In this document: piece after piece, positions 1 through 64,000 of the stretch
Layout: each line of letters opens with the position of its first letter
Numbering within the stretch: the stretch's first letter is position 1
Assembly: GCA_000310025.1 (NCBI GenBank)
Contig: FN649727.1
Location: 1,011,025 to 1,075,024, forward strand
DNA from: Ectocarpus siliculosus
Lineage: Eukaryota > Sar > Phaeophyceae > Ectocarpales > Ectocarpaceae
Direction: 5' to 3'
DNA: 64,000 nucleotides
Made by a program: the position numbers and the translations under genes
The notes under the pieces: model-generated
The model's input: the letters and a program-made list of their open reading frames with translations, nothing else
The model's database searches: none
What the model was told of the DNA's origin: nothing

Positions 1-291
1 TCATCAAGATCGGTGAGCTACAAGCAGGAATTTCGAAGCTGCTGTGCGGTCCGATTTTTAAACGCTTCAAGTACCTTTGGTTACGGCTAGACCTGCATAT
101 GCATGACCCCAGGCATTCAAATCGACAATGGCGACGAGCTGGATAGTGAGGGAAGAGCTGCGCTGAAGTTCACGACCCCGCATACTCACATAGGCAGTGA
201 TTTGCGGTCACTGCTGTGTGCTTGAAGCGTTTCAAAATCGGACCGCACAGCAGCTTCAAAATTCCTGCTTGTAGCTCACCGATCTCGATGA
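1..291. repeat. Inverted repeat with ~70-bp arms
   Basis: Bases 1-70 reappear as the reverse complement at about 222-291 with only a few mismatches, separated by about 150 bp of unrelated sequence. The left arm starts at the window edge, so the repeat may extend outside it. No open frame in it resembles a protein. It looks like a foldback or MITE-like element, but no target-site duplication can be checked because the left flank is missing. Confidence 0.8.
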
Positions 292-556
292 TGTGTAGCA
301 GGATCGTTTGGAAAATCGGGGACCGCTAATCTGTGGTGCATCGCAAGGGCTGCATGTCAGATACTAACATTGTACCCAAGGGGGGATTCAACGGACGGTT
401 AATTTACGATGGTAGTTTCGTACTGGAGTTAGAACTTGGACATAGATATGCGAGCGTTTCCGTGCCCTTAAGGGGGCCCAGAACAGGGGTTTTGACGCTG
501 GCTCTTTTCTCATACTTTAATCCAACATAAGAAACAAAACAACCTTCCCGCAGAGT

Positions 557-1013
557 GTAACTGGTAATTAGTACTGTTATCAGTAGAGGACACCATGAAG
601 AGGCTTCGTGCGTGCTGGCACGTTCAGGTTTGCTACTGGAGCTGAAATATCGAAGGTTGCAGCAATCTCTGAAAACAGTCCGAAATCCGCGCCGGAACCT
701 AGCGGCATCCAACATTTGTCACAGCCGTGCACACCGCCACGGACCGTAAACCCCTCAACGGAGGGTTGTCCGCAGTAGCTCGTGGCATGAGCTACTGCTG
801 TAAACGCACAGTTCAGGAGATTGGGGTCCGTGGCGGTGAGCACGGCTGTGACAAATGTTGGATGCCGCTTGGTTCCGGCGCAGATTTCGGACTGTTTTCA
901 GAGATTGCTGCAACCTTCGATATTTCAGCTCCAGTAGCAAACCTGAACGTGCCAGCACGCACGAAGCCTCTTCATGGTGTCCTCTACTGATAACAGTACT
1001 AATTACCAGTTAC
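557..1013. repeat. Near-complete palindrome, arms of ~228 bp
   Basis: The sequence from 557 to about 785 is repeated as its reverse complement from about 786 to 1013. The outer ~140 bp of each arm are almost identical, while the inner part near the centre is more diverged. The same short peptide can therefore be read from both strands, which is a by-product of the palindrome and not evidence of a gene. A further 20-bp pair (467-486 and 1279-1298) is also inverted around this block, suggesting a larger, partly eroded foldback structure of about 830 bp. Confidence 0.85.
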
Positions 1014-2423
1014 ATGTCAACACAGACCTTATTTGAACGCCTGCCGTTTTGGCTCTTTTGACTTGAAATTAGAATAGGGCGATATTTTATCTTGATTTCA
1101 AAGGGGGCGTGCGGAGGTAGACGTGTGAAACGTATGTTTTTAGCAGCCTCTACTGTCGCCCTGTGCGGGATCTAACGATTTCTGTTTTTTGCGATGCCTT
1201 CCGACTGGTCTTGTGTGTCTGTTGTACAGTTTCTGGTGCTCTTGCGCATGTTTTCAAAATTAGTCAACGTCGAAGTGGCTGTTCTGGGCCCCCTTAAGCC
1301 TGAGGCTGTCCGGCGTCAAGGCATCAGCTCCGCGAGTGATGTTGCGTGCGCCCGGAAGGGCGTTCATTTCATCAATGCCCCGTCATAGTCCGGATTTGAC
1401 GCCAGTGGCAAATATGGTGTCATAAAATTAATAAGAATTACGTGGTCGCCCCCTTCGAGGTGTACATCCTGTACTGTTAAGAGATCGGGGTGTGAGTGGT
1501 GCAATCATGGTAGATCTCGGAGACGCGGCTTTCTGCCCTCCTTAGCGCTTGGCCACGACCGCCCCGAGAGCGAGCCGCGCACGGCGAAGCCCTCGCGGCC
1601 CAGGGCTACCGGCAGGCGCGAATCCTGCAGCGAACCGAGGTGTACGGGCGGACAAACCGCAAAAAAGGGGCTCTAGGCGAACGAGCAGGATTGCAAATGC
1701 AGCCATCTCGTGAGCTCTTAGCCCTTAGAAAATCCTTGTTAGGTCTTTAAAGGTCTATTTTATTGGATTGGTCCCATGGAACGCCTCGTTTCGTGGAGAG
1801 GATAGAGAACGCCGCATTTCGCTTCGCCATCCAGGACCAGCTTGCCAACGGCCGTTAAAGCTGGACCGTTTAGCGGCGATTCGCCGGACGGCTTTTCAGC
1901 AAGGCTCGAGTCGCCAACGAGCTGAAAAGCCGTTCGGCGAATCGCCGCTGTTGGCACCACCGGCACATCCACCACCGACGCTGCTGCGAGAGTCTCCAGG
2001 GTTAGTTTTTTCGTGGCGGGTGAGGTGCTCAGAACCCGGTGCGAGCCATGCGCGAGTCGTGGTGGTTGAAGGAAAGAAGAAGGAAGAGCGCAATGCGTGT
2101 GCCCGGAAGAACATTCGTTTCATCTGCCAAAGTACCCCGTTATAATCCCGATTTGCCGACGATAGCAGTCGTCTGCGAAGCGCCCTCGTTTACTAATCAA
2201 TCTCGGCCTCCTTTTGCGGCGGTCCAGTAGGTCGCTTTATTCGCAGCATGCACGCATCCTTGCCTCGCTGGCTCCGTTCACAAGTAGCCCGCCAACGCAC
2301 CGACGACATGAACGCCCGCGGTGGCTTGGACCTCTTGTCTGAAACCTGTCCTTGGTGTCCCATCACTTAAAACAGCAGTTGCGAAAATTTCGGCCTCTTC
2401 GTCCCCCCTTCCCCCTCCGCCAA
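1014..2423. other. Gene-free repeat-rich stretch
   Basis: No open frame here looks like protein. It holds a diverged direct repeat (about 1344-1403 and 2095-2160, both with a CCCGGAAG core followed by TTCATTTCATC-like sequence) and the hairpin at 1872-1949. Upstream exons of the hydrolase gene that follows may lie here, but none could be recognised. Confidence 0.5.
1872..1949. repeat. Perfect-type hairpin, 29-bp arms
   Basis: Arms 1872-1900 and 1921-1949 are reverse complements with a single mismatch, around a 20-base loop. The arm reads as AGCGGCGATTCGCC followed by GGACGGCTTTTCAGC. It is too long for chance and lies in non-coding sequence. Its function is unknown. Confidence 0.8.
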
Positions 2424-2502
2424 TCCCGGCATCACGGGGATGCAAAGTCGATGGTGTAACGACGACTACCGCATGCGTTTACATGAGAACACGCCCCCCC
2501 AC
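2424..2502 (+). repeat. Diverged copy of the terminal part of the 46.8/49.3-kb repeat
   Basis: The segment resembles the outer end of the ~390-bp inverted repeats at 46.8 and 49.3 kb. All begin with TCCCGGC, continue with GGGATGC, then a GTC-ATGGT-TAACGAC block, then GCATGC, and end in a run of C. The copy here sits about 20 nt upstream of the 3' splice site at 2524. The middle block can be drawn as a tRNA-like D arm, so a tRNA-derived SINE is possible, but the rest of a tRNA fold is not evident. Confidence 0.5.
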
Positions 2503-2524
2503 TTTCGGTGCCCTTGGTTCTCAG

Positions 2525-5500
2525 TACCCGATCGACGGCAAGCGGCTGATACACAAGGTCCTCGAGACGGTGGACTGGCTCTCCGAACAGGAGGACGCCG
2601 ACACGACGTTCGAGTCCTTCTTGAGCGGCTGGTTCCTAGGGGCGGACTGCTCCGAGCTGAAGCGGGGTAACTTGGTGGTGTTTCTGGCATGGACTCTCTA
2701 TGCCAAGGACGTGGACATGCTTTCGAAGGCAGAGCGGAAGAACGTCATGAGCATGGTGGGCGGCGCGCGCTGGGAGTGTACTCATGTTTTGCATGCCTCA
2801 GTTGTTAGACTATTGGATCCTCGAGAGGGAGGACGGGTACCGTGAGCTTGAGGTTCTTGTCCAATCGTGTGTCGTGTGATTTTACAATGTAGGCGTTGTT
2901 TGTCACCGTGTTGTTCGTGGTTTCGCTTGGCCTGTCTGTTGATCACGCGTGCCCAAAACGATTGTTCAGAGATTCTTTCCCAACCCCTCGCCAACTCCCG
3001 CGTGCACCGTATTTTCATGTAGCAACTTCCACCTTCCGCCATCCTCGGCAGTCTTTCCCCACCTTTCTCCCGCCCACCCGGCCACACTTGTTGCACGCCA
3101 TGCCGGACCACGCCCCCCCTCTTCTGTGCACGCGTATTTTCGTTTTCTCCGTTTATAGATTAAGCTGATCGAGGGACGCCTCGGCCGCACCCTGGAGCCG
3201 GGCTTCAACGAGCGAGTGAAGTGCATCCGCCACACTCTCGACCGTGTGGTCCCGTTCTCCCACCGGCCCCTGGCCCTCTACGCGGTCCTCGGGCTGGCCC
3301 GCGCCCTTCTCCGGATCGCTCTCGGCTTCTGCGGCTTTCGCCGGAGGCTCGCCCCCTGCGGTTCCTTCATGTACTGGCACCGGCAAGCGCCTCCGTCTGC
3401 GGCGGCGGCGGCGGCGGCGATGCCGGAGAAAACGGAGGGCCCCGGGCCTATAGTTTTTTTCCACGGGGTGGGAGCGGGCCTGCCGTTCTACGTCCTGGCG
3501 CTCTGGAAAATGTGCCGGCACCGGGTGAGGAGGCGAAGCGGGTGTGTTTTTTGTATGTCACGTGGAACTGTCGAGTTTGGGGTGGGTCGAGGTGGAAGCG
3601 AGCCACGGCGGTAGTAGCTGTGGCGTGAATCTCGTCAAGATGTGGTAGTGGGGTCGGGTCAAGGTGGAGGCAGAGATTTCGAGAAGAACGGGAGGCAACC
3701 CGCTGTGCCAGAGTATTGGTCGATGAGTTGAGGCAAGAGTGCTCGGGGGGACTCGATTTCGTCGGTCCTAGAATGATGCGGATAGAAGGTCTGTGGATCG
3801 GGTGGCACTCTCACGTCCGTGGCACGGAAGAGGAGCCACTGCGAAAGGCGCCATCATGTTTCTTTTTGGGCACCGCGGCAGGGGCAGCCGCAACAGCAAC
3901 GAGGCCGACGATATTTTCCGAAATGATCTCCGGTTTTTATCCCTCATGCGCCTCTCCGCTGGACAAAATCTCCATCCCTAGTCTTTGCTCCCGCCCCCGC
4001 CCCCCCCATCTCTCTCCCGTTTACCTGCTGCTACCTTCGTATTACCTCTCCTTCTCGTTTTTCGCGCCTCCTGATATCAGACCTCCATCATCGTGGAGGC
4101 CCCATCCATCATGATGAGCCTCGCCCTCCTGAGGGGACACACGCCCCCCTCCGAGGACCAGCTGGTGGAGAGCGTGGAGGGCATCTTGGAGAGGCACGGG
4201 GTGAAGCGGGCGGCGTTTTTCGGGCACAGCTTCGGGAGCATCTCGGTCGCCTGGATGGCCAGACGGAAGCCGCACGTGAGTAGTGTTTTTTTTGTGCTGG
4301 TTTCGCTGTGGGGGTGGGGTTGGCGGGGGGGGCATTCGGTCGCCGAGATGACTGCGAAAATACGCAGCCGGCGATTAGACTCACTCCACACGGGGTGGCG
4401 CCTTACGTAGGTGGGTCGGGTAATTATTGGCGTTCATGTTTGTGCAGGCGTGGCCGCCGGCGAAGGCCCTGGTGCCTTGCTGTGCACGTCGAGCGATGGG
4501 GGGTAGCGGAGGGTGGGACGTCGTGGGTTTATATTCTTGTTTTTTAAGTTTTTCCCAGAGCTTCTTCGAAGCGTTTCTACGACAGCGAAACCTACACGTA
4601 AAGCAGCAGCTATGTGCCAGCTCTTGCGAATGGACACGAACCGCGATCAAGCCCATACATGCGTCGCTTTTACAAAAGGGAGTAATTCCGCTCGATCTTT
4701 TCTCCCTCCTCGCAGCTGGTGTCCCAGATCGTGCTGCTCGACCCGGTGTGCCTGCTGCTGTTCCTGCCCAACGTGGCGAGGTCGTTCCTCTTCCCGGACA
4801 CGGACGGGATGCCGCTGCACGAGAGGCTGATGCTGTACCTCGTCACCAGGGAGAAGGGGATCTCACACACCCTCCGGAGACACTTCTGGTGGTACGCGGT
4901 GAGTTAGATGGCATGAGTTCAGTTCAGTTCAATGCAGTTGAGTTGAGCTGCGGGTGTGGAAGCGACATACATGGATGCATCTCCCCCTGGAGGTGCATGC
5001 GCGGCGGTTGGTTATTCCTTGTGGGCTGGAATTTGTGCACAACAAGCAAGACAGGGAGGGGGATGCCGAATACGGGGCGGAATTATGGCTTGGCGAGGGG
5101 AGAAGGCGACGAAAGGGGGATGTGTGCTAGGTCTTCGTTGTCTCTCGCCGGTATTCGCAGCGGTTCGTGCAACCGTGGTACTTGTTTGCTCCTCTTGGTC
5201 ACCGCAGGGTTCTCCGCACTGTTTCCGTCACGTGCGCTGTAGCACATAATTTCCTGGCTTGAGATGGCTACCGCAGTGGGCGCGTCCGCTACACAGGCGA
5301 GCCATGACCGCGTATCGCGTAGCAGGGAACAGCTGACTGGTGTTTCTTTTTACATCTTTCTCCCGCTCGGTCTGTCTCGCACGCACGCGCATGTCTGTCG
5401 GGGAACCGGTGGCTTGGCGCACGGGGAGGCAGAACGTCATGTGGCCGGAGGATATCAAGTGCCCCATCGTGGTGGGACTAGCCGGACAGGACAAGATCGT

Positions 5501-6116
5501 GCCCTGCAAGCCCCTCCGCCGGTATCTTCTCTCGCACAGCACCTTTGCGACGAGCTCTTCCTGCCCCTCCGGACTAAACATGAGCTCCGTCGATGGCTTA
5601 ATCAACCGCGGGGGAGGCGGCAGCAACGGTAAGCACAACGACGAAAGCGTCGGCAGTAGTAGTGGGACCGGAGACGGCAGTCTTCGAAAGGGGAGCGGCT
5701 GGACACCAGCGGGTGGCGGCGGCGGCGGCGCCAGGGGTTTCGTCACGAACGTGAACGGCAACAACAGGTGCAAGGTCCACAAGTGCGTCGGCGGTTACAA
5801 GTGTAACGGCCACGGTGGTCCCGCCGCGTCTCATGGTTCCGCCGTGCGTAACGGCGGCCTCGTTTCGACCGCAAACGGTGGCGGCCACGTCAGCAAGGCA
5901 GCGGTGTTGGGTCAATCACCGGAGGCGCCAGGCAAGCGGGAGATTGCCAAGGCCAAGAGTGACGGTAGTGATTCCGGCGGCGACGGCGTCGTCAAGCGGG
6001 TGGAACTTGTCTATTGGACGGATGCAGGGCACGGAAACGTGCTGGGGGACCCACGGGCGCTGGACGAGTTTGTGCGGGTGGCCACGGCTCAAGGAGCGGC
6101 GCTCTCGGTCAACTAG
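2525..6116 (+). CDS. Alpha/beta hydrolase, five visible exons
   Basis: Predicted hydrolase of unknown substrate. Visible exons are 2525-2755, 3159-3524, 4081-4275, 4716-4898 and 5433-6116. All junctions are phase 0 with GT-AG introns (donors GTGGGC, GTGAGG, GTGAGT, GTGAGT), giving 552 residues from the first visible exon. The N-terminal ~110 residues match the helical lead (FLSGWF, then RLGRTLEPGFN) of a family found in fungi and stramenopiles. The oxyanion loop is FFHGVG in exon 2. The nucleophile is Ser in GHSFGS (exon 3), followed by LLDPVCLLLFLP in exon 4. Asp is in GLAGQDKIV and His in TDAGHGNVL, both in exon 5. The triad is thus complete. Exon 5 carries a ~150-residue Gly/Ser/Asn-rich insert between the acid and the His. 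The start codon is unresolved: an in-frame ATG lies at 2483, but a strong pyrimidine tract and CAG end at 2524, so an upstream exon is likelier. Confidence 0.82.
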
Positions 6117-7833
6117 ATTCGACTCGATTGGTCGCGTTCGTGAACCGCAAGCGTTGTGGACGGAATGATGAGCGGTGGGATGAGGGAAACAAGGTTTCGT
6201 CCGCGTGGACCGAGAAAATTCCGTTGCCGGGCTCGAGACTGACGAACGTCGGCTCCTCAGAAACGATCGGAGTTAGCTTGGCTAGGATGGGCATGGGGAG
6301 TGACTGACTTAGTCTATTGGCCTCCGCGGTTGTGCTAGAAGATCCCACGCCTGTTTTGTTTATTTTGGTTGCGACGCCGATGCCCCACCCCGCGTCACGC
6401 CTGCGCTTGTCGCTGGAGGCCTAGGTGCACCTAGGGTTACCTGATGTGCCCTGGCCACCGCCCGCGATCGCGAAGTGCTCGTGCACCGTGATAGAGTAAA
6501 CCTGGAGTACAATAGAAGTGGTCCTAACACACAGTTAGTCAAGTCCCATGAGTAGAAGATATGGTTCAGCCGTAGCACTTTCCAGGCAGACCGCGGTCTT
6601 GACGAAGGGATCTCTCGGGGGCAGTGAGCTGCTGCTGTCTTGGTGGGTGACTGTGTCTGCCTCTCGCCTGTGAGTCCCCAAACGGCCCGCACTGGATGCA
6701 CCATCTAGGTTGCGGACAGCCGCTTGCCCACGAGGCCGCCCGAGGGAGAGCAGTACTTTAGCACAGCTAGCTGCATATAAATAGGTTCTAATCTGTTCAC
6801 TCGACGTGGGGGTAGGCGACCCTTCCCTACCCACTGCATGACCCCTTTTTTCGAATAGAGGTGTGTTGTCGATAGATGAGACCGTAGAGGAGGAGATGGT
6901 GCTTCTTCTCTCTTTTCTTCTATTTCTTTGTTTTCTTCGTGGATGCTGGGGACGAGGCTTGCGGATGATCCCTCGCGCAGCATCTTCTACTAGCATGTCG
7001 CACAGAGTCCCAGTATTTTGCCTTTTCGCGCGTGTGGGTGTACATCCTTGTTTCGTGGGCAGACTTTATTTTTGCTTAACGTGCTTTCGAAAAATGTACT
7101 TGAATGAAGATTGCGCGTTGTGGTCGTTTCTGCTTGAGAAATGCGGGCAATTGACATAATTTTCCCCCATGAAGACGAACGAAACATTCTGTATTGTATT
7201 TAGACAGACGCTAGACATGCCCCTGTCCATTCGTCTGTGGACGAGATTCTCCTTGTTGCAGGGGGCAATCCGTTGCGATTAGCGGGCCAGCTACGTATCA
7301 GAGGCCTCTCGAGATGGTTTGCAGGGGCTGACTTTTTTGTACCGAGGAAGTTTTCCCAGTATTCTTGAGTGATATGTTGCAGCCTGTACGCGCAGCATTA
7401 CCGTGGTACAGGCCTTGCGTGTGACGAACCCAGCGCTCACCCTGCGGGCACACGGTATGCTCCTTTGGAGCACATGAAGGTACCACTGCTGTGAGCAGAG
7501 ATATATTGTGAAGTGAAGCACTTGATCTCAAAGAACAGACACCATCCATCAAGGGCCAGGACTCTTGTATGTTGTTACTCTCTCTTGTTCTAGATACTTT
7601 TACGTTGAGCGTCCGTTGATCGGCCCAGGGGTGGATCTTGGGGACGGTATGCCCCAGTGCCCGTTAGTCGTGTTCTTGTTGCGGTGAGGACTCACGGTGG
7701 ATGGGTGGCTGTTTCGTCTTGGTGATTGTCGTGTACTGACGTACATCTCTTTGTTGTTATGTTGCTAGTGCAGTTCTTGTTTTCCAGGTCCGTCAATTAT
7801 AATGAAAGAACAAGTACGTCCGTCTCTACTTTA
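6117..7833. other. 3' flank of the hydrolase gene, no gene seen
   Basis: This stretch follows the stop codon at 6114-6116 and probably begins with the 3' untranslated region. Open frames on both strands are short and unlike proteins. No repeat or RNA gene was recognised. Confidence 0.5.
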
Positions 7834-7890
7834 GGATCGGTATAGCGTACGCGGATCGGTATAGCGTACGCGGATCGGTATAGCGTACGC
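7834..7890. repeat. Three exact tandem copies of a 19-bp unit
   Basis: The unit GGATCGGTATAGCGTACGC occurs three times without a mismatch (7834-7852, 7853-7871, 7872-7890). Each copy contains the palindrome GCGTACGC when the copies are joined. It is a minisatellite-like tract in non-coding sequence. Confidence 0.95.
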
Positions 7891-8459
7891 GCGTGTTTCT
7901 TTGTGGTGGAATCGATCTTGTTGAGCGCAGTACATGTTTGCCACGATGAGGAAGCGAGAACTTGTGTCTCGTCTTCGTCTGTTTGCAATGCAAGACTGCA
8001 AGACTGCATGAAGGAGGGCAATCGTGCAGCTTGCGCGCGTGCGCACACAACACGCGTACTGTTGCTGGAAAGCCTCAAAATCATTGGACGTAATTCGATC
8101 GCCTAAGGGAAGACATGCCGTGTAGGAATGGTAGGGCCATGTGGGTCCACCCGATATTGGACACGACATCGCTCCACGCCACCCCCATCCTTCACCCTGT
8201 CTTCATCCTGCCATGTCATCGCGCTTTGATTCGAACTCCTGGTTATATCGATCGATCCCTTAGGCCCCACCCCGCGTCTTCTACAGTACAGTATAACTGC
8301 GTTCCTCCCCAGAAACATGCCTTGCCCCCGTCCCCGTGCTACAGTGGTGTGCCCAAACATGTTCGAGCTCCGTGGTCCTACACGCCTTCTCCATTCCGTT
8401 CCATCTGTGTGACTTCACGCGACATCGCCCCTCAAGGGCATGTACATCTTCATACTTTG

Positions 8460-8880
8460 CCAGGGAAGTTCATGGAAATTTCCGTAGAAGTTCATGGAAT
8501 TCCATGGCCTGCATATAGAAGTGCATGGACTTCCATTTAGTGGACTTCCATGAAAGTGTTTCGTGAACATTCAGGAACGTTCACGACTGTTAAAGGATGC
8601 CCACAAATTGCGTTTGTCGAAACACCATTTCGGCTTCATCGGAAGATGACGTGGACGTCCGTGGAATATAGTCTGGACTGCCGCCATGAAACGTTTCATG
8701 GAATTCCATGGACGACTTCCATGTACTTTCGCTGCCTCCATGGACTTCGATGGACTTTCATGTAATTCCATAGACTTCCATGGCAATTTGCAGGGAAGTC
8801 CATGGCAGTCCATGGAAGTCCATGGACAGTTTCGTGGAAGTCCATGGTGGTCCCTGGAATTCCATGAAACATTGCATGAA
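8460..8880. repeat. Tract of interspersed TTCCATGGA-type palindromic motifs
   Basis: Over about 420 bp the motifs TCCATGG, TTCATGG, CATGGACTTCCAT and CATGGAATTCCATGG recur on both strands, roughly every 15-25 bp. Many copies are self-complementary (CCATGG core), so the whole tract can fold in many registers. It is not coding in any frame. It borders the large satellite array. Confidence 0.75.
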
Positions 8881-10690
8881 AAAGTACTACATAGCGTAGA
8901 GGCCTAGCCCTTCCCCGTTGTTATGCCCTGTCGCGTCCATCCGTGATCCGGGCTACACCAATCATTCGCCACCCGACCTACGCACAATCCAACGGACATG
9001 CGTGGAATACGATCGCACCAAACACACCCTTTTCAACGGCGCTTCTCCCTTCATGGCATCTCCCGTCCATCCTAGCTATTCAGGGTATTGAATACTTACC
9101 TCCAGGAGCACGTCTTGTTCCCTCACACCCACATCGTTGGTATCGTTTCTTGTCGAACCAGTCCCTTAACAGACCCTTACCCCGCCATTCCATCTCGTGC
9201 TCACTTTTGGGAACATCGATCATCCCATTGCCATGTTCACTCACTCTCGTTTGGGAGGAATCGCTCTTCGCGAACCGAACCCCGTTCCCGACCCGTTTTT
9301 GCACCCTCTCGTCCAGCCGCACTTGTAGATGTCCTCGCCAACCAGCCCATCCCCAATCTTCCTCCGGCCAAACCAATCGGGTCCGGTGAAGTTCCTCGCC
9401 ACATCTGACACGCGCCTCCTACAACAACGCATTGTTCACTCGCTCTTAACTTTCAGGAATCCTACGCACCCCATACCTTTCCTCGACTATTCCGCCGCCA
9501 TGTTACCTCGCGCGCAGCTCCTAGCCCGAACAGGCATTGTTCACTAACTAAAACTGCGTTGCAGCTCGCCATCCCATTTCCTTCTCTGACCCTTCGCCAG
9601 TCATGCAGTATCGCGCCCAGCCCAGCTCCGGCTACTCGTCCATTGAACCCTCGCCCATGTTCATAAAAACTCAACCACGTTGCCACTCTCGAGATCGTTG
9701 CCAAACCAGTCCCTTCCCCGACCATTTTACCGGTATGCCTTTCTCACGTCCAGCTACGCTAGACTAGAAGCCAAATGTTATGACTAGAGAACGAAAGGAA
9801 AAGTGACTGGTTCGGCGCGGAGCGCTACCACCCCAGGTGAGTCTGGGTGAACCACGGTAGACGTCCGTGTTTCGTCCGTGCATGTTCACTTACGATCAGC
9901 TTCGCTTTAGGGCTCCTTGCTGAACCAATCCTCTTCCCCCGACCCTTCTCACACCATGACCTCTCGCGTCCAGCTTACCTCTGACTCCTTGACTCATAAA
10001 AAGCACCTCGTAGGTCACTCAGACTCATTTGCGATGCAGCTTTCCTCGCCAAACCAGTCCCTACCCCGAACCGTCTTCTGACATGCCATGTCGCGCCCAG
10101 GCGAGAGTGGCTGGGCGCAAGATGGTATGGCAGAAGAAGAGTCGGAAAAGCGACTGGTTTGGCCAGGAGCTTAAACGCAGAGGTGAAAGTGTGTCCATAG
10201 GCGTGGGATAGGAGGCATGGAGGTGGAGGTCGGCTGGACGCAAGATATCATCGCGGGTGAAGGGTCAGGCGTGTGACTGAATAGGTAACGGGCGCTGCCA
10301 CGCACGTGAGTGTGAGTGAACGAGGGGTCCGCTCCTCACTATCCACCTTTTTTACACTCACACTCAGCTTCGTTTCAGGGCACCTTCCCCTTCCCCTTGT
10401 CCCCCCATGCCACGTAGCACCCAGCCGAAATGCGACTCTGTGGCTGCCTAAGCTCGACTCTCCTACCGCCATCTGATCTCGCTCTCAGCCAAGCTCCGAC
10501 CATGTCCCTCCAGGCGAACGCCGTGTTCACTCACGCTCACCTGGATAGCAGTGCACCTCGCCATACCAGTCCAACCTCAGCTAAATGCGAGATGTCATGG
10601 TAGGAGGCGGGCCGGGGAATGAATGGGTTTGGTCGAAGCGTTGCCACGCATGCAAAATACGAGTGAACGAGTCGTCCGGTGCACACAGTA

Positions 10691-10790
10691 NNNNNNNNNN
10701 NNNNNNNNNNNNNNNNNNNNNNNNNNNNNNNNNNNNNNNNNNNNNNNNNNNNNNNNNNNNNNNNNNNNNNNNNNNNNNNNNNNNNNNNNN
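10691..10790. other. Assembly gap of 100 N
   Basis: Exactly 100 N, the usual placeholder for a gap of unknown size. The 20 bases just left (ending GTGCACACAGTA) and the bases just right (GTCGTCCGGCGCACACAGTA) are nearly identical, so the two contigs probably overlap or end in adjacent satellite copies. Confidence 0.99.
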
Positions 10791-12261
10791 TGTCGTCCGG
10801 CGCACACAGTACCAACACACGCCTTGTTCACGCGCACTCAGGTTTGATAAAGGGCGCTTCGTCGGACAAAGCTCTCACCCCAACCTTCTCCCGCCATGCC
10901 ATATCGCGCCCAGCGAAGTTCTGACTCCGTGCCTTCCAACGGAAGCCTATCTCGTTCACCCACTCTATCCTACGTTGCAGCTCTCCTCGCGAAACCAACC
11001 CCTTCCCCGACTATGCCATGTGGGGCCCTGTTGAGTTCTACCCTGTGCCCCTCGACGCATGCGTTTTCACTGGCACTTCCCGGCGCTGCCCCTCTCCTCG
11101 TCAAACCCCCACCCTTTTCCCGCCGTGCAATCTCGCTTCAAGCCAGGCCTCGACCCCGTGCCTCCAGACAAAGGCTATATTCACTCACACCCATCTGTGT
11201 TGCAGGGCTCCATGCCAAAGCATCACCTTCCCCGACTCTTCTCCCGTCATGCCATCTCGCGTCCCGCCGAAATCCTACCCCTTGGCTGCTTAAGCCCACC
11301 TCCCCCCGCCACACCACCAATCTCTTCCCGACCATCTGCTTGCCATGCCATCTCTCGCGTCCAGCCGAGGTTTGACGCAGTGCATCCACGCGCATGCCAT
11401 TTTCACTCACACCCACCTGCGATGCAGCGCTCTTCGCTAAACCAGTCCGTTCCCGGGCCCCGTTTCCCAGGAAGGTCGGATTGCTGTGCCTCCCAGTGCT
11501 CTCATTGTTCGCTCACCCTCAGCGTCACCACAGATCCACGCCGTACCAATCCCTTCCCCGACCCGTCTCCACCCATACCTTCTCGATTCCAGCCGAGCGC
11601 CGACTCTGTTCCTCCCGGCGTACAGGAAATTCATGAAACCTACTATGCCTGACATCACTCCCCGATGTACCGACCCTTCTCCCGCCATACAACTTCGTGT
11701 CCAGTTCAGCTTTGACGCTCCACCTCTCACCACATCGCTTGATCACACCAACCCACGTCCGCCGCGGGGCACCCGGCCGTATTAATCCCGTCCTCGACCC
11801 TTCTCTGGCAGAAACATGCCGCATTCACTCACACGTTCCTGCGTTGCGGGGTTCCTCGCCAAACCCTTTACGTTCCCAACCCTTCTAACGCCATGATATC
11901 TCGCGTCTGCAAATAGTCAAGCTTCGCCTCCGTGCTCCCCGTTTTACGCCAGGTCCGCTTTTATTGACCTGCGCGTGACATACATCCTCGCCAAGCCAGT
12001 CCCTTCTTCCGCAATGCCGTCTCCCTCCCAGCTGGGCTTCGATGCCGTGCCTGCCGACGCACGTCTTGACCACTCGCGCTGCTCGAGCACGACTCCTCGC
12101 CACATTTATCCCTTTTCCGAGCCATTCCAGGTCTCGCTTCCAGACGAGCCTCTCCCAACGCATGTCATATTCACTCACACGTTCCTACCTTGCAGCTCTA
12201 CGCCGTCACGCCAGTCAGTTCTTCGACTATTCTCCCAGCGTGCCATCTCGACTTAGCTAGG

Positions 12262-12432
12262 CTTGGCTGGAAGCGAGACTGCGTCACTGGAGAAGGGCCG
12301 GGGAAGAGACTCGTTCGACCAAGAGACCTGCAACAAACGTGAATGTGAGGGAACGAGGGAACGAGGCGTCCGTTCCAACGCACGTCTTGTTCACTCACAT
12401 TCGGCTTTGTTGCAGGGGTCCTCGCCAACCCA
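12262..12432. repeat. Example of the head-to-head composite module of the satellite
   Basis: An inverted unit (GGCTGGAAGCGAGA, GGAGAAGGGCCGG, ACTCGTTCGACC, CTGCAAC, GTGAATGTGAGG) meets a direct unit (CTTGTTCACTCACATTC, TTGCAGG, TCCTCGCC) across the junction GAACGAGGCGTCCGTTCC. The same junction, with the same order of blocks, is seen near 10320, 13150, 14790, 15540, 17270, 18640, 19050 and, more degenerate, 9840 and 16430. Confidence 0.7.
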
Positions 12433-15400
12433 CTCCCTTCACTAACCATCCTCCCGGCCATCCCATCTCGCTCCCAATCCGAGGTTTGGCTCCTTTACTC
12501 AAAAATCACGCCTACATCGTACCTGCAACCCAGCGCCCCTCGCCGTACCAACCCGCTTCTCGACCCGTTCCCGCCATGCCATCTCGAGTCCAGCCGAGTT
12601 CCGACGCCGACGACCTCGACGAACGCTCTGTTCTCTTGGGCTAACCTGCATTACAATGCTCCTCTCCAACCAAATATGTTCCCCGACTCTACTCCCGCCA
12701 TCTCGTGTCCGGCCGAGGTTCGACTCTGTTCACCTGCTTTATTCGCTCACCCTCACATTTGTGCAATTACTCGTCGCCATACCAAACCCTTCCCAGACGA
12801 CGTTTCCACCATGCCATCTCGCGTTAGCTCGGGGTCCAACTCCTTGCCTCTCTAAGCCCGCAATTTTCACTCACATTTATCAATCCTCACCATACAAGCC
12901 CCCGCAGGCCCTTCTCCCGCCATGCTATCTCGCGTCCAGCCGAGCTCCAACTCGGTGCCACCCAGTATCCGCCTATGTTCACTCGCAATCACCTGCGTTG
13001 CAACGCTTCTCTTCCACGACTCTTCTCTCTCGATTCCATCTGGATTCAAGCCAGGCTCGGCTGAATGCAAGATGGTATGACTAAAGAAGGGTCGAAGAAG
13101 GGATTCGTTTGACCAAAAGCCCTGCAGTAAAGGTGACTGTGAGGGAATGAGACGTCCATTCCAACAAACGCCGTGTTCACTCACATTCTACTTCGTTGCA
13201 GGGATTCTCGCCAGACCAGTCCCTTTTCCAACCCTTGTCCCGCCGTGTCATCGCGTTTGAAGGCGAGTTCTGGCCCCGTGCCTCTCCCCAACGCATGTCT
13301 TATTCACTCATTTTTCCCTGCGATACAGTGCTCGTCGTGAAACGTGTGTCTTTCCCGACCCTTCGGCCCACATTCCATCTCGCGTCCAGCTGAAGTTCCA
13401 TTCTCCGTGCCTCCCAACGGTCGCCTTGTTCCCAAAGTCCAACCTGCGTAACGACTGCCCTCGACGCACTGATGGATTCCCCGACTTCTCTCTCGCCATC
13501 CCTTCTCGCTTCCGGTCAGCTCGGACAATGTCGCTCCAGATACAAGCAGTGTACACTCTCACAAGCCTACAGCGATCCTTGGCATTCCAACTTCTTCCTT
13601 TACCCTTTTCCCGCCGTGCCATGTTGCGTTCAGCGGAGTTCCGACCCAGCGTCTCCATGAGCACGGCTTGGGGACTGGCAGCCACCTTCGTTGTATTGCT
13701 CCTCGCCATACCAACCCCTTCCCTAACCCTTTACCCGTCGAGTCATATCGCGTCCAGAGCGCCTCGCAATGAGCGCGTTGCTCACTCACACGCACCTGCG
13801 TTGAAGAATTCCTCAACACACAAATCCCATTCCCGCGAGTCTTCTCCCGCGGTAACATGTCGTGACCAGAGACCCGACGCTATTCCTCCTACGCCGTGTT
13901 CACTGACCCTCACCTGCGTGGCCCTGCTCCTCACGCGAACCAAGCCTTTCTCTCGCTCTTATCCAGCCATATCACGGCGCATCCAGCCAAGTTCCGACTT
14001 TGTGCCTCTCCACACACAGATGTTTGCCACGCTCATCTCCCCCTCTTGCCCGACCAATCCGTCCCGACCTTTTTCTCGCCATGCCATCCCGCATTCACCC
14101 CAGCTCTGTCTCCGCTCCTGTCAACGCACATCTGTTCACTTACAGTTACCTGCGCGTGATGTCTCCCGACGCCATGACAGTCGCTTCCCCGATCCTTCTC
14201 CTGGCACGCCATCTCGCTTCCAGTGGAATTCCAACATATATCCCTCCCGGCGAAGGCCTTGTTCACTCGCACTCACCTGGAGGGTGCTTCGTCATATCAA
14301 TCCCTTCCCTTGCCCTTCTCTCTCAAGGCCGTCTCCCATACAGCCAAGTTTTTGCCCCGTGTCTGCTGATGCACGCCTTGACCACTCACGCTTCCATGCG
14401 TACGACTTCTTCCAACCGTGATTCTCCTCCCCATGCAAATCATTTTCCCGACTCTTCTCCCATTTCGCTTCCAGACGAGCTCAGAGTCCATGCCTCTGGT
14501 CGGCCCCCTGGTCCAGCTCAAATCACCTGGTTAGGATTGCTTCCACTGCTGAGATTGCTCATCTCCCACCATGCCATCTCGCTTCCAGCGGAGCTCCAGC
14601 CCCGTGCAGCACCACGTCGTCAAACGAGCCTTTTCTCCGACCCTTCTCAAGTGTTGCCATCTATAGTCAGGATTGGCTGGAAGCCAGCTGGCCAGGATCG
14701 GCTGGAAGCGAGATGACATGACTGGAGAAGGGTCGGCGAAGGGACTCGTTTTATCAAAGAGGCCTGAGGCAGAGGTAAACGTGAGGGAACGAGGCGTCCG
14801 TTCCAAGCGCAACCCTTGTTCAGTCACAAGCCGCTTCATTATACAGGGATCCTTTTGCACACCCAGTCCCTTCCCGGCCCTTCGCCTGCAATGCCATCTC
14901 GCATGCAGCCAAGATCCGACTCCACCCTCCTGACGAACGCCTTGTTCCCTCGCACTCATCTGGCTGGGTAGCAGCGCTGCAATCACTTCCCCGACCCTTC
15001 TCCCGCCATGCCTTCTCAAACCCGACCGAGCTCCGACTCAGAGCCTGCCGACCCTTGTCTTGGCCACTGACACTTCCTTGCGTACCACCGCGTCCAACCG
15101 TGAGATCGTTCCTCGGGTAACCAATCCCCTTTCCGACCCTTTTCAGGCATACCATATCGCTTCCAGGGAAGCTCAGACTCCAAACCAACCGTCGTCCGCC
15201 TTGCTCCCTTAAACGTCCCTGCGTGGAATCCCTTCCACTCGTCAGATCGTTCCTCATCATACCATAAACCCCTCCCGTGACTCTTTTCCCGCCATCCCGT
15301 CTCATGTCCAGCGGAGCTCCAACCCCATCCCTCGCAACGCATGCCCTTTTGTGTACACTCTCACGTTCCTGAACTACAGCTCTGCATCGACCTTTCCCCG

Positions 15401-18400
15401 ACCCTTCTACAGTCGTGCGATCTTGATTCCGGCCAGGCTTGGCTGAAACGTGGCTGAAAGGGAGATGCATGACCTGAGATTGGTTGGCCAAGATACACGT
15501 TTGACCGAGAGCCGTGCAATACAGGTGAGTGTGAGCTAACTAGGCATCTGTTCGAAACACACACTTCGTTCACGCACACTTCGCTTAGTTGCAGGAACCC
15601 TTGCCAAACCAGTCCCTTCCCTGACTCTTCCCCCGCCATGCCATTTCACTTCCAGTCCAGCTCCGACACCGTGCCCCGAAACGCGCGCCAATGGTTCACT
15701 CGCACTGATCTGCGCTCCAGGGCTCCTCGCCATACCAATCCCTTCGCAGATCCTTCTCCCCCCATGCCATCTCGCTACCAAGGCGATCTTCGACTGCATG
15801 CCCCGCAACGCATGCCTTGTTTACTTCCCTCCTTGCAGGGGCCCTTGCCAAACCAATCCATTTCCCAACCCTTCTCCCTGCACTACATCTGGTTTTCAGC
15901 CAAGCTCCAATCCGTTCCACCCGACACACGCTGTATTCACTCACAGTTCCCTCAGTTGCGTCCTTGCCATAGCAAAATCCCTTCCCCGACTCTTGTCCCA
16001 CCAGGCCGTCTCGCGTCCAGTCCAACTTAGACTCGGTCTCTTCCGTCAAATGCTTGCGATGCTGCGCTCGTCACTGCCGTTCTCGACCCTTCTGCTCACA
16101 TTTCATCTCGCCGCCAGTCGAACTGCGACTCTCCCTGCCTCCAAATACGCGCCTTATCAGTACAAGGTAACCTGCGTAGTTCTCGCCGCACGATTTCATT
16201 CCCCAACTCCTTTTCCCGCCATTCCACCTCCTTTCCGGCCGGGATCCGTTATTCCCTTCCAGGAGCGCGCCATGTTCACCTGATCAAACCTGTGATTCAG
16301 CTCTCCTCGTTGTACCAGGCCCCTCCCCGAGTCTTCTTCCGCCTGGCCGAGCTAAACTGGAGAAGGCTCGGCAAAGCAAATAGTTTGGCCAGGAGCACTG
16401 CCACGTAGGTGAGTCTTACACGGGGCTCCCGTGCTTCCCGCCACACGTCTTGTTCACTCACGCTCAGCTTCGTTGCAGGAATCCTTGCGAAACTGATCCC
16501 TTCGCGGACCCTTCCCCCGTCATACCATCGCATATCCACCGGAGCTCCGACTCCGTGCCTCCTACCACAAACTATACTCACACGACTCACCTGCGCTGCA
16601 GGGTACCCTGGCAAACCACTCCCTCTCCCAACCCTTCTCCCGCCATACCATCTCGCGTCCACCAGAGCCCGGACTCGACGTCTCCCGAAGCACGGCTTCG
16701 TGCCTGCCAGCCACCCCCGTGAACCACATTCGGCCTTTTTTTTCGCCATGCCATATTGCTTTCAGCCAGGCTCTGACTCTCTCCCTCCTGACGGACGGCG
16801 TGTTCACTCGCACTCACCTGGAGCAGCGATCCTTACCATGCCAATCCCTTCCCAGTCCCTTTTCCCGCCAGACCCTGTCGCGCCCATCCGACTCCCACTC
16901 CATACCTATGAAAGCACATCATGACCACTCACACTTCACTTCGTACGACCATTTTCAGGCATGAGCCCACTCGTTGCCACAAACCATTTCATTCCTCAGA
17001 CCTTCTCTCACCACGTCATCTCGCTCCTGACATAGCTCCAACCACATGCCTCTAGTCGGTCACCTTGTCCATTCAAACGAACCTAGGTAGTATCGCTTCC
17101 ACAACAAGTGACATCGCTCCTATCCAAACGTACCGATGGACGCTTCCCCCAATATGCCATCCCGATTGCAGCTAGGCTCGGCTGTAAGCAAGAGAGCAAG
17201 ACTGGAGAAGGGTCGGGGGGGGATTCGTTTGACCAAGGGCCCTGTACCAAAGGTAAACGTGAGTAAACGAGGAGTCCGTTCCAAACACATGCCTTGTTCG
17301 CTGACCCTCAGCTTCGTTGCAGGAATCCTGGCGAAACTGGTCCCTTCCCAGACCCTTACCCCGCCATGCCATCTCACTTCCAGGCAAGTGCCGACCCGGT
17401 GCCCCCCAACGCGCTTGTTGTTTAGCTTCGTTACAGCCTTCCTCGCGAAACTAATCGCATCCCCGACCCTCCTCCCGCCGAGCCATCTCGGGGCCAGCCA
17501 ACTCGGCTGGAGGCAAGATCGCGTGGCGGGAGAAGGGTCGAGGAAGGAATCGGTTTGCTCAGGAGCACTGCCACGTCGGTGATTCTGAGTGAACAAGCCG
17601 TCCGTTCCAAGCACACGCACACTCAAACTCGTTACAGGGCACCTTACCGATATATGTCTCCACCGACAGTTCTCCCGCCATCCCAGCTCGTATTCAGATT
17701 AGCTCCGACTCCGCGACTCCTATCACAGGCCTTGTTCACACTAACTCACCTGCGTTGCATAGAACCTCACCGCACCACGCCTCCATTCTCGACCATGCCG
17801 TCTCGCGTCCAGCCCAGCTCCGGCTCCATGCCGCCAAAGCATGCCTTGTTCACTCACACTTTTTGACCTCGCAGCTCTCCTCGCCAAACCAACCCGTTCC
17901 TTCCTCGACCATTTTGTCGCCATGCCATCTCGCTTCCAGACGATCTTCCGAACGGTTCCTCTCAACGCACGACACGTTCGCCCATTCAAGGTCACGATGG
18001 AGTCGTCCTCGCCAACCCAATCTCTTCCCCGACTCATTGCCCTCCATTCCATCTGGTGTACAGCCGAACTCCCCACTTGGTGTCTCCCATTGTACGCCGT
18101 TTTCACTCAAGCTCACCTTCGTTTCCGCTCTCCGCGCCATATCAATCTCCCTTCCCGACGCTTTCCTCACGTCATGCCCTCTCGCGTCTTGTCGAGCTCC
18201 GACTCCGTTCGCCGTGGCGGTCGTTGTGTTTGCTCACACGGCCTTGTGTAGCAGTGCTCCTCCCCATGCCATCCCCCTTCTCCTGCTATACCTTCCGGCG
18301 TTCAGCCAAGCTCCGACTCAGCACCTTCCTAAGCACGGTTTGTTCACTGACCTTACTTGCATGGTGCCACTCCTTTCGCAAACCACAGTCCTTTCCCCCA

Positions 18401-20260
18401 CTCTTCTCCGGCTCTCCCACTTCGCTTCCAGCGGAGCTCCGACGCCGTGCCTCTTGCACATGCATGTCATGGTCTTGCAGCTCTACGTCGTCAACCCAGT
18501 CCTTTCCCTGACCCTTCTACAGTCGTGCCATCTCCATGTCCACCACACTCAGCTGAAAGGGAGATGGCATGATGGAAGAGAGGTCGGCAAAAGGACCTGT
18601 TTGACCAAGAGCCCTGCAACACAGGTAAATGTGAGGGAACGAGGCGTCTGTTCCAAACACACGACTTGTTCACTCATGCAATCTCTCACGCCTATGTAGT
18701 CGAGCTTCGACGCCGTCCGTGCGTCTCGCTTGTCGTCAAGCCAGTCTCTTTCTCAACAATTCTGCCCACGTTCGCCTTGCCAACACAAGCACACCTGCGT
18801 GGTACCGGTCCTCGCCGCACCCATTCATTTCATCTCGCTCCCGGCAGAGATCCGACGCGGTCCCTCCAGGTGAACGCCGTGTTCACAAAAAAAAACTGCG
18901 ATGCAGCGCTCCTCGCCGTACCAGTCTCTTTCCCGCGATTTCTCCCGTCAAATGGCGTCCAGGTAGGCTCGCTGGCAGCGAGATAGCGTGCTCATGGAAG
19001 GGATCGGTTTTGCCAGAAGTTTTGCAACCAAGCTTAAGTGTGAGGGAATGAGGCGTCCGAGCCAAACACACACCTCGTTCACTCACCCTCCGCTCCCTTG
19101 GAGGGATCTTGCCAAACCAGTCCGTTCCCTTTTCGCGACATGCTTTCTCCCGTCCAGCCAAGCTCCCGCTCCGTGCCTCCCAACGCATGCCTTTTTCACT
19201 TAGGCGTTCCTGCGCCGCAGCTCTCCTCGCCAAACCACTCTCTCCCCCTATTCGTCTGCTGCCAAACCATCAGGCTTCCAGCCGAGCTCCAACTCCGTCC
19301 CCCCCAACGCACACCTTGTTCACGCAGATTTCCCTACGCTGTAGCTCTCCTTACTAGACCCGTCCTTTCCCCGACAGGTCTCCCGTCACGGTATTGCGCT
19401 TCCAGTCAAGCTCCAACTCCGTGCCCTGGGACACTCGCCGTAGTTGCTCCACCCTTCCCTTCGTTGGATCGCTTTCGCTCTTGAGACAGTTGTTCGCCAA
19501 ACAACCCCCTTCCCGGACCTTTCTCCCGGTCATCCTATCTTGTTGTCGGCTTAGCCCCGACTCTCTTCCCCCCATTGCACGCATTGTTCACTCACGCCAA
19601 CCTGCCGCGCTCCTCATCATCAATCCCTTCCTTGACCCTTCTCCCGCCATGCCATCTTGCGTCTAATCGAGCTCGAGTTCCTTGCCCCTCGCGTTTGCCG
19701 CGCTTTCGCATTCGCACCTGTGATGCAGCACTTCTCGCCATACCAATCTCTCTACCGACCCATACCTCGCCATACGACCTCTTGTCCAGCCAAGCTCCAA
19801 CCCTATGTCCCCCGACGTGCGCCATGATGACTGGCAGTCGCCCCCATGGCATCGCTCCTCGCCTTATCGAACCATTTCCGGACCCTGTTCCCGCCATGTC
19901 ATCTCGTGTCCACAGCTCTGACACCGTCGCTGCCAACCCACGCGTTGTTCACTGACCCTCTCTCCTCCGTGGCAACGCTCCTTGCCCAAAACCCGTCCTC
20001 CACGCGTATCTAGCCATGCTATCTCGCGTCTAACCCAGACTTCCTACCTTTGCACGCGCGCATTGTTCGCTCAAGCACATCCGGCCTCCTTGCCCAACCC
20101 TTACCAGACCCTTCTCCCGCCGTGCCATTGCGGGTTCCGCCTAGCTCCGACTCCGTACCTCCCAACGCACACACTCTTTTCTCACGTTCACCCGCGTGGC
20201 ATTTCTCTTCACCAGCCAACCCCCGAACGTTCTCCCGCATTAATCACAAGGCTAGATAGG

Positions 20261-21075
20261 TTAGGGCTTCCTTGAGGTCTTCCCGCCTTTCGAGGGGTTA
20301 CGCCGCTTCCCAAGGAAAGTCCAAGCGGTTGGAAACCCCCAGGTCGAACGTTTCGTTGACATATCAATGTGCAAACACCCAGATCTGGATCATCGATCCC
20401 CACATGCATAACCAACCCATCTATCGTGCGACTTACAAAAATTCTGCGACCAGAGACCCTTTTTCGTTGAGCCGCAAGTCATTTCATCGTACAACATATC
20501 TGCCTTTACGATGGACAAAGAGGGCTGGACTCGCCTGGTTTGTGTAGATAGAACGTCCTGGTGATACCCGTGCCTTTTCGCACAGGTATTTGAAATGACG
20601 TCTGGTAGTGCTGAGATAATCGACCCGCATGCATATCCCCCAACAATGCACCGCAGTAAATGATCGTTGGTCCACGAGAATCGCGTGCCACCGTCGTTAT
20701 GTTTGGTGCGCTTGTCGTTGAGATCGAATATGAAATAGTAACGATCAATCACGGCTACAAATCATCACGTGGTTCAATGTCAAGTATTCTCAAATGAATG
20801 GTTAGATTTTCCATGGAGTAGCAAGATCATTTTCCATCACATTCTTTGGCTCTCACCATCAAGCATCGGTTCTACAATGCCGAAAAGCGCACTATACTCT
20901 GGAATTTTCGACGGATTTGTTTGGACGGTCCGGCTTGCAATGTTTTCTGAGGTTCTAGGAGGTGTACGCTACAGACTCACTGATCACGGAAGGCGTCTGC
21001 GTCAGTTGGACCAGTACGGATGAGAACGTTCTGAGCAGAGGCCGGAACTGTGAAAACGACGACGACGACGACGAC

Positions 21076-21129
<54 letters not shown>

Positions 21130-24100
21130 TTAGCGACGGCGTTGTGGATCGTTCACATCTACTGGGACACCCACGCCAACGATTTCAACTATTTTCGAGT
21201 TTGGTGACAATCATTTTCATGTTCCTTCTGACTCTTTTATGTGCAACGGGGAGACAAGGGATGAGGGGCCGCACGCCAGCAAGATAGGCAGTAGGCTAGC
21301 ACTGTGGTCATCGGATGAGAAAGGCAACACATTCACGAGAAAGAGAATGTTGTTTCAGGCGAGCTGATGCATAACCACTGCACACGCCTTGTACTTGATG
21401 TATCCCTACATCGAAGAATGACGTGACGAGGTTTATCATCGTCGCTTGTTGGCAAAGGATGTAGCTGAATTCGTAAAGTTGCAGATATCACACGATAATG
21501 GCTCACGCGGGCTCTAGTGCGACCTCAAGGCACCATTCTCTCAGCCTTGATGGTGTCTATTCGGCAGCAGCAACTCCTCGCACGCAATAGAGAAACTCCT
21601 CGGACGCAAAAAAGAAAACTACCATGTATTTGCTGGTACTACAGTAGTTCACTCCCAGGCACACAATTGCCCACTCACGTATCACCAACCTCGGAGAAGA
21701 CAAGCAAGGCCATCACCACGAGCGCACGCCGCAAAGAAAAGGAACGGTGGGACACGTTCGCTCCTAGTGACCCCAAGACCAGGGGGTAAGGAAGGTAGGA
21801 GTTGTCCAGAAAGACACGATTACAAATTCGATTGATCGTTTGCGGCCGAGTCGTGTGGAACTGTTTTCCCCTCACCACTCGCCTCACCAACAACACTTGC
21901 CCGAGAAATAAGTCATCCACGAGAAACGTGTGTTGTCTCCACTCCATCCGTGCCATAGGTCTTGGAAGCCGCGTTTGATCGGGGGTCTTGCGGTCAGCAT
22001 CGCGCTGTTCGGAGAAGCAAAGAAAGAACTGTGCATATATGTACGTGTTGTCGAAGACGAAAGAACTGACGGTTATTATTGTGTAACGTCGAATTGTAAG
22101 CGGCGTTATTTTCGCGATACCGGGGTCCCGACAACATTTTGGACTCTCGCAGAGCCGCAGAGGAAGAGGGAGTAGAGGTCTCAAAGGAGGATAAGCTTGA
22201 GAACGCGAAAGAGGACTACGTACATAGTACGCGAGCACGCTGAAGGATAGAGACGCTGGCCAACATAGGGTCACAGAGTATTGTCTTGTTCACGCCGGTG
22301 ACAACATCTGGCGATGCTTCGACTCATTTCCAACAAGATACAACCGCAACCACCTTCGCCAAGACGACCAACCGCCAGGTTGTACTTGTATGGCGCAGCC
22401 ACCTTCACCACGCGATGCTTGTGATATTTGTAGTTGTAGCACCCGAGGAGAGAATGTGACCGACGTGGCAGCTTTGCGATAACGTTCTTCCCTCTCTCAA
22501 GGACCTCTTTCCTGGGGCAAGGCCAGCAGAGGTTGTTATCGATCCCACACGCTGCTGCTAACCGGGCAGGTTGATAAATACCAAATTAGTATATGTACAG
22601 TGCTTGCCTTATCTGGGTTGCCTCGCCTCTGTGATTGGTCCAGGGTCGGTTCTGGTGTTGGATGACGGAATGTGGCGCAGTAGAGTGATGCTGGATCTGC
22701 AATTCCAGCTCAGCGAGTTGAACCGACCAGCGTTGCGAGACTGCATCCTTAACGAGAAGAAGAGATTGTTTGACGCCTGGTCGGAGCGAGAAACGGTGCT
22801 GCAACCGTCTCCACACATGCTTGACTGCAAAGGCGGTCAGGGTCAAGAAATATCTCGGCGCTCTACATTGTAATGCACATCAAGCCTTTGCTGGCGCCCA
22901 CGACGGGGGATCGATATTGGCGTTCACATTTCAGCGCGTCGTTGCACATATTATCGAACGTTGGCCCCCTTCCAGAGACCTGGTACAGCCGATTTTACCC
23001 GCTGGCGCGGATATCATTTTATTGGTCAGCCCATCCCGCGCAATCGATGCGAATGAATGCGATAAGCTTGGCGGTTCTTGTGAAATTGTCCACTCGTTGG
23101 TCGCAACGCTCCCCGACGGAAACCGTGGCCTTACAAGGGGAGTCTTTCAGTGATTGCAAGCATGAATCACTTTCCGAAAAGGATGATGACGTTAGGAGAA
23201 GGTAAAAAAGTAGCGTGGTACTGTAGGGGAGAGGTCGGAGTTGCCTGCACTTCCTGGTGCGCCAAAATTCTTGCAGCAACCCTCCGACCGACAAGGCTCT
23301 GAGAAAACGCCGAGGTGGACGTCACGTCGCGGTAAGAAGAGAAGTGGTTTGGGACAACGGTATTTTCTGAGATAGCCCAGTGTGCCTACCCGTGCAACCT
23401 CTGCCCTTTGTCTCACGCCTGTTGCTTCTCGCTGCCGAATCAGCGAGCGCTGTCTGTGGGTGTCCTCTAAAACGAGGAGGGGGATCTCTTTGAGCTTCTG
23501 ATCTGGTTCGTGATCAACAGCTTTTTTCTTTTCTTGCTTCGTCAATCCCTCTTGTACGAAAGATGTCCGTTCGGGAAAAATCAAAGCTTCGCCCAGACGT
23601 CCTTCCTCTGGAACGTTTTCTTCCTAGGTGTTACTACTATGAATGAGATAATTGTATGAGATTGCCTAAAACAAAGTGTTTTCGAGCCTCATATCAGCAT
23701 CGAAACAGGGGTATCTTGCATCGTTTTTGCGAGGTGGAATCACTGAACCACTGGAGGCACCTGCGCACTCAGGTCGGCAGTAGGGTGTGACGTTCTTCTG
23801 CTTTACGTCTCACTTTCGGCCAGATAAGGGCATCTGCTAGTGTACTTTCTTCGTCTACAAACGCCCCCGGAAATGTTCCGCTACTTCCTGGTCGCTTAGA
23901 CTAGACTAGTTCGGGTGAAAATTCCGGTCTATTTGCGTTCACAGTATTCCACCTGGGTGGCACCTCGAATCGGGTGAACAGGACACAATGTGCTTGAAGA
24001 TGAGCCCCTGTCGCCAATGGTTGGGTGTAGCGTTAAACGTCTCGCGCGATTCTGTACCGGGTGCCTGCGGAACTTGAGAACAGGTTTTCCAGTGCATCGG

Positions 24101-25169
24101 GCGTTTTCTGCTGACCACGAACTTGGTGTTTCTCGTGCCGGATACGCCGGGACAAGTCTTCTTACATAGCTATTCTCCGGTAGGCATGGGTTTCTACGCG
24201 ATGCGAATTTGGTTCACGAAAATTTCATTCGTATCTCATCGCTCTCCCCCAGGCATTCGTACAGTCGGGTAGGATGAGGACACTTTTAACGCGCCTGCCG
24301 CAGGGATGTGGTGGGCTGTCGGGACGATGATAGTGAGGCTGACGAAAGTGCAATTAGACCGTCTGAAGCAGGCATCGAGGTCATGCCAGGCGCACCCCGC
24401 GCGGTGTCTGTTTACATTTTGCTCCGTGGGTCCGGTTGATTGAGGAGGGTGGAACTGAGTCTGGTTGGTACGTTTGGATGTCATTTGTACTGACCCTGGT
24501 TGTACTGACGGGATGGAACGCCGCAGAAATCGAGATTCCGAAGGATTATTGTTTTGAACGACCAAGCGTCTACGTACACATACGAGCATAGCGATTACCT
24601 GCCCGCTGGGAAACGAGTTTGCTGTTTGCTTTTTGTTGTCAAACGTAATCATAGAAGAAACGACAACAGAGTTTCCTGGCAGAGATGCACACAGCGTTAT
24701 TTCGACGACACTACCAAATTACCTCTGATGTTGTTCGAGCCACGTGTTTTCTAATCACCAAATCCAAACAGGAGGATAGTCTCGATAGTTGGTGTCTTAA
24801 TGGTCCCCCTATTGCCGATTCGCCCCCGCTCGGTTGTTTCCGCCCCTGAACACGCACGATTGTTGACAACGCCCACAACGTGACAGCCTTATGGTGTTCA
24901 AGCCGACCTCACGTCAACAATATTCAAAGACAGCTCTACCGGATGGTGAGTCGATGATAGGCTCGATGACGTGCAACGCCAAGCACTCTCTAATGACACG
25001 ACATAGAAAACGATCTTGGCCATCCATAGCATAGAGGTCTTGGTCCGGCAAGAGAAAAAAAATACCTCCGCCACCAACAACCCCTTCCCTCTTCTCTTGC
25101 ACCACAATTCGAAGGCCACTTCCGTGTCTAGCCCCCACATACAAGTTTCCACGGCTAATAATCGTTAAC
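20261..25169. other. Gene-poor stretch, no gene recognised
   Basis: No open frame shows a recognisable domain or a convincing exon structure. It includes the GAC/ACA microsatellite at 21057-21129. A peptide around 22571-22870 has exon-like character (hydrophobic start, then a charged segment). It might belong to the same decayed membrane-protein gene as 25170-25313, but this cannot be shown here. Confidence 0.4.
21057..21129. repeat. Compound (GAC)n(ACA)n microsatellite
   Basis: About six GAC triplets run directly into about eighteen ACA triplets. A second, shorter ACA/ACG tract lies at 31247-31280. Confidence 0.95.
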
Positions 25170-25313
25170 ATCAACGGTGCCTCGTCATCCTGTTCACGTA
25201 CGCCTTGGTCCTGGTCATCAAGTACGGGGCAGCAGACACAGATTCAAGCGGCAGTGCCGCGTTCTCTGTGGCGTTGGTCGTCGTGAACATGATGATGTTC
25301 TCGTCCATCTGGT
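25170..25313 (+). pseudogene. Fragment of a multi-pass membrane protein
   Basis: One forward frame reads CLVILFTYALVLVIKYG, a short polar linker, and FSVALVVVNMMMFSSIW before a TAG stop. Two hydrophobic helices flank a loop of about 14 residues. This spacing recalls the paired helices (FFTY-ALLIK, then VFG-VLVLVN) near the C-terminus of the large cell-surface membrane proteins common in brown algae and oomycetes. No acceptor AG precedes the helix and no flanking exons could be joined, so it is probably a relic. The family resemblance is from memory and not verified. Confidence 0.3.
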
Positions 25314-26767
25314 AGAACGCGTGTACCACGGCGAAGACGATATTCAGCAGGAGTCACGCGCCGGTTAATTCGCGACCTACACGGTTCACAGTCGCTGTAC
25401 CGTTCGTGTCCTGAGTTTGGTCGTTGCGAAACACACGGACATATGTTTGTGCCCCCGTTTAGTTTTTTTTTCGGTTTGGCAATGTGTATGTCCATCCAAG
25501 GACGACGTGCTTCGTCGGTGGAATCTTGTTCTATCACCGCATCAGCTTTCAAACGGGACAGACAAACGCAGTGCAGAGGATTCGTCTTCAATCCCCACCC
25601 ACCGGCGCGCTTGTTTGAGTCCACTGGGTGTTCGTGCCAAGGAGGGGCCTCTTCTGAAAGATGTATGCTTGGCGACTGTTTCTGCTTCGCTCTACAGGAC
25701 GTGCTCCTCCGTGTACACATCGTTGACGAGAGCACGATCAACCACTTCATTGGCCAGGAGAAGAGCAAGACTAAAGAGTCGATGGGAGCGACCGACGGAG
25801 ATGCGAAGACCGAGAACGGGCAGGAGAGCCCATTATTGGACGACGTCCCTACCTCGGCGTTGCACTCGACGGTCGGAGGCAATGCCGGCGACAAACGTCC
25901 CTTGACAATTTCGGCTGCTACGCCGTCGAGCCAGGGATCTTCCCTCGGAAGCAGCCTGCGGGTTACGTTGCCAAAGATTACCGCCAACTCGCCTGAATGG
26001 TCCGCCTCTGAGGGACCACTTCCCCGTGTCTCGGCCGCACTTGCCGGCGCTTTGTTCTTCGACACCAACAAACAAACGACTGGAAACAATGCCACAAACC
26101 GGGTTGTGCGCGAGACCCTCGACGTCGCAACAGCAGCATTGTCGTACTTCCGTCGTGCAACCGCTGGTGTAACTCTGCCAGCTTTCAGGGCCTTATTCAT
26201 CATGGTCACGGCGGCCGTGTAGTCATTCTGCGCGTTTCGGACGTCCTTGTCCCATAGATGCTGGGCATGCGCGCATTTCTGAAACCAAGAGCACATGATC
26301 GCTAAGATTTCCCTCCTGTCTAGCACACCAACAGAGGTGTTGCATCGCACCGCAAGCGAGATGGACGAGCCACGTCTATGGACTTAACTTGGGCAACGAG
26401 TGGACGGCCACTAAACTCCGAGGTCACCTATTGCCTTCAGCCGGAAGTATCTCGACTTGCACTTCTTGGCACGGGCTCTGGCTTTCGCTGCACTTTGCGT
26501 CGCGACCTCCCGTTTCCTGTTAGGGGTGCCAAAAAAGATCAACGATGCCAGATTTGGGTACAGGACGTGAGCGAACCGCAGTCAAGTTCTCGCTGGAGAA
26601 AGCTTAAAGTTTGGTCGGGATACGAACGCAACGGGAACAAATCTACACCAGACGCACCCCGTCCTGGCCTGTAGACTTGTTTGGCGACTAGCGGCCCCCG
26701 CCCCGGTCATGCCCGACTCGTCCTCCACCCCTGTCTCCCCTTCACCGCCCTTCCTTCTCCCCTGGTG
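25314..26767. other. Overlapping open frames on both strands, undecided
   Basis: A plus frame (about 25443-26222) and a minus frame (25244-26350) overlap almost completely. Neither contains a domain I recognise. The minus frame has a soluble, helix-like stretch near its start (AQNDYTAAVTMMNKALKAG). The plus frame is Ser/Thr-rich. At most one can be real, and both may be chance openings. Confidence 0.25.
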
Positions 26768-27314
26768 TCACCTCATCCACCTTTCCAACCCCTCCCTGTC
26801 TAGCTCTCCCGTACCCTCGCTTCCACCCCTCTTCCGGTCGTCTCCTTCCTCCGCACCCGCGCCAGAGCCCGCCCGCTTGCCCGCCTCAACCCCGTCTCTC
26901 GGAGTTACGCCCATGCCGCCGCTCTGCGATTTCATTGCCTTGCGTTCTTCACGGTCGTTGCGACGCCTTTCCCGTTCATCGTGCTTACACCATTTCTCCT
27001 CCTCCTTGCGCTTTTCAAGCTCCCTTGCTTCCGTAAGCGCTGCTACCTCCAGCTGCAAGCAATTAACTTCTTTCTTCTCTCGCCTTCTTCGCCTGCCGCC
27101 TAGAAATAGCAGCCTCATCCGCCGCTCTTATCGCCGCCGCTGCAGAGTCCGAACCGGCCTGCACTCCTAGCCTCACCTTGTGCGCGTCTTGTTCACCCTC
27201 GGGCTCCTTGTTCAGAACTTGGTCCGGCATACGCGGGTGGAAGTATCGCAAGAGGCACCGGGTGAGCGACAAAACACCTGCGTCTCGGGTGCAGACCACT
27301 AGCACGTACAACAT
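26768..27314 (-). CDS. Possible exon(s) of a charged coiled-coil protein
   Basis: On the minus strand a frame from 27314 to 27063 (ending RRQAKKAREER) overlaps a second frame from 27118 to 26768 (KKEVNCLQLEVAALTEARE, then a long Glu/Lys/Arg run, then a Gly/Ser-rich tail). Read in order they give a basic segment, a predicted coiled coil of about 50 residues and a low-complexity tail. The frame must change near 27063-27118, so either a short intron or an indel is needed. No domain is recognised. The composition bias alone could produce this, so confidence is low. Confidence 0.3.
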
Positions 27315-28024
27315 GCGAGCTTCACCGTCTTCAACTTGCCAAGCAATCTGCTCTATATGGGCAGCGACTCACCAGCGCTTGGGACAACGGGGGTGCTGCC
27401 CTGACGCAAGGAAACAGAGGGGTCAAGCGGTCCTTCTTCGAGACCCCAGCGAAGTGACACCCTTCATTGCAGTCGGGCGAGTTCGTCACCTCGACGGGGT
27501 CGTCTAGCCCTCCTGCACCTGCTTGTGTGCAACTGGACGTCAGAACAACGGTGGCCTCCGCGACCATGCGCTCCCCGCCTCGTGTGTGCAAGCAGGACTC
27601 TGCGCATCAGGGAGAAGGTCCGAGAGAGGCGAGTGTTCTCCATTTTGCAACCTTTTCTTCCCGTACCGCAAATTTTCCCAGGCGTCGCCGAAGCCTCATC
27701 AACTGTGTACATCCGTATTTATTATTTCTGCCGAGACCAACCACCTCCCGACGAAAGGACAACAATGAACAATATTGAAAAAAAAAAATGTGTGGACCAG
27801 GCCAATTTGACGAGCCACACCTCTTTCTCCATCTGTTTCGCAGAACGTCGGATGACAATGCCGCTAGCTCTCCACGGGGCGCAGGGAACACTTTCTCAAA
27901 CGTACAATACGTTGAGACGAAGGCCTTGGTCTGTACTTCGTGCTGTTTACGTACAGCGCAACAGCGGCGGGTGCGGAGGGTGCTTGGCTGCAGTACTGCT
28001 GTAGTATAAAAGTAGCGCGATACG
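27315..28024. other. No gene recognised
   Basis: Short open frames only. An A-run lies at 27778-27788. An upstream part of the possible coiled-coil gene on the minus strand could lie here but has no recognisable motif. Confidence 0.4.
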
Positions 28025-28275
28025 GTACACGGGTGGCCAGACGCAGGTTATGCGTAGGTTGGGGCACCAACTACAACCTGGGGGGGGAGGTTGTAGGGAG
28101 GTTGCAGCCCAAAGCGTGCAAGGTATCCCGCATCTTGGATAGTGGCGTTATTGCAATCAACACGGCGGCTGCAAGCCTGAAGAAAAAATGGGTTCAAGGT
28201 CGAACTCGGCCTCCCAACCCCCCCCCCGCCAGGTTGTAGTTCGTGCCCAACCTGCCCCTCTGGCCACCAGTGTAG
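28025..28275. mobile_element. Candidate MITE with ~50-bp terminal inverted repeats
   Basis: The left end (about 28029-28090: GGTGGCCAG, a GCAGGTT block, GGTTGGGGCACCAACTACAACC, then a G-run) matches the reverse complement of the right end (about 28213-28270: C-run, GGTTGTAGTTCGTGCCCAACC, a CCTCTGGCCACC end). The spacer is about 120 bp and non-coding. The inner ends of the arms are G- or C-homopolymers. No clear target-site duplication was found, so the exact limits are uncertain. Confidence 0.55.
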
Positions 28276-29139
28276 GCAAACAAAGAAAAAAAAGCACCCG
28301 CTGTAATCAATGCACCGGCTGTGCCAACAAATCTCTGCTGTACAGCAACAACCACTGCCTTACAGCGTGCTACACTACAAGTTTGGAGAGGAAGGCACAG
28401 CTGTGATGTGCGGTGATGTGCTGTGCTGTTAGGCAGGACGTGTGTGTGTGGAGACCAAGAAGAGACCGAGGTTTTTTTTCTTCAGTAGGCGATATGGAGT
28501 CTACACCGAACTGCTGCTGCTGCTGTATAGTCTAGACTCTGTGTCGTAGCTCTTACCAACCTCTCCTAGCAAAAGGATACATAGGTTTCTCACACGAGCA
28601 AGGCTAGGTTCCTCACCCCAACACAACCCTAACCCTCACCCACGGCCAACGCACGGCCTAGCGGCCGCAAACTGGGCGAGCACGCCGCTGCGCCACTGCG
28701 AGAGGGCGCTGGAGAGGAATCCGCCCCGAACGGTGCTGTGTAGAACCAACGCCAAACAACGCCCGACCAATCAGAAAGCGTTATTGAAGAGAACAAAGAT
28801 GCAGCAGTTGATTCTTGTTCTCAAACGCCCGAATGGCGCTTCCTCTTCGGTTTTTGGGGTAGAAATATTCTTCCCTATAGAGCTAGTCCTCCCTTGCCGC
28901 GTCTGTCGGCCTCAAACCTGTTTGTGGCTGTTGCTATCATGCCGCCAAAACTGGCCAAATTTGCTGGTTTTCTAGCACAATATGTTGCGTTTTGGTACAG
29001 GGGATAGGCTTGTGTTGTCCCCTCCGTGTCACAAAATTGACATGGACGTCCATGGCTCTATATGCATGATGAGCCGCTGTTGCCGGTAGATCTAACCACC
29101 CCGTATTAGTATCCAAACACACGAACATTGTCGAGGGGA
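28276..29139. other. Intergenic stretch 5' of the ankyrin gene
   Basis: No convincing coding sequence. It includes a two-unit telomere-like motif (AACCCTAACCCT, about 28625-28636) and a CTG run near 28511-28524. A promoter for the ankyrin gene should lie here, but no specific element can be named. Confidence 0.4.
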
Positions 29140-30570
29140 ATGGAACTTGTAGAGCTCGACGAACACGGCAAGGACAAATATGGCATCTCGAGAGGCCCCA
29201 TCCCCATCATCAACGCCGCCGGGAGAGGTTTGTCGAAAATCGTCAGGAAATTGGTCGAGCAGGGACACGATGTATCGCTAACAAACGACGCTGGTTTCAC
29301 GGCTCTGCATACTGCGGCCCACCACGGCCACGCCGACATCGCGAGGGTACTGGCCAAGGCCGGCTCGGATCTAGAGGCGACGACCCTCGAAGGCGACACG
29401 CCGCTTCATTTGGCCACGAGCGTGGGGGAAACTGCAGCGATGAGGGCCCTGATCGAAGAAGGCGCTTCCGTCGACAGCCGTAATCCCGGAGGGGCGACAC
29501 CGCTGTACATTGCGGCGATGCAGGGACACCTGGGCGCGGTGAAGGTGCTCCTTCACGCCAAGGCAAACCCTCTGCTGACTTGGTCATCGGAATCTTCAGG
29601 CAGGAGCTTCGTCCCGCTGGAAGTCGCGGCGCAGACCGGCCGGTCGGCAGTGGTGAGCGAACTGTTGCGCGAATTCGGTATCCGTTGTTGTGGTGGGCCG
29701 AGTGGTGGGTTAGATGCTCTCCGCGTCGCCGCAGTGTATGGACAGGTTGACATAATGTCGATGCTCATGGATGCCGGAGTGGTGGATCCTGTCGGTCTAG
29801 CCCTGCTCGCCGCCGTCGGGAGCGGCAAGGAGGCAGCGGTAGGGTTTCTTTTGCGGCAGCAGGAGGAGCGGTGGCAAACTTCTTACGTGAACATCGCCCG
29901 CGACGACGATGGCTTAACGGCTTTGCTGTGGAGCTTCCGGGGTAACAAAAACAAGCCGTGCAACCCCAGGATCACGCGGCGTCTTGTGGACGCAGGGGCG
30001 GACACGACCTCGGCCGTGCAGCTCCGCGCCAAACGCAGTCGCACCTGCGTCAATGTGACGCCACTGGAGTACGTGAACGATTGGGCCCTTCGTGAAACCA
30101 ACGGAGACCACCCTGCAACCGACGAGCAACTGCTCCGGCTAGAGGCTACCCGCCGCGTGCTTTTGCGAGTGGTGGCCGTTCACGCAGTTTCTTGGATATG
30201 GCCCAGCGATGCCCCACTTCTCGCACGTCCCGCAAATAGCCCGAGAACGGCCAAGCATTCTCCGACTCAGCTGACGACGGTGCTGCCGGTCTTGAGGCGG
30301 AGGGCGGGAAGGCGTGCTTTGCTTTGGGACACGCTGTTCAGGTGGGCGGTGACGCAGTTTTTCGACCGAATTGTTGAGCGGTTTTATTTGGTTTTGTCCT
30401 GTGCCATGATTTCGCGACGTAGCGAAACGGTTTTCCTACGTTTGTTGTGTTCCTGTCTTTGCTCTGGTCGACATGCTCCCGTCGAGGTTACCAATAAAAG
30501 AGACGTCGGGAGATCCCTGGGCGCCCACACGGTGACGTATGCCAATGGGTCGCGCGTTGTTATATTATGA
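29140..30570 (+). CDS. Ankyrin-repeat protein
   Basis: A single long frame of 476 codons from ATG 29140 to TGA 30568-30570. The first ~150 residues hold four ankyrin repeats. Clear consensus cores are GFTALHTAAHHGHADIARVL, GDTPLHLATSVGE and GATPLYIAAMQGHLGAVKVL. More degenerate repeats follow (PLEVAAQTGRSAVVSELL, DALRVAAVYGQVDIMSML, LTALLWS) up to about residue 290. The C-terminal part is basic and contains AVHAVSWIWPSDAP, a tail I associate with a multi-copy brown-algal ankyrin family. Ankyrin repeats mediate protein binding; the partner is unknown. The last ~60 codons are less convincing, and a splice near 30350 is possible. Confidence 0.8.
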   Translation: MELVELDEHGKDKYGISRGPIPIINAAGRGLSKIVRKLVEQGHDVSLTNDAGFTALHTAAHHGHADIARVLAKAGSDLEATTLEGDTPLHLATSVGETAAMRALIEEGASVDSRNPGGATPLYIAAMQGHLGAVKVLLHAKANPLLTWSSESSGRSFVPLEVAAQTGRSAVVSELLREFGIRCCGGPSGGLDALRVAAVYGQVDIMSMLMDAGVVDPVGLALLAAVGSGKEAAVGFLLRQQEERWQTSYVNIARDDDGLTALLWSFRGNKNKPCNPRITRRLVDAGADTTSAVQLRAKRSRTCVNVTPLEYVNDWALRETNGDHPATDEQLLRLEATRRVLLRVVAVHAVSWIWPSDAPLLARPANSPRTAKHSPTQLTTVLPVLRRRAGRRALLWDTLFRWAVTQFFDRIVERFYLVLSCAMISRRSETVFLRLLCSCLCSGRHAPVEVTNKRDVGRSLGAHTVTYANGSRVVIL

Positions 30571-33273
30571 TCAACGGGCAGACAGCACCAGCACCAGCAC
30601 CACCTCCACTACCACCACCTCTCTTTTCTCGCTCAGGCCGCTCATTTCTCGTCTCTTCGTTCCTTTATGATTGTGCTGCTGCTTTGTCAGGTATTCGAAG
30701 AAGTCTTGACTGGGAGTGACTGGTGAGGCGCGTCGAATCTCGTCACGTCTTCCGTAGTGCTGCTTTCCTTGTCGATTGGGTTAGAGAGAGATAAAGCCGG
30801 GTGGCAGCAGCGCCTATGGAAACCTCTGAAATGCGGGGGCGTCTGGCGAATGCTGTGTTGATGATTTGTTTCGCGTGGTGTTTATTGAAAAAGGCACCTA
30901 ACGCGCCATGCACCTACATCCGAACCGAACTTGTCTTTTCTGGGTACATCCTAAGTGTGTTTTTCTTTCGTTTTCTCAATTGTTATTTCACCTCACATCC
31001 CGGGTAGTGGGGAGCGGAGGGCTCCAAGATGTTTCTTGAATTGTGATTTATCTTTTTGCTCCATCTTTCTTTGTATTTTATCGCTCCGCTGACCCCTCGG
31101 GGGTCCCTTTTTGTTTTTTACATGCCTTTTTTTAGGGAAGTTAACCTGTGACCGCGGACCGCGTCAAGTGTTGGATTTGTAAGGAAAGAGGGACAGAAGG
31201 AGGTATTGGATAGAGCGACCGCGACAGTTTTTAATGAGATGACAACAAAAACAACAACAACAACGACGACGACAACATCAACGGTCTCCGGGGACGTACC
31301 ATCGGTTGTGGCCGTGTGTCTCCATGAAAAATTTTCGCCAAGCGTTTTCATCAGTCTTGCAACATGTAGACCGTGTTTCGAGCTGGACACGGTGCTGCGA
31401 GGTTCAATCGGGTGCTGAAGGCACAAACTCGCGCACTTGCGAAACATGTCGCTCATGATCTCACAGACGTGTTAGCCGAACGTGAAGTTTCGGGGCGCAA
31501 ACGGCCCCCAAACAAAGCGCGTGCGTACAGGACCCTCAGTTATGTCACAGAGGCACAGGATGTCGTGAGGGTGCTGAACATGGCAATACCGAAGGCACCA
31601 GCCGGTCACCGGTTTTTCTGCTGATGAAGGCACACAGCTTGTGGTGGCTGTGTGAGAGCCAGCAGATCGCTGCCCCTCTCCTTTTTTTGTTGTCCGTATG
31701 TGCTCAGTATGGTCGATTGGCTCCTTGGCCTGTTGAAATGGCATGACCGTACTTAAACAATGAGTCGTCGACCACCCCCTGTCGACGACAACGGTATCTG
31801 TCATTTCTACAAACGTTTTCAATGTTTCCCACATAATGGGTTGCTCCCGACTCGCCCTCCCTCCACTCGTCCGCGGTAGGAATGGGAGAGATTGAGATGA
31901 AAGAGGTAGGCGATGAGTGGCGTCGACCATAGCAAACACGGGCGGTCCTGGTCACCGTCGGGGTAGTTCCAACGCAAAGTACCTTCCGAAACAGAAAGGG
32001 GGGTGTACAGAAGAGAGGACACAACACATTTTCGTTTCGGCGATACTCTTGTTGCATAACGAAGGATTGGAAAGTTTCAAAATGAGGCTGAATCTCTGCA
32101 CGTAGGGGGATACAAGGAGGTTAAATATGTCAAGCTACAGTAGAGTAAGGTGGATTTGCTGAAGCAAGCACCATTCCACACGGAATCGATGGGTTGCCGC
32201 GGGGGTGCAACACAACCGGCAAGAGGATACAGACGGATACAGACGTTGTCTGTATCCGCCAGTACCACAACCATAATGCCTGCCTGGACAACACCTCGCT
32301 GGAGGCACAAAGGGCTTGGGTGGGATATCACTCAACAGCAGCTTGGTCATCAATCGAAGTAACGACGGAGGTTAAGAAATATGTGTTCTTGCCGCCTGAT
32401 CCTCCAGACACTTGCAGAGTCAGAACGCACCATGCGACATGCAACGAACGAAGCCATGTGTTTTGGGGTGTGACTCGTCATAAGACCTTCCGTACACGGT
32501 ATGCACAAAACGACGTGTTCTCTCAGGCAAGCCGGAAAACTTGCAGTACTTGTTCAAGAAGGTGATGGTAGCAAGTGTAACCGCGATGTCATCAGAGAGA
32601 GAGAGAGAGAGAGAGGAGTTAGGAGGAAGATGTATCAAAGACCAAACACTGCAAGCTGGTTCGCTGTGATGGCAAAGGAACGGGTTCGGGTATTCAGTCT
32701 AATGAGCGTGAGCAAACGAATACGACCAAGAGAGGGCAACTTCAAGCAAACGGAGGTTTGCCGATTGCATCATGAACACAACAATATGAATCTAGTCCGC
32801 CCTAAGTGCTCCAGCTTGTGTACATCAAAGAAAAGAGACTAAGGCACTCATTGTTGAAGCACGTACAATGTTTTCACTCGGGTAGTGGGCTCGAAAAACG
32901 TCGATGATCAGACCCCCTCAGATCCATCACCAGCTCCTCGTCCCCATCCGCTGCTTTGAACAGTTGGGCCTCTGACAAGGGATTGAGTGGGGTGACGCCA
33001 ACAGGAGAGGTCTGCGGCTCAGGAACATGGAGGTCACCAACGATTCGAGTGGGTCAGGGGATTGCATAGCCTACAAGGTACAGTCTATTGCGTTCTGAGG
33101 AAAATCAGTTGTGAGTTCGTTAGTAGACGAAGGCATCGAACCCCTGCCCCATCTGTCGGCAACGTATCGAGACCGTGGCAATCGAGATACGTAAGAACTG
33201 GAGGGTCGCAAGAGATTCAAGCCCGGCGTCTGACTGAGGTCTAGCGTATAGCTTGGCGATGCCACCCTAGGCA
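30571..33273. other. Intergenic stretch, no gene seen
   Basis: Contains a CAC-rich tract (30587-30630), an ACA/ACG tract (31247-31280) and a GA tract (32597-32616). Open frames are short and unlike proteins. The 3' untranslated regions of the ankyrin gene (from the left) and of the receptor gene (from the right) should reach into it. Confidence 0.45.
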
Positions 33274-36200
33274 CTAGTCACAGACAAACGCACCCCGGTC
33301 CAAAGCTATGCGCTTCTGGAACTTATTGAGTAGGTTTTGCTCAATCATTCGGACGATGTCGTCGAACGGTTCCTTAAAGATGCTGACCCGTTCCTCGACA
33401 CTGAGCTCGTTGAAGGCCTCCCTGTGGTTCGGGATAACGACGGAACGGGTATTCAACATGGCCGGTCGAGTGTAAGGTGTTTTCAACGATATCCGATCAC
33501 TGCGGACGTCTGCTGAGAATGCCGAGCCCACGACACGACCACTCTGGAGCTCTAGCGCAAGTTGAAATCGAGGTGGTGTCACGTTCTCCTTATTGCCTTG
33601 CTACGAGTGTTGATAGACGGGTGTCCATCTTCGAATCGCGAGGCCCCCAAGGGGTTGGGATTCCTGGGATACAGTTGCCAAAGACGCGTAGGAGTACTGT
33701 ACCTTGTTCTGAATGGCGCGATGCGTTTTTGCATTGCGCTGGATATGTTTACCTCATCGGGTGACGTGGGAAGCAGGTAATGGTTCAGGATGTGCAACAA
33801 GCTGTTGAAAGACCGTCCTCAGGGCTTCTCTCGATCTGCAGTATATTTTCACGACATAGCGCGCAAACGAGGTGAGCCCGTTGGGGTGAGAAAATTTCCA
33901 CAAACACGACCCGACGGGTATCAAATCCCGCCCGATAGCAGACAATTGCTCTGTTGGCGACGTTTTCAAGTCTCGACCCTATGTATGTACAACAAATTCC
34001 CCGGAGTGGAATCATCTATCGATTCTTGCCTCATCTCAACCTTACCAACCTGATATCCAAGATGCATGGTGTCGCCCTTTCGGTATGCATGCGGAGACCT
34101 AAGGTTTTTGTGCGACACTGGGTATATCAAGGGAGCATCATCAAATGTCATGTTCTGTATTTGGTTGTTGTACATGTGCTTACGAGGCTTGACGCCATGC
34201 GTTCGTAGCGGAAAACGTCGACGAGGAAATCCCAGCTCTCCATGCACAAGTTCTCTTGGCAGAAATTTCCAAACTGCTCAGCAATTTCTCCACCACTGCT
34301 TGCCAGCCCTACCACGCCATCCACATCCAACGCTGACGCGGCAACCGTCTCTTCGACAGGAACCACAGTGGCCCTGAACCATGCCTGCACCCCACCACGG
34401 TGGGCTCTCACCATGGGAAGGAGCAAGCTGCGTCGATGCGACAGCCAATATATTGAGCAAGATTAGCGCGGGCGGCCAAATGGTGGAGCATTGCCTTGGC
34501 TTTCATTGTGGCTTCATGCAGGCGGCACGTGAGAGAAACAGTTCTCCCCGGACAAAATCACGCCCTGTTATACGTCCTCGCCAAGAGGGGGGAGGGCTGA
34601 CTACATAGCACGGGCCTGTATCACGTCCCACTTGGAAGCCAAACCCTATTATGTCGGCGCGGACGCAGAGCCTAAGCGAATGTGCCTGATTCTCAGGCGA
34701 ATCAACCTGTTCGAGGCATAATAACTACCGACTGCGACAATGAACTGTGTCTCACCCCGAAATTCCACTGTTCATCCCCACCAGGAGCGCTTGCACTTCG
34801 ACCACAACGTGAAGCGCGGATGTATTGGATCATATTTCCAGTTCCACCAGCACCTGGATCACCCACAGTACAGCTGCGTATAATGCAGAGACAGAGGTCC
34901 AGGGACAGCGTAGCGTGTTGATTGGTGGGTCCAACGTATCATCACGCAATCGTAGGTGAATATTGCTATTCCAGAATCTGTCAGTCTTGGCTCTCATCGT
35001 GCATGACGCACGGCAAGCTGAGGATGGCCGCAACTTGACCGCAAACTTCCTCTGTACGCCCTGGGGGCGTGATAATGGTGTATGACACGTATGACAACGA
35101 TGAAACAAGGCCTGTTTTTGCATCTCAGAACTCGTACCACTGACGGAAAACACTATTCGTCTAATATATCCTCCCCTCTGCATGAGGACGCTCACCCTAC
35201 TCTTGACTGGTGTCGGAAAGCCTTCCGAGAGAGGGTCTAGAGTGCAAAATGGAAGAGCTAACATAGCTTTGTGTAACGTTTAGATAGCTATTTTTCCTCA
35301 CCTACGCAGCAGGAGCAGCCGATGAACACACAACACAATTCCTCACGAAGGTTGAAGGCGTCGTTTACTGGCGATATACGTATGGACAAACACGACATCG
35401 GCGCTGCGCCACAAAGGAGTACTGCTCCCGCGAGAATGATGTCGTCCCAGTAGAAACACTCTCGCATGTCACTGCAGAGCAGAGAATAAGAGCAGTTGAG
35501 CCGGGAGATCGGAGGATAAGTGTACCCCCAAAACTCGTTTTCATGTTGCGCTCGATTGACAGGTCTCCGCGACCATGACCGTGCTTAGGCGTTTATCGAA
35601 AGTGGGATGCATTGGTGCATACTCGTCGAGGCGAAAGAGAAGGGTGATGGGGCAAACGCTTGGCAGCGCACCTTCTTCCAAGGCTACGGTAGCAATGAAA
35701 TGCTACGCCACGTTGCTGGTTTATCTAAACGTTCGAAAACGTGACCCCAACGCTTGCATGACACCTGCACCTGCCCATGGAACCGACATTTCGAAGGATC
35801 AAGCGTTCGGTTCTCAACCTGGAATGAGCGTTGACCCTTACGTACATAGTTCCCATTTGTTCTTTTACTACCGTGCCGTGATCTGAAATGATTGGTGGAT
35901 GGACGTCGGAAAAATTCCATGTTCAGCAGTTCGTCGGTTTTACAAGCTACACGTACTCTGCAATCACATTCGGCCTTGCACGAGCCGTCCGCTCTGGCAG
36001 GCTTCAAGCTGTGCCTTTGGTTGTCACCTGGAGTAGTGTGCAGGATCGGTCCCGAAGAATATCCTGGCTCGGATGGTCAGCCCAATGCAGGCCACGGCCC
36101 AGAAGCCCAAAGCATAATTTCTCTTCACGAATCTAGCGTACTTGAGCCGATATTTGCGATTGTACGCGATCACCAATCGCACGGCCCGAATCACGTACGG

Positions 36201-36762
36201 GGTCGTGGAAAACATGAGCACTGCAACAAGAAAGTGTCCCAGCACGGCCGGATGAGGGGAGGGGGGCGTGGTGGAACGCGGTGGAAATTGATGTTTTCGT
36301 GGAACAAACCAAAAGATGGTACATACTTGTACAAGGCAACCAGCAGAAGTACATTGAATGGTGTGACTGCATGTTCCCCGACGGCATACATACGTGGGTT
36401 TCGGCTTCAAACCAAGTCAGTGAGTTCATATCGATTCCACGAAAGCATTGCAGTTGTGACAGCGGTATGCAAAAGACTGTAATAGTACTAGGTACCCTAA
36501 TAGACTCCTCGTTCACAGGTTAGAACTAAGGCATTGGTGGTGTTCCCTTCGTCTTACCGCCGTAGGAGACGGTGAAGCTGACCCAGCAAGGTAAGGTGGT
36601 GCCCATGCTTCGTAGCAGCCAGTTTACGAGTGAAGGCGACCTCGCCGCTACCTCGAAGTCGTTCCTGTGCACAAAAAAACTCGACAACAAGACCAACCAC
36701 CCGAGTACGACGGTCGCCAACGACAGAAGAAGAATCACGGGCACCCAAACCATGCCCGAGAT
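33274..36762 (-). CDS. 7TM receptor-like protein with C-terminal RGS domain
   Basis: Multi-exon gene rebuilt on the minus strand. Visible exons are 36762-36558, 36220-36028, 35471-35302, 34384-34184, 34098-34046, 33801-33703 and 33421-33274. Phases fit between the first three and between the last four. The first exon gives a hydrophobic helix (VILLLSLATVVLGWLVLL) followed by VAARSPSLV. The second gives TPYVIRAVRLVIAYN, the Arg-rich end of a third helix, plus another helix. The third gives a helix ending SCLSIRI and a second hydrophobic run. The last four build an RGS domain: FCQENLCMESWDFLVDVFRYE, then YLLPTSPDEVNIS, then FDDIVRMIEQNLLNKF, and a TGA stop. RGS domains speed GTP hydrolysis by G-alpha. 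At least one exon between 35301 and 34385 (last helices) and the N-terminus are unresolved. Confidence 0.72.
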
Positions 36763-37848
36763 CTGCTTGCGTCAAAAAGACCTGTACTGCTGTCCGGTCG
36801 ATTTGGTTTTGCACCTCAACATACATACCGGATGCGCCGACACAGCGTACAAATTCAGTCCATTCACGAATATCTTTATCATTAGCATCGACCGGGCCAA
36901 CCGGCTGACCAAAGTGAAAAGACGTCAACGATCTATTCCCCAAACGCCGCGCTGAACAACATGAAAAATGACGAGGTCTTCTGTTCTGTTCGTGGAAGCA
37001 TATCAGTCAGGCTGTTGGCATCCTGTAAGTCCTGGTTCATCGGAGGAGCGATTTTGTCTCGCAAAAACACAGACTCTAACCAAACTCTAACAATTAGCCC
37101 AACGCACTGGAGGAGATAAACTCCATAGGTATGTACTTCAAGAACAACACACGAAGTCAGAACAAAATACAAGAGACTGACGAGATCCACGTAAAATATT
37201 CCGCTTGCTTTGAAGCGCTGTCTGGTTGTCGTCAATAGGTGAACAACGGCAGAATGATTTTTTCGGAGGAACACACACCACGCGTCTCAACTGTTGTATA
37301 TCTAACGTGCACAGCCCGCACACACAAAACAAAAAACCGTAGACATACAGGTACTTTCTGACGCTATGAATTCATTGCAAATCTGTCTCAGACTATTTTC
37401 TATGATAGAGATGGATTCGTTGTGTCATATTAAGAAAAAAAAAAAAAAAAGAAGATACGGATGGAGAGGAACTGGAAAAAAAGATAACGGAGACAACCGC
37501 AACGACAAACCAGATGTTAACAACAAAGACGACGACCACAATGTTTCCTATGTTTCCTTTTCCGTATCTACATGAATGTACTCTGACTCGCTTTCCCGAA
37601 TACTGAGTGTGAGAAGCTATGTAGCTACACTAGCCCCCACAGGTGGTGCGTGAGAAAATATACAACAAAGAGCAAGGCAGCGACTTTGCTAGCGAACTAG
37701 CGAACAGCGAACAGCGGGACAGCGGGCAACAATCCCGCCGCAAAGAACCAAACCAACAAAGAGCGGTGCAGTGTTGTCTCTGCTCACGGAGCCCCCACGG
37801 TGCCTGGCTGCTTGCTCCAAAACAGAAAAACGACCAACACACACCACG
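36763..37848. other. Divergent intergenic region between receptor and EMB8-like hydrolase
   Basis: The receptor gene runs leftward and the hydrolase rightward, so this region should hold both promoters and the receptor's first exon(s). A minus frame at 36933-37274 might include an N-terminal extracellular segment, but it shows no motif. An A-tract lies at 37435-37450. No TATA-like element could be assigned with confidence. Confidence 0.4.
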
Positions 37849-40800
37849 ATGAGTTCCATCGGCAGCGGAGCCTTGGACAGAATCCTATCGCAGGTTCGCG
37901 CCCTCACCAATGCCAGGCGAACAGGGGGAAAGGAAAAGGCAGCGGCAGCGTCGGTAGTAGCGCTGGTGTACCTGGCGCTTGTCTTTCGGCAGGGGAAGCG
38001 ACCGAAGCTCGTGTGCCGACGTTCTGGGCACAACGTACGCGTGCTGCGAGCTTTGGCAGGGGTGATCGACCGGCCGTACTACCCGTCGTGGCTCACGCCC
38101 AACGCGCACGTGAACTGTCTGCTGGGGTACGCCAAGAGAGGCATCACCGTCAGCAAAACCAGAGAGCTTATTCGTTGTTGGGGTGAGACATCGATTCATC
38201 TTCTCGATGCATGTGTACATGCTCGTACAGCATACATACAGCACTGCTGTAGACAACATGTGCGTGTTTCGGCAGGTTCGGGGATTGTGGGGCATCCCGT
38301 GATTTACTGTTTGTGATTATAGCAGTGCAGTGCAAGTTCGTTTTTCTATTTCTCCTATGATAGCAACGGCAAACTTTGTGGTATGCATACAATAGCGCTT
38401 ATGATTCTCGGCTTGTGAGTCCCAAGATAAGCATCGGTACCCAAGTGGGAGCACAGGAGTAGATCGGGATCGATGACAACATAAATGGCAGCAGCAGCTA
38501 TCTGCACACCAGCCAGCTGAACCATAGTAGTATACAGCACCCGTTTCCCGGAACACTGAGTGTGCATGCTCTCACGCCAGGCTACGTTGCGACCAACGCC
38601 CCCACAGGGTGACGACAGTTTTGCGCCGGTAGCGACGATTCTTTCAAGCACACGTGTAATCTGCGGTGAGAGTACGGCACATTGTACACCTGACGGCTGG
38701 TTGTGTGCAACAATCCCTCCGCAAGCCTGCAGCAACTTCTCGAGTTTTGCGATTGGCATCCATGCACTACTGCTGTTGTGTCAGAGAAAGAGCCATCCCC
38801 CGCTCTCTCTCGGGTTCTCCCCCCGCATCGCCAAAATCAAGCGTGCGGCAGAGCGGGTAGGGGGCGGCCGGGGGGGAACCTCTCGCTTTTGTAACGGTTT
38901 CGACAGGAGGAACGGAGTTGCACACAACCCGCCTTCCCCGAAGTCGACAGGGTGATGAGCCACTCTGGTGCAGCGTCGAAGGCTCGTCATGCGAAATACG
39001 TCAAAGCTTGGGAACACACGCCCGGCCACGAGCAGCAGCCACAACGTCCTCCCGCCGAGCCGCCCGTAGCAGCTGCAATTTTTTTACCTTCACCGTACGT
39101 GTTGTCCACCGTTATTTGGGCATCACGGGGCGTGGGTGGGTGCTATCGGGGCGCAGCCACCCACGCAACGACAACAATGAGAGCGATTGAGCGTGTGTAC
39201 GGAAACGATGCTGGGCGATGACCCCTACCCTGCTGTTCTCTTCTTCTCAACATTTTTTTCCCGTTCAGATGGCGGGACCTTTGCGATGGACTGGCGAAAT
39301 CGAGATCGCGACCAGCCGGACCTCCCCGCCGATGCCCCGACGCTGCTGGTCATCCACGGGCTCAACGGCCACAGCGAAGAAGCGTGTGTGCTCTATTCCA
39401 TGGTGTGTGTGTGTTTCCCCCCTTTCGCTTTCAGAGAAAACAATGAACCATGCATAACAACCGTCGTACTACGTTTGTCCACTTCGCACCTGTTTTTGGT
39501 TAGCTCCTCCCACTGCTTCGCCCTAGCTCTATAGGTTTGAGGGGGTCTGTGGTCTGGGGAATACGGCCATGTATGATACCCCCCAGTTCCCCTTGTGAAC
39601 GTGTGGAACACGTGTGTCGGAACCGTAAAGATCTCTCGGTTGGTGGTGGTGCCCCTTCTAGGGAATGGTCCGTGTCGAGAGTAGAGCCTGGTTCATGGCC
39701 TATTTCCTAGGACCAACAACGTCTGTAGACCCCCGCTGCGTGTCGTGTGTGCGGTATAAGCACCCCAAACACTTCAAAGAAACACGCTCTTGACAGGAAA
39801 ACGCGCACAAGAGGGGCTGGAGGGCGGTGGCAATGAACCACCGAGGATGCGGCGGCACTCACCTAGCGTCCGGCTGGACATACAACGGAGCCTTCACCGG
39901 GGACGTTAGGCTGGCCGTCAGTCACGTCAGAAATAGGTACGGGAGGGGAGCGGAGGCACCGCGACGCACAAGGAGAGCCGGCGGAAGCAGGGGGGGGAAG
40001 GGTTGGCTATCCCTCGAACATGGCATCCGATATCGACGGCAGGGAAGGGGCTGCGTCGCGGACAGAGCCATACGGCCATGGATAGGGGGGGGGTGGGGGG
40101 TGACGCAGTCTATGCGGGCTAGGGAGGAGAAAAGTTTGTTGGCCCATTTGATGCCACCTCTTCGTGTCAAATGCAACCCCTTCCTGATCTCGGAAACTCA
40201 GTCTTCACCGCTCTCGCGGCTGGCGTGACATGTTGACATCGCGACTCCCTCCGTCAGACGGGAATGGAGCACGATGAAGATGAAAAGGCGTCGAATAGTT
40301 ACCACACGGCCTACAATTGTGAAATCAGAGAGAATCCGCCGATTTTTCCCTAGAGCTGGCGGCGTTTTTATTCTCCAAAATCCGGGAAAAGTTTCGGGAA
40401 AACCAGGCGGTGGAGAAGCGGGGACGACTGTTGCTGCCGTATCTCAACTCGACTGAAATGATTATGATTGGTACCCCAAGGCGAAGGGCCAAGCACCACC
40501 ACCCTCCTCCCCAAACCCTCCCTGTTGTAGGTATGACATCCCAGGGGCTCGGTTTGTTTCACACATGAGACGCTGCGCGAGTTGGTGGTGTACCCTTTTG
40601 TTCGGTCCGATCCCATGAACCGAATATATACCTAGCTGAATACTGTTTTCGTTTTCCAGACCTTTCGCGTATCACGGTTTTCTCTCTACAGAATCCCTTG
40701 AAAACAGCTACACACGATACCGCGCCAAACAGCAACAACCACAACCTCAACGAACATCGCCACCACAACAACAGATACCCAGAGGCGCCGTTGTACGCGA

Positions 40801-43324
40801 TCGGGTACTCCCTCGGGGCGAACCTGTTGGTCAAGTACCTCGGCGAGGAGGGGCGGAACGGCTTCCGTCCCCTAGCGGGGGCCGTGTCCGTGTCCAACCC
40901 CTGGAACTTCGAGGACAACACGATGGCGAGCGGTCGGGCAAAGGGGCTCGTCGCCGCCGTGATGGGGAAAGTGTATTCCTGGGCCCTGGCCACCGGGGTG
41001 AAGGTTCGTGGTAACGCCTGTTTTGTTTTTTTTTCGAAGAAAAATTCAACATTCAAAGGATTCATCTCCATCAGATTATTCGTCCGGGATACAGTGGCAA
41101 TGAAGCCATCGCGTTGTGTTTTTTTTTTCGGGCATAGGGTCTGTACTTGTACGCGTCTGTTTGTCAAGGAGAGGGCCTGACCGACTGGGGGAGTGATCAA
41201 GGTGGAAGCCGCGTAGCTTTTTTGTTGTTCTTCGTCCTTGGGGGCGGGCGGGCTCGCTAGGTTGTTTGTTCAGTCGGCGAATGTGGACCCCGTTATTGCT
41301 ATTAATAGTGCTGGTGCTGGGCGCCAGTGCTGTTGGGTGTGGCTTGATCAACAAATGGAAGGCTCGTCTGTGCCGCTCGTGGAAGTTGTGTTCTCGAGGT
41401 GGCTATTTCATAGCCATACTGTTGGGTCACTACTGCTGCTGAGCTAATGTATTTTGGTCAGATATTTGGCAACCCCCACCCGTGGCGGCTATTAGGAACC
41501 GTTTCGCTCTTGAATGTGTCGATCACAGCCCCGTGCCCATTCTCCGAACGTGACGGCGTGTTGTGTGATGTTTTCCTCCCGTGTGCGCGCTGGACGTTGG
41601 ACTTGCCAGGTGCATGTATCCAATACCCCCCTCCCCCCGTCTGGTGCTCCCCCCACCGCCACCCGAACTCGAATGCCATCAGCAGTAACGACGGCCATGA
41701 ACGACAACAACCGACCTGACTGTAGCCCGTCTTGCGTTTCAATCAGGCGTCGATGAAACCGCACGTCGACAACGAGTTCCTCCGGCGGCGAAAGGATATA
41801 GACTTCGCGGGGAGCTTTCGAGCCATGACCCTCTGGGAGATCGACTCCAATGTAGTGGTGCCCATGTGGGGCTACACGGACGCGGCGGTAAGGTCCAGCG
41901 ATGCATTCTTGGTTGTCGGAGCATCCAAGCTGCTTGCTGTGTTGTTTCTCCGCGTGACCTTGTATGAGTAATTATTTGCTGCGGTTCAAGTCAGAAACAT
42001 CACGTGATTTGGGAAGAAGTTTGTCTGGCCCCACTGGTTTTTGATCACGCGTTTTGTTTGCTTGCGGTGATTTGTAGAACATGCGCGTCACGACTGATAG
42101 AACCGTTGGAGAGCGACAGTAGTTCCGTTGGTGACCGATGTCCGCATTTGTCAAGGTTCCGAATCACCCTGCCGCGCCCCGCCCCCATCACCTACCCTGC
42201 AGAACCTCCGTCTCGAATGACGAACACCACCGAGACTAGCCCCCCCTCGGCTGGCTTAGTTTGTAATCACCGGCGCCCCCCCCCCCCCCCCCCCCCTCAC
42301 TACCACAACGACTTCCGGGCTTGAGTGCACTATCACCAAAGATTTTTCGTTACCACATAGCGAATGCCTTGTTTTGAACCCCCCCCCTTTTGAGAACAAT
42401 GCCGTTGTCCTCTCGAGGGCGCGTGGTCAAACAGAATGGCAAGCAAATAATCACCCCTCCCCAATGACTGCTGCCGGAACTCGCAGCACTACCACAGGGA
42501 CGGCTCGAGCAGCCGTTACCTGGCGGACGTCCGGTGCCCTCTCCTGTGCATCAACGCCGAGGATGACCCCATCTGCCAGACCGCCTTGTTCCCTTTGGAA
42601 GAGGCAAGGCGAAACCCTTGGGTGATGTTCGTCATCACCAAGGCCGGCGGGCACATCGGCTTCGGAGAGGGTTTCAACCCCTGGGGAAGGCGAGTGCCAT
42701 GACTTCGACGAAAGGTTCAGCCGAATTCTGTTGGGGTGGTGTCAAAAGTGGGCTTCATTAGGGCTGTGTAGCTCCCCTTGTTCTCGTCAATTCATACACC
42801 AAGAAGCAACTTGGTGAATTCGATCGTTGAGGGCTCCCAAGAGTGCCCTTTTTTTTTTTTTCGGGTATCGTCGTTGCGAAGAGCCGCAGCAGGGTTTTTT
42901 GTAGGGCATTTTTTTCCCACCAAGTTCGGCGTCTTCATTACAAGATCTCGGTCTGGGAGTGAAATGTGACAAAGACGAGAGGATGGAAGCGTTTTTTCTC
43001 GCCGTGTTTTTTTTTTTTTTTTTGCTCTATGAGCATTGTTTGACCAGCGTGCATGAACTATGTACCCCAGACAAAATACGTCACCACGGCGACATCGTCG
43101 AAAACGAAAATGGCAGGCAAAGCTGGGCGGACAGGTTAATCACTCGGTATTTCCATGCCCTGATGGCGGAGCGGGCGAGGTGCGACGAGGAGGCGACCGC
43201 CGCCGCCTCCACCAGCAGCGGCACGGTTCCGGTTCCAGCCGGCAGCGATCGGGCCGAGGGCACACGGGAAATCGCGAGAAGACCACTGCCCCCGGCGGCG
43301 GTGGCGGCCTCGGCACGACTTTAA
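37849..43324 (+). CDS. Alpha/beta hydrolase of the EMB8/ABHD1-3/YheT type
   Basis: Seven-exon model: 37849-38182, 39269-39402, 39797-39936, 40775-41003, 41747-41887, 42487-42689 and 43123-43324, 460 residues, with all phases consistent. A hydrophobic segment near residues 25-45 (AASVVALVYLALVF) suggests a membrane anchor, as in ABHD1-3. Family landmarks follow in order: DGGTFAMDW, the oxyanion loop VIHGLNG, NHRGCGG, the nucleophile GYSLGAN (exon 4), FD-type lid region, then Asp in INAEDDPI and His in GGHIGF (exon 6). The triad is complete. Members act on lipids or esters; the substrate here is unknown. Exon 6 may end in a rare GC donor (AAG|GCGAGT at 42689/42690) joined to 43123. Without that splice the protein stops at TGA 42700-42702 (397 residues). 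The exon 7 acceptor is purine-rich and weak. Confidence 0.85.
42276..42296. repeat. Poly-C run of 21
   Basis: Uninterrupted cytosines within the intron between exons 5 and 6 of the EMB8-like hydrolase. Such runs are prone to length error in assemblies. Confidence 0.95.
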
Positions 43325-46267
43325 GGCCTGCTGCCAGGGGCCGGCGTGCGTATGACACTCTCACGGTGGTGGGAAGTCGGCGGCTCAAACGGAGACCTTT
43401 TGTGTTTCCCCCCTGTTTTCACGCCCGTTGACGGAATCGGGCGTTGAGATGCGTCGTATTTTCGGCTTGGTTAAGTCCAACGGTTGAAGGCGCGTAGCAT
43501 GGAATTTTGGCTGGAAGGGCGACTCGGGAGGCAGTAGCACCCTCTGGGACAAGAGCTCCAAGTTGATGTCTCCCCGTCACCTTGCTGGTTTCTTCTTTCT
43601 TCTGTGCCTGTGAAAAACATCCCACTGTCAGCGATACCGTGGTGCGTGTTTTGTCGAGACGGCGGCTCAAGAGCAAGCAGTCGGTGGGTGTTCGAGGTCG
43701 AACGAAGTGTGCATCAGCTCTGTTGCTCCCTCCGTGTCCACCACGTTAGATGGAGCGATTGATTGGTTGCGCTATTATAGTGTTGAGGAATGAACGCATC
43801 GGAGAAGTTTTTCCCCAAAGCCTGATGGATAAGCCGGTGTCTTCGTTATTGTCGTCGTGACCGGGCGATGATTGTCTTGCTCTGTGTGCCGTCGAAAATG
43901 CCACGACCGAAGGAAGGCGGTGTGAGGTGTCTGTCTGCTGCGCGCGCGCGTGTCTCGACTTTCGTGCGATAGTATCCGATCGGTTCCTTGGCTTCGTCTA
44001 TAGGACGCGCTGTGTGGTACAAGTACAAGTTTTATGACGTGGTGGAAGCTCGCAACTGCGCGTCATTGAAATCGAAATCGACCGGGTGGTGGAAGGGAGC
44101 GGAGGAGGGGTTATTTCCTCGAAGGCCCTGTTTTCGTCGGTTGTTTTATTTCGCCCTTCGGCGGACTAGATGACCAAACTCCCATCGATCGTGGATTTTC
44201 CTCCCGTCAGTGATGCAAGTGTACCGCGTATCAAGCCCGTTGCCAATTGTCGATCGTCGCACTCCTCCCAGCGATGTTGCACTGCTGCATCGAGGAAGGT
44301 GTGCGGACGCATGATTCACTCCTTGCTTCTGTCGTAGATAGCAGGAGAACGGGGCATGTTTGGTTTTCGTTACAATGCCGGGGAAGCGTGGTGACGCATG
44401 GTTCACTCCTTGCTTCTGTTGCAGACCAGCAGGAGAACGGGGCATGTTTGTTTTCGTCGGTGCCCGCTTCGGATGTCGGCGGGAAGTATCGACTTTCTCA
44501 GGAATGTTCCTGTTTTTTTTTTAATATATTCGTGAGGACTCGCCTCGTAAGAGCAGCAGGAGTCTCGTAGAACAAGCCGAGGTTGACGCGAAAGCTCGAC
44601 GTCGTTGAGACCCATGCGTCGGTAGTCAAGGTGTGTGTGTGTTTACAAGAATTAAGCAGGTATCGCGACCCTGCAGTTTGTTATTCAACCATTTCGATTT
44701 TGATGTGTCGAAGGCAGCGCTCTATAGATGCTGGAGTCCGTAGGTGCAATTGTGACCAATCGATGTTCTTGGTCCATGGAGAAGCCCTAGTAGCTCTCGG
44801 ATACATGAGTGACTGTAACAGACTAAACATTTTCGAGAAGATAAAAAAATCAGTTGGATGACTGTTCCACGCATTTCTTCGGCAGTGGGTACTTCATGCA
44901 GCCGTTTTTTTTTCTTGTGTGAAAAATTCCGCGAGCGTCATGGTTCAAGGTTGGCTGGGCGGGGGCTATAGTCTAGTCTATTCCCACACGTCTCGACGCC
45001 ATTGCCGATTCAACTTGGCGAGTTTGCAGCGCAGGGTTGCAACCGGGATGAGCTCAGAGCGGCTTCGCATGCCTTTCGACCGTGGGAATGCTCGCTGCAA
45101 CTCTTGTTCCACAAATAGTGGGTGTTGCTCCGACGGTGTGAGTATATCAATTGAAGCGCAGATATTACTGAGAGCTGAGAGCGTTTTCAAGCGTCCATGA
45201 CGATTGTACATATCTTGGATCGTCATCGATTTATTAAATAAAGGAATTTCAGGCGTCACATGCCACAGCTGCTCGTTGTTGTGTGATCCGTTCACGACAC
45301 TCGACCGCTTCACTAGTACCCCGCTTGCTGCGGAGCTACAAGAACCCCGTCCTTAGATACAACGGAGATTGAAGGCTCTGCAGCGTGTGGACGAGAACAG
45401 GCAGGCGAGGGAGCAGAGACGCATAAAAAAAACGGGAGAAAAAATCGGGTGGAGCTGGGACTGGAACTCTTGATCCGTGGTATTGCAGGATCTATCAAAG
45501 AGGGTCATCTTATCCGTGTCTTCCAGATGTGCTTTCCAAAATCTCGACAAATCCAGTGAGAAGCGAGCGTGAGATTATCACAAGCACCCCCAGAGAGCGG
45601 CATATGATGACGGCCACACCGAGAAAGCTGCAGAAATTTCTCCTTGATGTCGGCAAAAACGTCGGAAATCCCCGTCCGGGACCAAATCAAGCTGGAAAAA
45701 CGAAATATTTTTGGAAGCAACGTGGGTTGCCCGTGATTTGGTTGCAGTAATCGAGGAAATCCGCGGGGGGGTTAGGCGTCTTGGAAGTCGTCGACACACT
45801 CCCCGCCACCGTTCAGTCAAACGAGCGCAAAAAAAAACAACAGTCCGGCGGGGGTCCTCTCTCGCCCTTCACTGCCGCAGAAAAAAAACTATTGTACAGC
45901 ACCACCGCTGACCTGCTTATTTTTCGACCGCCGCCAAATAATTAAAGTCCGGTCACTCGTCAAGCCACCTAACCCACACCAAAGGAACCGCCACCGCACT
46001 ATTTACCGCAAAACAAATCACTGGTTCCGGTGATCCTCGAGGAAGGATACCTGTCACAACTACTCCGATTCCGCGTCATCCCCCACGGAAGGGGGGGAGG
46101 AAGACCACTTCAAAATCATTCACCATCCGCGCAGCAAAAGCAACAGCAACAGCAACAGCAACAGGAGAAGCACAAAAAAAAAGGGACCCCCCCGAAATAC
46201 CCCTGCCACGCCCCCGGATGGTGCAGCACTGGAATAACGATACCAAAACGCCGCCGCGAAGCCATCA
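43325..46267. other. Intergenic stretch, no gene recognised
   Basis: Contains a two-copy tandem duplication (44306-44460) and CAA/CAG runs near 46132-46166. A minus frame at 44978-45313 (111 codons) has protein-like composition but no motif. Two plus frames around 45529-45911 are basic and short. None can be supported as a gene. Confidence 0.4.
44306..44460. repeat. Tandem duplication, period 87 bp
   Basis: The block starting GACGCATGATTCACTCCTTG at 44306 recurs as GACGCATGGTTCACTCCTTG at 44393. Both are followed by TTGCTTCTGT and AGCAGGAGAACGGGGCATGT. The second copy is cut short at about 44460. Confidence 0.85.
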
Positions 46268-46744
46268 TCACTCTACGTGGCCAATCCTCGAAGCAGCAGC
46301 AGCAGCAGCAGCAGGAGCGCCGGAAGGGAACACCGCCGCGGCCACCCCGAGCCACAGCCGGAAGGACTCCTGGTCGTCGCAGAGCAGAACCTCCTCCCCG
46401 CCCTCGCGGGTTTCTATCACCAGCCCGCGTTCCTGCTTCTTGCTGCTGCTGCTGTTGCTGCCATCCGCCGCAGGCGCCGCCGCTCTCAGCCCGAGCAGCG
46501 TCTTCCTCTTCCCGGCTATCTCTGCCACCCACAGGGCGCCGCCGGCTTCCCTGCTGTCGCTAATCTCCACCCGGTCGGCGATGGCGGCCGACGACCGTGC
46601 CTGCGTGGCGTACTCGCGGAAAACCCGTACGTTGACGGCGGTGTTAGCCGACATGAGGATGCGCTGGCGGCGGAGGGGCCCTCCCTGCCTCGCGAAGCGG
46701 AGGGCGTCCGCTCTGGGGATGTCGAGCTCGCCCTCGTGCTTCGC
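46268..46744 (-). CDS. Terminal exon encoding a PH-like domain
   Basis: A minus-strand open exon of 158 codons runs from a good acceptor (CGGCCGGCAG, ending at 46745) to a TGA at 46268-46270. It begins AKHEGELDIPRAD. Later segments, GGALWVAEIAGKRKTLLGL and EEVLLCDDQESFRLWLGVAAA, resemble the last strands and the C-terminal helix of a pleckstrin-homology fold, with the Trp in the helix. A Ser/Lys-rich loop and a poly-Ala tract (from a CAG repeat at 46294-46317) are inserted. It starts in phase 0, compatible with the phase-0 end of the exon at 48109-48237, so it may be the last exon of the BRCC36-type gene. PH identity is by pattern only. Confidence 0.5.
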   Translation of the reverse strand, partial: AKHEGELDIPRADALRFARQGGPLRRQRILMSANTAVNVRVFREYATQARSSAAIADRVEISDSREAGGALWVAEIAGKRKTLLGLRAAAPAADGSNSSSSKKQERGLVIETREGGEEVLLCDDQESFRLWLGVAAAVFPSGAPAAAAAAASRIGHVE

Positions 46745-46778
46745 CTGCCGGCCGAAATCAGTTTGATGGGGGGGGGGG

Positions 46779-47166
46779 GTGTACTCATAGTCGTGCATGC
46801 CGTAGTCGTTAGACCATTGACCTCGCATCCCTACAAAGCCGGGACGGAGCACGCCGGGTTCTCACCGGACCAGGCTCTCACATCACCAAGCGCGAAGTGC
46901 CGTGAGGTATTCGGCGAGTCGCATGAAGGGTGAGCTGCATCCTGCTAAGGGTGTTCGGCATCTTGTGCTTACTTCCTTGCGTACGGATGACAGCTGCGTA
47001 TGCCTTAATTTGTTTTCTGGTGCTTTCACTTCCAGAGACAGTTGTAAGCACTATGTAACTGCCTCGAAGATGCTTGACTATTTTAACACAACGTGGTGCG
47101 ATCATCCCCCTTGCGCGGAGTGAGGGTTCTCCACCCCGCACAACATGATCTACTCGACCACCATTG
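46779..47166 (-). repeat. ~390-bp repeat, copy 1 of an inverted pair
   Basis: The reverse complement of this segment matches 48909-49306 with about eight substitutions in ~390 bp (roughly 98%). The outer end is a homopolymer (G-run on the plus strand) followed by GTGTACTCATAGTCG, about 35 nt from the acceptor of the PH-like exon. The inner end is CGACCACCATT, again next to a G-run. An open frame of about 95 codons crosses both copies but matches no known family. A non-autonomous element is likely. Confidence 0.85.
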
Positions 47167-47831
47167 GGGGGGGTCATATTACTTGCTAGCCATGGTCATT
47201 TCAGCATTGGTTGCGCATCCCTTGTGAGATGTAGAGGCTGCTTCTCAAAGAGACATCACTAGCAGCAACTTGAGGAGGGTTGGGGGGGACTGTTTACTGC
47301 AAGGAGAGGGGGGACGAAGGGGGTAGAGCGAGGGCTTTCGAAGGAGATCGGTTGTCGGTTCAGCCATGTTTTTAGCATGTCTCCCGAACACTATCAAATG
47401 CGAAACAGAGCAACAAAGGTATCATCTCACTCCATGACTACTTTAGGAAACGAAAGTACGCGGCCCTGGACATAAACAATATATGTCACGTGCACAATTA
47501 CAGTCAATAGACACCCGTACCTTCATCAGCATCCTAGAGACATTTTTTCAATAGACTGCTCTTCCACTTCTGTCCGTGCCCACCAAGCAACAGGCGGCGA
47601 GACACTCGTCCCCACCACAAGCAAGAACGAGGCCAGAAGTAAAACAAAAAATCAAGGAGTAACGAAAATGATCCTCCTCAGACCACAACACCACGCGGAT
47701 AACGTACGGAGCCCGCCCCATACACCAACATGTACAACAAACACCTTGACCACACGGGATGAACAGCCCAAAACAAAATGTGCGAATGGACGTGGTAGGT
47801 AGGAGCGCTTTCAACATCAAAATTAGTGTAC

Positions 47832-47952
47832 CCTCCTTGCAGCAGGGCGTACACCACGTACAGAACCTCTAAAGCCAGATAGTTGTACGTGCAACTTCTC
47901 TCGAGACGGGCCAACACCTTGGACAAGTACGCGAGGAGGGCTTGCTTCAAAC
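47832..47952 (-). CDS. Possible exon, helical and hydrophobic
   Basis: On the minus strand an acceptor-like GCGAGTAG precedes 40 codons reading QALLAYLSKVLARLE, then CTYNYLALEVLYVVYALLQGG, followed by a GTACAC donor. The peptide is amphipathic and free of low complexity. Its phase does not fit the neighbouring exons directly (it needs one leading base and ends two bases into a codon). It may be an alternative exon, part of another gene, or chance. Confidence 0.25.
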
Positions 47953-48108
47953 TACTCGCACACATCCTCACAAAACAAAGAGCACCCGACACCCATAGCT
48001 GGAGCACCAGGAGTATGCCCTGTCCTGGCCCGCCATGATTGACAGAACCTCCTCCGAAGCTGTGGGAATCCACCCGCCGAAAAGGGATTACTATCAATTC
48101 ATTTTCAC

Positions 48109-51100
48109 CTGGAACGCCCCTATCCCGGCCGAGCATGGTGCTCTAAGCTTGGCGCTAGCGCTAGCGAGGGCCCCTTCTAGCTCGCCAGGAGTCAGCAAAG
48201 CTCTCAGCTCGACTTGGTGTTGCTCCAACGCAGCCGCCTTTTGTTTTGTATCGTTTTTCACCACGAAAGAGTGACAGCGAAACGCAGAAAGCCGGAGAGA
48301 AAATCATCGACATCAGAAATATTCACTCCGCACGGGGAGAGAGAGAAACACGCGAAATTACATAAGCGGTTCGTTGATCGTCGACAACACACATGCATCC
48401 CTTCCGAGTCGGCAGAGCACCCTCCTTCGGTTTGTTCGCATCAATAAAACCACGACAGACAGTTGGAGGGGGTCTCGTAGGTTTCAATGCATTCAGGCGT
48501 TGCTCAAGCCCAAAAAAACGGCCACCACGACGTGAACACCAACACACTCGCAGCCAATAGAGCTTTAGACACGGGTCGGTGATTCTTCAGCAGAACCAAA
48601 AAACACGAAAAGGGGTCGAGAAAGGCACCAGGCGGGAACAGCAGTATCGGGAACGAGCTTGGGCAAAGGACTGAACCGCTGCATACAACGTGTTAATGAT
48701 TTCAACACTTTGTTAATCCAGCACATAAAAAAAAAAGAAAGAATATCCCTTCTTTTTCTCCTGCCCTACCCCCCCCTCGGTGTTTGCCATCGGGATTGGG
48801 CATTCGTCGCTTGGCAACGACGATGTAAAACAAGCCATTCACTTTTTGAACTCGGCAAGCAGGATACTGATTTTGTTTTTTACCTCTGGTTTTTTTTTGG
48901 CGGCAACCATGAATGGTGGTCGAGTAGATCATGTTGTGCGGGGTAGAGAACCCTCACTCCGCGCAAGGGGGATGATCGCACCACGTTGTGTTAAAATGGT
49001 CAAGCATCCTCGAGGCAGTTACATAGTGCTTACAACTGTCTCTGGAAGTGAAAGCACCAGAAAACAAATTAAGTCATACGCAGCTGTCATCCGTACGCAA
49101 GGAAGTAAGCACAAGATGCCGAACACCCTTAGCAGGATGCAGCGCACCCTTCATGCGACTCGCCGAATACCTCGCGGCGCTTCGCGCTTGGTGATGTGAG
49201 AACCTGGTCCGGTGAGAACCCGGCGTGCTCCGTCCCGGCTTTGTAGGGATGCGAGGTCAATGGTCTAACGACTACGGCATGCACGACTATGAGTACACCC
49301 CCCCCTCCCCCCCCTTTCGTGGCGATCACCGCGCAAGTCTGGGACTCCGAGTACAGGGGGAAGGCAAGCCATAGGGCGACAGCGACAAATCACAAGTAAC
49401 ACGCCGCTGCCACGGAATACAATATCGCCAAAAACAATTCGACAGGAGACGATTTGGCATCTAGCTACCCCAGGCTAACCACCGCCTTTGGGACGGTCCA
49501 ATGACAGACAGAAAAAAAGGAGAAACAAAACTAGAAACCGCGGGGGGAGAGGGCCTATACATCATCTTGTCCTTTCAGGACTTCTATCTCTTCCCAGCCA
49601 ATGAACTGACAGAAATCGGCTCAGCACACGTACCCGATTTTGAAGGATGTTGAGCTGTGAGCGGAGAGTCTGGGCGAGGGGCACCGCGGAATCGCCCGAG
49701 AGGGCGGCCAGGCTCTTCGAGTACACCGCCGAGCAGAAAATCTTTGAGAGCAAGTCGATCCTGGCGAAACAGCGTGAAGCACGAACGCCACAACAACAGA
49801 CAGCAACACGCAGAAAGCGCGTCATGGACAACGGTAACGGCAAGACCAACGGCATGAGCAGCAACAAACAACAACTGTTACAAGGGTTAGGGTTAGCCAA
49901 TCCAATCGACTTGTACTGCGTAGGAAGGAGGAATGCGATGGACCACAACAAGCCATCCATGGACGATCTGTCTACTTCAGCCCCTCCCCTGTCCCCCGCT
50001 CCGCTGCGCCCACACCACTCAACGGGACAAAAAAAGCAACAACTCCCTCGGCGCACTGCTGTGGCAGAAAACATGCACAGCGAAAGATGGCGACGTCTTC
50101 AATGAGCGCTAGGAAACGGCGGTGCTAGTGTTTCCCAAGGGGCCGTACATCCGCAGGCTAAAAGAACAGCCAAGGCCAGCAACAAATAGATGAGGAAGGC
50201 CCTCCCAATATCACCGAACCCGCTCATCTTACCCTCCTCCTCTTCTCCTTGTTCTGGTGTCTTGGGGTGATTCGGCGTCGAAGGGTTCTTCCTCTCCGAC
50301 CATGGCGTCGTTCTGCCTCAAAGCAGCAAGGTATCCCGCCCTCTCCTCGCCAAACAGGGTGTCCTATGCATAGTGAACAACAACGTGGTGGTAGTGAGCG
50401 ATGTGTGGTGCAAACAAGTTATGGAGTCAGATGAATAAGACCAAACGAATGAGAAAACTGAGGCAGCAGAGCGACAGACTTACACAGAAGGGGGGGAGAG
50501 TGAACGAGACCGACCGACAGACAGACAGACAGACAGACAGACGGACGGACGGACGGACAGAGAGACAGAGAGACAAAGAGACAGACAGACAGACAGACAG
50601 GCAGACAGACAGACAGAAATAGAGGTACTGAGACAGAGACACAGACTCATATACTCGGAAAGCACGCAACATTCAAGGGAGAACAAAGAGAAGAAACGAG
50701 AGGAGTGAAGTCGCTCCCGAAAACCTCCCAGAATAGAACTGGTTGTCGGTGATGTTGTCTTAAGGCATCTCGTACCGCTCCGATCTCCAACCAACACCTC
50801 CGCTGCCGCATTCTTCCAAGGTAAGCAATCGACCCTCCCCGGCAAAAAAATTACCAGATGGAAGGCATTCACAAAAACACGCCCAAAATACACCAGCAAC
50901 AAGAAAGTGCACTCTTCTTCGCTCTTCTGAATCAAGCGGTAGAGCAGCGGCAACCATCCTGATGCCTGAGTCAGCTAGAAAAGACTGCCACGCAGTGACT
51001 GGCGGATAGATGGCATGCAACACTCAACGTTACTGTTTCAGTAGGGAACGCATATAGAAGAGCAAACACAGCAAATGCACAGGCTGGTCAACGTGCGTTC

Positions 51101-52486
51101 GCCAACTCAAGACAGGAAGCTCTCCCCAAAACGTATGCGAATACTGATAACACTGGCGGTGCTGACATTCCCGGCTCGGCCAACGAAGCCTCACGAATCA
51201 AAAGAATGCCAAAAAAGGAAACCCTTTCGCGTCAAGATGGAAAAACACTTTCTCAACTCACTTACACGGCAAATCGTACTTGCTACTACGTGCGGCGACC
51301 GAAGCTAAGTATCGCTCTACGCGAACATAGACGTGAACACATCACCACACACCTGGAGCCTGACGACTCTCTCCAGCGCGTCTGACAGCGGAGTCGTGCT
51401 TGACCCGGACCCAGGTCCATGAAGCGATAACGCCACCTCTGTCCGCTCCCACCCACCCCCGCCGCCGCCGCCGCCGCCGCCGCCGCGGTTTCCTCTGCCG
51501 GCCCCCGCTAAAAACATAGCAAGAGACACCAACAAGAACAGCAACGACAACATAAGGGGCGCTGTTACATTGACTTTGTCTCTTGGCCAAGGTGTGGCTG
51601 TATTCCCTGTGTCCAATGAGATGTGACAGTTTTGTGCTACAATTGTAGCACCGCACCGGATGGAACGCTTGTAAAAACAAGCAAGAGTAGATAAGCCCGG
51701 ACATGCCCACCTAAAACCTCTTGACAAGAGACCGCCCTGCTAGACATACCCCCAATCGACACGCCATCCGAGATGTGGTAATGCAAACAGAACCTTGTCC
51801 CACCAGGTACACCCCCGACAGACAGATATGCCTCCATCGAGCACACCCCCTGCAAAAATCACTGCCGCATCGCTTTCCGCTCGCGCTTTTGCCCCCCCCC
51901 CAACGTTGCAGCAACCAACATGGACCTCGATTACATAAACGAACAAAGTCATTCTTGCACTCCTTCAAGCTTGCTGCGAACCCAATGGCCGGCAAAGCCG
52001 GCTGGTCCAATAAACCGAACAGGCCAGCAAGATGCAGTACATCCAGCGCCAACTCTCCACTGGTGTCCTCACCTCCTGCCGCCGCGTCTACATCCATGGG
52101 CTCGGAGGTATCCCTGGCCTGGAATGCTGTCACCTCGATTGTGCCAACCTGATGCGAGAGTGTTTTGGGAGAGGCGGTAGTCAAGGGCGAAGGAAAGGTT
52201 TTGGACAAAAAAAGTGAAAACAACGTACTTCGAAGTACATATTGTTGAAAACAACATAATTGAACAACCTTCGCACAAGACATAAATTGTTCGTCCCTAA
52301 CAGAGCCGGATCAAACTAGGATGTTCTCCCCGGGCTAAGCGTGAAAGGGGCACTTCGTGGGGCGCAAGCACAGCACAAGTCAGTTATTTCGGGGAAACGT
52401 AAGAACCAAATGTCAGTATAGTATCCCCAACATACAGGTGCATGAGACGGCAGTGACATGCCGAAAGAGTAAGGGAGAAGTAGAGG

Positions 52487-52534
<48 letters not shown>

Positions 52535-54759
52535 GAGTAGGGCAAGGCCGCCAAAGAGAAGCACCGACCAAGAGAGCAAAGCGAAACAAACCGACGGAAA
52601 AGAGAGCTTGACGAACACGAAGAGTGCGACCGGTCGGTGGCAGCAGTCAGCCTGATCCCTTCCGTACCCCGTGCCACATTCAGTACCCGAACCGACAACA
52701 AGCCTACCTTGCTGTGCTTGTCCTCGCTGAAGACGGAAAATATCAGCCCTATGAATCGCCTGTCCATCGACTGATACTGCCCCTGAGTCCGCACATCTGA
52801 AGGGGTACCCGCCCCCCCAGGAGCAACAGAAGCAGCAGCAGCCACGGCAGCAGCATCAGTATCAAACAACACGCCGGGAGCGAACAAGAAGGCGTGAGCG
52901 GCGGCGGGGGGGGGGGAGATAGAAGACGAACAAGCGGCGGGGATGTTTGATATCGTGTACTTGTAAGTGATGTCGTGCAGTGCGTGCAAGAACCAACATC
53001 GGGGATCGGGGACCTAGCACCTTCGTTGTTCCAATAACCCAACACGCGGCGACAGCGGCGGCGGTGGCGGTGGCAGCAGCAGCAGAAGCAGCTGCAGCAG
53101 CAGCAGCAGCAGCAGCAGCGCCACAAACCAACAGGCCGACAGACAAAACCTTGCAACGTCTAATATTGTTGTCTCACCCACGTGGGACGGTAGGACCGTG
53201 ATGTGGGGATGGCTGTGGTACCACCCTACCACCCGTGTATCTTGCCCCAGCTGCGCCGACATTTTCTGCGGACCAAGGCGAGGACGGCGGCGGCGGCGGC
53301 GGCGGGGGGGGGGGGTCATGCGATGCTCAGCATCCATCTTCTGGATGGGGGGCGGGGGAGGTACTCACGGCTACTAAAAAAAAACGGACGGAACAAGCCG
53401 TTCAGGAAAAAGGGAACGAAGCACAAAGGCATTGCATTTTTTTTTTTAAGAACAGCAACACGATGGCAAATAGACCACAGCAAACAATTTTGGCACATTC
53501 TCGCGAAACTAGCTCGCATTGCCCTCTGCTGCACACGAAAACGACCGTGCGTGAAGGCCTTCGTAGGTTACAATAGTTCGGTACCACCGACTGATAGCGT
53601 GGCGCACGATCGTACTCCTCACCTTCAGTCTAAAAACCCCTCGGGCGCGCAATCTCGCGTGGACTGTTCGGCGAAACGGACAGGAACTACACTGTACTAA
53701 AGCACGAGCTCGGGGAGAACGCCGTCTGTCTGACCTTCTAGTCTACCTCTCGAGTGCGCGCTGCGACTGAAGAACACACCTCGGCGATGTCGGCGGCTTC
53801 TGCCAGCTGCTTGTATCCCACTTCGACGCGGTCCTCCCGCTTGTCCGTCCTGAGACCAAGAGAAAAAACAAAATTACCGGACGTGCATGCAAGCGGCGCT
53901 ATCAGGCAAAGATGACCCGAAAAGGTCGGTAGAAAACTGGCGTTCCAGTCGAGCAGGCAAGTGGAGAAAACCGGACAGAAAAAACAAGTGGAGAAAACCG
54001 GAAAAAACAGGAGGGGCAATCCGAAAATCCGTGACCCAAGGGGACCCCAGCATAAGGCCGTCTCGCTCATCGTGGCTTTGTCTTTTTCGTTTTTTGTTCT
54101 TTGGGCGGCCAGCTTAAGCGCATCGAGCGAACAAGCAAGCCAGTTGAAAATCCTCACACGTCATGCTACCTGTGGAACCTTCACCGGAAACAATACACGT
54201 AAAGCGATCGTTGAAAACTATTTCGACGAATCAGCGCCATAAAAACACGCCAAATTCTCACGAATCAAACTTATCACGGGCTGCACAATGCTTGCCGTTG
54301 TGAACATGGTAAGCAAGGCGCCATCTGGGCGAAGGAAGTACAGCAGTTCAACCAAACCTACCCCCCCTCGAAAGCAGGATGTTCTCCAACTCTTCTTCTA
54401 TAACAGCAGGAGGTAGTCCGGCCGGGGAGAAACACAGTCATAATCACATCAAGCGCAATTCAACACAAGAGGCTGCCAAACCAGTTTCGAAGCAGCAAAC
54501 GTGTGCACACCTCTCGGTGTACTCGTCCTCCCAATTCTGCAACGGGTAAGGACATGACCAGACCGCCACGCCACAGACAGAGCAGCAAAAACCAAATCCC
54601 GAAGCAAGGCGACTTGGTGGTGCGGCCGTGCTTTTGTTTTCCTCCTCTTCCTCCTTCTCACCGTGTGAGGATCATCGCGTGATCCACTGTTACCGCCGGG
54701 CAGCTGGTCCCATCCCTCCCGGTCCCATCGTGCCACCTCCCGAGTAGCAACCCCATTAC
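48109..54759 (-). CDS. BRCC36: BRCC36-type JAMM deubiquitinase
   Basis: Homologue of BRCC36, the Zn-dependent Lys63-specific deubiquitinase of the BRISC and BRCA1-A complexes. Exons seen on the minus strand: 54759-54737 (VMGLLLG), 53849-53780 (TDKREDRVE), 53265-53178 (JAMM), 52796-52708, 52148 onward (about 50 nt or more; 3' end undecided), one ending at 51353 (WERTEVALSLHG to RVVRLQ), 49760-49634 and 48237-48109. The JAMM exon encodes GWYHSHPHITVLPSHV, and the split next codon supplies the Asp, so the HxH and Asp ligands are intact. The MPN Glu should be the last codon before VMGLLLG; that exon is not placed. Exon 49760-49634 (IDLLSKIFCSAVYSKSL to SQLNILQNR) matches the helical region after the MPN domain, and 48237-48109 (AAALEQHQVELRALL) the coiled-coil tail. 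Phases agree for 53849-52148 and 49634-48109. Exons around 51-53 kb carry repeat-rich, poly-Gly or Asp-rich edges. Confidence 0.85.
48909..49306 (+). repeat. ~390-bp repeat, copy 2 of an inverted pair
   Basis: This is the opposite-strand partner of 46779-47166. It begins AATGGTGGTCGAGTAG and ends CGACTATGAGTACACC before a C-run. It lies in the intron between exons 49760-49634 and 48237-48109 of the BRCC36-type gene, antisense-oriented relative to copy 1. The outer ~70 bp are shared, with divergence, with 2424-2502. Confidence 0.85.
49884..49896. repeat. Interstitial telomere-like motif
   Basis: GGGTTAGGGTTAG, two units of the TTAGGG type telomere repeat, inside a BRCC36 intron. A second two-unit motif on the other strand lies near 28625-28636. 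Both are short enough to be chance. Confidence 0.6.
50515..50618. repeat. (GACA)n/(GACG)n microsatellite
   Basis: About 100 bp of GACA units interrupted by GACG and GAGACA variants, in an intron of the BRCC36-type gene. A similar pure (GACA)n tract lies at 52489-52532 in the same gene. Confidence 0.95.
52489..52532. repeat. (GACA)n microsatellite
   Basis: Eleven uninterrupted GACA units in an intron of the BRCC36-type gene. The GC-rich and CAG-rich tracts near 53055-53120 and 53278-53310 are in the next intron and at the edge of the JAMM exon. Confidence 0.95.
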
Positions 54760-56902
54760 CTGTAGGTGGGCGCGGCGGCCAGAGAAAATTGTTTTTGCAC
54801 CAGCTGGCATCAGCAGATCCTTCAACGCGTAGGCTACGACAGACGCGAGATAAGCCCGGTACCCAGCAGGTTGTCTGGCCCAGTTGCGGCAAAGACTTTC
54901 GACCTTCAACACGCCCCATTCGATTATTTAAATAACTGCTGTGGCATTTTCTCGAACGACTACCGAAGTCTTTCAGTGGTTGTACAGTGTATTTTCTACA
55001 AAAAAACAACCAAATCAACATGGTACGGGTGTCATACCCACGGGGATGGAGGGATCAGCGATTGACAAGGTCACAAGGGAACGACGCGTGATTGTCTGAT
55101 CTGTACTGCGCTGCTGCCCAGTAAATCCGCGTGGAGCTATGTAGCATAGAATACAGCAAATCTACAGAATAATTTCATCGCAAATTGCAAAGCTTGTTTC
55201 ACTCCAACGATAGAGAATGGAGCTCCAGCTTTCTACAGATCAGGTTTACGAGGTTTAACACTAGACTAGACCATCGGGGTCTCGTTACCCAGGTGTTCCA
55301 GCCTGTGGTTGTTCTTAGGTCTCCCAAATCGGGTTGTGGTGTCTGTGTCGGATAAAGCCAGCATGTGATACAAATTCCACGTCGAACTCAGCAAATTTCG
55401 TGGGTTGCAAGAGAAGCAAAACATAAAATAAGGACACAAATGTCTCTGCTGGCAAGGCATCGAGGAGAGTCAACACGATTTCGGTTTCGAAACGCGGATG
55501 ACTTCATGCCCACGCTCTTTCCTTACTCTCACTTCAATTCTCACCTGAGTGTGCGGACGCTGCTGAAGCAATACCGCATCATTAAGGAATAATATAAACA
55601 CACACAGAAAGACTGCCCATTCGAGATATACCCACAGTCGAACGGGATGTGGTGGAGTCTTTTCAGTGAGTGAAGGGAAACCGGCTGGGTATTGGACTTA
55701 TTTCGCATCATGCAGCACGCGCGTATTCTGCCGCACGGAAGCCTACAGCGCAACCACGGCTTTATAACTATCTACTGACGGCGGGTTTTCTTCACCCGGG
55801 CTTCCCCAAAACTGCTGCGGCAAGGTTTCTCTCTATTTTACTCGCCCGTAACTACTTATGGTACTACTACTACACTGGAGTACCACCACTCCACCACAAC
55901 TGTTGCAACAGTTGATCTCATACTGCAGCAGTATACCACTCTTGACATACTTTCTGTCGACAGCGGAGGAATCCCGCCGCAGCTGCAATAAGGCAATTGA
56001 ACCCACCTCCTGTTTCTCCGTCGACATGGCATGGCTGGCACACGTGGTGAAGGCTTGCCAGCTCAGGGTGCACCGTTGTAACGACATTGTTCCTCTCCAA
56101 CCGGCGCTCGGCGGCGGCACGTGGACGTGCTGCTGTGTGTCTGTGTGTGAGCTTTGAGACGCTGCTTTGAGGGGCCACGCAGACAGAACTTCACCCATAC
56201 CGCCCATGCCGCGCCCCAACCGAACCCAAACCAAGCACAAGGGATTATCCCGCCGTTGATCCCGCCGCTAAATCGCATATCTATTCCATTCGGAATCTGG
56301 TCACCGCCCCACAGCGGTCTACACTCCATTCGCACCATCTTCCATCCCTTCGCAACAGCAGAACAACTGGTGTATTTCCCCTCTGCTCCTTTTCAACGTC
56401 ACGTGTAGTTTGGTGAGTCGAGATTGTCTGTCGTTGTGCGTGCGTACCACTGCTGTACTGCGAAGGCAAACCACGACTTGAAAAGAGTGTTGATGCGTGC
56501 TTCCGTTGCTCTCACGCGAGCTGGCAATCGTCCTCTATATACCTTTGTCTACGAGCATGTCGCTCAAGTGCGCTACCTTTACACGTTGCTGCCAATCAAG
56601 GTGATGTCGCGGGTCTGGCGGCTGTACAGGTCGGCGGCGTTTTTTCGGCCGTGCTTGTGTAGATACCCTTGGCCGTATGATGGAGGCCGGAAAGAGCCCC
56701 CTGGGAAAAAATGCATATTTGTACCACAAGAGATCCAACATGTTTGCTGCTGACTGCTGCTGCTACTGCGTTCGCCTTTTGTTTCCGAGATACTGTAGAT
56801 GTTTCATGTGGTTGAGGGTTCAACCTTGACAAGAAGGTTGCGGAAAAAGAAAAAAATGAGCTGGAGCCCTCTTTTTTTTATCGCGCCAACGGCGAACATG
56901 TA
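54760..56902. other. Region 5' of the BRCC36-type gene, up to the retrotransposon
   Basis: Should contain the first exon and promoter of the BRCC36-type gene on the minus strand. A minus frame near 54790-54860 reads AYLASVVAYAL, which could be the first MPN helix, but no splice to VMGLLLG is evident. A perfect 16-bp palindrome (AACTGTTGCAACAGTT) is at 55898-55913. On the plus strand, 56560-56630 reads LYTLLPIKVMSRVWRLYR; it is too short to assign. Confidence 0.4.
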
Positions 56903-57234
56903 TGTTAGGTAAACTACGCGGGGTGCAGCAAGCACGTTCTGGACGTTACTTGGGGCACTGGGTAGTCGGCCGTGTTAGGCCGAGAGAGAGAGATTGAGAG
57001 AGAGTTGGAGAGAGGGTGGGAGAAGGAAACTTGATTGGAGAGAGACGGTGGTGGTGGTGGAGAGAGAGAGGAAGAAGTGAGCGCAGCACGCACGCAAGCT
57101 TCATCGCACCAACCACGCCAAAAGGGTCCCCGTGACCGCACCGATGGTACCCTGCAACACATGAAATTCCCAAGACGTATCCCCCTGGGATCCTCGATCC
57201 TCACGACCAGATACTGCTGCGAGTATATCTAACA
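56903..57234 (-). repeat. 3' LTR, 332 bp
   Basis: Begins TGTTAG and ends CTAACA, a perfect 6-bp terminal inverted repeat of the TG..CA type. It contains GA-rich runs (GAGAGAG) and a GGT triplet run. It differs from the visible part of the other LTR at two positions only. Confidence 0.95.
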
Positions 57235-57487
57235 TCCCCCCTGCTCGCAACAGTTACTCACTGAAAACTTCGCGAACACTCGATATCTCAACCAAAATAC
57301 ATCTCTCCAAGAACATATGCCATCAATACTCGACCAGAATAACATAAGAGGGAAAAACAATTCAAAGGAACATGAATACTGCATCGCGCGTAACAAATAC
57401 TTGGCGCGAGAAATGAAAGAAAACGGGAAACAAAACGAGAAACAAAACAAAACCAAAACACAACCAATCAGAAAAACAATAAAATGT

Positions 57488-60400
57488 TCATGCCAAATTC
57501 ATTGCAAAATCACGGTGAGACTCGAAAACGTCCTTCGGCAAGCTCTTCGTGAGAAAATCTGCACGCTGGTACGGAGACGGCACGTGGATCACCGAAATTT
57601 CCTTCCTCTCTACCAGTTCCCTGAGGAAATGGTGCCTTACATCTATGTGCTTCGAGTTCGAGTTTGAGATGGGGTTCTGCGCTAGTTGAATCACCCCCTG
57701 GTTGTCCTCGAAGACGGGGATACACGGCATGCCGACCTGCGGCAACATGAAACGCCAAATCTGCCTCAAAAACAAAATCTCCTTCACTGTGTCACCAAGC
57801 GCGACGTACTCTGCTTCTGTCGTCGAAAGCGTGACGCACTTTTGCGTTCTGGAAAACCAAGACACAGCGCCTCCTCCACACGTCACGATTCCCCCTGATA
57901 CCGACCTACGGTCTGCTGCCTTGCTTGCAAAGTCCGCATCAGCGTACCCCTGCAAGCTGAACCCTTACAATCGGTCCTGCACACATCTAGATCCTGTACC
58001 CCTCTGAAACGAAATACCAAAGTGACTCGTCCTCCTCGCATAGCCTAAAATATCCATCGCTGCATTCCAGTGTACCAGCTTCGGAGATGCGCAATACCTA
58101 GCTACTGCCCTTACAGCATTCGCAATGTCTGGCCTAGTTTGAGTCGCCAGCCACATCAACGATCCTACCAGCTCACGAAACGAAAAGTCTGTCGCCACCT
58201 CATCCGCATCAAAATCAGAAAGCTTCACCCCCGAAGACATCGGAACGCTCTTACCTCCCACTACTCCATATTCTGCTGCTAGCTCGTCCGTGAAAGTCTG
58301 CTGAGAAATCGTCAACCTTCCGGTCTCCTTGTTCCTCTCGTAAAAGCACCCAGAATACCATCTCAACTCTCCCAGGTTCTTCACTGGCGCGGACTTGTTA
58401 AGGTCGGCGCCAAACTTGTCACATCTCTCCCTCTCTCCGACAGCAAAAATGTCATCTACATGTACTACCAAAACCAAAACAACACATCCATCCTCAATCA
58501 AACGAAACACACAAGCATCGGCCATGCACTGCTCAAAACCTAACGCCACTAAACACCTCTTCAGCATAGCATGCCACTGCCTAGATGCCTGTCTCAAGCC
58601 ATACAGACTCTTGCCTAGTTTTACAATCATTCCAGATAGAGCTCCACATCCCTGTGGCAAACGCATGTACACGTCTTCCTCCAACTCCGAGCGCACAAAA
58701 GCTTGCTCAATATCGAAATGACACAAGTCGAGATTCAACTCGCACGCCAACGCAGCCAACATCCTAACACACGAAACAGAAACGGTAGGCGCGTACAGCT
58801 CTCCAAAGTCAATGTACTCTCTCTGCATATCACCTCTCGCTACAAGTCTCGACTTCACCTTAGTGGGCCATCCAAATTCATCTGCCTTCCAATCGAATAC
58901 CCACTTAGCGTTAATTGCGTTCTCCACTAGTTGCTACTTCGCCGGAGTAAAAGTCCCTGCTTCCAACAAGCCGTAAAACTCCCTTTGCATAGAGTCGCTC
59001 CAAAGGTGCCGGTGCTCCGACGCCATGGCCTCTTTGTAGCTCTTGGGGACACGAAGGTCGCTGGCCTGGCAGTGAGGAAGGTCAGGGCGTTGCTCCGGCG
59101 GGCGCTGGTCTCGCAGCGTGGCGTCGATGTCTTCCCGGTTGGCGAGGAGCGTGGCAAATGCGAGTGGAAAGCCCGCTCCTCCAGCCCCCGGGTCCACCGC
59201 TGCGAGTGCTCCCGCCTGTTCTCCGGCCCCCGCTCCCCCCGGCTCTCCGGCCTCCGCCCCCCCCAGCTCCCTGCGCTCCTCATCCACCGCGCTCCGAGCC
59301 TCCAGCATCGACACCAGAGTGTTCTTGTCTAGCATCGAGATGAGTCCTGTGCTGTGCCTCGTGCCCGATCTCGTTCGGCTTGGCAGCCGCGGGTCTATCA
59401 TACCCTCGGTCTTTGTACCCGGGCGAAGCTGCCGCATGGCGTGAGCCGTAAGCGGGGGCATCGCGGGGTCCGGCGGCGGCCGCTGGTCTGGATCGAGGGT
59501 CGCCAACGGTGATGGCGAAGAGGCAGAAGACGGCTGGCCAGGGGCGGGGGTCGCCGACGGTGGCGGCGAAGTGGCAGAGGGCGGCTGTGAAGGCGTGGGA
59601 GCGGACGACGGCGTGGTCGCTGGCGGCGGCGTTGCGGCAGGTGGCGTTGCGGCAGTCGAAGGCGTCGGTGCTGGGCCAAAGTTGATCGAGACGACCGGCG
59701 GCGTGAACGGGGGGGGTGTCGGTGCAGCGGTGATACGAGCGGAACCCCCCTCGCCGGCTGGCGCCGACGTCACCCACGACACGTTGTTGGTGTAGACGAC
59801 GCGACCGGTGGACGCCTTGAGGACCTTGACGGTGCCGCTCGGGTGGTTGTCGCCGCCGTTCAGGTAGAAGCAGAGGGTGGCCTGGTCGTCGAGCTTGGTG
59901 CGGCGATCCTCGCGCATGAAGCCGGGCTGGAAGAACGGCAGCACGCGGAATGGCCCTTGCTCGCCGGTGAACATCTCGTGCGGCGAGCGCCGCCCGGGGT
60001 TGGCCTTGGTCGCCGACTGGTTAAGAGCGTCGGCGGCCCACTTCGCCGATTCCATCCAAAGACGGTCACCGCGCTCGTCGAGGCCGGGGATGGAGGCGAA
60101 GTCGACGTTGAACACACGGCCAGCGCTGCGGCGGGCGGCCATGCCGGCCTTCATAATCCGCCAGATGGCGCTCTCGACGACGCCGTTGTACTTCGGAGTG
60201 CCAGGCGGGGTGAACTCGACGCCGATGCCGTTGTCGTCGCAGAATTGCCGGAAGTCGCCACGGGTCCACTCGGTGCCGTTGTCGACGCGGAAACACTCGA
60301 TGCGCCCGAGGTCGTACCGCCCCACGTCCGCCAGCAGCCTTTTCGTTGCCGCCAGCGCGTCGGACTTCCGCCGGAGACCGTAGACCTTGTTCCACCGCGA

Positions 60401-61690
60401 GGCGCTGTCGACGGCGACGAACAGGTAGAGGTTGCCGCCCAGGGAAGGCACCAGCGGTCCACACAAGTCCAGGTGAACACGCCCGAGTGGCTTGGACGCC
60501 CGCGCTCCCGGCCCCCGCGGCACCGACCCTCGCCTGCCCTTCGCCTTCATGCAGTCCGTGCACGGTTCCAGCTTGCCGGTGAGCACGATGCCTCTCTGCT
60601 GGGCGGTTTCTCTCAAAAGGGGCTCGCAAGCGTGGGCAAGGGAGCGGTGGAAGCGGTTGATGTCAACGGACTTTTCAGTCGAACCAAGAGCAAACGGGGA
60701 CGCACCAGGGCCAAGCGCGGCCGCACCGAAGTCAAAATCAGCACCCCCATCAATGCTATCCAAAACAGCAGCTACATTCGCAGCATCAGTCTCAGGGATA
60801 AACGCGGGGAAAAACTCTTGATACGGGGTGTCATCATAGCCATCCATGAGCTGCTCGTCGGTGAGCACACTCGTGTCTCCAAGATCCATACCCGGAAAAG
60901 TACCTACACAAACAAACTCGGACGCCGAAGAAGGTACTACGCCGGCAGAGCCGGCGGGCGGGACGCTCTCACTCGCAGGTACTACACTGGTGGGACCAGT
61001 GGGCATGACGCTATCAGTCGAAGGTACTACGCTAGCAGAGCCAGCGGGCGTGACGCTCTCACTCGAAGGTACTACGCTAGCAGAGCCAGCGGGAGGGAAA
61101 CGCAACACGGACACCAATGATTCCGCGGAGCCCCCTTTTTGGGAAGGGGAACGCGTGGAGCCAACGGCGGGGGCGGGATCGGGGGCAGTCACGAATGCAG
61201 GCAAAGCAGAAGAGTCTACTATAGTTGCAGATGGGTCGTACGGTAAGCGCATGGCATATGCTGCAGACGCTTTTTCCTCCCTAGCAAATAGCAGTCCATT
61301 TTGGAGGGTTGCACCACGCTCGTCGTGCAGGATTTGTTGCTTTCGAGAAACTGCATGCGTTGAAAACAAATTGAAGCTCAGGTTCTCTACTACAGACACG
61401 TCAGTCAGCTTAACACACATCGTCGTTTTTTCACCGTTCTCATCCTCCTGAAAGAAACTAAGGTTGATGCTACCGATAGCTTGCACTTCTAGCAGTCGAC
61501 CATCACCTACGACGACATACTTTCTATTTGCGGGGATCTCCTGCAGATCGTACATGTGTAGGCTACTGTTGGTAAAACTGTTGCTTGCACCTGAATCAGC
61601 TACCCATCTCTCGCTACCAGGCGGCCCCTCACTAGATTCCACACTCAGCAAAGACGAAGCAGACGCAGCAGACTCAACTCCAATCGTCAC
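57488..61690 (-). pseudogene. pol: pol: protease, integrase, reverse transcriptase, RNase H; two internal stops
   Basis: One minus-strand frame from 61690 to 57488, interrupted by TAG at 58934-58936 (just before the RT domain) and TAA at 57965-57967 (just before RNase H). Domains in order: protease with ADSGAS near residue 32; a linker with four 15-residue repeats (PAGSASVVPSSESV type); integrase zinc site HX4H and CTDC near residue 350-385; core Asp in HLDLCGP, Asp in RVDNGTEW and Glu in NGVVESA; a Pro/Thr/Ser-rich linker; RT with KWVFDWK, FDIEQAF and the catalytic VHVDDIF; RNase H with YADADFA, TEAEYVAL and EDNQG, ending in FLTKSLP. All catalytic residues that I can check are present except that the usual YVDD is HVDD. 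The stops make autonomous activity unlikely unless they are sequence errors. Confidence 0.92.
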
Positions 61691-61697
61691 TCCTATC

Positions 61698-63627
61698 CTA
61701 CCAAAAAAATCTTCCGGGGTGAGACTTGCCTAGGGGCACCGATTGTGCCGTGCAGAGGTGGAGGTAGCCCGAAGATGGAGGCGCGCCAGGAGAAGGGGCA
61801 GAGGACGAGGAGGAAGCGGTGCTGCTGCTGCCCGCGGGGGGGGGCTGACGTGGCTGCTCGGATGATGAATCTTGACCGGCGGGAGGGTAGTAGACGTAGT
61901 GGATCCCGCCGTCAGATGAACGGCTGTCTTCGTACCCGGAGGAGTAGCTGTAGCTGTCCCCGCCGCCGGCGTAGTGGGCGTACCCGGCGTCGTGGTGGCT
62001 GTCGTCGTAGGAGTAGCCTTCGTCGTAGTCGCCGTAATCTTCGTAGTAGCCACCATCATCGTGGGCGTAGTACACAACGTACGCCTGCTCTCTTCCGTGG
62101 CCAGAACGCGCGTGCCCCGAGCCTCTCCCTGCCCGATCTCTCTCGGCACGCCCGTCGCTGCTGTGGCGTCCCGCGGGCCCACGACCCCCCGGGTGACGCC
62201 CCAGACGACCACCAGGCCCACGTCCACGAAGAGGTCGCGGGGGGGGTGAGGCTTGGCTCCAGCCACCGCCACCATGACCGGTGTGGTGCTGTTGCTCTAT
62301 CCTCACCCATCGCCCGCCACCGCGGCCGGGTCCCGGCGGCGGTCTACCCCCTCGCTGGCTACCGCCGCCACCGCGGCTGCCGCCGCCCGAGCGACGTTCC
62401 TCGGCGCCCTCTCTCGAACGCGCACGCCGCAGTTGCTGCTGGAGACGACACTGCTCGTTGGTGTGAAGCTCGGACTGGTGGTAGCGGCAAAATCCGCCGG
62501 GGTCGTCGTTGAACACGTCACTATTTTTCTTCTCTCCGTCACGATTTTGGCCGCCAGCTGCTGCCTGACCGCCGTCTTGACCCCAGGATGCCCCCCCACT
62601 GCCCCCGCCGCGCCGGCCCATGCCGGACGCGGCGAGAGCGAGCTCCACCTCGCGCCTCTCCCCCTTGCTCCTCTCGCGCTCCATCTCCACGTGGGCGTCC
62701 CTCACCACAGTCTCAAGGGTACGCAACGTCAGGACATCATGGGCAAGCAGTATTCCTTTTTGCACGGCATACAACGAAGAGGGAAGGCCACGAGCAATGT
62801 CTTTGTTGGCATCTGTTTCATCCTTAATCGTGCCTACTGATGCGAGACGCAGGCGAAGGGCCTCTGAGCGGGCAATGTAATCCTGTGGACTCTCGGACTC
62901 TTTCATCTCCAACTCCTTCCAGTCCTGCTCCAACCTCGACTTTTCTGACTGCTTTTTCTCCTGATAGAACTCGGTCACTATTTTCCAGCCCTTTTGGGGA
63001 CTCTCACACGCCAGAATCAAGCTCTGAATCGGGGGATACATAACCTTGCTTATGAGGATATTCCACAGTTTGAAAGACTTGTCTACCACTTCATTTCCAA
63101 AAAGTCTCCGAAGGTCTCCTACATTCACACCCCTCTTCCCGACCTTGACCTCGACCTCCAGTTCCAACGCATCATGCACACCCTCCTCCTGAAAATATGA
63201 AATCATCTTACCACGAAAAATATCAAACATAATGTACAAGTCCTGCTCCTTCTTTACACTACCAAGCCAAGGTTCGATTTCTGAGCCTGGATTGACACGT
63301 AACGTGCCTGAGCGGGGCAAAGCCCTGTTGTTGAGCGATGGCCTCAGCTGTCGCCTTGGCCGCTTGCGCCACGATGTGTGCGACGCTGCTGGGGTCGTTG
63401 AATGTGGCTGGTGTACCCTGGCTGGAGGGTGATGGTTGGTTGCCAGTAGGTGGGACTGGGTTGCCGGTTGGAGTGGCTGGGTTGCCGGCTGGTGGTTGGG
63501 CAATGGTGACTTCACCCTCGTTGATCCTATTGGCTTCGAGTTCGGCTTGCACTCGTTGCTGGACGATCTCCTCCACTTTTTGTTGTAGCTCTTCCCCGCT
63601 GAGGGCGGAGAGGTCGATGTCCTCCAT
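61698..63627 (-). pseudogene. gag: gag-like capsid gene, frameshifted
   Basis: The likely start is ATG 63627 (MEDIDLSALSGEELQQ), opening a ~100-codon coiled-coil and Pro/Thr-rich segment in one frame. The main capsid body (YIMFDIFRGKMISYF, FKLWNILISKV, then ESPQDYIARSEALRLRL) is in the next frame, so the frame changes near 63300-63330 (a +1 shift) inside GGCTTTGCCCCGCTC. The open frame also extends upstream to 63671 in the body's frame, but that part reads as out-of-frame sequence. A zinc knuckle of the form CX2HX4HX4C (CRYHQSELHTNEQC) is followed by an Arg/Gly-rich and Tyr/Asp-rich tail. The frame ends at TAG 61698-61700, overlapping the start region of pol, which is in a third frame. Confidence 0.8.
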
Positions 63628-63722
63628 GATGTTTGGTGTTGTGGGAGTCTACCGATTGCGCGTGACTGCACAACCCCCGGATGGCTACGCCCGCGCGCAG
63701 ATACCGTGATATCGCACTAGTG

Positions 63723-64000
63723 TGTTAGGTAAACTACGCGGGGTGCAGCAAGCACGTTCTGGACGTTACTTGGGGCACTGGGTAGTCGGCCGTGTTAGGC
63801 CGAGAGAGAGAGATTGAGAGAGAGTTGGAGAGAGAGTGGGAGAAGGAAACTTGATTGGAGAGAGACGGTGGTGGTGGTGGAGAGAGAGAGGAAGAAGTGA
63901 GCGCAGCACGCACGCAAGCTTCATCGCACCAACCACGCCAAAAGGGTCCCCGTGACCGCACCGATGGTACCCTGCAACACACGAAATTCCCAAGACGTAT
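63723..64000 (-). repeat. 5' LTR, partial (278 of ~332 bp visible)
   Basis: Aligns without gaps to 56903-57180, with two substitutions in 278 bp (about 99.3% identity). It is cut by the window edge. Confidence 0.95.

Follow-up and report, generated by a model that had tools for sequence, protein, structure and literature searches.

An inverted pair of SINE-like repeats around one exon of a BRCC36-type gene in Ectocarpus siliculosus, probably the result of two chance insertions

In the genome of the brown alga Ectocarpus siliculosus, a single short exon of a BRCC36-type gene lies between two near-identical repeats of opposite orientation, one in each of the flanking introns. This arrangement raises the question of whether the pair influences the splicing of the enclosed exon or simply reflects the insertion of mobile elements. 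The analysis covered a window of 64,000 nucleotides (contig FN649727.1, positions 1,011,025 to 1,075,024 of the forward strand), and all coordinates below refer to this window. The features considered are as follows.

46268-46744, minus strand: last coding exon of the BRCC36-type gene (open frame, acceptor GGCAG/GCG).
46768-47165 (core 46779-47165), minus strand: copy A of the repeat, in the same sense as the gene, with its C-tail beside the last acceptor.
47167-47222, minus strand: possible degenerate older copy (3' end), a weak candidate that ends in a C-run directly 5' of copy A.
48109-48237, minus strand: 129-nt exon (43 codons, phase 0), based on splice sites, BRCC36_C scores and decoys.
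48912-49309, plus strand: repeat copy B, located in the upstream intron and antisense to the gene; its C-tail runs on as C7-T-C8.
49634-49760, minus strand: upstream exon encoding the BRCC36_C helical domain (PF18110, 42.8 bits in the unspliced ORF).
2419-2509, plus strand: diverged relative of the repeat, truncated at its 5' end so that the 3' end and the C-run are left, close to another coding stretch; found with a model of copies A and B and with BLASTN.
2764-2840, minus strand: diverged, 5'-truncated relative, found in the same two ways and opposite in orientation to 2419-2509.

According to the BLASTN analysis with the dust filter on, the two arms (46768-47165 and 48912-49309) are the top-scoring self-match of the window (97.74% identity, E value printed as 0.0). 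The arms are 398 nt long, 98% complementary (identity at 389 of 398 bases) and separated by 1746 nt. Without the C-runs, the arm core comprises 387 nt and contains eight substitutions and no indels. Distances of 674 and 943 nt separate the exon at 48109-48237 from the arms. The gap between copy A and the acceptor at 46744 is 23 nt, and that between arm B and the upstream donor at 49634 is 324 nt. An earlier sequence-only reading of this DNA had claimed inverted copies of about 390 bp with about 98% identity, located in the introns that flank a 129-nt BRCC36-type exon whose skipping would preserve the frame. The copies were confirmed, with the first coordinates corrected by no more than 11 nt; splice sites and BRCC36_C homology agree on the intronic position of the arms, and phase 0 on both sides of the 129-nt exon bears out the statement on the frame.

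As for the gene, the Pfam analysis indicated the JAB domain (PF01398, 24.8 bits) and the BRCC36_C domain (PF18110, 42.8 bits) on separate minus-strand ORFs. Both features by which BRCC36 proteins are recognized, the JAMM motif in the MPN domain and the BRCC36_C domain, were found, and a two-exon join assembled by eye matched BRCC36 chains in the PDB with an E value of about 1e-23. A search for literature on BRCC36 in Ectocarpus found none. The splice sites checked were the donors at 49634 (CGG/GTACGT) and 48109 (CCAG/GTGAAA) and the acceptors at 48237 (AAAAG/GCG) and 46744 (GGCAG/GCG), so that the 129-nt exon is bounded by AG and GT. The last exon encodes a C-terminal extension that closes with a stop codon and contains no Pfam domain above the cut-off.

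The open frame of the 129-nt exon is by itself weak evidence, since stop-free intron windows of this length (355 of 1683) and mechanically derived phase-0 candidate exons (175 in the span) are abundant. The exon encodes the terminal part of the BRCC36_C helical domain and some sequence after it. When it is joined, the BRCC36_C profile is complete to position 81 of 81, and the Pfam score is 50.7 bits, compared with 40.7 bits when it is skipped. In a decoy test with 57-residue constructs, the true junction scored 55.0 bits and the decoy acceptors, 19 of 82 possible ones, scored 40.5-43.5 bits. The gain with the exon and the decoy result therefore indicate, by homology, that the exon is very probably real. 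In the PDB, phmmer found no matches for the spliced C-terminus at E values up to 1, and three ribosomal matches at chance level (E 0.88) for the C-terminus of the skipped form.

Copies A and B share the same limits, AATGG at one end and GAGTACAC followed by a C-run at the other, and their flanks are unrelated; therefore, the repeat looks like an inserted element and not like a product of local duplication. No third full-length copy was found by BLASTN within the 64-kb window, and the ends of the element are thus defined by a single pair. A model built only from copies A and B additionally detected positions 2424-2499 (26.7 bits, E 3.8e-8) and 2816-2772 (16.1 bits, E 6.2e-5). BLASTN, with a query that included part of the G/C-run, gave an E value of 3e-6 for each. 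The limits 2419-2509 and 2764-2840 come from a four-sequence tail model that has both relatives among its inputs. These two relatives, about 44 kb from the arms, are anchored at the C-run end of the element. Copies that share the C-run end alone have the look of 5'-truncated retroposons, and since this is what is expected of such copies, the two relatives support the retroposon reading. They also constitute a second inverted pair of the same family in the window, much more diverged than the first, which appears to flank another coding stretch; the ORF of this putative stretch had no Pfam matches.

The sequence at 47167-47222 scored 12.4 bits (E 0.0069) with the four-sequence tail model and 4.6 bits (E 0.19) with the model of copies A and B only; as a control, 40 first-order Markov resamples of the window reached at most 12.0 bits and the reversed window 7.1 bits. 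The position of this sequence at most suggests that an older relative was already present and that copy A went into its C tail. Used on its own, the terminal motif GTGTACTCATG is a poor probe for further copies, because it has 20 matches with up to two mismatches against 12.8 expected (one of 100 shuffles reached 20). Searches with repeat patterns gave no matches in viral contigs (three patterns) or in prokaryote genomes (one pattern), which is expected and uninformative for a eukaryotic repeat. Rfam additionally recorded a match to MIR8622 within the window.

The repeat is short (387-nt core) and has a C-rich tail and no terminal inverted repeats. Reading from the 5' end of the element, the open stretch is at most 95 codons long in each copy. 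It bears no sign of coding constraint, since all seven substitutions located there change the residue, and the ORF that contains it had no Pfam matches at E values up to 0.1. At the 5' end of both copies, an A box without mismatches is found at position 6 and a B box with a single mismatch at position 63, in tRNA-like spacing. Both boxes were present in 10 of 5000 shuffles, and boxes as good occurred at 40 of 18,176 sampled window positions, the copies themselves included; in both counts the range of spacing was set after the motifs had been seen. Rfam showed no tRNA, 5S or SRP match at E values up to 5 in the region 46700-49400, and ARAGORN found no tRNA in the window. The sense strand contains no TTTT, which gives no support to a pol III reading because 1105 of 2000 shuffles lack it as well. 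The 3' end of approximately 75 nt is common to copies A and B and the two truncated copies. No clear target-site duplication was seen at the flanks of copy B, and copy A is flanked on both sides by C-runs that mask any such duplication. The repeat is accordingly called SINE-like here, a designation short of proof, and was probably mobilized by a LINE. Its pol III-like head may offer a minor clue to how short LINE-dependent elements arose in such genomes.

Several other classes were considered and rejected. A MITE or another DNA transposon with terminal inverted repeats does not fit, as there are no such repeats and the complementarity of the ends was matched by 190 of 1000 shuffles. For a solo LTR, the limits AATGG...GTACAC (antisense GTGTAC...CACCATT) provide neither fitting ends nor fitting flanks; trimming of 1 and 2 nt gives TG...CA ends, yet the flanks of neither copy show a duplication. 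As for known RNA families, the sole Rfam match in the region 46700-49400 (E up to 5) was a chance-level ylbH outside the arms. The idea of an introner arose since copy A and 2419-2509 each have their C-run end close to an apparent acceptor; it was rejected because neither intron equals an element. Folding of copy A alone gave z values of -1.2 and -2.0 for the two strands, and no structured RNA is claimed within the arm.

The transcript segment from 49760 to 46268 (3493 nt) was folded by minimum free energy (MFE), with co-transcriptional splicing left out of account; 382 of the 387 arm bases are paired arm to arm in this fold, so that the pairing presumed in the sequence-only reading holds in silico. 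The predicted energy of the arm duplex is -847 kcal/mol, compared with -191 to -204 kcal/mol for five shuffled arms. Exon skipping, circular RNA or hairpin-derived small RNAs would be physically possible outcomes of such pairing. One explanation of the locus, modelled on inverted Alu repeats, is that the two introns pair and that the exon at 48109-48237 either becomes a circular RNA by back-splicing or is left out of the transcript usefully often. Besides the near-complete predicted pairing and the distances of 674 and 943 nt between arms and exon, it can appeal to the back-splicing driven by inverted Alus in the flanking introns of human genes, as reported in the available part of PMC11263572, and to the circRNA loci called in the kelp Saccharina, according to the available part of PMC6916402; this methylome paper was the only relevant one on circRNA in brown algae or Ectocarpus among the matches listed. 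Back-splicing would use the exon's own two sites, which are far from the duplex. For skipping, however, the required acceptor at 46744 lies just 23 nt beyond the duplex. Such closeness could promote its use, or the duplex could occlude the site; skipping is therefore not clearly favoured. If this acceptor were blocked, the last intron would be retained, and the protein would continue after the exon with VKMN and then a stop. In addition, the exon completes BRCC36_C, and skipping would therefore remove the end of a conserved domain. The prevalent mode of alternative splicing outside animals is believed to be intron retention rather than skipping (PMC6142364, in the part available). Taken together with a fold that disregards co-transcriptional splicing, these points make a regular effect of the Alu type unlikely, although a splicing function for the inverted pair is possible.

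It is also conceivable that the pair, once transcribed, forms a hairpin that is processed into 21-nt small RNAs, and that these silence the dispersed family in trans. The predicted 387-nt near-perfect duplex would suit such a role. The accessible portions of two studies of Ectocarpus give it some context, namely small-RNA reads per bp of 0.84 for transposons against 0.13 for introns (PMC4513859), the association of AGO with 21-nt small RNAs and the origin of about 15% of RISC-associated small RNAs from TEs (PMC12867755). On the other hand, splicing may outrun the processing of the hairpin, and the latter source reports altered expression of few TEs in ago mutants; we regard this role as very improbable. 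Still slightly less credible is the combination in which an unclassified SINE family with a pol III promoter forms a hairpin of about 390 bp that yields both a circular or skipped exon and small RNAs directed against the family. Long, near-identical inverted arms might also recombine and leave the exon in both orientations among haplotypes, but the sole orientation seen fits the gene in phase and domain continuity, and an inversion would take the exon out of the mRNA and disrupt the gene, which makes this the least plausible of the alternatives. A local inverted duplication or an assembly artefact, instead of two insertions, would agree with the proximity of the two full copies and with the lack of a further full-length copy in the window. 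Against this stand the sharp difference of the flanks at both ends of the element, the eight core substitutions between the arms and the related copies elsewhere in the window, and such an origin is highly improbable as well. The likeness of the arms could result from gene conversion between them.

The reading preferred here, and held with considerable confidence, is that of two chance retroposon insertions with at most a minor effect and no selected function. On this view, a single family of short, non-autonomous retroposons would have inserted twice, recently and independently, once into each intron next to a real 43-codon exon of the BRCC36-type gene and in opposite directions. Retroposition itself would have proceeded with the probable help of a LINE partner that recognizes the 3' end of approximately 75 nt and the C tail. 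Copy A would have gone into a C-run that lay shortly before the last acceptor and may have been the tail of an older copy; a pyrimidine run would thereby have been preserved beside the acceptor at 46744. The effect of the pair would be limited to low-level skipping, back-splicing or small RNA. With regard to the sequence-only reading, its anatomy and the arm pairing in silico stand, and the account of origin differs in emphasis, as it is now placed on two insertions of a dispersed retroposon.

The available part of PMC12477816 is consistent with such a background, since it describes abundant LINE-dependent short elements in Ectocarpus, TE insertions within 81% of genes that are very weakly related to expression, and a TE fraction of which 53% lies less than 5% from the consensus. 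A rough estimate, with the intron share and genome size taken from that part of the source and 110,000 internal exons assumed, puts the number of exons per family that are flanked by an inverted pair of the same family between 0.1 for 500 copies and about 88 for 6000 copies. The arrangement is most likely due to chance and represents ordinary intronic TE architecture. Should the arms pair in vivo, the locus, with one exon, one near-perfect pair and a preserved frame, would offer a clean natural test of the effects of inverted retroposons on splicing or small RNA beyond animals and plants; should they not, it would be an ordinary example of intronic TE load.

In comparison with known systems, the gene shares with BRCC36, a K63 deubiquitinase, the JAB/MPN motif region and the BRCC36_C helical domain, and differs from it in the last-exon C-terminal extension without a Pfam match above the cut-off. 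The repeat resembles RTEX-N1_Ec32 of Ectocarpus, by the description in the accessible text of PMC12477816 and not by sequence, in being short and non-autonomous. According to the same text, the LINE-dependent elements of Ectocarpus are common in introns and include many young copies, and the copies studied here are likewise intronic. The 3' end is shared with a LINE in RTEX-N1_Ec32, whereas in the present repeat it is common to the truncated copies. RTEX-N1 is about 600 bp long and the present repeat about 390 nt. The latter has pol III-like boxes at its 5' end, whereas the authors of that source could not determine the origin of the 5' region of RTEX-N1, the commonest LINE-dependent short element of Ectocarpus. 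With the human inverted intronic Alu pairs, as presented in the available part of PMC11263572, the copies have in common that they are SINE-like, opposite in orientation, exon-flanking and able to pair. In contrast to those pairs, the copies described here have no known relation to Alu, and one of their arms abuts the downstream acceptor.

The last exon of the BRCC36-type gene (46268-46744, minus strand) encodes a C-terminal extension of approximately 158 residues, for which a Pfam search returned no matches above the cut-off. Two AGAC tetranucleotide arrays apparently lie within introns of the same gene:

50507-50617, AGAC tetranucleotide array
52488-52534, AGAC tetranucleotide array

An LTR retrotransposon of the Copia type, located on the minus strand at 56900-64000, is apparently situated directly upstream of the BRCC36-type gene. 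RVT_2, integrase and gag domains were identified in this element. Comparison of the window with itself revealed direct matches between 56900-57180 and 63720-64000 with 98.9% identity, the second of which reaches the window edge. The element is a young insertion.

In addition, two diverged relatives of the SINE-like repeat found in the BRCC36-type gene lie within 2419-2840, in mutually opposite orientation. They bracket what appears to be an exon belonging to a gene on the plus strand. Downstream of this region, the ORF at 4075-4410 showed similarity to alpha/beta hydrolases with a score of 23.7 bits, slightly under the Pfam cut-off of 25.8.

A strong GC skew (-0.22 to -0.33) was noted across 8001-20000. 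This region is rich in internal repeats with 65-84% identity, which are direct for the most part. It also contains long ORFs, and a Pfam search returned no match for three of them. Ankyrin repeats were found in the plus-strand ORF at 29110-30570.

Finally, the Rfam family MIR8622 was matched over its full length at 680-890 on both strands (206 bits on the plus strand and 201 bits on the minus strand). The sequence forms a long, near-palindromic hairpin, and the match may represent an inverted-repeat element rather than a true miRNA gene.
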